A stretch of DNA of 64,000 bases from Haloarcula marina (GCF_024218775.1 NZ_CP100405.1:62001-126000); one strand, 5' to 3'; positions 1-64,000 are shown, numbered from the stretch's first letter. Notes: generated by a model from the letters alone, not told the origin. Made by a program: numbers and translations.

Positions 1-181
1 TTGCCTCTTCCAGCGATTCTTCGACATATGTGTCCGGCGTTACGCCTTCGTCATCCGCTGCTCGTAGAAGAGTGCCGAACGAATCGATGTCATCGTTCCA
101 GTTGGTGAGGTCGTACGTAGCGTTCTCTGTCTTTGCTAAAAGGTGTCTTTCGTTCTCGAGAGTAGACTGGTAGTAACGCAT
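1..181 (-). CDS. Fumarylacetoacetase-family protein, N-terminal part (probable 2-keto-3-deoxy sugar acid dehydratase), cut by window edge
   Basis: Only the first 60 codons are present, starting MRYYQSTLENERHLL; the rest lies before base 1. The N-terminus resembles haloarchaeal members of the fumarylacetoacetate hydrolase family, such as the XacD-type 2-keto-3-deoxy-pentonate dehydratases, which begin MRYY. Those enzymes dehydrate KDX or KDA to 2,5-dioxopentanoate in oxidative pentose breakdown. The divergent neighbour is an aldehyde dehydrogenase of the kind that takes the next step, which supports the guess. A CTTTTATA box on this strand at 204-211 lies 23-30 bases before the ATG, suggesting a leaderless transcript. 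The catalytic domain is not visible, so the function is inferred. Confidence 0.6.
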   Translation of the reverse strand, partial: MRYYQSTLENERHLLAKTENATYDLTNWNDDIDSFGTLLRAADDEGVTPDTYVEESLEEA

Positions 182-203
182 AGTACTCCCTCTATCACAG
201 CCA

Positions 204-211
204 TATAAAAG
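204..211 (-). promoter_or_regulatory. TATA box for the gene ending at the window edge
   Basis: CTTTTATA on the minus strand, 23-30 bases upstream of the ATG at 181, at the normal distance for a haloarchaeal leaderless promoter. Confidence 0.5.
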
Positions 212-424
212 CGCTTCCCGAAAGTATTTAATAAAACCTTAGATTTCTGCTTGGTTACCCAATTTTGTGTCGTGTAATCACATTGTCGCTCCTTCACACT
301 CTGGGGAGAGTTGCGTTCTCACTAAAGTACTCTCCAATCCGAAATGCCATCTCCGTCAGTTCGAGGCGAGTGTCTACAACAATGCCAAACGATTATACCA
401 GTCGGAAGAGAACATTTAAATTGT

Positions 425-1870
425 ATGGAATATCTAAATCTTATCGGTGGCGAGTGGGTCGCCTCCGGCAGTGGAAACACGACGGCAACGCGAAATCCGG
501 CCGACAACCGCGAAACGCTGGGTACCGTGCAGGAATCGACGAGCGAAGATGCAATCCAAGCGGTTGAAGCTGCCGTTGCTGCCCAGCAAGACTGGCGAGC
601 GACGCCTGGCCCTTCCCGAGGGGCTGTCCTGCGTGAAGTGGCGCAGTTGCTTGAAGCGCGAAAACCGGACCTCACGGAGACGCTCGTACGTGAAGAAGGG
701 AAGACGAGGGCCGAAGCTGCCGGTGAAGTCCAACGTGCCATAGATATTTTCTACTACTACGCCTCGAAGGCCGCCGATCTCAATGGCGAAGTCAAGGCGA
801 GCAGTAGCCGAGATGCGACGCTGAGGACTAAAGTGGAACCTCTCGGCGTCGTGACGGCGATCACACCGTGGAACTATCCGATCGCAATTCCAGCATGGAA
901 AGTCGCCCCAGCACTCGCGGCCGGTAACGTGGTCGTCCTCAAACCTGCATCGATGGCTGGTGCGATCGCCCACGACTTTGCCCGCTGTCTCGACGATGCA
1001 GGGGTCCCAGATGGCGTCTTCAACGTTGTTACCGGGTCCGGAAGCACTGTCGGTGACGCACTTGTGACCGACAAGCGTGTCGACGCCGTGTCTTTTACCG
1101 GAAGCGAACACGTCGGCAATATTGTCTATCAGAACGCCGCACCGGATCAGAAACGCGTGCAATTGGAGATGGGGGGCAAGAATCCAACGGTTATCTCTGA
1201 CAGTGCAGATATCGACGAAGCGGCCACCATTGTCGGCACCGGCGCCTTCGGGACGACCGGCCAATCGTGTACTGCTTGTTCACGCGCAATCGTCCATGAA
1301 GATGTCTTCGACGAATTCGTCGCTACGATAACCAACTATGCCGAAACGCTTGCCGTCGGTCCCGGTGTAGACGACCCAGATATGGGTCCTCAGGCCAGTG
1401 AAACCGAACTGGAGAGTACCTTGAACTACATCGAGATAGGGAAAAGAGAGGGGGCGACTCTCGAAACAGGCGGTGAGCGGCTTACAGAGGGCGATTACGC
1501 AGAGGGGTACTTCGTCGAACCGACCGTCTTCTCGGATGTCGAACCGGATATGCGCATCGCACAGGAAGAGATATTCGGCCCGGTTCTCGCCGTGATTCCT
1601 GTCGCCGATTTCGACGAAGCACTCGACGTCGCCAACGGTGTCGAACAGGGACTTTCGGCCAGCGTGGTCACAGACGACCTGACCGAAGCCCATCGATTCG
1701 TCGACGAGATCGAAGCTGGTGTCGCCAAAGTCAACGAGAAAACGACTGGGCTCGAACTGCACGTGCCCTTCGGCGGCATGAAAGCGTCCTCCAGCGAGAC
1801 CTACCGCGAGCAGGGTGACGCCGGCCTCAACTTCTACACCATCACCAAGACCGTCTACCTGAACTACTGA
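425..1870 (+). CDS. Aldehyde dehydrogenase, probable 2,5-dioxovalerate (alpha-ketoglutarate semialdehyde) dehydrogenase
   Basis: This 481-residue NAD(P)-dependent aldehyde dehydrogenase is full length. It shows the N-terminal IGGEWV, PWNYPIAIPAWK in the cofactor fold, the general base Glu248 in LEMGGKN, the nucleophile Cys282 in GQSCTACSR, and the C-terminal PFGGMKASS. The start at 425 begins at the conserved MEYLNLIGGEW; the longer frame adds 27 residues without family similarity. The divergent dehydratase-like neighbour and the sugar genes around it suggest oxidation of 2,5-dioxopentanoate to 2-oxoglutarate (XacF-like), but other aldehydes cannot be excluded. A broken second copy lies at 22527-23575 and shares nearly identical 3' sequence. 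Confidence 0.85.
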   Translation: MEYLNLIGGEWVASGSGNTTATRNPADNRETLGTVQESTSEDAIQAVEAAVAAQQDWRATPGPSRGAVLREVAQLLEARKPDLTETLVREEGKTRAEAAGEVQRAIDIFYYYASKAADLNGEVKASSSRDATLRTKVEPLGVVTAITPWNYPIAIPAWKVAPALAAGNVVVLKPASMAGAIAHDFARCLDDAGVPDGVFNVVTGSGSTVGDALVTDKRVDAVSFTGSEHVGNIVYQNAAPDQKRVQLEMGGKNPTVISDSADIDEAATIVGTGAFGTTGQSCTACSRAIVHEDVFDEFVATITNYAETLAVGPGVDDPDMGPQASETELESTLNYIEIGKREGATLETGGERLTEGDYAEGYFVEPTVFSDVEPDMRIAQEEIFGPVLAVIPVADFDEALDVANGVEQGLSASVVTDDLTEAHRFVDEIEAGVAKVNEKTTGLELHVPFGGMKASSSETYREQGDAGLNFYTITKTVYLNY

Positions 1871-2576
1871 TAGGAGCGTTGTTGATAACAGGACTCCACT
1901 GTCAAGTCTGGTTGGTGCACTACAGTGTGGGTCCCCAATCCCGGCATTCTATCCCGAAATAGTGAATTTGAATTCATTAATTCGGAAAAAGTCTCTGCCT
2001 GATATCCCCCAATTCGGCCGTTTCGGACACATATATCATAAGTACACTTGTTATTCCCCTAATTCACCATATCTGAAGTGGTTTCCAGCCAATCAGGTTA
2101 TAGCGCCCGTAATATTGAAGGAATCCGTCAGGAATATTCATTATTACCGATGCGCGTAGGAACACATATTCGGGTTGTTGGGCAGAGAACTGCTCTACGT
2201 GGAGGATCACAAAATAGTATGCGAAACACATCGATTCTACAATGGCATAAAGACTCCAAAAGTATCGAAATAGAATAGTTAGTTGTCCGTATTAGGAGTG
2301 ATTCGTATGCTGTAGATATATTCGCGAGCGTAACAGGTATTTTTATATACTATGGTACTCCAGTTATGGATGCTCTCACTGCACCAGAGAGCACAAGATT
2401 CCACTTGCCCGTAACAATGCCGTGGACGACAACGGACGCGACTGGCGCACCACTCTCGCCTCACCGAGATCGTCTGTCCGAAAATAGCCACCTGCGTCTT
2501 CTCCACTGCATTTTGTAACTGGCAACGCCCAGAAGTTCTCACAGTACGAGTGTCACTGTAGACACACGGTCCTTGC
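1871..2576. other. AT-rich 0.7-kb intergenic stretch with no supported gene
   Basis: Base composition falls well below that of the flanking genes. Short open frames exist on both strands, but none reads like a known protein or has haloarchaeal codon use. A TTTTTATATAC box near 2339-2349 has no evident gene behind it. It may be a decayed gene or an insertion scar. Confidence 0.5.
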
Positions 2577-3512
2577 TTAGAACAGGTCGAGTCGTCTCAA
2601 AGTTTCTGCGAGTTGTTTTTCTCCGGTTGCATCCATCCGCCGTAGCGGGGTCCGCATCGGTCCCGGTCGGAACGTTGTCTCTGGGTGCAGATCAAGTGCG
2701 GACTTCACGCCACCGAGGTATGGTCCCGTATCAAGTGCCGCCCACACGTCGAAGACAACGCTCTGTAGCTCACGTGCCCGCTCATCGTTCTCGTTCATAT
2801 AGGCTTCGTACAGTTCGACCGCCATTTCGGGGAACACGTTTGAGACAGCGCTGACGAGACCGGTACAGCCGATCTCTAATTCCGCAATGAGCAACACGTC
2901 GAGCCCTGCGAGATAGGTTAGATCCGGGTTGCGGTCGATTGCCTGTCCGAGCCACCCAACGTCGCCGCTGGAATCTTTCACGCCGACAATTCCCTCGATG
3001 GAAGCGAGTCGATCTAAGGTATCGAGTTCGAGTTTATTCCCCATCCGTGCTGGAAAGTGATAGATGTACACCGGAATAGACACCGCGTCGGTGACTCTGA
3101 CGTAGTGGTCGACGATCGCTTCGCTGCCTATTGGATAATAGTACGGGATACCCACGACGACGGCGTCGGCGCCGTTTTCCTCCGCATCAAGCGCGTATGA
3201 GATGGTGTTACGCGTACTTGGTGCGCTCACACCCGCGATGACCGGCACTTCGTTACCGACTTCCTCAACGACTGCCTGGATGACGTTCGCGCGTTCTTCT
3301 GGTTTGAGCATCGGAAACTCCCCGTTCGTTCCCAGTGGAAACACGCCGTGGACCCCCCTGTCTACGACAAACCGCGCATGAGCAGCCGTGGCCTCGTAAT
3401 TGATCTGTTCGTCCTCGTAAAACGCGGTGATAATCGGTGGAATGACACCCGATAACAGGTCCTGTTCGTCACAGCTGGTCTGGCTCGACGTCGTCAATGG
3501 AGGTGTTTTCAA
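2577..3512 (-). CDS. Dihydrodipicolinate synthase/N-acetylneuraminate lyase family protein (sugar-acid aldolase or dehydratase)
   Basis: A 311-residue class I TIM-barrel lyase. Visible family features are GTNGE at 61-65 (the GTTGE-like carboxylate-binding loop), Tyr151 in IYHFP and the Schiff-base Lys179 in GVKDSSG. Family members cleave or dehydrate 2-keto-3-deoxy sugar acids, or make dihydrodipicolinate. The sugar-catabolic setting, away from any lysine genes, favours a keto-deoxy sugar acid substrate. The only upstream start that keeps the full domain is a TTG at 3512; the first internal ATG would remove the active-site loop. The first 20 residues are extra compared with typical members and may not be translated. 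Confidence 0.8.
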   Translation of the reverse strand: MKTPPLTTSSQTSCDEQDLLSGVIPPIITAFYEDEQINYEATAAHARFVVDRGVHGVFPLGTNGEFPMLKPEERANVIQAVVEEVGNEVPVIAGVSAPSTRNTISYALDAEENGADAVVVGIPYYYPIGSEAIVDHYVRVTDAVSIPVYIYHFPARMGNKLELDTLDRLASIEGIVGVKDSSGDVGWLGQAIDRNPDLTYLAGLDVLLIAELEIGCTGLVSAVSNVFPEMAVELYEAYMNENDERARELQSVVFDVWAALDTGPYLGGVKSALDLHPETTFRPGPMRTPLRRMDATGEKQLAETLRRLDLF

Positions 3513-3670
3513 ACCAGCCTGATGATTGTTTCGATGAAACCAGATTTCGCCGACGATTTATTGACGAGAACTAGCAAATGCTCTCGGGAGGGAGTTTCGG
3601 AGTGTCTTAGCCGTCGGTCCGATTGAGAGAGCAGTCGCTCACACCCCGCAGGCGCGAGCAGTTAGTCCGG

Positions 3671-3778
3671 CTAATCTGACTCGTGTGAAGCGACGTAACC
3701 GCATCCCTCACAGATTTGGCTGTGAACAGACTGCGGAATGGTCGTCCCACATCGTGGACAGTCGAATGCAAGTTTCAT
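3671..3778 (-). CDS. Very small zinc-ribbon protein (35 aa)
   Basis: The short protein MKLAFDCPRCGTTIPQ... carries two CxxC pairs, CPRC and CEGC, 18 residues apart, forming a rubredoxin-like zinc ribbon, with an acidic tail. Such 35-60 residue zinc-finger proteins are common in haloarchaea and mostly uncharacterised. The ATG at 3778 is preferred; the longer frame upstream to 3925 has no recognisable sequence. It lies downstream of the Gfo/Idh/MocA gene in the same direction but is separated by about 130 bases. Confidence 0.55.
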   Translation of the reverse strand: MKLAFDCPRCGTTIPQSVHSQICEGCGYVASHESD

Positions 3779-3909
3779 CCTACGGTTGAGACGATATCTT
3801 TGCAGGATAAATAAGTTGCATATTCGGCACCGTTCGGTCCGTGTGTTGTAGGATAGTGAACAGAACTGGGATCGAATTACCGGCCGATTAAATGAGTCGG
3901 AAAGATTCC

Positions 3910-5019
3910 CTAGAGTGTGATCCACTCACCACCTTCCGCGCTGCGTTCGACAGCGTCGAGGATCCGCTGAACGGCGAGACCGTCCTGAAAGTCAGGGTGG
4001 TATTCATCACCGTTGTCAACCGCTCTGAGGAACTCGTAGTTTTCATGGATGAACGTATGTTCCCATCCAATGACGTGGCCGGGTGGCCACCAGTGACTGA
4101 TATACGGGTCGTCAGGATCCGTCATTAGGATGGTCTCAAAACCACGGTTGTCGTCAAGGTTTACGTCGAGTTCATTGAGGCGCTCAAGGGAGAAGCGCAG
4201 ACTTCCCTCAGAGCCGTATATCGCTATCGAATGGTCGTTCTTGTGCCCGCCTGTGACTCGTGAGGCTTCGAAGGTCCCAACCGCACCACTTTCGAACTCC
4301 ACCTGTGCGGTGTAGGCGTCGTCGACGGTAACTGCCCGAGTCTCGTCCGTGTCGGGGACCGGCCGTTCGTCGACGAAAGTCTGTAGCTGGCCGCTGATGC
4401 GATCGAACTCGCCGACGTGATCACCGACGAGGAAGCGCGTCAGGTCGAACGTGTGCGCACCCAAATCTCCGAGCGCGCCGCTTCCGGCCATCTCCTCGTC
4501 GTTGCGCCAGCTCCACGGAGCCTCGGAATCGGCGAGCCAATCCTGCAAGTAGCGGCCGCGTACCTGTCGGATTTCCCCGAGTTCGCCAGCTTCGATCAGC
4601 GCCCGGGCGTGCTGAATCGCCGGAATATAGCGGTAGTTGAATGCTGTCGCAGCGGTCGCATCGCTCTCCACTGCTGCTTTAGCCATCGCTTCGGCACCCT
4701 CGAGCGTCGGTGCGAGCGGCTTCTCACACAGCACCGGGATGTCACGCTCGAGCGCTGCGATTGACGGCTCCGGGTGGACGGAGTTCGGCGTCAGGTTGTA
4801 CAAGATATCGACGTCGTCGAGTATCTCCCGCCAATCAGTCGCCGTATTCTCGAACCCGAGTCGAGCGGCCGCCTCTTCGAGGGCATCTTCGGTTCGCCCG
4901 ACGATGACGTGGCGGTTCGTCTCCGGAGCATCCGGGAAGAACATCGGGAGCTTGTTCAACGCGTTCCCGTGAGCTTTACTCATAAACTGATATCCGATGA
5001 ATCCAATGTTGTATGTCAT
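3910..5019 (-). CDS. Gfo/Idh/MocA family NAD(P)-dependent oxidoreductase
   Basis: A 369-residue two-domain dehydrogenase. The N-terminal Rossmann fold starts NIGFIGYQFMSKAH, where Q and F replace part of the usual GxGxxG. The EKP signature is at 99-101 (CEKPLAP), and the C-terminal alpha/beta domain holds GDLGAHTFDL with the usual catalytic Asp-His pair. Members oxidise or reduce sugars, inositols and amino sugars. It is last in a co-directional run: EamA, Gfo, ThuA, TIM-barrel isomerase, this gene. The 54-base gap to the isomerase suggests cotranscription. Inositol- or keto-sugar catabolism is plausible; the substrate cannot be read from sequence. Confidence 0.82.
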   Translation of the reverse strand: MTYNIGFIGYQFMSKAHGNALNKLPMFFPDAPETNRHVIVGRTEDALEEAAARLGFENTATDWREILDDVDILYNLTPNSVHPEPSIAALERDIPVLCEKPLAPTLEGAEAMAKAAVESDATAATAFNYRYIPAIQHARALIEAGELGEIRQVRGRYLQDWLADSEAPWSWRNDEEMAGSGALGDLGAHTFDLTRFLVGDHVGEFDRISGQLQTFVDERPVPDTDETRAVTVDDAYTAQVEFESGAVGTFEASRVTGGHKNDHSIAIYGSEGSLRFSLERLNELDVNLDDNRGFETILMTDPDDPYISHWWPPGHVIGWEHTFIHENYEFLRAVDNGDEYHPDFQDGLAVQRILDAVERSAEGGEWITL

Positions 5020-5073
5020 ATTGTTTTTCTGAGTGTATCTGCTGACAGTGCGGAACGACCGGCGAGCACTGCG

Positions 5074-6042
5074 CTAGACCCAGTGAGCCTCACCGGGGGT
5101 CGTTTCGAAGATAGCGCGGTCTAGCAGGTCGACAGCTTTCTCCAGTCCTTCACGGCCGCTGGTCAGGGAGTCTTCGTGTTCGATTGAGAGAGCACCGTCG
5201 TAGCCAATCATCCGAAGCGTACTTACGATGTCTTTCCAGTGTTTCTCTCCGTGGCCGTAACCGACCGAGCGGAACAGCCACGAGCGATTCTGCTCGTCGG
5301 TGTAGGGGGCTGTGTCGAGATATCCCTTTGTCCGCGCGTTGCTCTCGTAGAGTCCGGTGTCTTTCGCGTGGAAGTGGTGGATCGCATCCTCTGCACCGAG
5401 CAGGCGAAGCGCTTCGGTAATCTCGATACCCTGCCAGTACAGATGAGAGGGGTCGAAGTTCGCCCCGATCCGCTCGCCTCCTGCTTCCCGTAGCCGCAGC
5501 ATACTGTGCGGTTCGTAGACGAGCATGTTCGGGTGCATCTCGATAGCCACGTCGACACCGTGTCCCTCGGCAAACTCCCCGATTTCGGACCAATACGGAA
5601 TTGCCACGTCCTCCCACTGGTACTCAAGCGCGTCACCGTGTTCGTTGGGCCACGGGGCAGTGATCCAATTCGGCGTCTCGTCGCCCGGTGCACCACCAGG
5701 CAGGCCCGAGAACGTCGTCACCGTGTTCACGTCGAGCTGGCTCGCCAACCGAATCGCATCACGGAGCTCCTCGTCGGCGCGAGCAGCGCGTTCCTCGTCA
5801 GGGTGGAGCGGGTTGTTGTGGGTCGCCAAGGCACTGACGTCCATGCCGTACTCCTCGAGCAAAGCGTGGAGATCATTCTGTGCCTCATCGTCGTCGAGAT
5901 AGTCCTCGGTCGCGAGGTGGTCGTCACCGACGAACCCCCCACAGCCGAGTTCGACTGCACCGACCCCGATATCGTCGAGATAGTCGAGTGCGTCTTCTAG
6001 TGGTTCGCCACCGAGCACGACGGTGAGTACGCCAACTTGCAT
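5074..6042 (-). CDS. Sugar phosphate isomerase/epimerase family TIM-barrel protein
   Basis: A 322-residue protein of the xylose-isomerase-like TIM-barrel (AP endonuclease 2) superfamily. Metal-ligand positions are visible in VELGCGG near the start, IEMHPNM in the middle, NFDPSHLYWQG, FHAKD and SIEHED near the end. Members isomerise or epimerise sugars and are often encoded beside Gfo/Idh/MocA dehydrogenases, as here, where a dehydrogenase makes a keto sugar for the isomerase. The start MQVGVLTVVLGG is the usual beginning of strand 1. The exact substrate is unknown. Confidence 0.82.
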   Translation of the reverse strand: MQVGVLTVVLGGEPLEDALDYLDDIGVGAVELGCGGFVGDDHLATEDYLDDDEAQNDLHALLEEYGMDVSALATHNNPLHPDEERAARADEELRDAIRLASQLDVNTVTTFSGLPGGAPGDETPNWITAPWPNEHGDALEYQWEDVAIPYWSEIGEFAEGHGVDVAIEMHPNMLVYEPHSMLRLREAGGERIGANFDPSHLYWQGIEITEALRLLGAEDAIHHFHAKDTGLYESNARTKGYLDTAPYTDEQNRSWLFRSVGYGHGEKHWKDIVSTLRMIGYDGALSIEHEDSLTSGREGLEKAVDLLDRAIFETTPGEAHWV

Positions 6043-6174
6043 AACGTAGGTTACTGCTCTCTAAAATGATAATAAATTTTCGGTCAAAATACCTATCGAC
6101 TGCCGACAGATTCAACTCCCCAGCTGGGCGAAGCACGGCTAACAGCGGTATCGGTCCAAGGTGGGCCGTGTTCT

Positions 6175-6840
6175 TCAGTCGTCACGAGCAGCCCATCGGG
6201 TCCCTTCCCGGACGAGCCTCTGGACGCCCTCGTGGGTCAGTGACGGAGTACCGTGACCGAGCGAGCTGTAGAAGACGCGTCCGTCACCGTACTCTTTGAC
6301 CCATACAACAGGCATATCGGCGTGTTCGGGATGATCCATCCGCGCCAACACGCGCACGTCGTCGTCGGCCTCGACCACGTAGGGTTCGTCCCACACTGTG
6401 AGATCGTCCATCGCTGCAGTGACCGGGTGGTGGTGGTCGATCACGTGGATGTCAAGCGCAGCCTGCTCCGGATGAGTGATGAAGTGGCCGCCGATCAGTT
6501 CGCGAAGCTCCGGGAAGGGCTCGTCGTGGAAGTCGATCACGTCCTCCGGGTCGTCAGCCTCCGTGCTGGTGAGGTCAGAGGCACAGTGAATACCCACGTA
6601 TCCCCCACCATCGGCGACGAACGAGGTGAGCCCCTCCAGCTGCGCCTCGGTCAACGAACTGTCCGTGAGGTAGTCGAGCACTGCATCGTACCCCGACAGA
6701 TCGACGAGGTCGTGCTTGTCGGTTGTGAGTGTCACGTCGATACGGTCGTCGAACGCAGCAGCGATCTCCGGACCTCGGTCCTCGAATCGATGGAACGGGA
6801 AGCGGTTGCCGCCGATCACGAGTACTGATCGTGGTGCCAT
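6175..6840 (-). CDS. ThuA-domain protein
   Basis: A 221-residue protein spanning the whole ThuA (trehalose-utilisation, glutamine-amidotransferase-like) domain. It shows LVIGGNRFPFHRF at the N-terminus, GGGYVGIHCASD in the middle, GGHFITHP and the closing GDGRVFYSSLGHG. ThuA proteins accompany Gfo/Idh/MocA dehydrogenases in disaccharide or sugar-derivative pathways and may act on keto-glycosides; the reaction is not settled for this group. It is flanked by two such dehydrogenases and an isomerase in one direction, which supports a role in the same sugar-oxidation route. Confidence 0.8.
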   Translation of the reverse strand: MAPRSVLVIGGNRFPFHRFEDRGPEIAAAFDDRIDVTLTTDKHDLVDLSGYDAVLDYLTDSSLTEAQLEGLTSFVADGGGYVGIHCASDLTSTEADDPEDVIDFHDEPFPELRELIGGHFITHPEQAALDIHVIDHHHPVTAAMDDLTVWDEPYVVEADDDVRVLARMDHPEHADMPVVWVKEYGDGRVFYSSLGHGTPSLTHEGVQRLVREGTRWAARDD

Positions 6841-6894
6841 ACCACTCTTGTCTTGGAGGGACGATAAGAAGGTTCGGGTCGTTACTGTGGATTC

Positions 6895-7986
6895 TTATCG
6901 GTCCGGAAACGCTGGAGGGAGCGGTGTTGGGCGTCGGCAGTCTGACTCGATCGGTACGTGTTCACCAGCCGCGGACGCGGTGCGAATACCCGAGAGTACC
7001 GTCAATACGTGATAGGCGAGGCCGGCGTTTGTCCGGTGGTCCCAGTCGCCTCTGATAGCGTAGGCGAGGTCGGCGACACCGGCACCGCGGCCCGCAGTGT
7101 ACTCGTGGGTGAGTTCGACAGTCTCAAACTGGTCGCTGTCGCGGTCCCGGACGCGAACGGGCCCCTCGAAGTGGTTCGGATCCGGCAGTTGGAGGGTCCC
7201 TTCCGTTCCGTAAATCTCGAAGGCGGGAGACGGTAGGGATGAACCGCCGTGCGTGTCGAAGCTCAGCAATAGGTTCGCGATCGCACCGTTCTCGAACTCG
7301 ACGATTCCGGCTTCGTGTGTCGGAACATCCACGTTGAGCGTCTCACCGTTACGTGGCTCGCTCGTGATCGTCCGCTCCGAGAACGTCTGTTTGACCGAGC
7401 CGGTAACGCGGGATGCCGGGCCAAGCAACGAGACGAGCGCAGTAACGTAGTACGGGCCCATGTCGAACAATGGTCCACCTCCTTCATCGTAGTAAAGATC
7501 AGGGTTTGGGTGCCAACTCTCGTGGCCACCGGATGTCCAGATGGCGGTCGCGCCGATCGGCTCGCCGATTCGCCCAGAGTCGATAACCGACCGGCATGTC
7601 TGCAGTCCAGCACCGAGGAATGTATCCGGTGCTGAGCCGACCAGCAGGTCGGACTCGTCGGCCATGGCGAGGATTTCCTCGGCGTCCTCGACAGTCGCTG
7701 CGAGGGGTTTTTCGACGTAGACGTGTTTGCCAGCGTCGAGGAGTTGCTGGCAAGTCTGTGCGTGGACTGCTGGTGGTGTGAGGTTGACGGCAGCGTCGAT
7801 GTCAGATTCGAGGAATCCGTCGACATCGTAAGCCGTGATGTTGTACTCGTCAGCCTTGGCCTCGGCCAGTGCCTGATCGAGGTCCGCGCAAGCCGTTATC
7901 TCGAAGCAGTCGAACTGGTCGTTCGAGGAAAAATACGCGTCGCTGATCGTACCACAGCCGAGGATACCGACCGCAATTGGTTCCAT
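6895..7986 (-). CDS. Gfo/Idh/MocA family oxidoreductase
   Basis: A 363-residue dehydrogenase. The Rossmann motif GILGCGTISDAYF lies at residues 6-18, the signature VEKPLA about residue 93, and the C-terminal domain contains DMGPYYVTALVSLLGP. The ATG at 7986 is chosen because the longer frame would use a TTG and adds only three residues. The gene is 54 bases before thuA and 50 bases after the EamA transporter gene, as expected for one operon. It probably oxidises a sugar or sugar derivative, perhaps one imported by the EamA protein. It is only distantly similar to the other three Gfo-family proteins in the window. Confidence 0.82.
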   Translation of the reverse strand: MEPIAVGILGCGTISDAYFSSNDQFDCFEITACADLDQALAEAKADEYNITAYDVDGFLESDIDAAVNLTPPAVHAQTCQQLLDAGKHVYVEKPLAATVEDAEEILAMADESDLLVGSAPDTFLGAGLQTCRSVIDSGRIGEPIGATAIWTSGGHESWHPNPDLYYDEGGGPLFDMGPYYVTALVSLLGPASRVTGSVKQTFSERTITSEPRNGETLNVDVPTHEAGIVEFENGAIANLLLSFDTHGGSSLPSPAFEIYGTEGTLQLPDPNHFEGPVRVRDRDSDQFETVELTHEYTAGRGAGVADLAYAIRGDWDHRTNAGLAYHVLTVLSGIRTASAAGEHVPIESDCRRPTPLPPAFPDR

Positions 7987-8037
7987 ACTATTCAATCGTT
8001 GTACCCCCGTTTATTTGTGTCCCCTGACGCGTCGGTC

Positions 8038-8937
8038 TTACGAAATCGAGACGAGCATCGCGCCGACGACGATTGTGACGGCCGCTGCGATCAGTCGTGG
8101 CGTGATCCGTTCGAGATGACGGGGGAGAAACACAGCTGAGAGGACCAAGACGAACAGCGGGCCGGACTGGAGCAAGGGCATGACAATTGAAACGGGTGCC
8201 ACCGCCAGCGCGGCGAAGTAGAGTCCGACCCCAGCGGTGTTCGCCAGTCCCGCACCGACGTGGTAGACCAGACCGGGCTGGTGGAGGACAGCGGTCACCC
8301 GTTCGTTGCTCACGAGCCACCGATAGGTAGCGAAACCGACGAGACCTGCCACAGCCTTCACTCCAAACCCCGTGAGAACAGACGTTCCCTCGTTGTACCC
8401 ATAGTTTACGAAGATGGGTTCGAGTGCGATGAAGATGGCCGCTAAAAGGGGGAGCGAAAGGGCAACACCTGCGTCCCGGACTGAGAGAATAGATTCGTCG
8501 TTGGCGGACGTCTCCCACGAGAGGACAGCCACGCCGACGACGACGAGGATAATGCCGGAAAAGTGTCTCGCCGAGACTGATTCGTCCAAGACGATGACAG
8601 CAAGCACTGTCGCGAAGAGGACATTCGCGGCCACAATCGGCGAGGTTCGACTCGCGCCGATCTTCTGAATGCTCTGAAACTCGAGGACACGGGCCAGCAG
8701 CGAACCGACGATTCCTGCGGCGACGAATGAAAAAACAGACACTGTCGTGACCCGCACCGGAGTAAGGGCGAGTCCGAGCGGTAGCACGACCACGACGTTA
8801 CAAACCAGCGAGACCAGCATCACGTCCGATACTGACCCGTCGGTCGTCCCGACGCGAACGAACAGATACTGTGACGCGAACGCTATGGCGGCCGCTGTCG
8901 CCAGCCCCGCGCCGAGGAACGACCCCCACTCAATCAT
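8038..8937 (-). CDS. EamA/DMT-family transporter
   Basis: A 299-residue integral membrane protein with about ten hydrophobic segments in two homologous halves, the drug/metabolite transporter (EamA) layout. The second half contains TGFGVKAVAGLVGFATYRW and the PLLQSGPLFVLVLSAVF segment typical of the last helices. EamA carriers export or import small metabolites. It is the first gene of a minus-strand run into dehydrogenases, ThuA and an isomerase, so it may move the sugar or product handled by them. Substrate and direction cannot be told. Confidence 0.75.
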   Translation of the reverse strand: MIEWGSFLGAGLATAAAIAFASQYLFVRVGTTDGSVSDVMLVSLVCNVVVVLPLGLALTPVRVTTVSVFSFVAAGIVGSLLARVLEFQSIQKIGASRTSPIVAANVLFATVLAVIVLDESVSARHFSGIILVVVGVAVLSWETSANDESILSVRDAGVALSLPLLAAIFIALEPIFVNYGYNEGTSVLTGFGVKAVAGLVGFATYRWLVSNERVTAVLHQPGLVYHVGAGLANTAGVGLYFAALAVAPVSIVMPLLQSGPLFVLVLSAVFLPRHLERITPRLIAAAVTIVVGAMLVSIS

Positions 8938-9097
8938 TAACCATCTCTGCTCGAACTGAGGTGAAAATCTCTCCGGTTCTCAGCAGTGTCACAGGGACAC
9001 ATCTCCTAGCGAAGATTCGCGCCACGTGGACTGACTCAGATACGTCACATCACAACACTTTTTACACTCTTTTGAGATTATTATTTGGGACATTCAC

Positions 9098-10216
9098 ATG
9101 CAAGAGCTTGATATAGCTTTCATCGGTACCGGAGCAGATCCAGAAACGCAAGACAACGAGGGATTCGCGATGGCGTATCGGCACGGCTCAGCGTACGACC
9201 GACTCGACAACTGCACTCCCGTGGGCGCAGCGGACATCGTCCTGGAGAATGCGGCCGCGTTCGCCGACTACTTCGGAATCCCGGACGACGGCGTCTATGA
9301 GGACTATGAGGCTATGCTGGAGGAGAGACAGCCGGACGTAGTGAGCATCTGCACGCCGCCACACACACACGCAGATATCGTCGTCGACTGTACTGAGGTC
9401 GATTCGGTCCAAGCGATTCACTGCGAGAAACCGATAGCGCGGAGCTGGGCGGACTGCGAGCGGATGGTCCAGGCAGCCGACGACGCAGGCGTTAACCTCA
9501 CATTCAACCATCAGCGCCGATTCGGGAAACCCTACCGTGAGGCCAAAGCCCTACTCGACGACGGAGAGATCGGCGAACTCGTACGCCTCGAGATGGCAGC
9601 ACCCAACATATACGATTACGGCTCGCACTCCGTCGACCTGTGTAACTACTTCAACGGCGAAGGGTCGGCCGAGTGGGTCATCGGTCAGCTCGATTACAGC
9701 ACGGAAGACAAGTGGTTTGGCGTCCACAACGAGAATCAGACGCTCGCTTCGTGGGAGTACGAGAACGGCGTCGAGGCGCTCGCATCGACGGGTGACCTCG
9801 GTGGTAACCTCGTCAATTGCCACAACCGACTGGTCGGCACCGACGGGGTAATCGAAATCGGGTACGGCTTCCCGAACGGGACAGTCGGTGAAGAAGTGCT
9901 GCGCATCAAGCGCGACGGAGACGGCGAGTGGGAGTCGATCGACACCGACGACGAGGGACTCCACGGACTCGATTCGGCGGAGTACGGGCGACTGTATATC
10001 GACCGCGCCATCGAAGACATCGTCACTGCACTCGTGGAGGGCAACACCTCCGAACTCAACGCGCAGAACGCCCTCGACGCGACGGAGATTATCTTCGCCG
10101 TCTGGGAGTCTTCGCGCGTACACGGTCGCATCGACCTCCCGCTCGACATCGAGGACAACCCCCTCGACGCGATGATCGAATCCGGCGAACTAACCCCCGA
10201 ACCAGCGGACGACTGA
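9098..10216 (+). CDS. Gfo/Idh/MocA family oxidoreductase
   Basis: A 372-residue dehydrogenase beginning MQELDIAFIGTGADPETQ. The nucleotide-binding loop is unusual (GTGADPE), with an insertion before the helix. HCEKPIARSW gives the EKP signature near residue 111; NFNHQRRFGKPYREA and YGSHSVDLCNYF supply the substrate-site His and Asp. It is transcribed away from the EamA operon and overlaps functionally with the next gene, a hydroxypyruvate-isomerase-like TIM barrel that starts 3 bases after its stop. The pair resembles sugar 3-dehydrogenase plus isomerase modules. Confidence 0.82.
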   Translation: MQELDIAFIGTGADPETQDNEGFAMAYRHGSAYDRLDNCTPVGAADIVLENAAAFADYFGIPDDGVYEDYEAMLEERQPDVVSICTPPHTHADIVVDCTEVDSVQAIHCEKPIARSWADCERMVQAADDAGVNLTFNHQRRFGKPYREAKALLDDGEIGELVRLEMAAPNIYDYGSHSVDLCNYFNGEGSAEWVIGQLDYSTEDKWFGVHNENQTLASWEYENGVEALASTGDLGGNLVNCHNRLVGTDGVIEIGYGFPNGTVGEEVLRIKRDGDGEWESIDTDDEGLHGLDSAEYGRLYIDRAIEDIVTALVEGNTSELNAQNALDATEIIFAVWESSRVHGRIDLPLDIEDNPLDAMIESGELTPEPADD

Positions 10217-10218
10217 CT

Positions 10219-10980
10219 ATGCCGTCCCTCTCAGTTTGTATCGAGATGGTGTTCGCTGACCGTCCTCTCGAAGAGCGAATCGAGCGCGCCGCGGCAGCCG
10301 GGGCCGATGCCGTCGAGTTCTGGGGCTGGCAGGACAAGGACCTCGACGCAATCACCGAGGTGTGTGCTGACGCGGATGTCGAGCTAGCGGCGATGCTCGG
10401 TGCCGACGCGCCACTGACCGATCCTGCCAGCACAGATGACGCGGTCCACGACCTGGAGCGTTCGATAGAGGTGGCCGCCGAGTTCGGGTGCCCGAACCTC
10501 ATCGTCACCGTCGGACCGGAACAGGCTGCCATCGACCGCGATGCGCAACACGACGCGATCGTCACAGCACTCTCACGTGTCGCGCCGATGGCCGAAGACG
10601 CGGGTATCACGCTCGGTGTCGAACCGCTCAACACGGCCGTCGATCATCCGGAGTATTACCTAACGTCCACCGCCGAAGGCCGTGAGATCGTTCGGGCGGT
10701 CGACAGCCCTGCCGTCGGGCTGCTGTTCGACGTGTACCATCAGCAGATTACCGAAGGAGACGTGACCAGGAGCCTGACCGACGCAGTCGACGACTTGACG
10801 TACGTGCACGTCGCCGACAATCCTGGTCGCAACGAACCCGGAACGGGCGAACTCAACTACGAAACGATTCTGTCGGCGCTGGCCGAAACTGGCTACGACG
10901 GGTACGTTGGCTGTGAGTTCTCGCCAGTCGGCGACGATTCAGAAGCAGTCGAACGCTGTCGGGACCTCCTGCCCGACTGA
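10219..10980 (+). CDS. Hydroxypyruvate isomerase-like TIM-barrel protein
   Basis: A 253-residue sugar isomerase/epimerase-family protein. Metal or substrate positions stand out in VEFWGW, LGVEPLNTAVDHPEYYL, LLFDVYHQQI, VHVADNPGRNEPGTGELNY and VGCEFSP, the pattern of the Hyi/OtnI group. Those enzymes interconvert hydroxypyruvate and tartronate semialdehyde or related 2-keto acids. The start at 10219 is the first ATG, only two bases after the stop of the upstream dehydrogenase gene; a longer open frame extends back into that gene but lacks similarity. It probably acts on the product of that dehydrogenase. Confidence 0.82.
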   Translation: MPSLSVCIEMVFADRPLEERIERAAAAGADAVEFWGWQDKDLDAITEVCADADVELAAMLGADAPLTDPASTDDAVHDLERSIEVAAEFGCPNLIVTVGPEQAAIDRDAQHDAIVTALSRVAPMAEDAGITLGVEPLNTAVDHPEYYLTSTAEGREIVRAVDSPAVGLLFDVYHQQITEGDVTRSLTDAVDDLTYVHVADNPGRNEPGTGELNYETILSALAETGYDGYVGCEFSPVGDDSEAVERCRDLLPD

Positions 10981-10992
10981 ACGCGGCCAGCG

Positions 10993-13017
10993 TTACTGCT
11001 CGACTCGGATCGCTATCTCGTGGGCAGGCCCTTCGACGACTGCGAGGTCTCGGCCGGGCACAGTCTCTTCGCCCAGGATGATGGTTCCACTTCCAGGGTC
11101 GACCGACACGTCCTCCTCGCGGAAGTTCGTAACCCACGTGTGGCCGTCGCGCTCGGTGAGACGAACGTTCTCGGGCAACTGCTCGGAGACCGGGAGTCCG
11201 GCCCGTTCGAGCAGCGCGACCACGAGAGCGTCCGCGAGCGCCGACTCGGGCCAGACGCCAACGTAGGCGACGTGGCCCTCGCCGTGTTCGTTGCGAACGA
11301 TCGCCGATTCGCTGGCACCGACGCCCGATTCGTGCTGGCCGACGACCGTCGCGCCCTCCGGCTGTATCCATTCTCCCCACGTCCGGTAGTCGTACGTGTC
11401 GCCGTCGTAGCGCACGCGGGTATCGAGCCCCGGTGCGAGGCTCTCGTGTTGCTCGATCCGAGCGCCGAGCGCGTCCGACAGCGGTCCGGGGGCCAGTTCG
11501 TCGCGGAACCGGTCATACTCGTTTTTCGTCGCCGTCCGAACGGTCAACAGGAGTTCGCCACCGTCGGCGGCGTAGTCGGCCAGTCGACCGGCGAGGTCGT
11601 CGTCGACGACGTGCAGCGAGGGCGTGACGATCGCGCTGTACGTGTCGAAGTCGGCCGCCGTCGAGACGACGTCGACGGTCACGCCGCGGGCGCGAAGGGC
11701 GCGGTAGTAGGCCCGAATGTGTGCCCAGTAGTCGAAGTCGGGCGTGTGGCGCTCGTTGTGCAGCGCCCACATGCTGTCGTAATCGATGAGGAGCGCCACG
11801 TCACCGCTCGTCGCGTCCAGGTCGGGCAGTTCGTCGAAATCTGCGGCCGCCTCGGTGGCCTCGACGACGCCGCGGTCGGGCGAACCGTCGTAGTTGTTGA
11901 GCGCACCCCAGTACTGTTCTTGTCCGAACGTGCACCGTCGCCAACGGAAATACGAGACGGTGTCAGCGCCGTGGGCCACGGCCTGGTGAGCCCAGAGTCG
12001 CATCATCCCGTCGGCGGGTTCCGCAGAGTACGGGTATGCGCGGATGTCGCCGGACTGATTCTCCATGACCCAGAACGCACCGTCGCTGGCACCTCGGTAG
12101 AGAGCGTGGTTCATGCCGGTCAGATCCGGGTCGCCGACCCGCTGGATCGACGCACCCGCATCGCTGTCGGGGTCGGGCGTGTCGGGCGCTTCCTGGCCGT
12201 GCAGTGTCGGGTAGGAGTCCCACGCCGCGAAGTCGAGGTCCTCGGTCACGTCGAAGGCGTCCAGCGGTTCGAAATCGCCCATGAAGTTGTGCGTGACGAA
12301 CCAACTGTCGTCCGCGTCCCGGAGGATGTCGACGTGCAGGCGGTTGTACTCGACGACGCTGTCCGAGGAGAAGCGCTGGTACTCGAGCATCCGACTCGGG
12401 TGTTGCTGCTCGTTCGCCGGTGTCCGTCCCGGGAGGTCGACTTCCGCGAAGGAGTTGTACTCCTGACTCCAGAAGGCGTTGCCCCACTCGTCGTTGAGTT
12501 CGTCGATGTCGTCGTAGCGCTCGCGCAGCCACGACCGGAAGGCGGTCGTACAGTTCTCGCAGTAGCAACGCACCGTCTCGTGACAGCCGAACTCGTTGTC
12601 TGTTTGCCAGCCAGCGACGTGTTCGTTGCCCGCGAACCGGTCGACCATCCGCTCGATGATCCGGCGACTCTCACGCCGGTAGATCGGTGAGTTGTAACAG
12701 TAGTGACGGCGGCTCCCAAATTCGAGTGGCGTCCCGTCGTCTTCCACTCGACGGACGCTCGGGTATTCGTCGATGAGCCACTTCGGCGGCGTCGCCGTCG
12801 GGGTACACAGCACTGCTTTCATCCCGTGGTCGCCGACGAGTTCGACTGCTTCGGCCAGCCACTCGAAATCGTACGTCCCGGGTTCCGGTTCCATGCGGTT
12901 CCACGCGAACTCGGCCATTCGCACGTACTCGATACCTGCGTCGGCCATCCGCTCGACGTCCGTTTCCCAGCGGTCACGCGGCCAATGCTCTGGAAAGTAA
13001 CACACTCCTGTATGCAT
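10993..13017 (-). CDS. Beta-galactosidase, glycoside hydrolase family 42
   Basis: A 674-residue GH42 enzyme with no signal peptide. It begins MHTGVCYFPEHWPRDRW and carries the acid/base Glu142 in WQTDNEFG, the nucleophile Glu319 in FWVMENQSG, and zinc-site cysteines 107, 145, 151, 153 and 156. Domain order is TIM barrel (about 1-385), trimerisation domain and a beta domain. The ATG at 13017 is preferred to a GTG nine bases upstream. It splits beta-galactosides or related arabino-oligosaccharides in the cytoplasm. With the ABC transporter and GH2/GH3 genes it forms a set for using imported oligosaccharides. It converges with the Hyi-like gene, 12 bases away. Confidence 0.92.
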   Translation of the reverse strand: MHTGVCYFPEHWPRDRWETDVERMADAGIEYVRMAEFAWNRMEPEPGTYDFEWLAEAVELVGDHGMKAVLCTPTATPPKWLIDEYPSVRRVEDDGTPLEFGSRRHYCYNSPIYRRESRRIIERMVDRFAGNEHVAGWQTDNEFGCHETVRCYCENCTTAFRSWLRERYDDIDELNDEWGNAFWSQEYNSFAEVDLPGRTPANEQQHPSRMLEYQRFSSDSVVEYNRLHVDILRDADDSWFVTHNFMGDFEPLDAFDVTEDLDFAAWDSYPTLHGQEAPDTPDPDSDAGASIQRVGDPDLTGMNHALYRGASDGAFWVMENQSGDIRAYPYSAEPADGMMRLWAHQAVAHGADTVSYFRWRRCTFGQEQYWGALNNYDGSPDRGVVEATEAAADFDELPDLDATSGDVALLIDYDSMWALHNERHTPDFDYWAHIRAYYRALRARGVTVDVVSTAADFDTYSAIVTPSLHVVDDDLAGRLADYAADGGELLLTVRTATKNEYDRFRDELAPGPLSDALGARIEQHESLAPGLDTRVRYDGDTYDYRTWGEWIQPEGATVVGQHESGVGASESAIVRNEHGEGHVAYVGVWPESALADALVVALLERAGLPVSEQLPENVRLTERDGHTWVTNFREEDVSVDPGSGTIILGEETVPGRDLAVVEGPAHEIAIRVEQ

Positions 13018-13188
13018 GATAGTCACACCAACTCACGGGGTTTTAATAAATTCGTATGGTGGCTTCTTACCCACGATCGACCGGGACTCCATGCATCGTC
13101 TCGATATCACTCGCCAGTGTTCTCGCGTAACCGTGTCGGTAGCCATCGTCCGAGACCATCGATTATTTGTATGTGGAACGTTCACTAA

Positions 13189-13386
13189 ATGCGTATGTCT
13201 GTAAATCTCGACAATCAACGGAACGTCGGAATTCTGGTCGCGTTGGTCGCTGGGACAATCGCTGTCATTGCCTTCGGAATCATGTGGCTACAAGGTCAGG
13301 GAACGAACCTACTCGAAGAGGTCGGGTTCGCTATGTTCGTTCTCGTTCTCGCGTTGATACTCTACGACAAATTTCTGGTGATGTAA
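13189..13386 (+). CDS. Small two-helix membrane protein, unknown function
   Basis: A 65-residue protein (63 if the second ATG at 13195 is used) with two predicted membrane helices, GILVALVAGTIAVIAFGIMW and FAMFVLVLALILYDKF, joined by an acidic linker. No family was recognised. It lies alone between the divergent GH42 gene and the chaperonin gene, 66 bases before the latter, in the same direction. Confidence 0.5.
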   Translation: MRMSVNLDNQRNVGILVALVAGTIAVIAFGIMWLQGQGTNLLEEVGFAMFVLVLALILYDKFLVM

Positions 13387-13452
13387 TTAACTGTTCCGAA
13401 GCCATTATTACCCGGACGCCCCTGTAGATAGACATCCTCTCTTTCAATACTC

Positions 13453-15114
13453 ATGACGACTAACGAAATGTACTCCGGATGGCAGGATATCCCGTCGGCA
13501 GAGACCCGCTCGATGATCCGTGACGCCTCCAGGCAGATGGGGGACCTCGTCCGAAGCACCCTCGGGCCACTGGGGATGGACAAGATGGTGGTCCGTCGGA
13601 TGGAAGACGATCGAATCCGTGGGTTTGTCAGTAACGATGGGGTCGCGATCATCGAGGAATTCGAAGGGGAAACGAATCATCCAATCGCACAGCATTTCAT
13701 TCGAGTCGCGGAAGACCAGGAAGACGACTACGGCGACGGGACCACGACGATGGTGCTTCTGGCGTCGGAGTTCCTGTCTACGGCGATGGACCTCGCCGAC
13801 CAGGGCGTCCACCCGAACGACATCATCGAGGGGTTCTCAATCGCCGCACAGCGGACCCTGGAACGCTGGGACGAGATGGCGATCGACCTGCGGGCCACTG
13901 AGGGCACCCTGGATCACGAGAAACTCGAAGCGATAGCTCTTACCGGGATGACGAACGGACGAACAGGTTCGTGGCCGCTTGGAGACTTCGCCGAGACGCT
14001 CGTCGACGGTGTGTTGCGTGTCTCCGATCCAGCGACTGGTGGTGTTCGATTAGACCACGCTGAGACTATCGCCGTTCCGGGGGGTAATGTCACCGACTCG
14101 GAGCTCGTCGAGGGCGTCATGCTTCCCAAAGAACTCGTCGTTGCCGAGCATTTGCTACCAACGACCGGGTCGGTCTTGTTGATCGAGGGCAACCTCCAGT
14201 CTCGGAGCCTGTCTGCGAACGTCAGCATCAATGTGGAAAACAACGACGACGCACGTCGAACCGCGGGAGGGTTCAACGATAGCGAAGCTATCGCGGCGAC
14301 TATCGGGCTCACGGACACCGTCGCGGTCGTCGTCAGTGGCGACGTTGATATGGCAATCGCCAAAGAACTCGCTCGTCACGGTGCCGTCGTCATGCGTAAC
14401 GTCAAGGACAGCGACTTCGAATATATCGCAAAGGCCACGGGTGCGACTGCCCGCGGACCCATCACGCCAAATAGCAAAATCGACCCCGAGATGTTGGGGG
14501 CCGCGACTGTTCGGTTCCGAGACACGGGGCGAGACGACGATTGGGTCGCCTTCGAACCGCCGGCACACGTCGGTGCCCCCGCGGTAACGCTGCTTGTCCG
14601 TGGTGGTACCCAGACGACGGCAGAAGAAGCCCAGCGCCGAATCAAAGATGGGAAGAACGCGCTCCGGGCTTCCATCAAGAACCCGAAGGCCCTCCCGGCA
14701 GGTGGGGCCGCAGACATGGCGGCGGCCGTGGATATCAGGTCGTTCGCAAACCGCTTCGATGGTCGCGAACAACTCGCCATCGACGCGTACGCGGATGTGC
14801 TCGAATCGGTTCCCAGAACGCTAGCTCGGAACGCAGCGCTAGATCCGATCACAACGGTCGCCGACCTTCGGACACGACACCACGCGGGCTTCGAGCGTGC
14901 TGCTATCTCGAAGAATGGCGTGCTAGTCGACGACGTGACCGCCGACGGTGGCGGTCTCGAAGCGTTCCAAGTCCGAGCCTCAGGACTGATCCGTGCCGTG
15001 GAGTTCGCCAACAAAATCACTCGTATCGATAGCGTTCTCCTCGACGGGCGTCCACCGTCGGCAGAGCGTGTCCTCGACGAACCGAGAGTCAAACCAGGTG
15101 AGGTTCCCGAATAG
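13453..15114 (+). CDS. Divergent thermosome (group II chaperonin) subunit
   Basis: A 553-residue group II chaperonin with equatorial, intermediate and apical domains in order. Nucleotide-site motifs remain: STLGPLGMDKMV (normally LGPKGMDK), NDGVAIIEEF, GDGTTTMVLLA and, after the apical domain, RRIKDGKNALR, whose Asp matches the catalytic Asp of GroEL (D398). The usual GGGA-E loop reads AGGAADMAA, and there is no glycine/methionine-rich C-terminal tail. It is clearly more divergent than housekeeping thermosome subunits, so it is probably an accessory paralogue, perhaps regulatory or a minor ring subunit. ATPase activity looks possible. Placement between sugar genes is unusual. Confidence 0.85.
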   Translation: MTTNEMYSGWQDIPSAETRSMIRDASRQMGDLVRSTLGPLGMDKMVVRRMEDDRIRGFVSNDGVAIIEEFEGETNHPIAQHFIRVAEDQEDDYGDGTTTMVLLASEFLSTAMDLADQGVHPNDIIEGFSIAAQRTLERWDEMAIDLRATEGTLDHEKLEAIALTGMTNGRTGSWPLGDFAETLVDGVLRVSDPATGGVRLDHAETIAVPGGNVTDSELVEGVMLPKELVVAEHLLPTTGSVLLIEGNLQSRSLSANVSINVENNDDARRTAGGFNDSEAIAATIGLTDTVAVVVSGDVDMAIAKELARHGAVVMRNVKDSDFEYIAKATGATARGPITPNSKIDPEMLGAATVRFRDTGRDDDWVAFEPPAHVGAPAVTLLVRGGTQTTAEEAQRRIKDGKNALRASIKNPKALPAGGAADMAAAVDIRSFANRFDGREQLAIDAYADVLESVPRTLARNAALDPITTVADLRTRHHAGFERAAISKNGVLVDDVTADGGGLEAFQVRASGLIRAVEFANKITRIDSVLLDGRPPSAERVLDEPRVKPGEVPE

Positions 15115-15160
15115 TTGTCAATAGCACTGCGACCATACGAACTCTATCCGTTCGCTGATT

Positions 15161-15889
15161 TTAGACTAGTTGCGTTCCGATAACTGCGAGCAATGTCACC
15201 GGGAGTACCGAGATGACGCTCTGTTTCCGGTTGATATCGTACAGTTCGCTAATGATCGGGAGCAACAGGAAGCCGACCACGATCCACGTCGCCGACAGCA
15301 ACAGGTCCACAATCCGCATCTGCGGAGAGTTGGCGACCACTCGGTGTGTCTCGATAACATCGGCCGTGGGCTCAACACCGGCGACAACTGCTTCTGGAGC
15401 TGGGATTGTAAGCGCCAGGAACCACGAAATAACAAGCACGGGTACGAATAGGACGGACAGATACCCACCCGCCTTGAATACGGTCGAATCCATGTTGGTC
15501 TTGTCTGAGAAGAATCCCGCTATCGACCCGGCAACGCCAAAATAAAGGAACCACGTGAACCCGACGATAAATACCCCGAACAAGAGATTGATTCCGAGTG
15601 CAAGCTGCCACCCAGTGAAAATGTACCCCTGCGACATCGCAAACGGTTCGGTCAGATGCTCGAAAATCCCTCTTGTGAAACCGTAGAGTAGCAACCCGAC
15701 AATCGGTGGGAGCCAGCCGTACCGCTTCATCGTGCCGACTAGATCCTGCATACTTCGAGCATTCGCTAACTCCCGAACGAGCTGCCTGTAACTCTGCTCT
15801 GGGACACCCACGCCGATTGCCTCGTTGTGTGGCTCCGCAGTGCGATCCATCTGAGGATCGTATCCAGTGTTAGAATCGTCAGAATCCAT
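15161..15889 (-). CDS. Yip1-like multi-pass membrane protein
   Basis: A 242-residue protein: a polar 60-residue N-terminus, then five hydrophobic segments (GWLPPIVGLLLYGF, LALGINLLFGVFIVGFTW, GGYLSVLFVPVLVISWFLAL, IVDLLLSATWIVVGFLLLP and SVISVLPVTLLAVIGT). The pattern, including SELYDINRKQSV between the last two helices, resembles archaeal Yip1-domain proteins, whose role is not known. It converges with the chaperonin gene and precedes the ABC transporter operon, which runs the same way but ends 69 bases upstream. Confidence 0.6.
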   Translation of the reverse strand: MDSDDSNTGYDPQMDRTAEPHNEAIGVGVPEQSYRQLVRELANARSMQDLVGTMKRYGWLPPIVGLLLYGFTRGIFEHLTEPFAMSQGYIFTGWQLALGINLLFGVFIVGFTWFLYFGVAGSIAGFFSDKTNMDSTVFKAGGYLSVLFVPVLVISWFLALTIPAPEAVVAGVEPTADVIETHRVVANSPQMRIVDLLLSATWIVVGFLLLPIISELYDINRKQSVISVLPVTLLAVIGTQLV

Positions 15890-15958
15890 TATTACCGAAC
15901 AATGGTGCTCGGGACTTATAACCTGTCGTCTGCAACCGTTCGAAAGAGGTCTGGCAGC

Positions 15959-17188
15959 TCAGTCGTCTGCCTCTGCGATAGACTCAGTCGAGGCGTCGGC
16001 TACCGTCGGATTTTCCATCCCGACGTTCTCGCCGGTCTGGGGATCGAACACGTGCATGTGTTCGGTGTCGAACGTGAGGTGGACCGGCGTATCGTTTCGC
16101 TCGTACTCGATCGGGATGGAATTCGGTTCGATGAAGGCTTTGTGTTCCTCTTCGTCGCTCTGTTCGTCTTCCCCGATCTCGACTGAGTCAGAGACCACTT
16201 TCTCGACGTCCTCGCTGTCCTCAAGCTCGAAGTAAAGCAAGTCGTTGCTACCGAGTGGTTCGATGATGTCGACCTGTGCAGGGACGCTTTCCTCAGTCGG
16301 TTCCGTGTGTACTGTGATGTGTTCTGGCCGGATACCCAACAGGAGCTGCGTTTCATCGGTTTGTTCGCTGATCGTGTTGGCCCGTTGTTCGCTAATCTTT
16401 ACGTCTATGTCACCGACAAACTTCGCACCATCGGCCGTCTGTTCGAGCTCAGAGACGAACATGTTCATCGACGGGCTGCCGATGAACTGTGCGACGAACG
16501 CGTTCTGTGGCTCGTTGTAGACCTCACGGGGCGTCCCAACTTGCTGGAGCTCGCCGTGGTTGAGGATCGCGATTCGGTCGCTCATCGTCATCGCCTCCTC
16601 CTGGTCGTGAGTGACGTAGATAGCTGTTGTCTCTAGCTCGTGCTGTAGACGCTGCAGTTCTGTCCGCATGTGTTTTCGCAGTTTCGCGTCGAGGTTCGAG
16701 AGAGGCTCGTCGAAGAGGAACACCGCGGGTTCTCGGACGATTGCACGTCCTGTCGCCACACGCTGGCGTTGTCCACCCGAGAGGTGTTTCGGTTTGTCGT
16801 CAAGTAGGTCCTCGATGCCCATTAGCTCTGCCGCCTCTCGGACTCGCTTGTTGATTTCCTCCTTGGGAAGATCCGTCGATCGTTTGAGACCGAAGGCCAT
16901 GTTCTCTTGTACCTTCAAGTGAGGGTACAGTGCATAGTTCTGGAACACCATCGCAATGTCGCGGTCACGCGGCGGGAGGCGATTCACGATGGTCCCTCCG
17001 ATGTCGATCTCTCCGCTCGTGATCTCTTCGAGGCCAGCGACCATCCGCAACAGCGTTGATTTTCCTGACCCGCTCGGCCCCACGAGCGTCAAGAACTCAC
17101 CATCCTCAATTTCTAGATTGAAATCTTCAACGGCGATAGTTTTTCCATTGTATATCTTCGTCACTTCACTGAACAGAATCTGACTCAT
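15959..17188 (-). CDS. Sugar ABC transporter ATP-binding protein (MsmK/UgpC type)
   Basis: A 409-residue ATPase. Walker [10 protein letters not shown] is at 37-45, followed by the Q-loop [11 protein letters not shown], the signature [10 protein letters not shown], Walker [15 protein letters not shown] and H-loop YVTHDQEEA. The C-terminal 150 residues form the OB-like regulatory domain of the MalK/UgpC branch, ending in a tail with long acidic stretches. It drives uptake through the two permeases encoded upstream (17309-18196 and 18198-19124) with the binding protein at 19251-20864. All four run in one direction. The archaeal CUT1 layout suggests di- or oligosaccharide import. Confidence 0.9.
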
Positions 17189-17308
17189 TATTGGTGAGAT
17201 ATGTTAGTCCATCCATTTATTACTTTGGGTTGAGGTGCCAGGAATGTCGGTCGGACTGAAAATCCAGGCTTCCTCTATTTAATTCAATACAATTTATTTA
17301 CGGGACTC

Positions 17309-18196
17309 TCAGGTCTTGACAGCACCCTCTGCGAGCCCGTTGATAATGTACTTCTGCAGGAAGAGCAGGATGAAGAACATCGGCAGGGTCGCTCCAAGCG
17401 CGCCAGCCATCATCAGGTCCCACTGCAGGGAGTACTGGCCAACCCAGGAGCCCAACCCCGGTGGAATAGTCGTTTTCCCAGTGTCGTTTATCAGGATGAG
17501 TGCCATGACGAATTCGTTCCACGCAAAGATCCACGCGAAGATAGCGGTCGTCGCGATGGCTGGGGTGGACAGCGGAATGACAACACGGACAACCGCACCC
17601 ACGCGCGTGCTCCCGTCAATCATTGCCGCCTCTTCCAGCGACGCCGGGAGATTCTCGTAGAAGCCACGCAACATCCAGATAGAGAACGGAAGGACGAACG
17701 CGACGTACGCTATCGTAAGCCCCAGCAGGCTGTTGAACAGACCGATGTTTCGGAAGATGAGGAACAGCGGGACTGCCACCAGAATGAGCGGAAACATCTG
17801 GGTTATCAACAGAAACGTCGCCACCGTCTTCCGCCCTCTGAAGTTCATCCTACCGATACTGTACGCGCCGAACGTACAGACCACGATTGCCAGGGCCGTC
17901 GAAGCTAACGTGACGATAACACTGTTCTTGAACCACGTCGGGAAACTGGTGTCGTACAACACAGTTCTGTAAGCGTCGAGACTCACGCCCGCGAGCCACT
18001 CTCCGGGGTTCGTCAGGAACGTATCGAACGCTGTTTGATTCAGTGAGACGATGATCATCCAGAACACCGGCAGGAGGACGACAAAGATCAGAGACCACAG
18101 CAGTGAGTGGAATCCGATTTTCTTCCCCCATTTAACCGTCTCTTGAGACAGTTCGAGGCCGAACACTTCCGTCTTGTTTGGGTTTTGACTAGCCAT
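17309..18196 (-). CDS. Carbohydrate ABC transporter permease (MalG type)
   Basis: A 295-residue inner permease with six membrane helices. The EAA loop, which docks the ATPase, is seen as EEAAMIDGSTRVGAVVRVVIPLSTP. The ATG at 18196 is chosen because a GGAGGG ribosome-binding site lies 8 bases upstream, inside the end of the preceding permease gene; the longer frame would start within that site. The TAA of that gene ends at 18198, so spacing is one base and translation is probably coupled. CUT1 family. Confidence 0.88.
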   Translation of the reverse strand: MASQNPNKTEVFGLELSQETVKWGKKIGFHSLLWSLIFVVLLPVFWMIIVSLNQTAFDTFLTNPGEWLAGVSLDAYRTVLYDTSFPTWFKNSVIVTLASTALAIVVCTFGAYSIGRMNFRGRKTVATFLLITQMFPLILVAVPLFLIFRNIGLFNSLLGLTIAYVAFVLPFSIWMLRGFYENLPASLEEAAMIDGSTRVGAVVRVVIPLSTPAIATTAIFAWIFAWNEFVMALILINDTGKTTIPPGLGSWVGQYSLQWDLMMAGALGATLPMFFILLFLQKYIINGLAEGAVKT

Positions 18197-18197
18197 A

Positions 18198-19124
18198 TTA
18201 CTTCCCTCCAACTTCTTCTTGGTACAGTCGCAGATACACCATCCCGTATCCGAGCATGATGAGGAGCATCACGACTGAGATGGCCGCAGCGATACCGAAG
18301 TCGTTCTGGAGGAACGCCTGTCGGTAGATGTACACGGGTAACACCATCGAGGTGTTACCAGGACCACCGCTGGTCATGACGTATATCAACGTGAAGTGGT
18401 TCAGCGTCCACAGACTCATCAGCAACGTCGTAATGACGCCGATAGGCTGGATGAACGGGAGTGTTATGTGGCGAAATAGGTCGAGCCGAGTCGAGCCGTC
18501 GACACGTGCTGCTTCGAAGAGATCGGACGGAATACCCTTCATCGCTGCGAGGAAGGTAATCATGAAGAACGGGAAGTTACGCCAGACGTACGCCATCGTT
18601 ATCGAGAATAGCGCGTACCGTGACCGGCCGAGCCATTCGATCCCTTCGAGCCCGAACAGTCGTAAGAGTCCGTTGAGCATCCCCAGTTCGTAATTGAACA
18701 GAAGCGTCCAGTTCAATGCCACAGCGATGAAGGGGATCGTCCACGGCAACAACAGGAGCGTCGTCGCAATCGACCGTCCCGTGAATTCACGGTTGAGGAG
18801 CACGGCAAAGAATAGCCCTATTGCCGCCATCATGACAACGCTTGCAAAGGACCAGACGAACGTGTTCTTCATCACGACCCAGAAATCTGGCAACGAGAAC
18901 ACTTCGACGTAGTTCTGCAACCCAACGAATACGTCCGGCTGAAGACCGCCGTATTCGTAGAAGCTCAGCGCGATGCCGCGGAGAATCGGAACTACGCTGA
19001 TGAGTGCTAGTGCTGAGAGCGCCGGGAGGAGAAACAGCCATCCCCACAGACTCTCTTTTCCGAGCCAATATCGGTATTCTCTGGGAATTGTGAGTCCTCC
19101 GACTGTGGTATTAGCCTTTGCCAT
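18198..19124 (-). CDS. Carbohydrate ABC transporter permease (MalF type)
   Basis: A 308-residue permease starting MAKANTTVGGLTIPREYRYW, with six or seven membrane helices and the EAA loop FEAARVDGSTRLDLFRHITLPFIQP. The longer frame to 19205 adds 27 residues with no family match, so the ATG at 19124 is used. It pairs with the MalG-type subunit encoded right after it and with the binding protein upstream. Six-carbon or pentose oligosaccharides are likely substrates given the neighbouring glycosidases. Confidence 0.88.
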   Translation of the reverse strand: MAKANTTVGGLTIPREYRYWLGKESLWGWLFLLPALSALALISVVPILRGIALSFYEYGGLQPDVFVGLQNYVEVFSLPDFWVVMKNTFVWSFASVVMMAAIGLFFAVLLNREFTGRSIATTLLLLPWTIPFIAVALNWTLLFNYELGMLNGLLRLFGLEGIEWLGRSRYALFSITMAYVWRNFPFFMITFLAAMKGIPSDLFEAARVDGSTRLDLFRHITLPFIQPIGVITTLLMSLWTLNHFTLIYVMTSGGPGNTSMVLPVYIYRQAFLQNDFGIAAAISVVMLLIMLGYGMVYLRLYQEEVGGK

Positions 19125-19250
19125 AGTCTTTGATGGATATGTGTGCTGGGGTATTTTATTTGTTTGGGTATTCCTGCCACTATTTGTTTCGGGCAGCGTT
19201 ACCACCGATAATGCGAAGTCGCGAAAAAGTACCGCTACTCGCTCGACGGG

Positions 19251-20864
19251 TTACTCGTAGGGGTTGTAGATCTGCGGGACACCGTCGCCCGTAATCCACT
19301 TCTGAACCGAGTCCGGTGCGTCGTCGAGGGACGGCCCGCTGGTTTTCTCTTCGACAGTGAAGTCGAAGTAGTCTGCGTCGTTGATCTGCGAGCGTGCGTT
19401 GTTAGCCATCCCCCGCAGCGCAGACTTCGGATCCTGATCTGCACCGATCATCCCGGAGATCGCAGTCGAGTAGCCGGAACTGGCCCCCTCGAAGGAACCG
19501 AGGAACGGTGCGGCTTGCTTCGCACTACTGACACCGTACCGAACAGCGTTGGGGGCTTGTTCGAGACGGGTCTCGAGCCACGAATCCGGGACCTCTGTCG
19601 GATTATCGGTGAATAGCTCCATCTCTTCCTGTCCGGTTCGAACCGGGAGGAAGTTCGGTGCGGAGACCGGGAAGTACGCGTTCAGCTGTTCCGGCTGCGT
19701 CATGTAGTCGATGAAGTCGTCGCCCACCTCGTTGCCTGGGTCGTGGTTCGTGACGTTCGAGTTGAACGCCGCCAGGCAGCTCCCGCCCATGAAGGAGTGG
19801 CTCTCGCCATTGGGGCCGGCAGGCATCGGTGCCAGTTCGGTCGCTTCAGCGAGTTCCGAGTTCTCCTCGTTAACCCCTTCTTGGGGGTCAATGAGACTGC
19901 GTGCAAGGTCAGATGGCTGGTAATTGATCGCGCAGCGACCGGATCGGAATATCTCCTCGCTCGCCGTGTTGTCGAGGCCGCCCCATCCGCCGGGTGCGAT
20001 GTCCCACTGCTCCCGGAGGCTCAACGTCCACAGGTGGGCAAACAGGGAGGCAGCGCCGTCGATATCGACGTTCCACGTCCCGTCGTCATTCACGCTATAG
20101 TAGCCACCGTCTGATTGGGCGGTGAATGCGGTTACGTTCTGCCCCGTTGTGAAGTCCTGTGCACCAGGAGTCGTGAATCCAGATGCATCCGTGTTCTCAG
20201 TGACGGCTTGTCCAGCCTCGATCAGTTCTTCCCACGTTTCTGGGATGCTCGACACACCGGCATCGTCCAAGAGGTTCATGTTCACGTGATTCGTTCGAAG
20301 TTCCATGAACCACGGGATGCCCCAGAACTCATCATCGAACTTACCCCAGTTTCCGACGGTTTCGTACCAGTCGTCGTACTCGTTGAACACTTCGGTGTTC
20401 GGGCGCGCCGCTCCTCGGTTCCCGAAGTCGACCGCGTGCTCACAGGCCATCTCAGAGACGTTCGGCATCGACCGTCCCTCAAGTGATGCGCTCCACTCCT
20501 GAAACACTTGGTCCCACACGACGACTTCAGTTGAGACGTTTACGTTCGCGTCGGCCGCGTCCTCGAACCCCTTTGCGGCACTCCTGATGGCCTCTGTTTC
20601 GGCGGGGATGTACCCGCGCATCGTCCACCAGAGGAAATCCTGTTCGGACGTTCCGTCCGAGCCGCCGTCGCTCCCATCACTGCTGCCACCGTCGCCACCG
20701 TCGCCCGAACAACCTGCGAGGCCGCCGGCGGCTGCGAGCCCACCGACAGCTGCTGCGGTCTGCATGAAGTTTCGACGCGAGTACTCGTCGTCTTTGTCTG
20801 TTCGTTCATTTGTTCCTGCTGCAGCTTCATCAGGAACTGATTCACTATTTTCTTTCGCCGACAT
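19251..20864 (-). CDS. ABC transporter sugar-binding lipoprotein
   Basis: A 537-residue extracellular solute-binding protein of family 1. The N-terminus has a Tat signal, SRRNFMQTAAAVGGLAA, ending in the lipobox LAGC, followed by a Gly/Asp/Ser-rich linker (GDGGDGGSSDGSDGG) that places the domain outside the cell wall. The mature part contains GSCLAAFNSNVTN and FPVSAPNFLPVR, as in haloarchaeal sugar-binding proteins. The ATG at 20864 gives the standard 33-residue lead before the twin arginines. It is first in the four-gene transporter operon and sets its specificity, which cannot be read here. Confidence 0.9.
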   Translation of the reverse strand: MSAKENSESVPDEAAAGTNERTDKDDEYSRRNFMQTAAAVGGLAAAGGLAGCSGDGGDGGSSDGSDGGSDGTSEQDFLWWTMRGYIPAETEAIRSAAKGFEDAADANVNVSTEVVVWDQVFQEWSASLEGRSMPNVSEMACEHAVDFGNRGAARPNTEVFNEYDDWYETVGNWGKFDDEFWGIPWFMELRTNHVNMNLLDDAGVSSIPETWEELIEAGQAVTENTDASGFTTPGAQDFTTGQNVTAFTAQSDGGYYSVNDDGTWNVDIDGAASLFAHLWTLSLREQWDIAPGGWGGLDNTASEEIFRSGRCAINYQPSDLARSLIDPQEGVNEENSELAEATELAPMPAGPNGESHSFMGGSCLAAFNSNVTNHDPGNEVGDDFIDYMTQPEQLNAYFPVSAPNFLPVRTGQEEMELFTDNPTEVPDSWLETRLEQAPNAVRYGVSSAKQAAPFLGSFEGASSGYSTAISGMIGADQDPKSALRGMANNARSQINDADYFDFTVEEKTSGPSLDDAPDSVQKWITGDGVPQIYNPYE

Positions 20865-21023
20865 AGTTTCTCTGTTGTAGACAGTCGTTATATATCTATC
20901 GGGAATTATTGGCATAATCATCATACTACTCTGGCAATTCAATCTTTGATTAACCGAGTGGTGGGTTTCGTCGTTGTTCTGACTGTCTTTATCAATCTAG
21001 GGATTCGTTCTCTCGCTCACCTT

Positions 21024-21809
21024 TCATCCTCCTTTTCTCGCCACAGCACTCTGCTCTATCGTCTGATTCCACCGGTTATCGACCCAAGCGGGTCTCGACA
21101 CTATCGTTGACCCCATTGCTGTGTACCGGTAGTGATAGGCGATCGTAGTCGGTTCGCCATCGCTTGCTGCCGTGGTGTACTCCACATCAAGCGTTCGGAT
21201 CAGGCCACTCGGGGTGACGATGGCTCGGACACTGTAGTTCCTGAAATTCTCGATGTTGGGGTGGACATCATAGGTGCCTGCAATCTCGTAGTTCACTTGC
21301 GTATCGACTCGTATTTTGGAAACCGTGACATGCCCCACCTGTAGGAATGGCTTCATCAATCGAGTTGTCGGCGTTGACGGGGCTCCTGTCACATTCCCCC
21401 TGTTGTAGGAGAGGCTCCCACTCCGATTTGTTCGGATGTACAGGTGTGTCCCGTCAGCAAACGCAGTTACGGACCACGTTGAATCGCTCGCATTGTCTCT
21501 CCAGTAGTATCGCGTCGGCGATTCTATCCGGACGAGTCGTTGACCGCGATTTCCATCCGAGGTCACTCGCACGCGCATTTGGTGTGACCGATTGTGCAAT
21601 TGTTGCTGGTGGGCGTTGACCAGTGCATTGGTGTCGACGATACGGTTCTCGATAATTCCGGGCGGGAGTCTGTCTCCGGCTGGGTCGCCTCTTGATTCGC
21701 TGGGTACCGGAGCGGGGGTGACTGTGTCTGTCGACTCAGGACCAGTGACAAAGCCGCTACAGCCACTGAGTAACAGTGTCGCCACGACAGCACAGACCCG
21801 CCAATTCAT
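21024..21809 (-). CDS. Haloarchaeal lipoprotein of unknown function
   Basis: A 261-residue protein beginning MNWRVCAVVATLLLSGCSGF, a short lipoprotein signal with the lipobox LSGC, then a Thr/Pro/Ser linker. The body repeats short strands such as THLYIRTNRSGSLSYNR and YEIAGTYDVHP, consistent with a LolA-like or similar beta fold seen in several haloarchaeal lipoproteins with conserved YYW/YW motifs. The start at 21809 is required for the signal; a longer frame runs 50 codons upstream without meaning. It follows the ABC binding-protein gene by direction but lies upstream of it, about 160 bases apart. Confidence 0.65.
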   Translation of the reverse strand: MNWRVCAVVATLLLSGCSGFVTGPESTDTVTPAPVPSESRGDPAGDRLPPGIIENRIVDTNALVNAHQQQLHNRSHQMRVRVTSDGNRGQRLVRIESPTRYYWRDNASDSTWSVTAFADGTHLYIRTNRSGSLSYNRGNVTGAPSTPTTRLMKPFLQVGHVTVSKIRVDTQVNYEIAGTYDVHPNIENFRNYSVRAIVTPSGLIRTLDVEYTTAASDGEPTTIAYHYRYTAMGSTIVSRPAWVDNRWNQTIEQSAVARKGG

Positions 21810-22526
21810 ACACAGTCTATGGGATCCATGGTGAAACCATTGTTGACACGTGGGTTGATCGAACGTATTCAAGAATTCAGCAATAGTGAAAAGCTCTTCA
21901 AAATTGTGGTCTTGTATTTCTGTAGCGTATGCACAATAGAGAAGGGACCGTATCATCACATCACCTAGATGTATGGCAAAGATTGATAGTATTGGCCACC
22001 AAGTATTTCTTCATTGTCACGATATCGTGCAATCGTTCATTATTTTGCTCTTTCGTTCTTGCCTCACGAGATTGTCTCACGCCTACTGAAATCCAGCATT
22101 ACTGAATGGCATTTCATATGGATTTGTTAACAGTGGACCAGGGTTAATCTCCACCTCTTCCAGCCCCATAGAACTAACATGTGTACATCTGTTACCTCCA
22201 ATCCATATTTTAGCAATTAACACATTCGTGTCATTGTCCTGCCACCCTCAATAGGCAGTTCTGTCGAGTCAACTGGCGGGGTCGATAGTTCGGCGAATCA
22301 TCGAGAACTGGGTACTGACCAGACCTCTGCGCTCAATACCGACTGATATTAACGATTCGTGTTCGCATGTTATCTGGTAATTCCCACTGGTGCCACGCTC
22401 CTCTAAACATTCAGCATTATTGAATTGGTGAATTTCCGTTTTAGTATATTCGAAATTTTCGAACAGGTGATTACAGATCCACGAAACCGGTAGAGTTGTA
22501 TCCTATACGCGTTATTTGATGACTGC
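21810..22526. other. 0.7-kb AT-rich intergenic stretch
   Basis: No gene was recognised. The sequence has a GC content well below that of the flanking genes and short frames only. It leads into the broken aldehyde dehydrogenase copy and may hold remains of a gene lost with it. Confidence 0.45.
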
Positions 22527-23575
22527 GAAGAAAACTATATCGGCGGAGAGTGGGTTCGATTCTGAGAGCGGGAGACGACCGAAAGCCGGAATCCGGCAGG
22601 TGCGTTTGAAGTTGTCGGGAATGTTCCGAAATTAACTCCCGAGGATGCCGGACGCGCGAATGCGCAGACGGCGCAGCAGTCAAGTGGGCGAACACTCCGG
22701 GTCCCGAACGCGGTTCAATCCTCCGTGAAACCGGGTCATTCTAGAAGAACGAAAAGCGGAACTGACTGAAACGCTCATCCTTGAAGAAGGGAAAACACAG
22801 TCGGAGGCCGGTGGGGAAGTTCAACGGGCCATCGACATTTTCTATTATTATGCCGGAAAAGCGGCCGAAATCGGTGGCGAGAACAGCAGAGCTGCGGGCG
22901 CGATACGTCGCTGTACGTGCGTCAAGAACCCCTTAACGTCGTCGCGGCGATAACACCGTGGAACTACCCCTCGCCATCCCGGCTTGGAAAGTTGCACCGG
23001 CACTCCCAGCAGGCAATACAGTCGTTCTCAAGCCGGCGACGACGGCCAGCATCATCGGTGCCGCGTTCATAGAAGCACTCGACGACGCCGCCATCCCTGC
23101 TGGCGTCAGCAATTTCGTCACCGGACCAGGCAGTGTTATCGGCACCGCACTCTCGACCGACGAGCCCGTCGACGCAGTCTCCTTTACCGGGAGTGAGGTC
23201 GTCGGCGACATCGTGTATCAGGACGCGGCAGCGGATCAGAAACGCGTGCAATTGGAGATGGGGGGCAAGAACCCGACCGTGCTGCCCGACAGTGCAGACC
23301 TCGACGATGCCGTGAAAATCGTCGATACCGGCGCCTTCGATGTAACCGGGCGGGCCTGTACTGCGTGCTCCCGGGCTATCGTCCAGGAATCAGTCTGCGA
23401 AGAGTTCGTCGACGAGATCGAAGCTGGTGTCGCCAAAGTCAACGAGAAAACGACTGGACTCGAGTTGCACGTGCCCTTCGGCGGCATGAAAGCATCCTCC
23501 AGCGAGACCTACCGCGAGCAGGGTGACGCCGGCCTCGACTTCTACACCATCACCAAGACCGTCTACCTGAACTAC
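22527..23575 (+). pseudogene. Broken aldehyde dehydrogenase copy (paralogue of 425-1870)
   Basis: Conceptual translation starts at NYIGGEWV, hits a stop four codons later, and continues through several frameshifts to EEGKTQSEAGGEVQRAIDIFYYY, then PWNYPLAIPAWKVAPALP-like sequence after another frameshift. The open part keeps LEMGGKNPTV and CTACSRA but jumps from EEFV directly to DEIEAGVAKVNEKT, deleting about 125 residues compared with the intact copy. The break sits at a TTCGTCG shared by both ends of the deleted part. From there the DNA is nearly identical to the intact gene up to its last codon, where the stop is replaced by TAC. It cannot make an active enzyme. Confidence 0.88.
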
Positions 23576-23641
23576 TACGCGCGTCAGTGTCCTTTACCGG
23601 CCGATAGCGCACCCATGACCGTTTCGGGGGCAGCGATAGAC

Positions 23642-23648
23642 TTTTTAA
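23642..23648 (+). promoter_or_regulatory. TATA box of the GH3 gene
   Basis: TTTTTAA lies 23-29 bases before the ATG at 23671, so the transcript is probably leaderless. It falls inside sequence just beyond the aldehyde dehydrogenase pseudogene. Confidence 0.55.
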
Positions 23649-23670
23649 GGCTACCCACATCACACGTGAT

Positions 23671-26034
23671 ATGATAGCAGAAGATGCTCCTGAGTACCGA
23701 GATGCCTCGTTGCCAGTCGACCGTAGGGTCGACGATCTGATTGACCGGATGACGGTCGAGGAACTGGTCGCCCAGTTACTCTCCGTGCCAGCGTATCAAC
23801 TTGTCATCGAGGGAGACGACGAAGATGTGGGCCAGTTGCTTACCGAAGACGGCGAGTTCGATCGAGAGGCTGCGACAGATATCCTCGAGCATGGTATCGG
23901 CCACCTCACACGACTCGCCGGCGGTGGCGGCCTCGAACCGGAACGTGCTGCCGAGATAACCGATGAGGTCCAGAACCTGCTCGTCGAAGAGACTCGATTA
24001 GGCATTCCAGCCGTCCCCCACGAAGAGTGTCTCAGTGGGTACATGGGTCCCGACGGAACGACGTTCCCGCAAGGAATCGGTCTAGCGAGTACGTGGGATC
24101 CTGACCTCGTCGAAGGGATGACCACGCGGATTCGCGACCAGCTTTTGTCTATCGGTTCAGTCCACGCCCTCTCCCCAGTTCTCGATATCGCACGGGACCT
24201 CCGGTGGGGTCGCACCGAGGAGACGTTCGGCGAGGATCCGTACCTCGTCGCACAGATGGCCAGTGCCTACGTCCGCGGGTTACAGGGTTCGGACCCAACT
24301 GAAGGTATCTCTGCGACGCTCAAACACTTCGTCGGCCACGGACTTGGTGAAGGTGGGAAGAACCGCTCCTCGGTCCAGATCGGCGAACGAGAACTCCGCG
24401 AGGTCCACCTGTTCCCGTTCGAGGCCGCCATCCACGAGGCGAACGCCGAGTCCGTGATGAACGCGTATCACGACATCGACGGCGTCCCCTGTGCGGCCGA
24501 CGAGTCCTTACTCACCGACGTGCTCCGCGGGGAGTGGGACTTCGAGGGAACCGTGGTTTCGGATTACTTCAGCGTCCGGTTCCTCCACGAGGAACACGGA
24601 GTCGCTCGCGATCGGTACGAAGCCGCGATTCAGGCGGTCGAAGCAGGACTCGACGTAGAACTCCCACAGATAGAAGCGTACGACCACCTTGTCGAAGCAG
24701 TTGAGTCCGGGGACATCGCCCGCGAGACCGTCGAGACGTCGGCTCGGCGAGTCCTCCGCCAGAAATTCGAGAAAGGATTGTTCGAGGAGTATGGCTCGGA
24801 CCCCGAAGACGCGGCTGAGGCGTTCGGACCTGACGCCCACCGAGAGTACGCTCGCGACCTTGCCCGCGAATCCATAACGCTCCTGAAAAACGAGGATGAG
24901 TTGCTCCCGCTCGACGACGACACGTCGGTGGCCGTCGTCGGCCCGAAGGCTGACACGCCGGAGGGACAACTGGGCGACTACGCCTACGCCGCTCACTACC
25001 CTGAGAAAGAGTCGAACCGTCACGTGGTGACGCCGCTCGAAGCCTTCCAGAGCCGTCTCGGTGAAGAACAGGTGACGTATGCTGCTGGTTGTACCACTAC
25101 GGGCCCCGAGACAGACGGCTTCGAGTCGGCGGTCGATGCCACCGCTACGAGCGATGTTGCGGTCGCATTCGTCGGTTCGCGCTCGGCCATCGCACTCAGC
25201 GACGCGGAAGGGGAGGACCGACGCGACCGCCCCGACGTGCCGACGAGCGGCGAGGGTGCGGACGTGACCGACCTCGAACTGCCGGGGGTCCAGCAGGAAC
25301 TGGTCGAACGACTCCACGAGACCGACACGCCCCTCGTCGTCGTCCAGGTCAGTGGCAAACCCCACAGCATCGAGTGGATCGACCAGCACGTCCCCGCAGT
25401 GGTCCACGCGTGGCTTCCCGGCGAAGAGGGTGGCCACGGCATCGCAGACGTGCTGTTCGGCGATCACAGTCCGAGTGGACGCCTCCCCGTCTCGGTGGCA
25501 AAGAACGTCGGACAGCTTCCGGTCTACTACGGTCGCAAGCCCAACAGTCGAAACGAGCGCCACGTCTACGCCGACAGTGACCCCCTCTACCCGTTCGGAT
25601 ACGGCCTGAGTTACACTGAATTCGAGTACGGCGACCTGTCACTGTCTGACGACGAAGTTCATCCAGCGGGAACCGTCACTGCGAGTGTGACCGTCGAGAA
25701 TACGGGCTCGGTCGCCGGACACGAGGTCGTCCAGTGTTACGCCCACCAAGCCTGGCCGAGTCAGGCCCGCCCCGTGCAGGAACTCGTCGGGTTTGAGCGA
25801 GTTCACCTCGACCCGGGAGAGTCGGCGACAGTTTATTTCGAAATCGCAACTGCACAGCTAGCCTTCCACGACAGGGATATGGATCTCGTCGTTGAACCCG
25901 ACGAGTACGAACTTCGCATCGGGCGGTCGGCCGCGACCACCGAGACTGCCGACTCCTTCGAGGTGGTCGGTGACCGCTACGAGGTACCACGGAGTGGCCG
26001 TGTCTACTTCGCGGAGACGCGCGTCGAGAACTGA
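23671..26034 (+). CDS. Glycoside hydrolase family 3 (beta-glucosidase or beta-xylosidase)
   Basis: A 787-residue GH3 enzyme lacking a signal peptide, so cytoplasmic. The N-terminal barrel has ARDLRWGRTEETFGEDPYL, KHFVGHG and the nucleophile Asp298 in TVVSDYFSV. The alpha/beta sandwich follows (VAVVGPKADTPEGQLGDYAY), then a fibronectin-III-like C-terminal domain with PFGYGLSYTEF, NTGSVAGHEVVQCY and VGFERVHLDPGES. Family members release glucose, xylose or arabinose from the non-reducing end of oligosaccharides. Substrate is not settled; the nearby xylose-type dehydrogenase makes beta-xylosidase attractive. Confidence 0.9.
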   Translation: MIAEDAPEYRDASLPVDRRVDDLIDRMTVEELVAQLLSVPAYQLVIEGDDEDVGQLLTEDGEFDREAATDILEHGIGHLTRLAGGGGLEPERAAEITDEVQNLLVEETRLGIPAVPHEECLSGYMGPDGTTFPQGIGLASTWDPDLVEGMTTRIRDQLLSIGSVHALSPVLDIARDLRWGRTEETFGEDPYLVAQMASAYVRGLQGSDPTEGISATLKHFVGHGLGEGGKNRSSVQIGERELREVHLFPFEAAIHEANAESVMNAYHDIDGVPCAADESLLTDVLRGEWDFEGTVVSDYFSVRFLHEEHGVARDRYEAAIQAVEAGLDVELPQIEAYDHLVEAVESGDIARETVETSARRVLRQKFEKGLFEEYGSDPEDAAEAFGPDAHREYARDLARESITLLKNEDELLPLDDDTSVAVVGPKADTPEGQLGDYAYAAHYPEKESNRHVVTPLEAFQSRLGEEQVTYAAGCTTTGPETDGFESAVDATATSDVAVAFVGSRSAIALSDAEGEDRRDRPDVPTSGEGADVTDLELPGVQQELVERLHETDTPLVVVQVSGKPHSIEWIDQHVPAVVHAWLPGEEGGHGIADVLFGDHSPSGRLPVSVAKNVGQLPVYYGRKPNSRNERHVYADSDPLYPFGYGLSYTEFEYGDLSLSDDEVHPAGTVTASVTVENTGSVAGHEVVQCYAHQAWPSQARPVQELVGFERVHLDPGESATVYFEIATAQLAFHDRDMDLVVEPDEYELRIGRSAATTETADSFEVVGDRYEVPRSGRVYFAETRVEN

Positions 26035-26100
26035 GACCACCCGACACTGGCGGGGCTCCACATTCGACCGATTCTGATACCGGTTTGCGTGAACACATAG

Positions 26101-26107
26101 ATTAATA
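26101..26107 (+). promoter_or_regulatory. TATA box of the malic enzyme gene
   Basis: ATTAATA lies 24-30 bases upstream of the ATG at 26131, indicating a separate leaderless promoter. Confidence 0.45.
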
Positions 26108-26130
26108 CCGCGTGTTGGCTGACACATCGT

Positions 26131-28383
26131 ATGGGACTCCACGACGATTCACTCGACTACCACGAGTCCGACCCACCTGGAAAGATTGAAATCGCGACCA
26201 CCAAATCGACGAGTACCCAGCGCGACCTGTCGCTCGCATACTCGCCGGGGGTCGCTGCGCCATGCGGGGAAATCGCTGAGACGCCGGAAGACGCCTATCG
26301 CTACACGGCGAAAGGGAATCTCGTCGCGGTTGTCTCTGACGGCTCCGCGGTGCTCGGACTTGGTGATATCGGTCCAGTTGCCTCGAAGCCAGTGATGGAG
26401 GGCAAGGGTGTCTTGTTCAAACGGTTTGCAGATATCGACGTGTTCGACATCGAACTCGATGCGTCTTCGACCGAAGCGTTCGTCGGTCACGTAGCGGCGA
26501 TGGAACCGACCTTCGGTGGCGTCAACCTCGAGGACATCGCTGCACCTGATTGCTTCACTATCGAAGAGCGGCTTCGAGAACAGATGGACGTACCGGTCTT
26601 CCACGACGACCAGCACGGAACAGCGATTATCTCCGGTGCGGCCCTCATCAACGCTGCACAGATTGCCGGCAAAGACCTCGGCGACCTAAACGTGACATTC
26701 GCCGGTGCCGGTGCGGCCGCGACGGCAACCGCTCGATTCTTCGTCTCGCTCGGGGTCTCAACCGAGAACATCACGATGTGTGATATCGACGGTATCCTTA
26801 CTTCCGACCGCGCAGCACAGGGCGAACTCCATCAGTACAACCGCGAGTTTGCACGAGACCGTACTCCAGGGGACCTTGCTGACGCGATGGACAGTTCTGA
26901 CGTCTTCGTGGGCCTCTCAGCTGGCGGAATCGTCGATGAGGCGATGGTCCGATCGATGGCAGAGAACCCGATTATCTTCGCGATGGCCAATCCCGACCCC
27001 GAAATCGACTACCACGCCGCGAAGAACGCGCGTGAAGACACCGTCATCATGGCGACTGGGCGTTCTGATTATCCGAACCAAGTCAACAACGTCCTCGGGT
27101 TTCCGTTTATTTTCCGCGGTGCGCTCGATGTGCGTGCGACCGAGATAAACGAGGCGATGAAGGTGGCTGCAGCCGAACGGCTGGCGGAACTCGCACGCGA
27201 AGACGTGCCCGACGCCGTCGTGAAAGCCTACGGTGAGCAGCCCCTTCAATTCGGCCCCGAGTACATCATTCCCAAGCCGCTAGACCCGCGGATTCTGTTC
27301 GAACTCGCTCCGGCGGTAGCCAACGCTGCCGTCGAGAGCGGGGCCGCGCGTCGAGAACTCGACCTCAGTCAGTACGTCGAGCACCTAGAGGCACGCCTGG
27401 GGAAGTCTCGTGAGATGATGCGAGTCGTGTTCAACAAGGCACAGCGCGATCCGAAGCGGGTCGTCTTCGCTGAGGGCACCGACGTGAAGATCATCCGTGC
27501 CGCCTACCAACTAATCGATCAGGAAATCGCGGATCCGGTCTTGATCGGAGACCGTGAGCAGATCACTCAAACAATATCGGAGTTGGGGCTGTCCTTCTCG
27601 CCGGACATCCTCGACCCGGCTGAGATGGAACTCGACACATATGCCGAGACGCTCTACGAGCGGCGTAAGCGAAACGGCATCACGCGGCGGGATGCGGCTG
27701 AGCGTATCACAGATGGAAACTACCTCGGCAGCGTCCTCGTCGAGCGGGGCGAAGCCGACGCGATGTTGACCGGATTGACACACCAGTACCCTGCCGCGTT
27801 GCGTCCCCCACTCCAGATCATCGGAACCGACGACGATGCCGACTACGCGGCCGGCGTCTATATGCTCACGTTCAAAAACCGGGTCGTATTTTGTGCCGAC
27901 ACCACAGTCAACCAAGACCCAAGCGCCGAGGTGCTCGCCGAAGTAACCCGCCACACCGCTGCGCTGGCCCGCCGATTCAATGTCGAGCCGCGTGCCGCGT
28001 TGTTGTCGTACTCCGACTTCGGGAGCGTCAGGACGGCTGGGGCCGCGAAACCCCGACGTGCCGCAGAACGTCTCCGGGAGAACCCGACGGTCGACTTCCC
28101 GGTCGACGGGGAAATGCAAGCGGATACCGCCGTAGTCGAAGAGATGTTGACTGGTACGTACGAGTTTTCCGACCTCGACGAGCCGGCGAACGTGCTCGTG
28201 TTCCCTAACCTCGAAGCTGGGAATATCGCCTACAAACTCCTCCAACGTCTCGGCGGTGCGGAAGCTATCGGTCCGATGCTCGTCGGTATGGACAAGCCAG
28301 TCCACGTGCTCCAACGCGGGGACGAAGTCAAAGATATCGTCAACATGGCGAGTGTCGCCGTCGTGGACGCACAGGAGAAGTGA
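26131..28383 (+). CDS. maeB: NADP-dependent malic enzyme fused to phosphate acetyltransferase-like domain
   Basis: A 750-residue fusion. The first 420 residues are a malic enzyme, seen in [46 protein letters not shown] and the Rossmann motif [15 protein letters not shown]. The remaining 330 resemble phosphate acetyltransferase ([56 protein letters not shown]), a domain that is regulatory in MaeB. It decarboxylates malate to pyruvate and yields NADPH. Pentose oxidation to 2-oxoglutarate enters the citric acid cycle, so malic enzyme supplies pyruvate and acetyl-CoA; this explains its place in the sugar island. Confidence 0.93.
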
Positions 28384-28403
28384 GCAAGAGAGATTCTGAG
28401 CGA

Positions 28404-28410
28404 TTTTTAT
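28404..28410 (+). promoter_or_regulatory. TATA box of the xylose dehydrogenase-like gene
   Basis: TTTTTAT lies 24-30 bases before the ATG at 28434, so the ATG, not a TTG further upstream, is the likely start of a leaderless message. Confidence 0.55.
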
Positions 28411-28433
28411 AGTTGGCTCTCGACGGAGGAGGT

Positions 28434-29507
28434 ATGCTGGATTGGATACGATCGTACGAGGACCGTGATTGGCAAATAACGAGCGAGGGGACCGTCCGAT
28501 ACGCGCTCCTCGGGCTCGGGTGGTGGACGCTCGATGTGTCGCTGCCAGCCATAGAGAACTCCGAACTGGGTGAGGCGACCGTTCTCGTTAGCAGTTCGAC
28601 CGAGAAGGCCGAAAAAGCGGCAGCGGAGCACGACGTCGAAAAGGGGATCAGCTACGAAGAGTTCCACGATGGAGCAGCGAGTGAGGCGTACGACGCGCTC
28701 TACGTCGGGACGCCTAACGCGCTCCACCTCGAGTATATCGAAACTGCGGCAACACTCGACAAGCCGGTCATCTGCGAGAAGCCGATGGAATCGACTGTCG
28801 AACGTGCCGAGCAGATGGTCGAGACCTGTGAAACGGCCAACGTGCCACTGATGATTGCGTATCGAATGCACACGGAGCCGGCCGTCCGACGAGCACGGGA
28901 GCTTATCGTCGACGGGTTCCTCGGCGAACCGGTCTCAGTCCACGGCCACAACACCCAGCCGGTTCTCGAAATGATACCGAATCCAGACCAGTGGCGACTC
29001 GACCCAGACATCTCCGGATACGGGACGTCGGTGATGGACCTGGGTATCTACTCGCTGAACACCACCCGATTCTTGCTCCGGCGCGAACCGCTCGCGGTCA
29101 CCAGCCAGATGCACTCGCCACACGAGGCGTTCAGCGACGTGCCGGACGAGCGGTCGTCGTCGCTCCTCTACTTCGAAGACGATATCGTCATGACTTCCAC
29201 GTCGAGTCAGAACGCACAGACTGACACCCACCTCAAAGTCACCGGGACCGAAGGCCAAATCGAACTCCAACCTGCCTTTCACGGCGAATGTACGCTGCAT
29301 CTCAAACGCGGTGACCTTTCGATCACCGTCGACCACACGACGTTCGACGCTCAGCGAGAGATGCGCGAGGAGTTCGACTACTTCGCTGATCGTATCCTCT
29401 CAGACGGCGAAATCTATCCCGACGGGCGACACGGACTACAGGACATGCGGATTATCCGTGCGATCCACGAGGCTGGCGAGTCTGGAGAACGCGTGGACAT
29501 CCAATAG
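28434..29507 (+). CDS. gfo6: Gfo/Idh/MocA dehydrogenase, probable D-xylose 1-dehydrogenase
   Basis: A 357-residue dehydrogenase starting MLDWIRSYEDRDWQ. The order of motifs closely follows haloarchaeal D-xylose 1-dehydrogenases (Gfo6/XDH): VRYALLGLGWWT, ISYEEFHDGAASEAYDALYV, TPNALHL, CEKPMEST, IAYRMHTEPAVRRARELI, DQWRLDP and MDLGIYSLNTTRFLL. That enzyme oxidises D-xylose (and L-arabinose) with NADP to the lactone, the first step of oxidative pentose breakdown. The dehydratase-like and dioxovalerate dehydrogenase-like genes at the start of the window fit later steps. A glucose-fructose oxidoreductase-like role with another sugar remains possible. Confidence 0.78.
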   Translation: MLDWIRSYEDRDWQITSEGTVRYALLGLGWWTLDVSLPAIENSELGEATVLVSSSTEKAEKAAAEHDVEKGISYEEFHDGAASEAYDALYVGTPNALHLEYIETAATLDKPVICEKPMESTVERAEQMVETCETANVPLMIAYRMHTEPAVRRARELIVDGFLGEPVSVHGHNTQPVLEMIPNPDQWRLDPDISGYGTSVMDLGIYSLNTTRFLLRREPLAVTSQMHSPHEAFSDVPDERSSSLLYFEDDIVMTSTSSQNAQTDTHLKVTGTEGQIELQPAFHGECTLHLKRGDLSITVDHTTFDAQREMREEFDYFADRILSDGEIYPDGRHGLQDMRIIRAIHEAGESGERVDIQ

Positions 29508-29683
29508 ACGCGCAGTCGCTGACTGTCGTGGTCAGCCCCGCTTCGATGATATCGTTGCCTCCGTTCGACATATTCATCGATGTCGCTTTGCCGCAGGTGG
29601 ATTGTCGATTTGCTTCTAGGCTTCTGAGCACGAGACTCGTGATTTGATACGTGCTTCAGGCACGTAGGCCCTGGTCGGTACAG

Positions 29684-29689
29684 TTTAAA
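29684..29689 (+). promoter_or_regulatory. TATA box of the MFS transporter gene
   Basis: TTTAAA lies 25-30 bases before the GTG at 29714 and guides that start choice. Confidence 0.45.
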
Positions 29690-29713
29690 CCGAGACCGAC
29701 GGACACAGTACTA

Positions 29714-30880
29714 GTGAGACACCATCGTTTTGCCAACCTGGACCTCCTCTTCCTGATGGCGTCTATCTGGTTTCTCGCGAAGTTCGTCCGCTACACACTC
29801 CCACCGTTGTTCCCGGAGTTCCAGGCAGTCTACGGCGTCTCCAACGCCACGCTCGGTCTCGTGTACACGACGATGATGCTCGTGTACGCATTGATGCAGT
29901 TTCCCTCTGGCGTCCTTGCAGACAAGTTCTCCCCGCCGCACGTCATCGTCGGCGGACTCGTCACTGCCATGAGTGGCGTGTTCTTTCTCTCCTGGCCTGG
30001 TTCTTTCTTACTCCTTGCTGGCGGGATGGTGCTCGTCGGACTGGGAACGGGTGTCCACAAAACCGTTGCTGTCGCCTATCTTTCCCAGGTTTACTCTGAG
30101 AGGAAAGGTCGGTCTTTGGGCGTTCTGGACACGTTCGGGACCACTGCTGGCGTCGCCGCTCCTGCAGCAGTCGTCGTTCTCGCGAACACCCACGGGCGGG
30201 AGGTACTGTTCCTCGGTAGTGGCTGTGTTGGCCTCATTCTCGCAGGAGTATTTCTCACTCGAGCGTCGACGACACCGGAGGCGGTTTCTCAGCCGACAGA
30301 TGCCGCGTCGGTTGCTGACTACATCGCATTGTTTCGGAATCGACGGTTCAGTGCGTTCGTCGTCGTGTCTGTCACGTACGCGTTCACGTACAACGGCATT
30401 GTTGCGTTCCTCCCCCTCTATCTGACTGAGTCGACACCGCTCAATTCAACCTTCGCAACCGTACTATATGGGGTGTTGTTCGCGGTGAGTTTCGTCCAGC
30501 TACTCACAGGCGACCTCAGTGACCGGTTGGGGTCGTTGCTGGTCATCGCTGGAACAACACTGATAGCGCTCCTCGGGCTCGTAGGAATACTGATCGGTTC
30601 GACACCGGTGGCCCTCGGAGCTGCCGTCGCTTTCTTCGGCGTCGGCGCCCACGGCTTTCGTCCGGTCCGAGGGGCCTACCTCGTCAAAGTCGTCCCTGAT
30701 TCTCTCGCTGGCGGTGGTTTAGGTGCGGTGAGGACAATTCTGATGGGGGCTGGTGCGCTTTCCCCCGCTGTCGTCGGGTACGTCTCCGACAGTATCTCGT
30801 TCCGCGTGTCGTTCGCAGTCCTGCTGCTTTCGCTCGTCGTCACAGTGGTTACCGCATTCGGATTGCTCGTCACTGAATGA
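29714..30880 (+). CDS. Major facilitator superfamily transporter
   Basis: About 388 residues with twelve membrane helices. It starts with GTG, VRHHRFANLDLLFLMASIW. The loop between helices 2 and 3 reads GVLADKFSPPHVIVGG, the usual MFS motif A in weak form, and a similar loop GDLSDRLGS follows in the second half. Some 21 further codons upstream stay open but lie before the TATA box. Set between a xylose dehydrogenase-like gene and a beta-galactosidase gene, it may carry a sugar or an organic acid; substrate is unknown. Confidence 0.75.
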   Translation: MRHHRFANLDLLFLMASIWFLAKFVRYTLPPLFPEFQAVYGVSNATLGLVYTTMMLVYALMQFPSGVLADKFSPPHVIVGGLVTAMSGVFFLSWPGSFLLLAGGMVLVGLGTGVHKTVAVAYLSQVYSERKGRSLGVLDTFGTTAGVAAPAAVVVLANTHGREVLFLGSGCVGLILAGVFLTRASTTPEAVSQPTDAASVADYIALFRNRRFSAFVVVSVTYAFTYNGIVAFLPLYLTESTPLNSTFATVLYGVLFAVSFVQLLTGDLSDRLGSLLVIAGTTLIALLGLVGILIGSTPVALGAAVAFFGVGAHGFRPVRGAYLVKVVPDSLAGGGLGAVRTILMGAGALSPAVVGYVSDSISFRVSFAVLLLSLVVTVVTAFGLLVTE

Positions 30881-34144
<3,264 letters not shown>

Positions 34145-34263
34145 AACCACCTGTCTCGACCGTCCGACTCTGTCTTGTCCGATGTCGGTCGAGAGATTCC
34201 GCCTGTCATCTACGAGTGACGAGTCGAACAGCACCCTTGCTCGGAACTGCGTCGGACAACCAC

Positions 34264-35823
34264 CTACGAACGCGGTGCCGCAGCCTGCGCGAAGACCCGC
34301 TCGTTGCGGAAGAATGAATCGACCACCCCGGACTTGTACACCTGCTCGTAGCTGAGACACTCCTCGGCCAAGTCCTCGACGTAGCCGTTGCGCTGTCGCC
34401 AGCGCTCTTTTATCTCGTCGCTGACCGTGAAGTCATTGTCTTCGTAAAAGCTGGATTCGGCACCCATGTGTCGCATGACGAAATAGAGACTCGACGTCGG
34501 GAACGCGAGCATCCCGCGCTGTGACCCCTCTTCGGTCACCAGTTCAGAGTCGAACAGCTCGAAGCCGTTGCGGTCGTAGTAGTCGATGTATTCCCGGATG
34601 CGGTCGCTCACTGGGATCGACCGCATCGCTTCCCAAAAGTCGTTGTCGCCGTCGGCGAACAGATAATGGATGCTGATGAAGTCGTAGGCGGAGTTCCAGC
34701 TCCCCCGGACGTATCTGTTGTACGATTCCCTGAACGCGGCATCGTTGATGTGGCCACGGCCAGCGAGCCGACGGGATAGTCGGAGAGCAGTGTTCAGATG
34801 GGTCGTCAGTGATGTCGCCTGGAGCGGTTCGATGAACCCCTGGGCGTTGCCCGTCGTGACGCAGTTCCCGACCCAGGTGTCCTCGAAGAACCCCGAGTCG
34901 AACTGGTGATGTGCAATTCCCTGGAGCTGTTCGTCGCGGTGGGACTCGAACTCCGCGAGGGCCTCCTCCTCGGAGACGTATTCGGAACTGTACACGTAGC
35001 CCATTCCCCTCCCTTCGGGCGTATCGATCTGCCAGAACCAACCGTACTCGCCCGTATCCAGGACGGTTGCCGGCACGATTTCCGTGATGTCGATGTCTGC
35101 TTGGGCGGTGACGGCCCTGTCCAGCGGGATGTCGAAACTACGGTACTCGGCGTCGAGTTCGCCGACCAGATGGCGGGAGAATCCCGTCGAGTCGACGTAC
35201 AGGTCTGCGTCATAGACGCCAGATTCACCATCGACGCGTTCTACCCAAGTCCCCGAAGCGTTCGTCTCGACGTTCGTCACCCGGTCGTTGATAAGGTCGA
35301 TGTCTCGCTCCGTACATACTGTCCGCAAAAAGTCGTTAAACCGGCCGATGCTCAGGTGATACGCCATGTTGGGATACATGACGTACGAGTCCTGGCTGGG
35401 TGCGTAGACCAGTGGTGTCTTGCAGTGGTCGACAATCCCTTCTGCAGGCGTAGACATATCTCCGGTTTGATAATAGTGGTATAGCGATTCGACTGACTTT
35501 GGATCGTCGACTTCAGGTTTCACCGATCGGATGTCGAACGAGTAGTGGAACGGTTCGTAACCGCACCAGTCCCGGAAGTACGATGACCCTTTCCAGACTG
35601 GTCGAACTTCTTGGAGGAATCGCGCCTCGTCGATCCCGAGCGCATCGTGCAGCAGCGGGACGATCGACTGGAACGTTCCCTGACCGACGCTCGTCGGAGG
35701 GTCCTCAAAGTCGTCGACAATCTCGATAGATAGGTGCGGATTCACCCTACGAAGTGCCAGTGCGGCAAGGAGGCCAGCGTCGCCGCCACCGACGACCGTG
35801 ACGTTCTCTATTTTATTCCCCAT
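34264..35823 (-). CDS. FAD-dependent tryptophan halogenase-family protein
   Basis: A 519-residue flavoprotein of the PrnA/RebH halogenase family. The FAD motif is VGGGDAG at 11-17. The catalytic Lys78 lies in PVWKGSSYFRDW, matching Lys79 of PrnA. The halogenase signature WxWxIP appears as WFWQID at 262-267, with Asp in place of Pro. GNAQGFIEPLQATSL supplies the paired Glu332. These residues define flavin-dependent halogenases, which make hypohalous acid and pass it through a tunnel to Lys. The substrate is unknown; no biosynthetic cluster is visible. A flavin reductase gene is not in this window. It converges with the GH2 gene, 120 bases apart. Confidence 0.82.
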   Translation of the reverse strand: MGNKIENVTVVGGGDAGLLAALALRRVNPHLSIEIVDDFEDPPTSVGQGTFQSIVPLLHDALGIDEARFLQEVRPVWKGSSYFRDWCGYEPFHYSFDIRSVKPEVDDPKSVESLYHYYQTGDMSTPAEGIVDHCKTPLVYAPSQDSYVMYPNMAYHLSIGRFNDFLRTVCTERDIDLINDRVTNVETNASGTWVERVDGESGVYDADLYVDSTGFSRHLVGELDAEYRSFDIPLDRAVTAQADIDITEIVPATVLDTGEYGWFWQIDTPEGRGMGYVYSSEYVSEEEALAEFESHRDEQLQGIAHHQFDSGFFEDTWVGNCVTTGNAQGFIEPLQATSLTTHLNTALRLSRRLAGRGHINDAAFRESYNRYVRGSWNSAYDFISIHYLFADGDNDFWEAMRSIPVSDRIREYIDYYDRNGFELFDSELVTEEGSQRGMLAFPTSSLYFVMRHMGAESSFYEDNDFTVSDEIKERWRQRNGYVEDLAEECLSYEQVYKSGVVDSFFRNERVFAQAAAPRS

Positions 35824-36089
35824 GTTATCTTGTATCGTCGTGATTTTCCGTTAAATACCTGTCTCTGTTTGAGGGAGTTCAGGCCCTGCTTGTACCGGGT
35901 ACGCTGTAACCAGCATGAAGGGGAACCGACTGACACACGGCAACTTCGGCGATTCTAATAGTGGTGGTAATCACACTGATACCGGTATCAAGCAGCAGAC
36001 AGTCCGCTGAGAAAGTTTTTACTGCTCATCAAAATGCGTAGACGTATAGCCACGGGGAGAGATACGCTCTTTTAGCGGCGAAGCTACCC

Positions 36090-37061
36090 ATGACCGACAC
36101 TGCACCCGACGTTCTCGTCTTACGAAACAAGTCACACGGGTTGGAAGCGCGTGACTACGCCGACTTGCTCGTGGAACGGTTACCAAATCACGACGTACGG
36201 CTCGCGACGACGACTGCCGAAGAACGAACGCTGATCAAACACGCGACCGTTGTCTCCGGTGTCGATATAGATGAAGACTTGCTGAGACACGCACAGGACT
36301 TGCAGCTGTTCGCTGGTACCGCGGCAGGTTACAATCACTTGCCACTCGACACGCTTTCAAAGATGGACGTCGCAGTGACCAACGCCTCAGGTATTCACGC
36401 ACCCAACATTGCAGAACAGGTGATGGGCTATATCCTATTGTACTCACGGCGACTTCGTGAGGGACTTGCTCGTCAGGAGCGTAGCGAGTGGCGTCACTAC
36501 CAGGCTGAGGAACTGATGGGGAGTACCGTCACCATTGTCGGCCTGGGTTCCCTTGGAACCGCTATCACTGAACGCCTGTCGGGTTTCCACGTCGATACGA
36601 TCGGCGTCCGGTACACACCCGCGAAAGGTGGGCCGACGGACGAAGTCATCGGATTCGATCAACCAGACCTCGAATCCGCTCTCGCTCGGACTGACTACCT
36701 CATCGTCGCAGCACCATTGACGGACACGACACGAGGACTGCTCTCCGAGGAGGAGTTCATGACGCTCCCGTCCGATGCATTCGTGGTCAACGTCGGCCGT
36801 GGACAGATTATCGATACCGACGCACTCGTGACCGCGCTTCGGAAGAACCACATCGACGGCGCTGCCCTCGACGTCACTGATCCCGAACCACTCCCCAGCG
36901 ACCATCCGCTCTGGGACTTCGAAAACGTTCTCATCACACCGCACAACGCAGGACATAGCCCGAAACACTGGGATCGGTTAGCCACGATCGTCGCCGAAAA
37001 CGTCGCCACGCTCACAGAGACAGGCCGTGTCGGCTCACTGGAGAACCTCGTTCAATCGTAG
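36090..37061 (+). CDS. D-2-hydroxyacid dehydrogenase
   Basis: A 323-residue NAD-dependent enzyme. The Rossmann motif VGLGSLGTAI is at 150-159. The catalytic triad is Arg237 (VNVGRGQIID), Glu266 (VTDPEPLP) and His285 (ITPHNAGHS). Members reduce glyoxylate, hydroxypyruvate or other 2-keto acids, or oxidise phosphoglycerate. It stands alone, divergent from the halogenase gene and about 270 bases from it. Glycolaldehyde or glyoxylate side products of pentose breakdown are possible substrates. Confidence 0.87.
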   Translation: MTDTAPDVLVLRNKSHGLEARDYADLLVERLPNHDVRLATTTAEERTLIKHATVVSGVDIDEDLLRHAQDLQLFAGTAAGYNHLPLDTLSKMDVAVTNASGIHAPNIAEQVMGYILLYSRRLREGLARQERSEWRHYQAEELMGSTVTIVGLGSLGTAITERLSGFHVDTIGVRYTPAKGGPTDEVIGFDQPDLESALARTDYLIVAAPLTDTTRGLLSEEEFMTLPSDAFVVNVGRGQIIDTDALVTALRKNHIDGAALDVTDPEPLPSDHPLWDFENVLITPHNAGHSPKHWDRLATIVAENVATLTETGRVGSLENLVQS

Positions 37062-37359
37062 ACCGACGACTAGGCACACTTTCCTGCCAGTACTGGCTGT
37101 TCAGTTCCTGTCGCACCGACAAACGGTTGAAGTCATGGCTTCCGTGTAGTCACACTGTGATTGAGGTCGCAAGTATCTTTTCCGAACCAGTCTCAGCGCG
37201 GAAATGCTGGGAGGACTGCGTCAGGTTTCGTATTCGACGTGCGCGCTCCCAGTTATCCTCACTGAGTGCGTCGAAGAGCGCGAGTCCGACTTTTGGACGA
37301 AAATTGCATTGCTCACGCCTGCGGAGAACCCTTCGATACCGTGGTTCCAGAAGCTTAGT

Positions 37360-37607
37360 GCGTACGGCGTCGCTGTCGGCCACACGCATCTCCAACACGC
37401 GGCCACCACCGACGGCCGCCCTCTCGTCAACCCCGGAAGCGTCGGCCAACCGGGAGAGAAGCATCCCGACGCCGCTTACGGCGTGTTGGATACGAACGAG
37501 AACACAGTCGACCTCCGGCGGTCAGTTACGATATCGACCGCGGTATCGCGGAAGTCGAAGCAGCGGGGCTGCCGACCGAAACCGGGACACGTCTGCTGAA
37601 TGGGTAA
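37360..37607 (+). pseudogene. 3' remnant of a YfcE-like metallophosphoesterase gene
   Basis: The frame reads YGVAVGHTHLQHA, LVNPGSVGQPGEKHPDAAYGVLD, the C-terminal metal site of YfcE/MJ0936-type phosphodiesterases. After a lost base near 37519 the frame continues as VSYDIDRGIAEVEAAGLPTETGTRLLNG to a TAA at 37607, clearly the proper end. The N-terminal metal-binding half is absent: the sequence before about 37360 does not resemble the family. So the gene is truncated at the 5' side and frameshifted. Confidence 0.8.
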
Positions 37608-37768
37608 CGAGAATTTAGTATAGCTACACAGTATAGCTATACTATCATACAGGTGCACAGCCGTTTGCGTCCGGTGTGCTGGCCGAGCGTAGGCAGGTCA
37701 TTTTTAGCGACCAGACGGTCGCCGTCTACAGGTGAGAAGACGGTTTCCGCTATCGGTTGCGGACCTAA

Positions 37769-38158
37769 TTAGAACTGTTCGTCGGCCGAGTTGTCGCCGT
37801 CAGCGACCATCGCTTTTCGAGAGACGAGTTCGATAGTCGTTTCGGACCCGATTGACGACCCACCGTCGATGCGCTCGACCCTGAGGACGACGTCTTCGGG
37901 CGAAGCACAGCCGCAGTTGACGAACTCCTCCCACTGGTCGCCGACGGCGATGGGGCCCGCGTGGGCCCATCGGAGATATCGCAGATAGGTCGACTCGGTC
38001 ATCTTTTCTCGGAGCCAGTCGCTGTCCGCGATCCACCACCCGCCGTCTGTGTCGGGGTCCGCCTCGGGCGACCGAAACGACACGACCACACGGCTCGCTT
38101 GGTCCGCGACGGTCGACGGGTCAGTCAAGTTCGGTTTGCGCTTTCCGGATCGTCCCAT
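37769..38158 (-). CDS. Small uncharacterised haloarchaeal protein in the thioredoxin operon
   Basis: A 129-residue soluble protein with no recognised domain. Notable is a region WWIADSDWLREKMTESTYLRYLRWAHAGP followed by VNCGCASPEDVVLRVERI, which contains a CxC pair. Its ATG overlaps the TGA of the thioredoxin reductase gene by one base, so it is translated with it and may take part in thiol chemistry. Function is not known. Confidence 0.7.
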   Translation of the reverse strand: MGRSGKRKPNLTDPSTVADQASRVVVSFRSPEADPDTDGGWWIADSDWLREKMTESTYLRYLRWAHAGPIAVGDQWEEFVNCGCASPEDVVLRVERIDGGSSIGSETTIELVSRKAMVADGDNSADEQF

Positions 38159-39198
38159 CAGTCATCTGCCTCCGCTGGGACCGATGCCGCTGTCTCAGAG
38201 GCCGCCGCCAGCTGTGAGTTGAGCCACTCCTCAGCGTCTAACGCGGCCATACTCCCCATCCCGGCGGCGGTGATGGCCTGTTGATAGGCGTGGTCCATCA
38301 CGTCACCGGCGGCGAAGACGCCATCGACGGCCGTCTCCGTCGTCGCCCACGACTCGTCCGCGTCAGCGGTCAGAACGTACCCGCTGTCGTCGAGTTCGAC
38401 CGGCGTGTCTCTGAGGAAGTCCGTGTTGGGTTCGTGGCCGATAGCGTAGAAGACGCCGCCGACAGCGATTTCAGATACTTCGACGTCGACACCATCGGCG
38501 TACTTCGCCGCCGGATACCCGTCGGGATGAGACACGACAGTCGCACCGGTCACGCCTTCCTCGGATGACCCGTGGAGCGCGACAAGTTCGGTGTTCCATG
38601 CGAACTCGATGGCGTCGTTCTCGCGGGCACGGGTCGCCATAATCTCCGACGCTCGAAGGTCGTCACGACGATGCAGCACGGTCACGGTGTCGGCGAACTT
38701 CGCGAGGAAGAGCGCTTCCTCCATCGCGCTATCACCGCCGCCGACGATTACCACGTCGTCGCCGCGGTGGAACGCGCCGTCACAGGTCGCACACGTCGAC
38801 AGCCCGTTCCCCATCAACGCCGTCTCGCCGTCCGCACCGACCCAGCGGGCGCTGGCACCGGTCGCGACGATGAGGGCACGAGTGCGAAGCGTCTCACCGG
38901 TCGAAAGCGAGAGCTCCTTCGGTTGGCTATCGAATGTGGCCGATTCGATGCTCCCGTACTGGAACTCGGCACCGAATCGCTCGGCCTGTTCTTTGCCCTG
39001 CTGGACGAGTTCCATCCCGCCCACGCCGTCGGGGAAGCCGAGGTAGTTCTCGACGTCTGTCGTCAGTGTCAACTGGCCGCCGGGTTCGTCGCCTTCGAGG
39101 ACGAGGGGGTTGAGGTCGGCCCGCGCCGCGTACACCGCGGCGGAGAGTCCCGCCACGCCGGAGCCAGCGATTACCACGTCCCTTACCTGCTCGCTCAT
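38158..39198 (-). CDS. trxB: Thioredoxin reductase
   Basis: A 346-residue flavoprotein. The FAD motif is GSGVAGLSAAVYAAR near residue 12, and the NADP motif is VGGGDSAMEEALFL near 152. The redox pair Cys136 and Cys139 lies in STCATCDG. The C-terminal GDV-DHAYQQAITAAGMG closes the FAD site. It passes electrons from NADPH to thioredoxin, whose gene immediately precedes it with no intervening base. A 30-residue acidic tail follows the usual end of the domain. The thioredoxin system sits beside sulfur-transfer genes and may reduce protein persulfides. Confidence 0.93.
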   Translation of the reverse strand: MSEQVRDVVIAGSGVAGLSAAVYAARADLNPLVLEGDEPGGQLTLTTDVENYLGFPDGVGGMELVQQGKEQAERFGAEFQYGSIESATFDSQPKELSLSTGETLRTRALIVATGASARWVGADGETALMGNGLSTCATCDGAFHRGDDVVIVGGGDSAMEEALFLAKFADTVTVLHRRDDLRASEIMATRARENDAIEFAWNTELVALHGSSEEGVTGATVVSHPDGYPAAKYADGVDVEVSEIAVGGVFYAIGHEPNTDFLRDTPVELDDSGYVLTADADESWATTETAVDGVFAAGDVMDHAYQQAITAAGMGSMAALDAEEWLNSQLAAASETAASVPAEADD

Positions 39199-39558
39199 CT
39201 ACTCGGTGTACCTCTCGATGAGGGACCGCAACTGGTCTTCGCTCTGGACGCCGACGATTTCCTCGACCTGCTCACCGCCAGCGAACAGGACGAGCGTCGG
39301 GACCCCACGAACGCCGTAGGCGGCCGCGAGTTGCTGATTGGCGTCGACGTCTACCTTCGCGACTGCGGCGTCCGTTTCAGCGGCGAGCGTTTCCACGACT
39401 GGTTCGAGCATCTTACACGGACCACACCAATCGGCGTAGAAGTCCGTGAGGACGACGTCATGGTCGGCAACAGCGTCGTCGAGTGCTGCCTGGCTCTCGA
39501 TGTGGACCGGTTCGCTCGGAGCGGTGCTATTTGCGGTGGGTGCTGAATCAGTTGTCAT
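39199..39558 (-). CDS. trxA: Thioredoxin
   Basis: A 119-residue thioredoxin with an acidic 20-residue lead. Active-site Cys45 and Cys48 occur in DWCGPCKM, and the cis-proline loop reads RGVPTLVLF. It is the first gene of trxA-trxB-orf, which share one direction and touch or overlap. A TATACAATAC element lies upstream at 39602-39613, a match to the motif shared across this island, so its expression may follow sulfur status. Confidence 0.93.
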   Translation of the reverse strand: MTTDSAPTANSTAPSEPVHIESQAALDDAVADHDVVLTDFYADWCGPCKMLEPVVETLAAETDAAVAKVDVDANQQLAAAYGVRGVPTLVLFAGGEQVEEIVGVQSEDQLRSLIERYTE

Positions 39559-39601
39559 CGTTTACGTATAGGTGGTGGCGGTAGTTAAGAGTTGTGGGGA
39601 A

Positions 39602-39613
39602 ATTATACAATAC
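39602..39613 (-). promoter_or_regulatory. Half-match to the island's ATTGT/ACAAT motif before trxA
   Basis: ATTATACAATAC on the plus strand (GTATTGTATAAT reading toward trxA), 44-55 bases before the trxA ATG. It is one of at least seven related sites between 39.6 and 48.3 kb. Confidence 0.4.
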
Positions 39614-39845
39614 CAATGCGACTATGGTCAGCGGTAGCAGTGAGAAAGACGGGTTGGAGGTTCCGGACGGCCGGGAAGACGAGATATTCGGACGCGGTGA
39701 AAAGGACTTGAGAGTCCGGGCACCGGGTTGGACCTGTATCTGGTCGACACGCTCGTCGGCCGATACGGTGGCGCCGAGTTCGTCAGCAGGCACCTGCAGC
39801 CGAACGCTGGCAGGACCCTGACCGCTGGGCCTGCCGGTGTCTCGC

Positions 39846-40217
39846 TCAGGCCGACTGCCGAGCGAACTCCCCGATGCGTTCATCCATCCGGACGTACCAA
39901 GCAGACAGTAATCTGTGCATCTCGTCTGCGAGTGCGTCGGCGTCCCGCATCCGGTACACGTACCGGTAACTCGGCCCGCTATCGTCGCGTGTCATCCGTT
40001 CTATGAGGCCTGCGTCGACGAGCCGGGTGAGCGACCGAGACACCGTCGACCGATGACGGTGGATTCGTTCGGCGATCTCGTCGACCGTCACTGGGCCGTC
40101 CACATCGGCGATGACAGCGAAGACACGCCGGTCAGTCTCACTGGCCCCGTACACGTTCTCCAGCAGAGTCACCCAGTTAGGATCAGCCTGCACTGACTCG
40201 TGAACGGAGGACACCAT
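39846..40217 (-). CDS. Winged-helix transcriptional regulator (TrmB-like)
   Basis: A 123-residue DNA-binding protein. VTVDEIAERIHRHRSTVSRSLTRLVDAGLIER at 43-74 is the helix-turn-helix and wing, and MRDADALADEMHRLLSAWYVRMDERIGEF is a C-terminal helix likely used for dimers. It is clearly related to the regulator at 48288-48692 over the whole length. It has no cysteine, unlike that paralogue. It is encoded upstream of trxA in the same direction and opposite to the DUF2892 gene, with motif copies between them. It probably represses or activates the sulfur genes. Confidence 0.8.
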   Translation of the reverse strand: MVSSVHESVQADPNWVTLLENVYGASETDRRVFAVIADVDGPVTVDEIAERIHRHRSTVSRSLTRLVDAGLIERMTRDDSGPSYRYVYRMRDADALADEMHRLLSAWYVRMDERIGEFARQSA

Positions 40218-40267
40218 CTCGATTGAGATTATTGTTTGAAGACGTAAAAAGGTTGTTCGTATTCTCT

Positions 40268-40276
40268 ACAATACTG
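40268..40276. promoter_or_regulatory. Weak copy of the shared motif before the cysteine-free regulator gene
   Basis: TACAATACT lies 51-59 bases before the regulator's ATG at 40217. A second ATTGTTTGAA lies closer, near 40232. Possible autoregulation site. Confidence 0.3.
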
Positions 40277-40446
40277 TGGGAACAGCACTTCAGAGTCGGA
40301 CTGACAGCAGTGTCTTCGAGAACCGAGAACAGCACACGTGACCGGCCATCATCCGAATATTTGGCACTCAACATCCGAAATATCCGCGGGTGGGAGAGGG
40401 GTTCGGTCGGCAGCGGCCTCGTCATCCCTAATCTGTCGGGGGCCAC

Positions 40447-40467
40447 GATTGTTTATATTGTACAATC
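40447..40467. promoter_or_regulatory. Inverted-repeat operator before the DUF2892 gene
   Basis: GATTGT and ACAATC form an inverted pair with 9 bases between, and ATTGTACAAT at 40457-40466 inside is itself a perfect palindrome. It lies 37-57 bases before the ATG at 40504. The gene also has an AGGAGG ribosome-binding site 4 bases before its start, unusual for this window. Confidence 0.55.
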
Positions 40468-40503
40468 AAAGAGTTATTACCAGAGGGAGACTTAGGAGGA
40501 AGT

Positions 40504-40728
40504 ATGGACCGTAATGTTGGTTCGACAGACAAGACTGCGAGAATTCTTCTCGGTGCCCTCGCGGGCCTCGTCTCGCTTAGCATACTTGCCAGCGCCGTTT
40601 CACTGCCAGCGATACTCGCGCCGGTGCTCGGACTCGCCTCGGTGATACTGCTGGGCACCGGCTTCAGCGGATTCTGTGGGCTATACAGACTCCTGGGTGT
40701 TGACACATGTTCCGTCGACGCCCGGTGA
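40504..40728 (+). CDS. DUF2892 (YgaP-type) small membrane protein
   Basis: A 74-residue protein, MDRNVGSTDKTARILLGAL..., with two membrane helices and the closing TGFSGFCGLYRLLGVDTC. This is the DUF2892/YgaP transmembrane domain, which in bacteria is fused or adjacent to rhodanese domains. A Cys pair (FCG and DTC) is retained. The start has a strong AGGAGG site. It is at the edge of the sulfur island and has an operator-like palindrome upstream. Confidence 0.82.
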   Translation: MDRNVGSTDKTARILLGALAGLVSLSILASAVSLPAILAPVLGLASVILLGTGFSGFCGLYRLLGVDTCSVDAR

Positions 40729-40871
40729 ACGGTCGGTGTATTATCGGACGGACTTCAGAAACGGCGCGCGGCTAAACGCCTATTTACAGGGCGAGAGGGT
40801 GAGTTCGGCAGTAGCCAAAAATCGCCCCTCAGCGGTTCCGGGCCGAACGACCGAGCGAACGACGGCTGAGT

Positions 40872-41075
40872 CCAGCGACGCCCGAATCAGGACTCGTAAC
40901 CGTCGAGGTCAACGACCCCAAAAAGACCGTCGAGCGTCTGGCCAGTGAGGGCATCGTCGTTCGGTCGTTGCCCCAACCGTCGGCGGTACGGGCGTCTATA
41001 CACGCCGTCAATACCGAATCAGAAATCGACCGTCTTGCAGCGACCCTCGGCAGCGTCGGTATGTCCGCCCGGTGA
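40872..41075 (+). pseudogene. C-terminal remnant of a class V aminotransferase gene
   Basis: The frame reads GLVTVEVNDPKKTVERL, SEGIVVRSLPQPSAVRASIHAVNTESEIDRLAATL, the typical C-terminal domain of class V aminotransferases (cysteine desulfurase and isopenicillin-N-epimerase-like). The pyridoxal-phosphate domain is missing. It runs head-on into the glutamine amidotransferase remnant, with the junction at about 41050-41075. Confidence 0.7.
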
Positions 41076-41311
41076 ACCTCCCGGACCCACGACGTGAGGG
41101 CGTGAATCCAATCCAGGTCGTCGTACACCGAGGTCTGTGAACCGCTGATAACCACGCCGTCGTACCGCCAGTCGTCCCCGGCTGGCGCCGGTGGGACCTG
41201 GCCATCGCTAACTTTGTACACCCGAGTCGTAGCGTCGAGTGACCGGGTCAGGTTGCGCTCTGCAGGTGTCTCACCAACTGACGCGTCGACGATGGCGATT
41301 GTTTGATTCAT
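41050..41311 (-). pseudogene. N-terminal remnant of a class I glutamine amidotransferase
   Basis: The first 87 residues, MNQTIAIVDASVGETP... YDGVVISGSQTSVYDD... LTSWVREVHRADIPTL, match the N-terminal part of GMP-synthase-like amidotransferases. The expected next segment with the catalytic Cys (GxCxGHQ) is absent; the frame instead reads through antisense to the aminotransferase remnant up to 40829. No active enzyme is expected. It lies between the DUF2892 and DsrE genes. Confidence 0.75.
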
Positions 41312-41354
41312 GTGGTTTCAGTCCCGGAGAAAGTCGCGCAGTGGCTGTCGTCGC

Positions 41355-41927
41355 TCAGACGAGCAGTTGGATGTCGGACTCGGCCATGTGCTGGAGCGCA
41401 GTGGCCGCGCCGACGCCGACGGTGACATCGTCGTAGAAGTCGTCCTCGTCGTAGTCCATCAGCTCGATAGTCATCTGGCAGGCCTGGAGGTCGACACCCT
41501 GGTCCAGCGACAGCTCGATGAGTTCGTCGATCGTCGCCGTCCCGTTGTCGTCGATGCGCTTTTCCATCATGCGCGTCGCCATCCGGTCCATCCCGGGCAG
41601 TGCCGCCAGCGCGTTCGGCATCGGCATGTTCGGATTACCGACGGCCGACAGCTGGAGATTCCGGGACTTCTCCTCGTGGAGGATATCTAAGCCCCAGAAC
41701 GTGTGGAACACGACCACGTCCCAGCCGAACGCGGCCGCGGTGCTGGCGAGGATGAGGGGCGGATACGCCATGTCGAACGTCCCCTGCGTCGCGACGATGG
41801 TCATCTTCTTCTGGTCGTCGTCGGCCTCCAGGTCGGCGACCGTTTCCTCGAGTTCTTCGATGCGAGCCTGCAGTTGCGCCTCGCTCATCGACTCGCTGTC
41901 GCCGGTCGAGGATGCGTCTGTACTCAT
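41355..41927 (-). CDS. DsrE/DsrF-like sulfur-relay protein
   Basis: A 190-residue DsrE-family protein. The first 40 residues form a short coiled coil (LQARIEELEETVADLEAD), followed by TIVATQGTFDMAYPPLILASTAAAFGWDV and the conserved Cys150 in LQACQMTIELM, the likely persulfide carrier. DsrE-like proteins of this DsrE2 type pass sulfane sulfur with TusA and rhodanese. The TusA gene is directly upstream, one base away, in the same direction, so they are cotranscribed. Confidence 0.87.
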   Translation of the reverse strand: MSTDASSTGDSESMSEAQLQARIEELEETVADLEADDDQKKMTIVATQGTFDMAYPPLILASTAAAFGWDVVVFHTFWGLDILHEEKSRNLQLSAVGNPNMPMPNALAALPGMDRMATRMMEKRIDDNGTATIDELIELSLDQGVDLQACQMTIELMDYDEDDFYDDVTVGVGAATALQHMAESDIQLLV

Positions 41928-41928
41928 G

Positions 41929-49490: not shown

Positions 49491-50652
49491 TGTGCGTCAA
49501 TACGTGGGCCACAGTGTGGGCGTCCGCGACGCCACCTTCATTGATGAGCAGCGCGGTGTTGGCGTCGGCCACTTGCCGCTCACCGGCCCGGTCGGTGAGC
49601 TGTTCGTAGGCTTCGATGGCCTGCAGCAGCCCGGTCGCCCCAATCGGGTGTCCGCGGGCCTTCAGTCCGCCGCTGGTGTTGATTTGGACGTCAGTCCAGC
49701 CCGCCGACCGGTCTCCGGGGTCCTCGACGGTCTCGATTCCACGACCCTTGGGAGCGAACTCGGCGGCCTCGGCCAGCAGTGCCTCGCAGACGGTGAAGGC
49801 GTCGTGGACTTCCGCGACGTCGATATCCGCGGCGTCCACGTCGGCATCCTCGTAGGCGGTCGAGGCAGCGACGTTCGCGCCCTCGACGAACGTCAGGTCT
49901 CGCTCCGCGACGGCGAGGTTGTTGGCCGCCGAGCCAACGCCTGCCACGTGGACTGCGTCGTGACGGCGCTGCAGGTCGGCCGCTACTTCGTCGTTCGCGA
50001 CGACGACGGCCGCGGCACCGTCGGTGACCGGCGCACAGTCGTACAGTTTCAGCGGAGGAGCGACATCGGGAGCGTCCATGACCGTCTCGACGTCGACTGC
50101 TTGCTGGAACATCGCCCGTGGGTTGGACGCCGCGTTTCGGTGGTTCTTTACGGCGATCCTGGCCAGGTCGCGTTCCGTCGCGTCGGTTTCGTGGAGGTAT
50201 CGCCGAGCGAGGAGGGCGTACGTGGCGGGCGCGGTGATCCCGGACCGCTGTTCCAGGGCCCGCTCGAAGGCGGCACCGAGCGCGTTGGTGGCCCCCTCGG
50301 TCCCGCCAGCGGTCATCTTCTCGACGCCGCAGGCCAGCACGGCGTCGTGGACGCCCGCCCGAACGTCGCGGACGGCGTTCTTGAGCGCGAGCGCACCGGC
50401 GGCCGCACACGCCTCGACGCGCTCCGCGGGGACGTTCCGCAACCCGGCCCACTCGGCCATGAGTGTCCCCTGCATGATCTGGTTCTCGTACCGCTCGGAC
50501 TGAGCGCCGACGTACAATCCGTCCACGACGTCGGCTGGGTCGGGCAGCCCCTCGAACGCCTCGGCTATGGCCCGAGAGAACAGGTCGCGGCCGGGCAGGT
50601 CCGTCTTGCCCAGCGGCGAGGAGCCGACCGCGATGAGATGCGCTGTAGCCAT
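49483..50652 (-). CDS. Thiolase family protein (SCP2-type acetyl-CoA acetyltransferase)
   Basis: A 389-residue thiolase. The nucleophile Cys82 lies in RVEACAAAGALAL, with VHDAFTVCE and GGLKARGHPIGATGL supplying the His and the oxyanion site. The ATG at 50652 (MATAHLIAVGSSPLGK) starts at the family N-terminus; a longer frame upstream is noise. It condenses or cleaves acyl-CoA with DUF35. In haloarchaea such pairs also occur outside the mevalonate pathway. Its divergent neighbour is an acyl-CoA ligase, which points to fatty-acid or branched-chain acyl-CoA metabolism. Confidence 0.87.
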   Translation of the reverse strand: MATAHLIAVGSSPLGKTDLPGRDLFSRAIAEAFEGLPDPADVVDGLYVGAQSERYENQIMQGTLMAEWAGLRNVPAERVEACAAAGALALKNAVRDVRAGVHDAVLACGVEKMTAGGTEGATNALGAAFERALEQRSGITAPATYALLARRYLHETDATERDLARIAVKNHRNAASNPRAMFQQAVDVETVMDAPDVAPPLKLYDCAPVTDGAAAVVVANDEVAADLQRRHDAVHVAGVGSAANNLAVAERDLTFVEGANVAASTAYEDADVDAADIDVAEVHDAFTVCEALLAEAAEFAPKGRGIETVEDPGDRSAGWTDVQINTSGGLKARGHPIGATGLLQAIEAYEQLTDRAGERQVADANTALLINEGGVADAHTVAHVLTHND

Positions 50653-50984
50653 CCTCTGAGAGTCCGCAACTGAGCGCATTAATAGTTCGTCCCGAAGCCC
50701 ACAACTCTCGACGCCGGGCAGTGAGTGGCAGTCCGAAACACATCTAGTCAGAAGTATGACCACTTCTACAGCGCCGATTGTGGATGCGTCTGGTCTCCCT
50801 GTGCGACCCCCGAACGGGAAATCCATGTCGTCGTCGAGAATTGATACCGCCCCCATTGAGGCATGAGACGCCCGTTTCGGGAGTATTCGAGCGCCGGTCA
50901 CGCGTAGTCACCGGGCACGAGCCACCGGGGAACGTCAGCGGGTGAGAAAGAAATTTACGTGCCACAGACACGTCTTGTCATACC
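50653..50984. other. Divergent promoter region, 0.33 kb
   Basis: No gene seen. A TATA-like AATTTAC at 50952-50957 lies 28-33 bases before the ligase ATG. Nothing else stands out. Confidence 0.35.
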
Positions 50985-52565
50985 ATGCATCGAGCGATGA
51001 CGACGCTCGACTTCCTCGACAGGGGGGTCGACGTCTACGGTGACGCCGTCGGTGTAATCGCCCACGACGGCACCGAGTACACGTACGCCGAGTTCGGCGA
51101 GCGAGTCGACCGAGCGGCGGCGGCACTTTCGACCATCGGCATCGAGGAGGGCGACCGCGTGGCGCTGCTCTCGCCCAACACACACTGGTTTCTGGAGACG
51201 CTGTACGCGATCAACGTCCTCGGGGCCATCTCGGTCCCGCTGAACTACCGGCTCATCGCCGACGACTACGAGTACATCCTCAACGACTGCGGGGCCCAGG
51301 CGGTCGTCGCCGACTACGAGTACGCTGAGAAAATCGAGGCGGTCCGCGACCAAGTACCCGCCACGGCGTTCGTCGCCAACCCGGCCGACCGCGTCGACGG
51401 CGACTGGCGCGACTACGAGTCACTCCTGGAAGAAGCCGACCCCGGAGGTGTCGAGCGTCCCGACATCTCCGAGGACGACCCCGCGACGATCAACTACACG
51501 AGCGGGACGACCGGCGACCCGAAAGGCGTGGTCCGGACCCACCGCACCGAACACTGGCACGCACTGATTACCACCCATCACACCGAGGTCAGGGACGACG
51601 ACGCCTACCTCTGGACGCTCCCGATGTTCCACGTCAACGGGTGGGGCTATCCCTACGTCATCACCGGCGTCGGCGGGACGCACGTCTGCCAGCGCCACTT
51701 CGACGCCGAAGGCGCCTTCGAGCGCATCCACGACCACGACGTGACTTATCTCTGCGGCGCGCCGACGGTGCTCGACTCGATGGTCGACCACTACGAGGAC
51801 AACGACATCGCAGCGACCGGTGACAAGCCGGTCAGAATCTCGACCGCGGCCAGCCCACCGCCCGAAGCCACCATCCGGACCGTCGAGGACGAACTCGGCT
51901 GGGACATCCTGCACGTCTACGGACTGACGGAGACCGGCCCGCTGATAACGACGAGCAACTCGCCGCGCCGGATCGAGAGCGAGGGCCGCTTCGCGGTCAA
52001 GACCCGCCAGGGCCACGCCATGCTCGGGACCGAACTACGTGTCGTCGACGAGAGCGGTGCCGACGTCCCCCGCGACGACGAGACGATGGGCGAAATCGTC
52101 GTCCGCGGCAACCAGGTCATGGACCGCTACTGGAACAAGCCCGAGCAGACCCGCGAGGCGTTCAGCAGCCGGGTCGACGGGTGGTTCCACACGGGCGACT
52201 TCGCCACTATCGACGAACTTGGGATGATCTCGATCAAGGACCGCAAGAAGGACGTCATCATCAGCGGCGGCGAGAACATCTCCAGCGTCGAGGTCGAGAA
52301 CGCCCTCTACGACCACCCCGACATCCGGCGCGTCGCCGTGATCGGCGTCCCCCACGAGAAGTGGGGTGAGACACCCAAAGCAATCGTCGTGCTCGAATCC
52401 GGCGCCGACCTCACCGAGGACGGAGTGATCGAGTTCGCACGCGACAACCTCGCACACTTCAAATGCCCGACCGTCGTCGAGTTTGTCGAGGACCTCCCCG
52501 AGACCTCGACAGGCAAAATCCGCAAAGTCGAACTCCGGGAGACCCACAGCGACCCTGTCGGGTGA
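50985..52565 (+). CDS. Acyl-CoA ligase (AMP-binding family)
   Basis: A 526-residue adenylate-forming enzyme. The P-loop is TINYTSGTTGDPKGV; later motifs are HVYGLTETGP, GWFHTGDFATIDELG, KDRKKDVIISGGENIS and the catalytic Lys near the C-terminus in PETSTGKIRKVEL. Medium- or long-chain acyl-CoA synthetases look like this; the exact acid is open. A second ATG at 50997 is possible, but 50985 suits the TATA distance. It is divergent from the thiolase/DUF35 pair. Confidence 0.88.
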   Translation: MHRAMTTLDFLDRGVDVYGDAVGVIAHDGTEYTYAEFGERVDRAAAALSTIGIEEGDRVALLSPNTHWFLETLYAINVLGAISVPLNYRLIADDYEYILNDCGAQAVVADYEYAEKIEAVRDQVPATAFVANPADRVDGDWRDYESLLEEADPGGVERPDISEDDPATINYTSGTTGDPKGVVRTHRTEHWHALITTHHTEVRDDDAYLWTLPMFHVNGWGYPYVITGVGGTHVCQRHFDAEGAFERIHDHDVTYLCGAPTVLDSMVDHYEDNDIAATGDKPVRISTAASPPPEATIRTVEDELGWDILHVYGLTETGPLITTSNSPRRIESEGRFAVKTRQGHAMLGTELRVVDESGADVPRDDETMGEIVVRGNQVMDRYWNKPEQTREAFSSRVDGWFHTGDFATIDELGMISIKDRKKDVIISGGENISSVEVENALYDHPDIRRVAVIGVPHEKWGETPKAIVVLESGADLTEDGVIEFARDNLAHFKCPTVVEFVEDLPETSTGKIRKVELRETHSDPVG

Positions 52566-53005
52566 GGCAGTCGACTCGTCCCGCCGTTCTCGACGGCTTC
52601 AGGCGACACCCTGACCGAATGGATCGCATCCCAACGACAGTCGGGAAACTATTCCTCGAACTGAAAATTATATCAATATCCCTGTAATCGCGAGTTTCTC
52701 CGAAACAGACGACGACGAGGAGAACCGGTTCGGCCAGACACAGACCGAGTACAAGGAGTGGGCCATCGAGCGGGTCCAGTAGCACCACACGACGACGGTC
52801 ACCTACACCGGCGACAACAACGTCACCTACAACATCTGGAGGCGTCCCGCGGGGAGTACGCCGAGATGCCGCTCCACGAGAAAGCGATGGAGAACAAATT
52901 ACTGGCCGGGAGAGCGTGGTCGCGACGCGGCTGCTCGTCGTCAGCCTGTTCGTGGGCGGCGGCATCATCTAGACCGACTTCACTGTTACCGGTCTCAGAG
53001 TGCCG
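52566..53005 (+). pseudogene. Decayed gene remnant, probably a membrane or transport protein
   Basis: Stretches of haloarchaeal coding-like sequence remain, but in different frames with stops: one reads SFSETDDDEENRFGQTQTEYKEW to a TAG at about 52782, another EYAEMPLHEKAMENKLLAGE, and a hydrophobic end (VVATRLLVVSLFVGGGII, TAG). The hydrophobic end and charged lead suggest a membrane protein fragment, but no family was recognised. Codon composition fits an old gene broken by frameshifts. Confidence 0.45.
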
Positions 53006-53854
53006 CTATCCGGTCGATTGATTTTGTTGAACCCGTTCAGCAACGGCTGACTCAAACGCTGACAGCGAGGCGACAAACTCATCATCGGAAAAGAGGTCGA
53101 CATACGATTCTCGGGCAACTTCCGAAACAAGCCGATTCCGCACCGCGTCGACCGTCAGTGACTGGTCATCCGCTTGCAGTGCTGCCACGATACGATTGAT
53201 TCGCTCGTCAGTAGCATACACCGCTGCCAACTCTGTAGCCGACCGAGAGGCGGGGGGAGACTGTGTCGTGGCTTCGTCAGCCCATGCTGTGGCACGCCCA
53301 CCGGATTTGTCGCGTATCAGCACGCCGACTGCGTGCCCATCTCGCCACTCTGACTGCGGGAATGCCGACTCGTGGTCGTACTGAGTGAAGTCAGCGTGTG
53401 CCGCCGCCAACTCTTTGTCGATAGCCGGTAACGTGGGCAAGCCCAGACGCTCGTATACACCAGTCGCCGAATCCGGGGGCAGGAATTTGCCTTGCCGACT
53501 GGACCACACGTCGACCCCCACGAAGGCTGGGACCTTCTGCCAGTCGAATTCGGTTCCCTCGTTTCGGGTCGCGAGTCCACAGAAGGTTACGTCGCTCGGG
53601 TCGTCCGTCGCCGCCGCCAGTGCTTCACGGTCCAGTCGGTCGTTGATGAGATTTGCCGCCCGACGGAATTGCGGCGGTACAGCTGCAGCCGTGTCGTAGG
53701 ACTGCCTGGCTGTGGCGAACGTCACGAAACCTGATGCGGCCACCTGGAACCGAAACTCCGCGCCAGTCGGGAGTTCCTCTACCCAGACGTGTCCGGAGAA
53801 CTCGGCATCATCGAGGGCCGGTGTGTCGGGACACTGCTTCACACTTAGACTCAC
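53006..53854 (-). CDS. RNA ligase-like protein, apparently without catalytic residues
   Basis: A 282-residue protein whose body parallels the haloarchaeal RNA-ligase family: HVWVEELPTGAEFRFQV, FVTFAT, FCGLATRNEGTEFDW, PAFVGVDVW, GKFLPPDSATGVYERLGLPTLPAI, WRDGHAVGVLIRDKSGGRA. But where active members have E-K-x-D-G at the adenylated lysine (motif I) this reads EELPTG; the FGE position reads CGL and the EGV position reads AVGV. So the nucleotidyl-transfer Lys and two Glu appear lost. The start is GTG. The role is unknown; it may bind RNA ends or have become a structural or regulatory protein. The family call is from memory of conserved positions. Confidence 0.55.
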   Translation of the reverse strand: MSLSVKQCPDTPALDDAEFSGHVWVEELPTGAEFRFQVAASGFVTFATARQSYDTAAAVPPQFRRAANLINDRLDREALAAATDDPSDVTFCGLATRNEGTEFDWQKVPAFVGVDVWSSRQGKFLPPDSATGVYERLGLPTLPAIDKELAAAHADFTQYDHESAFPQSEWRDGHAVGVLIRDKSGGRATAWADEATTQSPPASRSATELAAVYATDERINRIVAALQADDQSLTVDAVRNRLVSEVARESYVDLFSDDEFVASLSAFESAVAERVQQNQSTG

Positions 53855-53986
53855 ATTCCGTGTGGTCGTAAAGGGATGGACTGAGCCAGCTGGATTTGAT
53901 GAACGATAGTCCAGACGTGTTTGCTCGGAACAGCCACAGGGTACTTAGGACGAGAATGCCACTGTGTGCTCACCGAAACTGCTGCG

Positions 53987-54403
53987 TCACCTGTGACCAG
54001 TATTGATTCGGGGATTCGTATACCAGTACGCCCAGAGGATTAGGACGCCCTGCAGTGGTAGCCGTGCCCACCGGATGAGTTCTGACGGATCGCCGCCGCC
54101 GGGCACTCCTTCGATGACGAGACCACTGGTAGCCATGTAGATGTTCGCAGGAAAGATCGTTATGAGCAACGCAACCGTCGCCCACGCTGCGTATTTTCTC
54201 GTTTGTGGGAGCAATACCCCGATGCCCACAGCGATTTCGGCGAGCCCGGACAGATAAACCAGCAAGAGTGCTGCTGGGAATATCGGCGGGACAATTTGGA
54301 CGTACAACTCTGGGACGACGAAATGGAGGAGTCCAGCAACGATGTACAATGGCCCCATCACGTAGAGCAACGGGCGTTTGAACTGCGCCAAACGAGCAGA
54401 CAT
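53987..54403 (-). CDS. DoxX-family membrane protein
   Basis: A 138-residue protein with four membrane helices, MGPLYIVAGLLHFVVP, ALLLVYLSGLAEIAVGIGVLL, YAAWATVALLITIFPANIYMA and LPLQGVLILWAYWY. Tyr-rich helix ends and HFVVPELY match DoxX/DUF417-type proteins, in some bacteria linked to sulfur or oxidative stress. It is isolated; function unclear. Confidence 0.75.
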   Translation of the reverse strand: MSARLAQFKRPLLYVMGPLYIVAGLLHFVVPELYVQIVPPIFPAALLLVYLSGLAEIAVGIGVLLPQTRKYAAWATVALLITIFPANIYMATSGLVIEGVPGGGDPSELIRWARLPLQGVLILWAYWYTNPRINTGHR

Positions 54404-55850
54404 TCAATGCCGAATCGTGCCTCCACGCGTGAACCAGTTTTGGGGAGGGGGCGGCCATCGACGAACGTCAATGTGGACGGATTTGCGTCGTCTTGGCCCA
54501 CCTGTCGTTTGGACTCCACTCCGCTCTGCCCTCGACCGTGACGCCGCCCCGCCGCGTGTCGGACTATCGCCCACCGTTACGGGAAACGCCGGGACGCCGC
54601 CCTCGCCGGATGCACTGGGGCCACCTCCTGACTCTCTCCGCGTGCCCCACGCCGCATTCGCTTCCTGCTCCTCGCGGCGACAATGAGGGCAACAGCCACG
54701 CCTCGATGCGTTCTCTCTGTGTGTGGTCGGTTAGGGGACGAGGCCCGACTGTGGAAATCGTGCGCGGTTGGGTCCGGTGGAACGAAAGGGCACTCCCGAC
54801 GCCGCCACCGCCGACGCCACGCCCGCCGGGTCGTAGCCCCCGCTCACGGCGCTCCTGTGGCGCTCGTGGTCCCGGCCCCCTGGTGGCAGAGACGTCGTCG
54901 CCCTCCTGCCCCTCGCGGCCCTCTCCACGGGCCACGCCGGACGAAACCCGGCGGGCCGGGCAGTATCAGTACCGCCGCCACCTGTGGGACTCGCACCACT
55001 CACCGGGCCTGCAGGGTCTGCGCTACCACACTACGGACACCACTTCGGGGCCGGCCACTCTCTCCGGTCCCTGTGCCTGATCCACCTCCTGCACCGGCGC
55101 TCGCCGGCCACGGGACCGCTTCGCCGCGCCGTTGCCTCCCACGCTCTGCGCTCGCGCGTCGCCGACGTGGTTCCTCAACACCGCAACCTCCGGCTTGCGG
55201 CAACAACAGGGACAGCCTCCGCCCCCCGTCCGACTCGCTGCGCCGCCGCCGAAGCGACTGCCCCGGACAGGCCCCATGCTGGTCCGGGGCTACTCCCCTC
55301 GCCTCGGTCATACCGCTCGGCCACGGAGTAGCGGGTCCATAGCGCACCTGCCTGTCGACGTATCGAACCGCACTTCCAGAGGCCCGCGGCGCTCACACCC
55401 CACCTTCGAGGTCGCGTAGCCCCACTCACTATCCACGGTCACTCTGCCTCTGCCTGTCCACTCTGCATAGGCACACTCACTATCCACTCTCTCGGTCTCG
55501 GTGTCTGTTCACTCCTACGTACACACTTCCGCTGTCCCCGGTCGCGTAACACCCCTGCTGTCTCGGCGGCGCTTCTGCAGACTCTCCCCCTGCCGGTATA
55601 GACCTCGCTCACTCCCACTGTCTCTCTCAGACCTTGCGGAGTCGCCGCGGCGCTCATAGACACTCCGTAATCCATGCTGTTACTGGCCCTATCAGAGTCA
55701 CCTAGACGTACCGCACTCACCGCACATTGAAGTTCATCCGCTGTTCTCATATCGAACTTCTCAATCCTTCCCTTTCGGGGTGACCCCCCTCCCCTCGAAT
55801 CTCATCCGCGATGGGGGTCCCCCCCCCCTCTATAGGTGTCGTTCGGGTTG
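54404..55850. other. C-rich 1.4-kb stretch without a convincing gene
   Basis: The plus strand is unusually rich in C and poor in A, with many GC-rich inverted pairs such as GCCGGAC..ACCCGGC near 54938-54955 and GGCCGG near 55050 and 55101. Several open frames exist in all directions but their translations are Arg/Pro/Gly-rich and low in complexity, unlike haloarchaeal proteins with their Asp/Glu excess. CACTCACTATCCAC is found twice, at 55423-55436 and 55474-55487. Further on, GGGGTGACCCCC near 55777 and a run GGGGGTCCCCCCCCCC near 55813-55827 could form hairpins. It may be a structured RNA, a replication or integration site, or a decayed element. Confidence 0.4.
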
Positions 55851-55856
55851 AACGGA

Positions 55857-55907
55857 ATCAAATAGCCATCAACTCTTAGAGACGGGAAAGTTATCAAATA
55901 GCATCAA
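55857..55907. promoter_or_regulatory. Direct repeat just before the winged-helix gene
   Basis: ATCAAATAGCCATCAA at 55857-55872 and ATCAAATAGCATCAA at 55893-55907 are spaced 36 bases apart. The second ends 13 bases before the ATG at 55921. They are probably operator sites for the encoded DNA-binding protein. Confidence 0.5.
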
Positions 55908-55920
55908 ATTATCTCTTGAT

Positions 55921-56502
55921 ATGGGACGAGATCTCGGACTTGATCGCAACGCTGAACGCATGCTGGTAATGCTCGCTGACGACGGCCCGCTGAAGACGTC
56001 GGCACTACGGGAGCGGCTCGAACTAAAGAAGAATCAGGCCGTGAACTATCGTGGAAAGCGTGTGCTTGGCGGTGGTCGCGACGACGATGATCCAGCACTG
56101 GGGTTCGTCCAGAATGACGGCGATGGGATGGGCACATCGACAGAACTCACTTGGTGGCTAACGGAGTTGGGGCAGGAGTGGGTGCGTCAGCATCGCGACG
56201 ACCTCGAATCTCCTCAGGATGCGAAAGAGGCTGTCGAGTTAGTTCGTGAGTTGCAGGACGAGATCGATTCACTACGTGGGCGGATCCAGCAGGCCGAAGG
56301 AAAGGTCTCTCAACTTGGCAGGAGTCCAGTTAAATCCAAAGAGGGTTTCTCTAAATCGGAGTTAAATAGTACTGGAAAAAATTCACACGATATACACAGA
56401 TTAAAATACGATATAAGAAGTATTAAAAGGAAAAACGAACAGTTTGGAAAACGGCTGTCGAATATAGAGGACATATTGCTCGATCCTGAGCGCGAGCGTT
56501 GA
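55921..56502 (+). CDS. Winged-helix/coiled-coil protein, plasmid- or virus-like
   Basis: A 193-residue protein. Residues 10-90 form a winged helix: LDRNAERMLVMLADDGPLKTSALRERLELKKNQAVNYR, then a polar wing. Residues 100-190 are mostly coiled coil (AKEAVELVRELQDEIDSLRGRIQQAEGK and IHRLKYDIRSIKRKNEQFGKRLSNIED). Proteins like this often sit on haloarchaeal plasmids and integrated elements. The 3' half is AT-rich, which differs from the flanking genes and suggests transfer. It has a repeat pair upstream (55857-55907). Confidence 0.7.
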   Translation: MGRDLGLDRNAERMLVMLADDGPLKTSALRERLELKKNQAVNYRGKRVLGGGRDDDDPALGFVQNDGDGMGTSTELTWWLTELGQEWVRQHRDDLESPQDAKEAVELVRELQDEIDSLRGRIQQAEGKVSQLGRSPVKSKEGFSKSELNSTGKNSHDIHRLKYDIRSIKRKNEQFGKRLSNIEDILLDPERER

Positions 56503-56692
56503 TCCGTGGGAATGCACGGTATCCTACATTTTAGTGGAAAATGAATAATTTATACATACGACTAGAGCCTCAGGAGGTGCACCCGAGATCAGCATTTGTG
56601 CCCGTGTCTCAACTATGAACGGTGTAGCCACGTGGCTTCAAACTCGCGACACTCGGATTCGATAATGATCTGGAATTAACAGAGATTGCAAG

Positions 56693-57097
56693 TCACTCGA
56701 ATATAGGGAGACGAAGGTACGATCCGCTAGATCGGTCTGGGATCTCGGTATATCCAGACATCAGGTCCATCATTCGTTCGCCATATTCTATTCCATCGAC
56801 GGTACGAACAGGTATTGTCGCGGGGATTGTCCCATCAAAAATTGGTTCCTGGTCTTCGAGAGAGTCGTAGTCTTCTTGAACCAGAATAATGTCGACGTCA
56901 CTTGGGTTCTCGCCAGCTCTATCAATTGGTTTGTCTGGGTTGGCAAAACTACCTGTGAGCCATACGCTGTGTACTCCACTCCAGTCAGTAATCCTCAGAT
57001 TTGCTTGAACGTGTTCGGCGATGAGGTCGAGATCTAATTGACTTGGATCTACTCCCATCGATGTCTCAGTATCTTCGCCTTGAGGGTATATACTCAT
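56693..57097 (-). CDS. Nucleotidyltransferase-like protein (MNT type)
   Basis: About 134 residues. VWLTGSFANPDKPI, then SDVDIILVQEDY provides the G-S and D-x-D of minimal nucleotidyltransferases, with a longer loop than usual between. Such proteins act as antitoxins in MNT/HepT pairs or modify nucleotides. ATG options are 57097, 57103 and 57058. A HepT remnant lies in the same direction at 61505-61839, too far to be a normal partner. Low GC, as its neighbours. Confidence 0.6.
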   Translation of the reverse strand: MSIYPQGEDTETSMGVDPSQLDLDLIAEHVQANLRITDWSGVHSVWLTGSFANPDKPIDRAGENPSDVDIILVQEDYDSLEDQEPIFDGTIPATIPVRTVDGIEYGERMMDLMSGYTEIPDRSSGSYLRLPIFE

Positions 57098-57272
57098 ATA
57101 CATACTGGCTGGCAGTTCACAACTCAAGACATTCAAAATTGTAATAGCACAAAATATTTCGTGATGCTCGTAACCCCCTCTCTTTCTCTCTCAATATGGT
57201 CGGGTACTCTCAATGAGTGTCTAAATAATGTTAATTATCTACTTATACTGTTATCACTGGCCAGATTGACCG

Positions 57273-59081
57273 ATGTATATGGAAACACCCTACACTCGCT
57301 TTGGGAAAACGACCTATCTGAGTGCGATTTTCGACGACACTATTTGGGAGATCGGATCACCCCTCGCGGTCGAGAATCCGTATCCGGGTATCGTGACGTT
57401 CCAATCGGCCCCAGAGCCTGAATCGAACCGATTCATAACAAAAAAGAGAACGAGCCCAGTCATCAGCACTGGTGAGTTCGTCGAACAATTTACATATTCA
57501 CCGACGCTGGGCGTCTGGGAAGTCATTGGCGATGAGACAGCGGTGCTGTGGTTGGTTGCCGATGAGCCGACGAGAGATTGGCCCTGGGCAGTGTATAACG
57601 CTGTTAGCGAAACGGTAGCAGACACTGTTGGGATGTCACTTGAGCGGGTTAGCAAACTGCTCAACAGTACTGTAACACGGTTAACAGAGAAGACGATTGA
57701 TTTGGGTCCAGTCAGACAACTAGACGGTAGCCGCCACCGTTTTCACCGACGCGGCTATCTATGGACCGTTGAGACCGTCGAGCGCACGAGTCTCGAATCG
57801 TTCATACGGTGGAACTTTCTCAACCACCACAAGCGAAAGGGGAGCGAAGAGCCGATCGACGAGGCGATACTCAGTGGGTTGCGACAAATGGCCAGCCAAC
57901 TGCGAACAGAGGCTGCGATCGTCGAACGATTGGCGTCACCAGGTGACGATATCGTCGAACACCGTAATTCGCCGTTCGTTTCCATTGCGTACCCGACCGA
58001 TACGCATCGACCTGAGACGAACGTTGCCGTCTCAGCTGACACAGAGAGAACCGAAACCAAACTGAACCCGATCCAGACAGATATCGGTGCAGCCATCGAA
58101 GGTGTCGATAGTGCACAGGACATCGATATTGTCCAGTCTTCAGTCGGGATCTGTAGTCGACCAAGCGATGTGATCGATATTGGTGAGAATATGGACACTG
58201 GGCCCGTTCGTGTCGGAGCTGACCGGTGGCAGCGAGCGTCCGAAGCAGAACTCGAATCGATGTCTCGGGAAAACTATATGCCACTCCGTCGGTTCCTCGT
58301 CACACGGCTCGGCATCAGCCAGTCTGAGCCAGAATTTGACCGGATCTCATATCGATTGCACGAGTACCTCACTGCGACTGACAGCATCCAGTCGGCAGGA
58401 ACCCTGAGTAACGTTCGTCAGGATCTGCGAAGGCGAACAAACGAAGTCCCGACTCCACTCATGCACTGGAGCGGTGTGACTGGCCTGCTCGATATTGCTG
58501 CACTTGAGACACCTGACTTCTTTGTGGCATTGCCATACAGTTATTCATTGGAGGCGGCGGTTGACCGACTACGCGAGCATCACGAGACCGTTCGTCAGCT
58601 CTGTCGTGGTTGTGGAACATACTTCGAGATTGAGCCGGAAGCTCCTTCTTGGACCTGTGAGCGGTGTTGTTCGGACGCGACGCCGACGATCAACCGAACC
58701 GCAGTCTCGCCATTCGGTGCTGAACAAACAGAGTATTGTTACATTTGTCTTTCACCGGTCGCGCCGGACCAATTGCAACGGCACCATCTCGTCCCTCGCG
58801 ATGTCTTTGAAGATGCGCGCACCAGGGACGACCCGGCCAATACGGTCACCGTTCACGCGACGAAGTGTCCGGGGCATGCACACGCGATTTCCCATCAAGC
58901 GTTGGACGCAGATATCGATCGGGCATGGAACCAGCAGTCGGTCGAACACGAGCCAGCGCGGTGGTTCAATCTGCCACATCTGGTCTGGGTACTGCACGAA
59001 CTCGGCGACGAGATGGCGCCTCCAACCCGACAGCGAGTGATTGAGGTCATCTATCGCATGTGGACCGAACAGTTCCAATGA
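57273..59081 (+). CDS. Large HNH-motif, zinc-ribbon protein, coupled to NurA-like nuclease
   Basis: A 602-residue protein. Residues 1-440 have no recognised fold. A zinc ribbon follows: Cys444, Cys447 (CRGCGTYF), Cys462 and Cys465 (CERC). Then an HNH-like nuclease centre has CYICLSPVAPDQ (Cys489, Cys492), RHHLVPRDVF (His504, His505), Asn523 and CPGHAHAIS (Cys532, His535, His537). The next gene begins inside its stop (ATGA, 4-base overlap), so they are made together. A DNA endonuclease or DNA-binding role is likely; defence against viruses or element mobility are both possible. Not a known named family to me. Confidence 0.7.
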   Translation: MYMETPYTRFGKTTYLSAIFDDTIWEIGSPLAVENPYPGIVTFQSAPEPESNRFITKKRTSPVISTGEFVEQFTYSPTLGVWEVIGDETAVLWLVADEPTRDWPWAVYNAVSETVADTVGMSLERVSKLLNSTVTRLTEKTIDLGPVRQLDGSRHRFHRRGYLWTVETVERTSLESFIRWNFLNHHKRKGSEEPIDEAILSGLRQMASQLRTEAAIVERLASPGDDIVEHRNSPFVSIAYPTDTHRPETNVAVSADTERTETKLNPIQTDIGAAIEGVDSAQDIDIVQSSVGICSRPSDVIDIGENMDTGPVRVGADRWQRASEAELESMSRENYMPLRRFLVTRLGISQSEPEFDRISYRLHEYLTATDSIQSAGTLSNVRQDLRRRTNEVPTPLMHWSGVTGLLDIAALETPDFFVALPYSYSLEAAVDRLREHHETVRQLCRGCGTYFEIEPEAPSWTCERCCSDATPTINRTAVSPFGAEQTEYCYICLSPVAPDQLQRHHLVPRDVFEDARTRDDPANTVTVHATKCPGHAHAISHQALDADIDRAWNQQSVEHEPARWFNLPHLVWVLHELGDEMAPPTRQRVIEVIYRMWTEQFQ

Positions 59082-60406
59082 CGCGGTATTCGCGTGAACA
59101 TCACCTCGTCGAGGCAGCGTTCGAAGAGTTAGCTCCACGGGTCGCTCAATCGGTGACAACAACACCCAGTGCCAGTGAGGTGTGGGATTCCATCAGTGAG
59201 ACGGATGCGGATGCACTCGTCTCGTTGGTGGGTAAAGAGTCGACGATTCGGACAGTGTCACACGACGTATTCGCTGATATTGATCCAGTCCGACCAGCCT
59301 ACGGGCTCGACGCGGGGTCGACGGGCGGAATCCAGTTACAGTCGGGCCACCGTGTCTGTGGCTGTCGGTCGATGTTCGGCGTGGAGGGTGAGAAAGGCGA
59401 TGTCTGGGGAGAGAAGACACTACTTCACGCAGTGATCGACCCGCATTCGGGGACTGAGCAGTATTACTCTGCACGGGTTTCGGATCGTGGGTACGAGAAC
59501 GTCCAGACGGTGAGCCATGCGATTGCCTTGCCAAGCCCTGCAGATGGCCGCGAGACTGACGAACTCGTTACACTGCTGCAGTTTCTCTGTGAGGCGTTGC
59601 ATCTTCAACGAGGTGTGCATCAGCTCCGTGGGCCGCTGTACATCGATGGGGCATTGCTTCCGTTGGGACTGGCCAGCAGACTGCAGTTCTCCCGTGATAC
59701 GGAGACACGAGAGGAGCCGTGGACCGCGCTCGCTCGGGTTGTGCTGGCCGTCTTCGCGACGGCGATCGCCGTCCACCTCGAAAAGGGATATCGAGTGTTC
59801 GCGATCGCGAAGACGCAGGAGTCTGATGCCCTGGTTCGGACATTGAACGAGGTTATCGAGACTGGCGAGACGTCGGTGAGTGCCGTCCGGCCGACGTCGA
59901 CCGCGGACGCTGTGTTACCGTGGCAGACTGACCGACAGTTCATGGCCGATTTGCTAGCCGAACAAGCTGCAGGTGGTCGGCCTGAGACGACGTGGGCCTA
60001 CACACCGTGGTTGGCCCAGCCGATGCTTCCAGGTCCGCATGGTGACCACCAGTATCACCCACTTGCAGAAGTGCCGATATCGTACGTGCCCCAAGCGTTG
60101 TTGTCTCGGGCGTACTTCTTTGTCCGAATCCCGAATCAGAACGGCCTGTTTCGGATCGAAGCTCCGCTCCCGACGATTACGCGGGTTGATCAGGCAGCGC
60201 GAGAGCGGCTTCAGCGACTCATCATGCGAGAGATGGCCCAAGACAAAGGAACGGTCCAACCAGTTGCGCGTGCCGATGAGAACGTGTCTGTCGGCTATGC
60301 GGGACGGCGTGAGGTACAGGAGACGGTCGAGAGAGTGTTTGCTGCAGCTGATCTCAGGTCGCGGCCTGTGCCTGCGCACAACCGGGATATTCGCTGGCAG
60401 CATTAG
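59078..60406 (+). CDS. NurA-domain nuclease
   Basis: A 442-residue protein. NurA motifs are visible: AYGLDAGSTGG with metal-ligand Asp78, LYIDGALLP with Asp190, VFAIAKTQES with Lys245, and the late RAYFFVRIPNQNGLFRIEAP. NurA degrades DNA 5' to 3' and usually works with the HerA helicase for repair. Here there is no HerA gene; instead the partner is the HNH-type protein, translated from an overlapping start. The start ATG at 59078 is preferred to a GTG 18 bases earlier. A 46-bp repeat array begins 28 bases after its stop. Confidence 0.8.
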   Translation: MTRYSREHHLVEAAFEELAPRVAQSVTTTPSASEVWDSISETDADALVSLVGKESTIRTVSHDVFADIDPVRPAYGLDAGSTGGIQLQSGHRVCGCRSMFGVEGEKGDVWGEKTLLHAVIDPHSGTEQYYSARVSDRGYENVQTVSHAIALPSPADGRETDELVTLLQFLCEALHLQRGVHQLRGPLYIDGALLPLGLASRLQFSRDTETREEPWTALARVVLAVFATAIAVHLEKGYRVFAIAKTQESDALVRTLNEVIETGETSVSAVRPTSTADAVLPWQTDRQFMADLLAEQAAGGRPETTWAYTPWLAQPMLPGPHGDHQYHPLAEVPISYVPQALLSRAYFFVRIPNQNGLFRIEAPLPTITRVDQAARERLQRLIMREMAQDKGTVQPVARADENVSVGYAGRREVQETVERVFAAADLRSRPVPAHNRDIRWQH

Positions 60407-60434
60407 CCCTGACAATATCCGACGGTTCACTGTC

Positions 60435-60665
60435 GTGATGGTGGGACGATATCAGCACACCAGTCCGACTCATTAACGTTGTGATGGTGAAACGACGTCG
60501 CAACACCAGTCCGACTCATTAACGTTGTGATGGTGAAACGACGTCGCCACACCAGTCCGATTTATTAACATTATGGTGGTATAACGACGTCACGGCACTA
60601 ATCCGACTCATTGATATTGTGGTGGTGGTGAAACGACGTCACTCCATCAGTCCAATCCCACCCAC
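60435..60665. repeat. 46-bp tandem repeat array (five copies)
   Basis: Units start at 60435, 60481, 60527, 60573 and 60619, each 46 bp except the last, which has an extra GTG (about 47-49). Each has GTGATGGTGAAACGACGTC, ACCAGTCCGACTCATT and an AACGTT end. Copies 1 to 3 differ at only a few bases; copies 4 and 5 are more diverged. There are no unique spacers, so this is a tandem repeat and not CRISPR. Each unit contains the palindromes CGACGTCG and AACGTT, so they could be protein-binding iterons. Confidence 0.85.
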
Positions 60666-60778
60666 TTCTATCGGAATTAACGCGTTGTAGCGGCGGGTCC
60701 GGATACTGGAGGGACATTCGGGGCCGGTAGCTATGATCGCCTTCGAGCCGAGTGACACCCTTCCGATGTATTAGTGCT

Positions 60779-60826
60779 GTGGTAGTCACGTGACGTTACT
60801 GACTCAGTCCGACCCCACCGCTCATT
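60779..60826. repeat. Diverged sixth copy of the 46-bp repeat
   Basis: GTGGTAGTCACGTGACGTTA followed by CTCAGTCCGACCCCACC and CTCATT aligns with copies 4 and 5. A weaker ATTAACGCGTTGTAGCGGCG at about 60678 may be another. The array therefore extended beyond 60665 and is decaying. Confidence 0.5.
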
Positions 60827-61504
60827 TATCCATCTATGTATACTCTCGACGTTAGTTGAGTGCTCTCCACGAACGGACTGAGTTGGACTCAATCCCAGAG
60901 AGGATTAGGGCGGCTGTCAACACATTCGGTGTGGAGATCTCGCTTGACCGTCCCTGAATCATTCGCCCTCTCGACGTGGACTATCCAGGCCCAATGACGA
61001 GGCGGTCGTTCGGACACTCGGGACAACTCAATTCGGGACTACCATTCCCGGCATCTCTCTACCCCTCACAGCCGCCCAGCGGCGGCTGGTGCCGCTGCAT
61101 ACGATAACACAAAGGACACACATCCAGCCAGTCCGTCAGTCCCACGCTGCCCACACCAGTCTTCGGCGGTTGCTCCCGGCCGCCAGCCCCCATGACGTTC
61201 ACCGGTAACCTAGGTTTCTGCCCACTTCCTACCCCAACTCTAGAACCCGGCTTGAGACCCGACCGATAGTGAGCCGACACAATCGTCAGCAGGAACCAGC
61301 TCGCAACTGGACTGGCTCCTCAATTGTAATTAAATTCGTCGACGCAAATGTGATTAGCACTGTTAGTGATGTTCCGGGGTCTACTCGGCACCATCCAGTA
61401 CCGTTGCCTCCGACAACTCCCGAATGCGAGACGGTGCAATCGGAAAAACCACCTCGGGTGTGCCGGCCGCCGCCCAGACGGTGTCGAACTACGGAAACAC
61501 ATTG
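60827..61504. other. 0.7-kb stretch without a gene, with a strong hairpin
   Basis: No protein-like frame was found. AGCCGCC and GGCGGCT at 61070-61087 form a 7-bp stem with a CAGC loop. Otherwise low structure. It lies between the repeat array and the HepT remnant. Confidence 0.4.
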
Positions 61505-61839
61505 CTAGCAATCTCGGTCGCCGAGTGCACCAATGGAATCGAGATAGTCTCGCACCGCCTGGACGAACGCACGATAGTGCTCAAGATCTTGAAGTTCATT
61601 ATACACGACGTCGTGATTGATCATGTTGCCGTAGGTATGCGATAAGACATTTCGGAACCGGGCACCTGCACCATCTCCTCAGCCAGTGGTCTCGCGAGGA
61701 CACCCATCTCACCGAGCGTTCGCATCGACGCTAGATTACTCGTTGGTAGCTTGCCCCGTTCGCGTTTGACGATCTTCCCAGCGGTATCGATGGCTGTCTC
61801 TGTCATTTTGACGACCCACATTTTCCTAGACCCACACAT
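61505..61839 (-). pseudogene. Frameshifted HepT (HEPN-domain) toxin gene remnant
   Basis: The first open part reads TAGKIVKRERGKLPTSNLASMRTLGEMGVLARPLAEEMVQ; one base lost near 61665 shifts the frame, after which FRNVLSHTYGN, NHDVVYNELQDLEHYRAFVQAVRDYLDSIGAL continues to TAG at 61507-61505. RNVLSH is the R-x4-H catalytic motif of HEPN RNases. About 20 N-terminal residues also seem missing. HepT is the toxin partner of MNT antitoxins. The gene is inactive unless the break is bypassed. Confidence 0.78.
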
Positions 61840-62098
61840 ATGCTCGATTTATGACGATAACTATCTTTTACTCGAACTCAATCTAGTAAGCTTTCTCTAC
61901 AAAACCTTATTGTTGTATAAAATTACTTAGTATAGGTTTGGATGGAAGTTTGTCTTTGCCAATATAGGTTAGTAAATTTCCCCGATACACTTCTAATCGA
62001 TATTTTCTCTCTGAGGATGGCTACGTAGCTATCGTCCAGCCATCTTACCCGCAAGGAGTTTGGTTCTCTTTTCTACCTAATAAAAGGAAAATTGTATT
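61840..62098. other. AT-rich intergenic region
   Basis: A 0.26-kb stretch with long A/T runs and no gene. It separates the HepT remnant from the large glycosidase-like gene and may include that gene's terminator (TTTTCCTTTTATT on the minus strand lies upstream of 62098). Confidence 0.35.
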
Positions 62099-64000
62099 TT
62101 ATAGATTAATTATATCCCGGCCGATTGAAGCAGTTGTTCGGCCACCTGCTTCGTAGAACATGTAGAGTTTGTCCCCGTTCAGGTCGAAGTTTTTCGACGA
62201 ACCAGTGGTGTAGAAGTAGGGGGAAGCACACCGCTCGTAATCCGGGCGGTCGGAGAGTGCCTGTCTGAAGATTCCGAGGTGATTCTCTTTGTCAAGGTTC
62301 TCTCCGACTTCGGCAATATAATGTTGGCCTTGACTGGTGCTCGGTCCGTCAGCATGGAAGGTGACATAATACGTCCCATCCCATTCGAAGTAGAACGGAC
62401 CGGAGACATTACCGACGTTGTCGTGGGCAATATTATCCGGGTCGATCACTTCTTCGTCGTCTATCGTCCAGTTCTTCGCGTCGTCAGAGTACGCGGCGCG
62501 GATGTGTCGAGTGCCGCTCTGGTTATCCATGAACAGCATCAGATATTGTTGGCTTGCAGACTTCTTCGGCAGCGAATGTTCGAACACGCGGGCATACGAC
62601 GATTCGCTGCTGTTGAGGGGATCCATTGTAGTGTCGATCGCAACCCCTCCGTACGTGAAGTTGATACCGTCCGATGAAGTCGCGTATCTGGTCGTGTCAT
62701 TGTCACCGTGGAAATACAAGAAGAGCTGTCCGTGTTCGTCGTTCCACATCGCGTGCGGCGAGGAGACGTGAGACGCTTGGTAGTGTGGATTCCAATCCGG
62801 CGGGACGATTGGATTGTTCGAGTACTCTGTCCACGTCCCGTCCTCTAGTGTCCCATCGAGCGAATCGGAGTAAAACAACGCTACACCGACAGTGTTCCCA
62901 TCTCTCGTATTCTCGTTCCCGTGCGGGGCACAATAGAGGTAGTACTGGCCAAGCGGATTGTCCAGATTCGAAGTCTCGATGACCGACGGGAAGATGAATT
63001 CGTCACCCGGACTGTAGTTCGCGTTCGCGGGCGCGAACACCTCGTCATTCGTCGAGAAATTCGGTTTCGGTGGGAGGTCTACCAGCGAAGTGCTACCGCT
63101 CGCTCCCGGTGAGCCGATGTCGATCGAGGAGTATGACGACTGACCGATACCGCTGACTTCGTCGAAGTTCGACGTGCAGAGCGTTCCCTGCAAGCCGCTC
63201 GTGACCGCCAGCCCGATATACGGGTCGGTCATGGAGATGGTCACCGACCCTATTTCAGTCCATGACTGACCATCGCGCGAATTGTAGCCGGTAAGTGTGT
63301 CACCGACTCGTTCGATCTTTACCCAGTATGGAGCGTTCACACCGTCATTTGGGTCCGTATTGGATGAACTGCCGCCGGTGGAACTCCGCCACTGGAACCG
63401 AGAGCCGTTCGCGCTCGGATTGTCCGGTGTGACGTACATCATCGCGTTCTTCGCGTCTGCGGAGAGACTGTCTCGAATCATCACTCCGGCTTTCGCCCAG
63501 TCGTGTGTCGCTTCTTGACGTGTAACCCGTGTTTGTATCGTAGTGTCACCGGAAACCTGTTCGTACGCGAAATGGCAGTGATCGGCGCTGCCGTAAATAT
63601 CGTCACCAGCCCCATTGAGTTGCCATCCGTTACCCGACCCGCTTCCACCGCTTCCAGCGGACTCGGTGAGATAGTCGAAGGCGGCGGACTCCCATACTCT
63701 GAAGCCGAAACTCCCATAGGTATACGTCGAGTCCGTCGCCGAAACCTGTGCGAGTTGGCTCCCCGATGAATCTTCGAGGACCCACGTGAGGTTCCCGCTT
63801 GTGTCTGTCGTGATCGTATTGGTGACCCACTCGCCGGTGGGAATCGTCGCCGACGATTCGGCGAGTTTGGTCTTGCTACCGCCATCGAAGCGTCGAATCT
63901 TCACGACGTTCTGGTCTTCTTGGACGACGAACTGATAGCCGTCTGTACCAATCGCGTTCGTAAATAGCTGGATACCGGCATCGGTCTGTGTCCGGACGTA
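62099..64000 (-). CDS. Large lectin/propeller carbohydrate-active protein, C-terminal 633 residues
   Basis: The frame is open to the window edge, so the N-terminus is missing. In order: a jelly-roll lectin-like part (GEWVTNTITTDTSGN, YGSFGFRVWESAAFDYL), a Gly/Ser linker (GSGGSGSGN), a second such fold of DUF1349 type (WQLNGAGDDIYG, AGVMIRDSLSADAKNAMMYV, IGLAVTSGLQ), another Ser-rich linker and a five-bladed-propeller-like part similar to GH43 (FIFPSVIETSNL, YYLYCAPHGNENTRDG, HVSSPHAMWNDEHGQLFLYFHG, VSGPFYFEWDGTYYVTFHA, ASPYFYTTGSS). The Ser/Gly/Thr linkers and low charge point to secretion. It probably attacks or binds plant polysaccharide, feeding the intracellular glycosidases of this window. 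The exact family is uncertain. Confidence 0.7.
   Translation of the reverse strand, partial: YVRTQTDAGIQLFTNAIGTDGYQFVVQEDQNVVKIRRFDGGSKTKLAESSATIPTGEWVTNTITTDTSGNLTWVLEDSSGSQLAQVSATDSTYTYGSFGFRVWESAAFDYLTESAGSGGSGSGNGWQLNGAGDDIYGSADHCHFAYEQVSGDTTIQTRVTRQEATHDWAKAGVMIRDSLSADAKNAMMYVTPDNPSANGSRFQWRSSTGGSSSNTDPNDGVNAPYWVKIERVGDTLTGYNSRDGQSWTEIGSVTISMTDPYIGLAVTSGLQGTLCTSNFDEVSGIGQSSYSSIDIGSPGASGSTSLVDLPPKPNFSTNDEVFAPANANYSPGDEFIFPSVIETSNLDNPLGQYYLYCAPHGNENTRDGNTVGVALFYSDSLDGTLEDGTWTEYSNNPIVPPDWNPHYQASHVSSPHAMWNDEHGQLFLYFHGDNDTTRYATSSDGINFTYGGVAIDTTMDPLNSSESSYARVFEHSLPKKSASQQYLMLFMDNQSGTRHIRAAYSDDAKNWTIDDEEVIDPDNIAHDNVGNVSGPFYFEWDGTYYVTFHADGPSTSQGQHYIAEVGENLDKENHLGIFRQALSDRPDYERCASPYFYTTGSSKNFDLNGDKLYMFYEAGGRTTASIGRDIINL

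Follow-up and report, generated by a model that had tools for sequence, protein, structure and literature searches.

It is generally assumed that NurA nucleases depend on HerA for the delivery of DNA. The window analysed here (the whole 64-kb stretch, G000:C2:62001-126000, from a secondary replicon of 363,878 bp in a halophilic archaeon of the genus Haloarcula) carries a NurA-like gene joined to the gene for a 602-aa zinc-ribbon protein, and so raises the question of what such a nuclease might do with a partner other than HerA. An earlier note on this DNA had singled out the two genes, together with an adjacent repeat array, as a candidate undescribed system. What is new here is the pairing of a NurA nuclease with a protein other than HerA, the NurA family itself being known, and our literature search found no paper that joins NurA with an HNH partner.

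A coupled gene pair shared by two species

The two genes (Table 1) are joined by a 4-base ATGA overlap and constitute a translationally coupled two-gene module, as the earlier note had described. The pair recurs with the same 4-base overlap in Haloarcula (Halomicroarcula) rubra F13 (NZ_RKLR01000010.1; G348:C1). Between the window and H. rubra, the 602-aa protein is 59-60% identical and the NurA protein 76%, with dN/dS values of ~0.22 and 0.08 for the respective genes (dS exceeds 1, so that synonymous sites are saturated). Judged by these comparisons, the two genes are kept together under purifying selection.

Table 1. Features of the locus, in window coordinates
Feature	Position	Strand	Basis
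Left part of 54-kb accessory segment (G000:C2:116900-170921)	54900..64000	.	Plasmid comparison
Promoter-like block TTATCTACTTATACTGTTATC	57235..57255	+	Ungapped alignment of window and H. rubra upstream regions
602-aa zinc-ribbon/HNH-like protein gene	57273..59081	+	ORF
Zinc ribbon C444-x2-C447 ... C462-x2-C465	58602..58667	+	Four Cys invariant, both copies
HNH-like centre	58737..58895	+	Invariant motif residues; weak Pfam/PHROG HNH matches; hhalign
C-terminal helical tail, residues 544-602	58902..59078	+	Sliding identity, pN/pS
NurA-family nuclease gene, 442 aa from ATG	59078..60406	+	ORF, homology, fold match
46-bp tandem array, five copies at 60432, 60478, 60524, 60570, 60619	60432..60664	+	
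Two more degenerate repeat copies	60730..60816	+	Local alignment score 47 vs shuffle maximum 42

Similarity between the two loci covers an upstream block and both genes and ends at the nurA stop codon; the conserved unit thus consists of the upstream block, the HNH gene and nurA. The TTATCTACTTATACTGTTATC block is equally far from the start codon in the window and H. rubra copies, which match there without gaps as TTATCTACT-A-A-T-TTA. This arrangement suggests a shared promoter, which the block would represent, and a start at 57279. The 602-aa ORF is accordingly more likely to begin at this codon (residue M3), which aligns with the H. rubra start, than at 57273. A scan for bacterial-type promoters and terminators returned nothing above shuffles. 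Third-position GC content of the pair is 0.58-0.64, compared with 0.79-0.88 for metabolic neighbours, in keeping with the low GC that had been remarked on for part of the region.

Homologues of the 602-aa protein, counted after exclusion of sub-threshold noise, occur in 2/32 genomes of the genus, 2/146 of the family, 2/384 sampled from the order and 2/391 sampled from the class, always the same two. When 84,980 species genomes were scanned with a degenerate pattern, H. rubra alone was recovered, and none of the matches in plasmids, phages, viral contigs or genome_contigs was convincing. Weak matches at E 1e-3 proved to be chance similarities or short stretches of zinc ribbon. As a unit, the pair is conserved and very rare, known from two examples in two species of one genus.

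On the 3' side of the H. rubra pair lie a DUF7342 HTH gene and then an AbiEi/AbiEii pair, ~1.5 kb downstream (L045:14218-15887; PADLOC E near 1e-95). In the only other 602-aa homologue found, nurA again follows immediately and HerA is not in the vicinity, so that neither a homologue away from nurA nor a close HerA gene speaks against the pairing that the earlier note had proposed. The recurring HerA-less neighbourhood that it had looked for exists, though only in this genus and in no more than two of its species.

The downstream gene encodes a NurA-fold nuclease

Pfam NurA scores of 14.3 bits for the window protein and 18.3 bits for the H. rubra protein both fall below the 21-bit cut-off, and profile evidence alone is therefore thin. 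Structure prediction is more telling. An AlphaFold model of the 442-aa protein (pLDDT 73.9, pTM 0.79) matches SsoNurA and TkNurA, from Sulfolobus and Thermococcus, at Z 19.0, with VIA comparisons giving Z 19.0 against 2ygk_A (290 aligned, rmsd 5.0) and Z 19.0 against 9x1m_G (283 aligned, rmsd 4.0). Foldseek E values against solved NurA chains range from 7e-9 to 3e-6. A PDB search by sequence returned nothing relevant for either the 442-aa or the 602-aa protein.

An alignment of 26 NurA sequences, from which three plasmid-record rows were left out, has invariant residues at D78, G90, E172, D190, G191, P195, K245, D285, T309, W311, P352, R359, E361, P363, A399 and D400. In S. islandicus NurA, the residues reported to be critical are D58, E116, D133 and K202 (PMC4351679), and D78, E172, D190 and K245 follow these in order and rough spacing, a correspondence set by order and spacing rather than by superposed coordinates. 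The predicted fold and the conserved residues firmly identify gene 2 as encoding a NurA-fold nuclease that keeps its catalytic residues, in agreement with the family assignment made earlier.

A search of 392 genomes from the order placed NurA paralogues of 23-29% identity as the best matches after H. rubra. Comparison of the 442-aa protein with HerA-flanked NurA relatives, some of them annotated as NurA in RefSeq, gave E values of 1e-29 to 1e-19. The window and H. rubra proteins form a clade in the NurA tree with support of 100/100, on a branch of 3.6 changes per site whose placement is unsure. This NurA is a distant relative of those encoded in the Rad50-NurA-HerA gene sets of haloarchaea. 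Viral contigs and phages yielded no NurA of this type.

The upstream gene encodes a lineage-specific zinc protein with a probable HNH centre

The four zinc-ribbon cysteines of the 602-aa protein are invariant between the two copies, as are the residues of its HNH-like centre: C489-x2-C492 (CYIC), H504-H505, N523, C532, H535, H537 and H541. The last 59 residues are 88% identical to H. rubra with very low pN, which makes the C-terminus the most constrained part of the protein. Domain libraries name nothing that covers the whole protein, and the N-terminal 430 residues contain no recognised domain. The AlphaFold model is poor (pLDDT 30), owing to the lack of homologues. The sequence features thus far describe a lineage-specific zinc protein with an apparent HNH-like centre and a strongly conserved C-terminus.

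Evidence for the HNH centre comes from several comparisons of modest score. On the isolated region, Pfam HNH (PF01844) reaches 16.5 bits, below its 21.4-bit cut-off; PHROG HNH families match the protein at E 0.01-0.02; and hhalign against haloarchaeal HNH domains gives P values of 0.0018-0.0044 at low probability, with 0.84 for an N-terminal control segment. Like haloarchaeal PF01844 endonucleases, the protein has a CxxC ... HHxxP ... N ... C pattern. Unlike them, it has a His/Cys arrangement (HATKCPGHAH) in place of the second CxxC, scores below the Pfam cut-off and carries a 430-residue N-terminal part without a recognised domain. The HNH identity is plausible but weak, so that an HNH centre is likely rather than proven; with a sub-threshold HNH match and a poor structural model, nuclease activity is putative.

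HerA, Rad50 and Mre11 are missing from the locus

Homologues of HerA, Rad50 and Mre11 are absent from the 64-kb window and from the neighbouring stretches taken. The absence of a HerA gene recorded in the earlier note extends to the neighbouring stretches of both the window genome and the H. rubra copy, and the 602-aa protein has no detectable similarity to HerA. By comparison, HerA adjoins nurA at 28/28 of the nearest other NurA relatives examined, from which a locus without HerA truly departs. Rad50 also adjoins nurA at 27/28 of these loci, the exception (L009) lacking it in its short flank. A chromosomal HerA does exist in the window's genome (G000:C1:2746605), beside a chromosomal NurA and on a separate contig from the pair.

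A precedent for action without HerA exists in S. solfataricus NurA, which can nick and degrade DNA by itself (PMC4641729). On the other side, T. kodakarensis NurA without HerA is far less efficient and leaves duplex DNA uncut (PMC12977600).

Comparison with known systems places the pair near, and outside, several of them. It shares with the HerA-NurA end-resection complex of Sulfolobus, Pyrococcus and Thermococcus the NurA fold (Z 19), the catalytic residues and a coupled operon, but lacks a HerA gene and has the 602-aa zinc/HNH-like protein as partner instead. The nearest NurA relatives, at 23-28% identity, belong to Mre11-Rad50-NurA-HerA operons of haloarchaeal plasmids (for example Haloferax alexandrinus pBNX82-4 and Halocatena salina), which resemble the pair in their secondary replicons and patchy occurrence; the pair differs in lacking Mre11, Rad50 and HerA. 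Three plasmid NurA relatives are annotated as belonging to such four-gene operons. The HerA-based anti-phage systems SIR2-HerA and HerA-DUF4297, and TdpAB as well, resemble the pair in that a nuclease comes with another protein coupled to it; TdpAB was a PDB match to the 442-aa model, its NurA-like chain (8wfd_G) aligning at Z 13.2. These systems rely on a HerA-type ATPase, however, whereas the pair is without one.

In many haloarchaea, a further NurA is found apart from the chromosomal one and has HerA and Rad50 homologues as neighbours, and on plasmids these cassettes are Mre11-Rad50-NurA-HerA operons. This second set is a patchy accessory cassette and may be a candidate defence or plasmid-repair system. 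In Haloferax volcanii, we observed a match to the NurA Pfam model above the cut-off; a review lists HerA and NurA as absent from this species (PMC7776575).

The pair lies in a strain-variable accessory segment

Window positions 37498-54899 are 99.1% identical to the 310-kb Haloarcula marina plasmid NZ_CP100408.1. The match then stops and resumes at G000:C2:170922 with 99% identity, leaving a 54.0-kb segment that contains the pair and is missing from the H. marina plasmid (junction site L057:17386). The pair is thus accessory. The 9-mer GACGTCGTC occurs at both ends of the segment, and the difference could reflect either loss from H. marina by microhomology deletion or gain here by an insertion that duplicated 9 bp; the C-rich tract on the left continues across the breakpoint without a break, which somewhat favours deletion. 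The variable unit, at 54 kb, greatly exceeds the pair in size and has its ends elsewhere.

Transposases, integrases and terminal repeats are absent from the DNA adjoining the pair. No recognisable toxin remnant was found beside the pair, contrary to the earlier description. No defence gene adjoins the window copy, and we saw no modification enzyme that could serve self/non-self discrimination.

The function of the pair

The reading that we favour, with a probability of roughly 45%, makes the pair a module for destroying DNA, carried on a plasmid, with the HNH/zinc protein instead of HerA as the partner that engages DNA. In this scheme, the HNH/zinc protein would take HerA's place, engage DNA and then nick or cut it, and NurA would degrade or resect from the nick or end so produced. 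With less confidence, the purpose may be the destruction of foreign or competing DNA, in defence or plasmid rivalry, over housekeeping repair. Such a purpose is suggested by the pair's rarity, plasmid location, strain variability and low GC3, and by AbiE ~1.5 kb away in H. rubra. Defence is favoured only mildly, in view of the patchy distribution, the location on a plasmid and, in one of the two genomes, the nearby AbiE, and a defence function is accordingly possible. PADLOC has no model that matches either the 602-aa protein or the NurA. The more specific proposal of an undescribed two-nuclease system for defence or plasmid competition, in which an HNH/zinc sensor replaces HerA and licenses NurA against invading DNA, seems to us unlikely in that full form. 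Against the replacement of HerA counts the chromosomal HerA, which could act in trans.

That same chromosomal HerA figures in the main alternative, which we consider somewhat doubtful and in which the pair serves plasmid maintenance or recombination by processing the replicon's own double-strand ends (repair, recombination, resolution), with chromosomal HerA acting in trans and the HNH/zinc protein contributing specificity. The main chromosome carries a HerA-NurA pair, and the contigs of both copies of the gene pair are non-chromosomal or plasmid-like and have neighbours in common, thiolase and CoA-ligase genes among them. NurA's best-known role is moreover end resection with Mre11-Rad50-HerA (PMC2288612, PMC5715905). 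A maintenance role is harder to square with the H. marina plasmid, which is 99% identical over 17 kb and does without the pair, with the very long branch of this NurA (3.6 changes per site) and with the lack of a Rad50 or Mre11 copy beside the pair.

The pair might instead be a decaying remnant of an Mre11-Rad50-NurA-HerA operon that lost HerA, Rad50 and Mre11 and had an unrelated gene land upstream. Its nearest relatives do come from Rad50-NurA-HerA gene sets, and degenerate non-coding DNA is present in the surroundings; yet both genes are intact in two species with dN/dS of 0.08 and 0.22, and the overlap and upstream block are conserved. Purifying selection and conservation thus make decay very improbable.

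If the HNH/zinc protein does stand in for HerA, a NurA naturally coupled to a non-HerA partner would be proof that this nuclease can be refitted with a different protein to engage DNA, and the pair would offer a convenient system of two proteins in which to study HerA's own contribution. Should defence be proven, a motor-less NurA effector would be added to archaeal immunity. With two known copies only, the significance of the pair is limited.

The 46-bp array and other features of the surroundings

The 46-bp array begins 28 bases past the nurA stop, where the earlier note had placed it; TRF reports it at 60435-60640 with 4.4 copies and a score of 223. An exact 35-mer of the unit occurs 2 times against 0.00 expected. 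Copies 1-3 contain a 22-bp imperfect dyad (16/22; shuffle 95% = 14), the RNA structure z of -1.2 is not notable, and Rfam has no match in the region. A CRISPR was rejected, the copies running head-to-tail without spacers.

Neither the H. rubra copy nor any of the other 31 genus genomes has the array, and the window's genome contains no second site, a single 23-base match in genome and genus being at chance level. With this absence, and with similarity stopping at the nurA stop codon, the array is not part of the conserved unit, and we rejected it as a component of the system to which it had originally been assigned. The same absence weakens iteron, self-replicating and transposing readings. 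The earlier suggestion of a self-replicating or transposing element is hardly credible, also in a form in which the HNH or NurA protein would recognise the repeats as iterons or end-sites, since the array, real and dyad-bearing as it is 28 bp downstream, is not conserved with the genes, the pair is flanked by neither terminal repeats nor a gene for a transposase or replication initiator, and the variable segment spans 54 kb with ends that do not match it.

Several other features surround the pair. The C-rich tract and the nucleotidyltransferase described previously were both located: the former is non-coding, covers window 54500-55900 (strong GC skew, -0.24 at 55-56 kb) and contains the H. marina breakpoint, and the latter is a small nucleotidyltransferase-like ORF at 56693-57136 on the minus strand (GSFA...SDVD, weak DUF6932), with no obvious partner gene. 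At the right end of the 54-kb segment, a histidine-kinase fragment abuts an ABC-permease fragment. Positions 61070-61493 are 73% identical to a Haloarcula sp. JP-L23 plasmid region overlapping a YbaK/EbsC-family gene and are apparently a non-coding remnant. A 282-aa protein encoded on the minus strand at 53006-53854, with an RNA-ligase domain match of 14.4 bits, below the cut-off, is also found in H. marina as a hypothetical protein.
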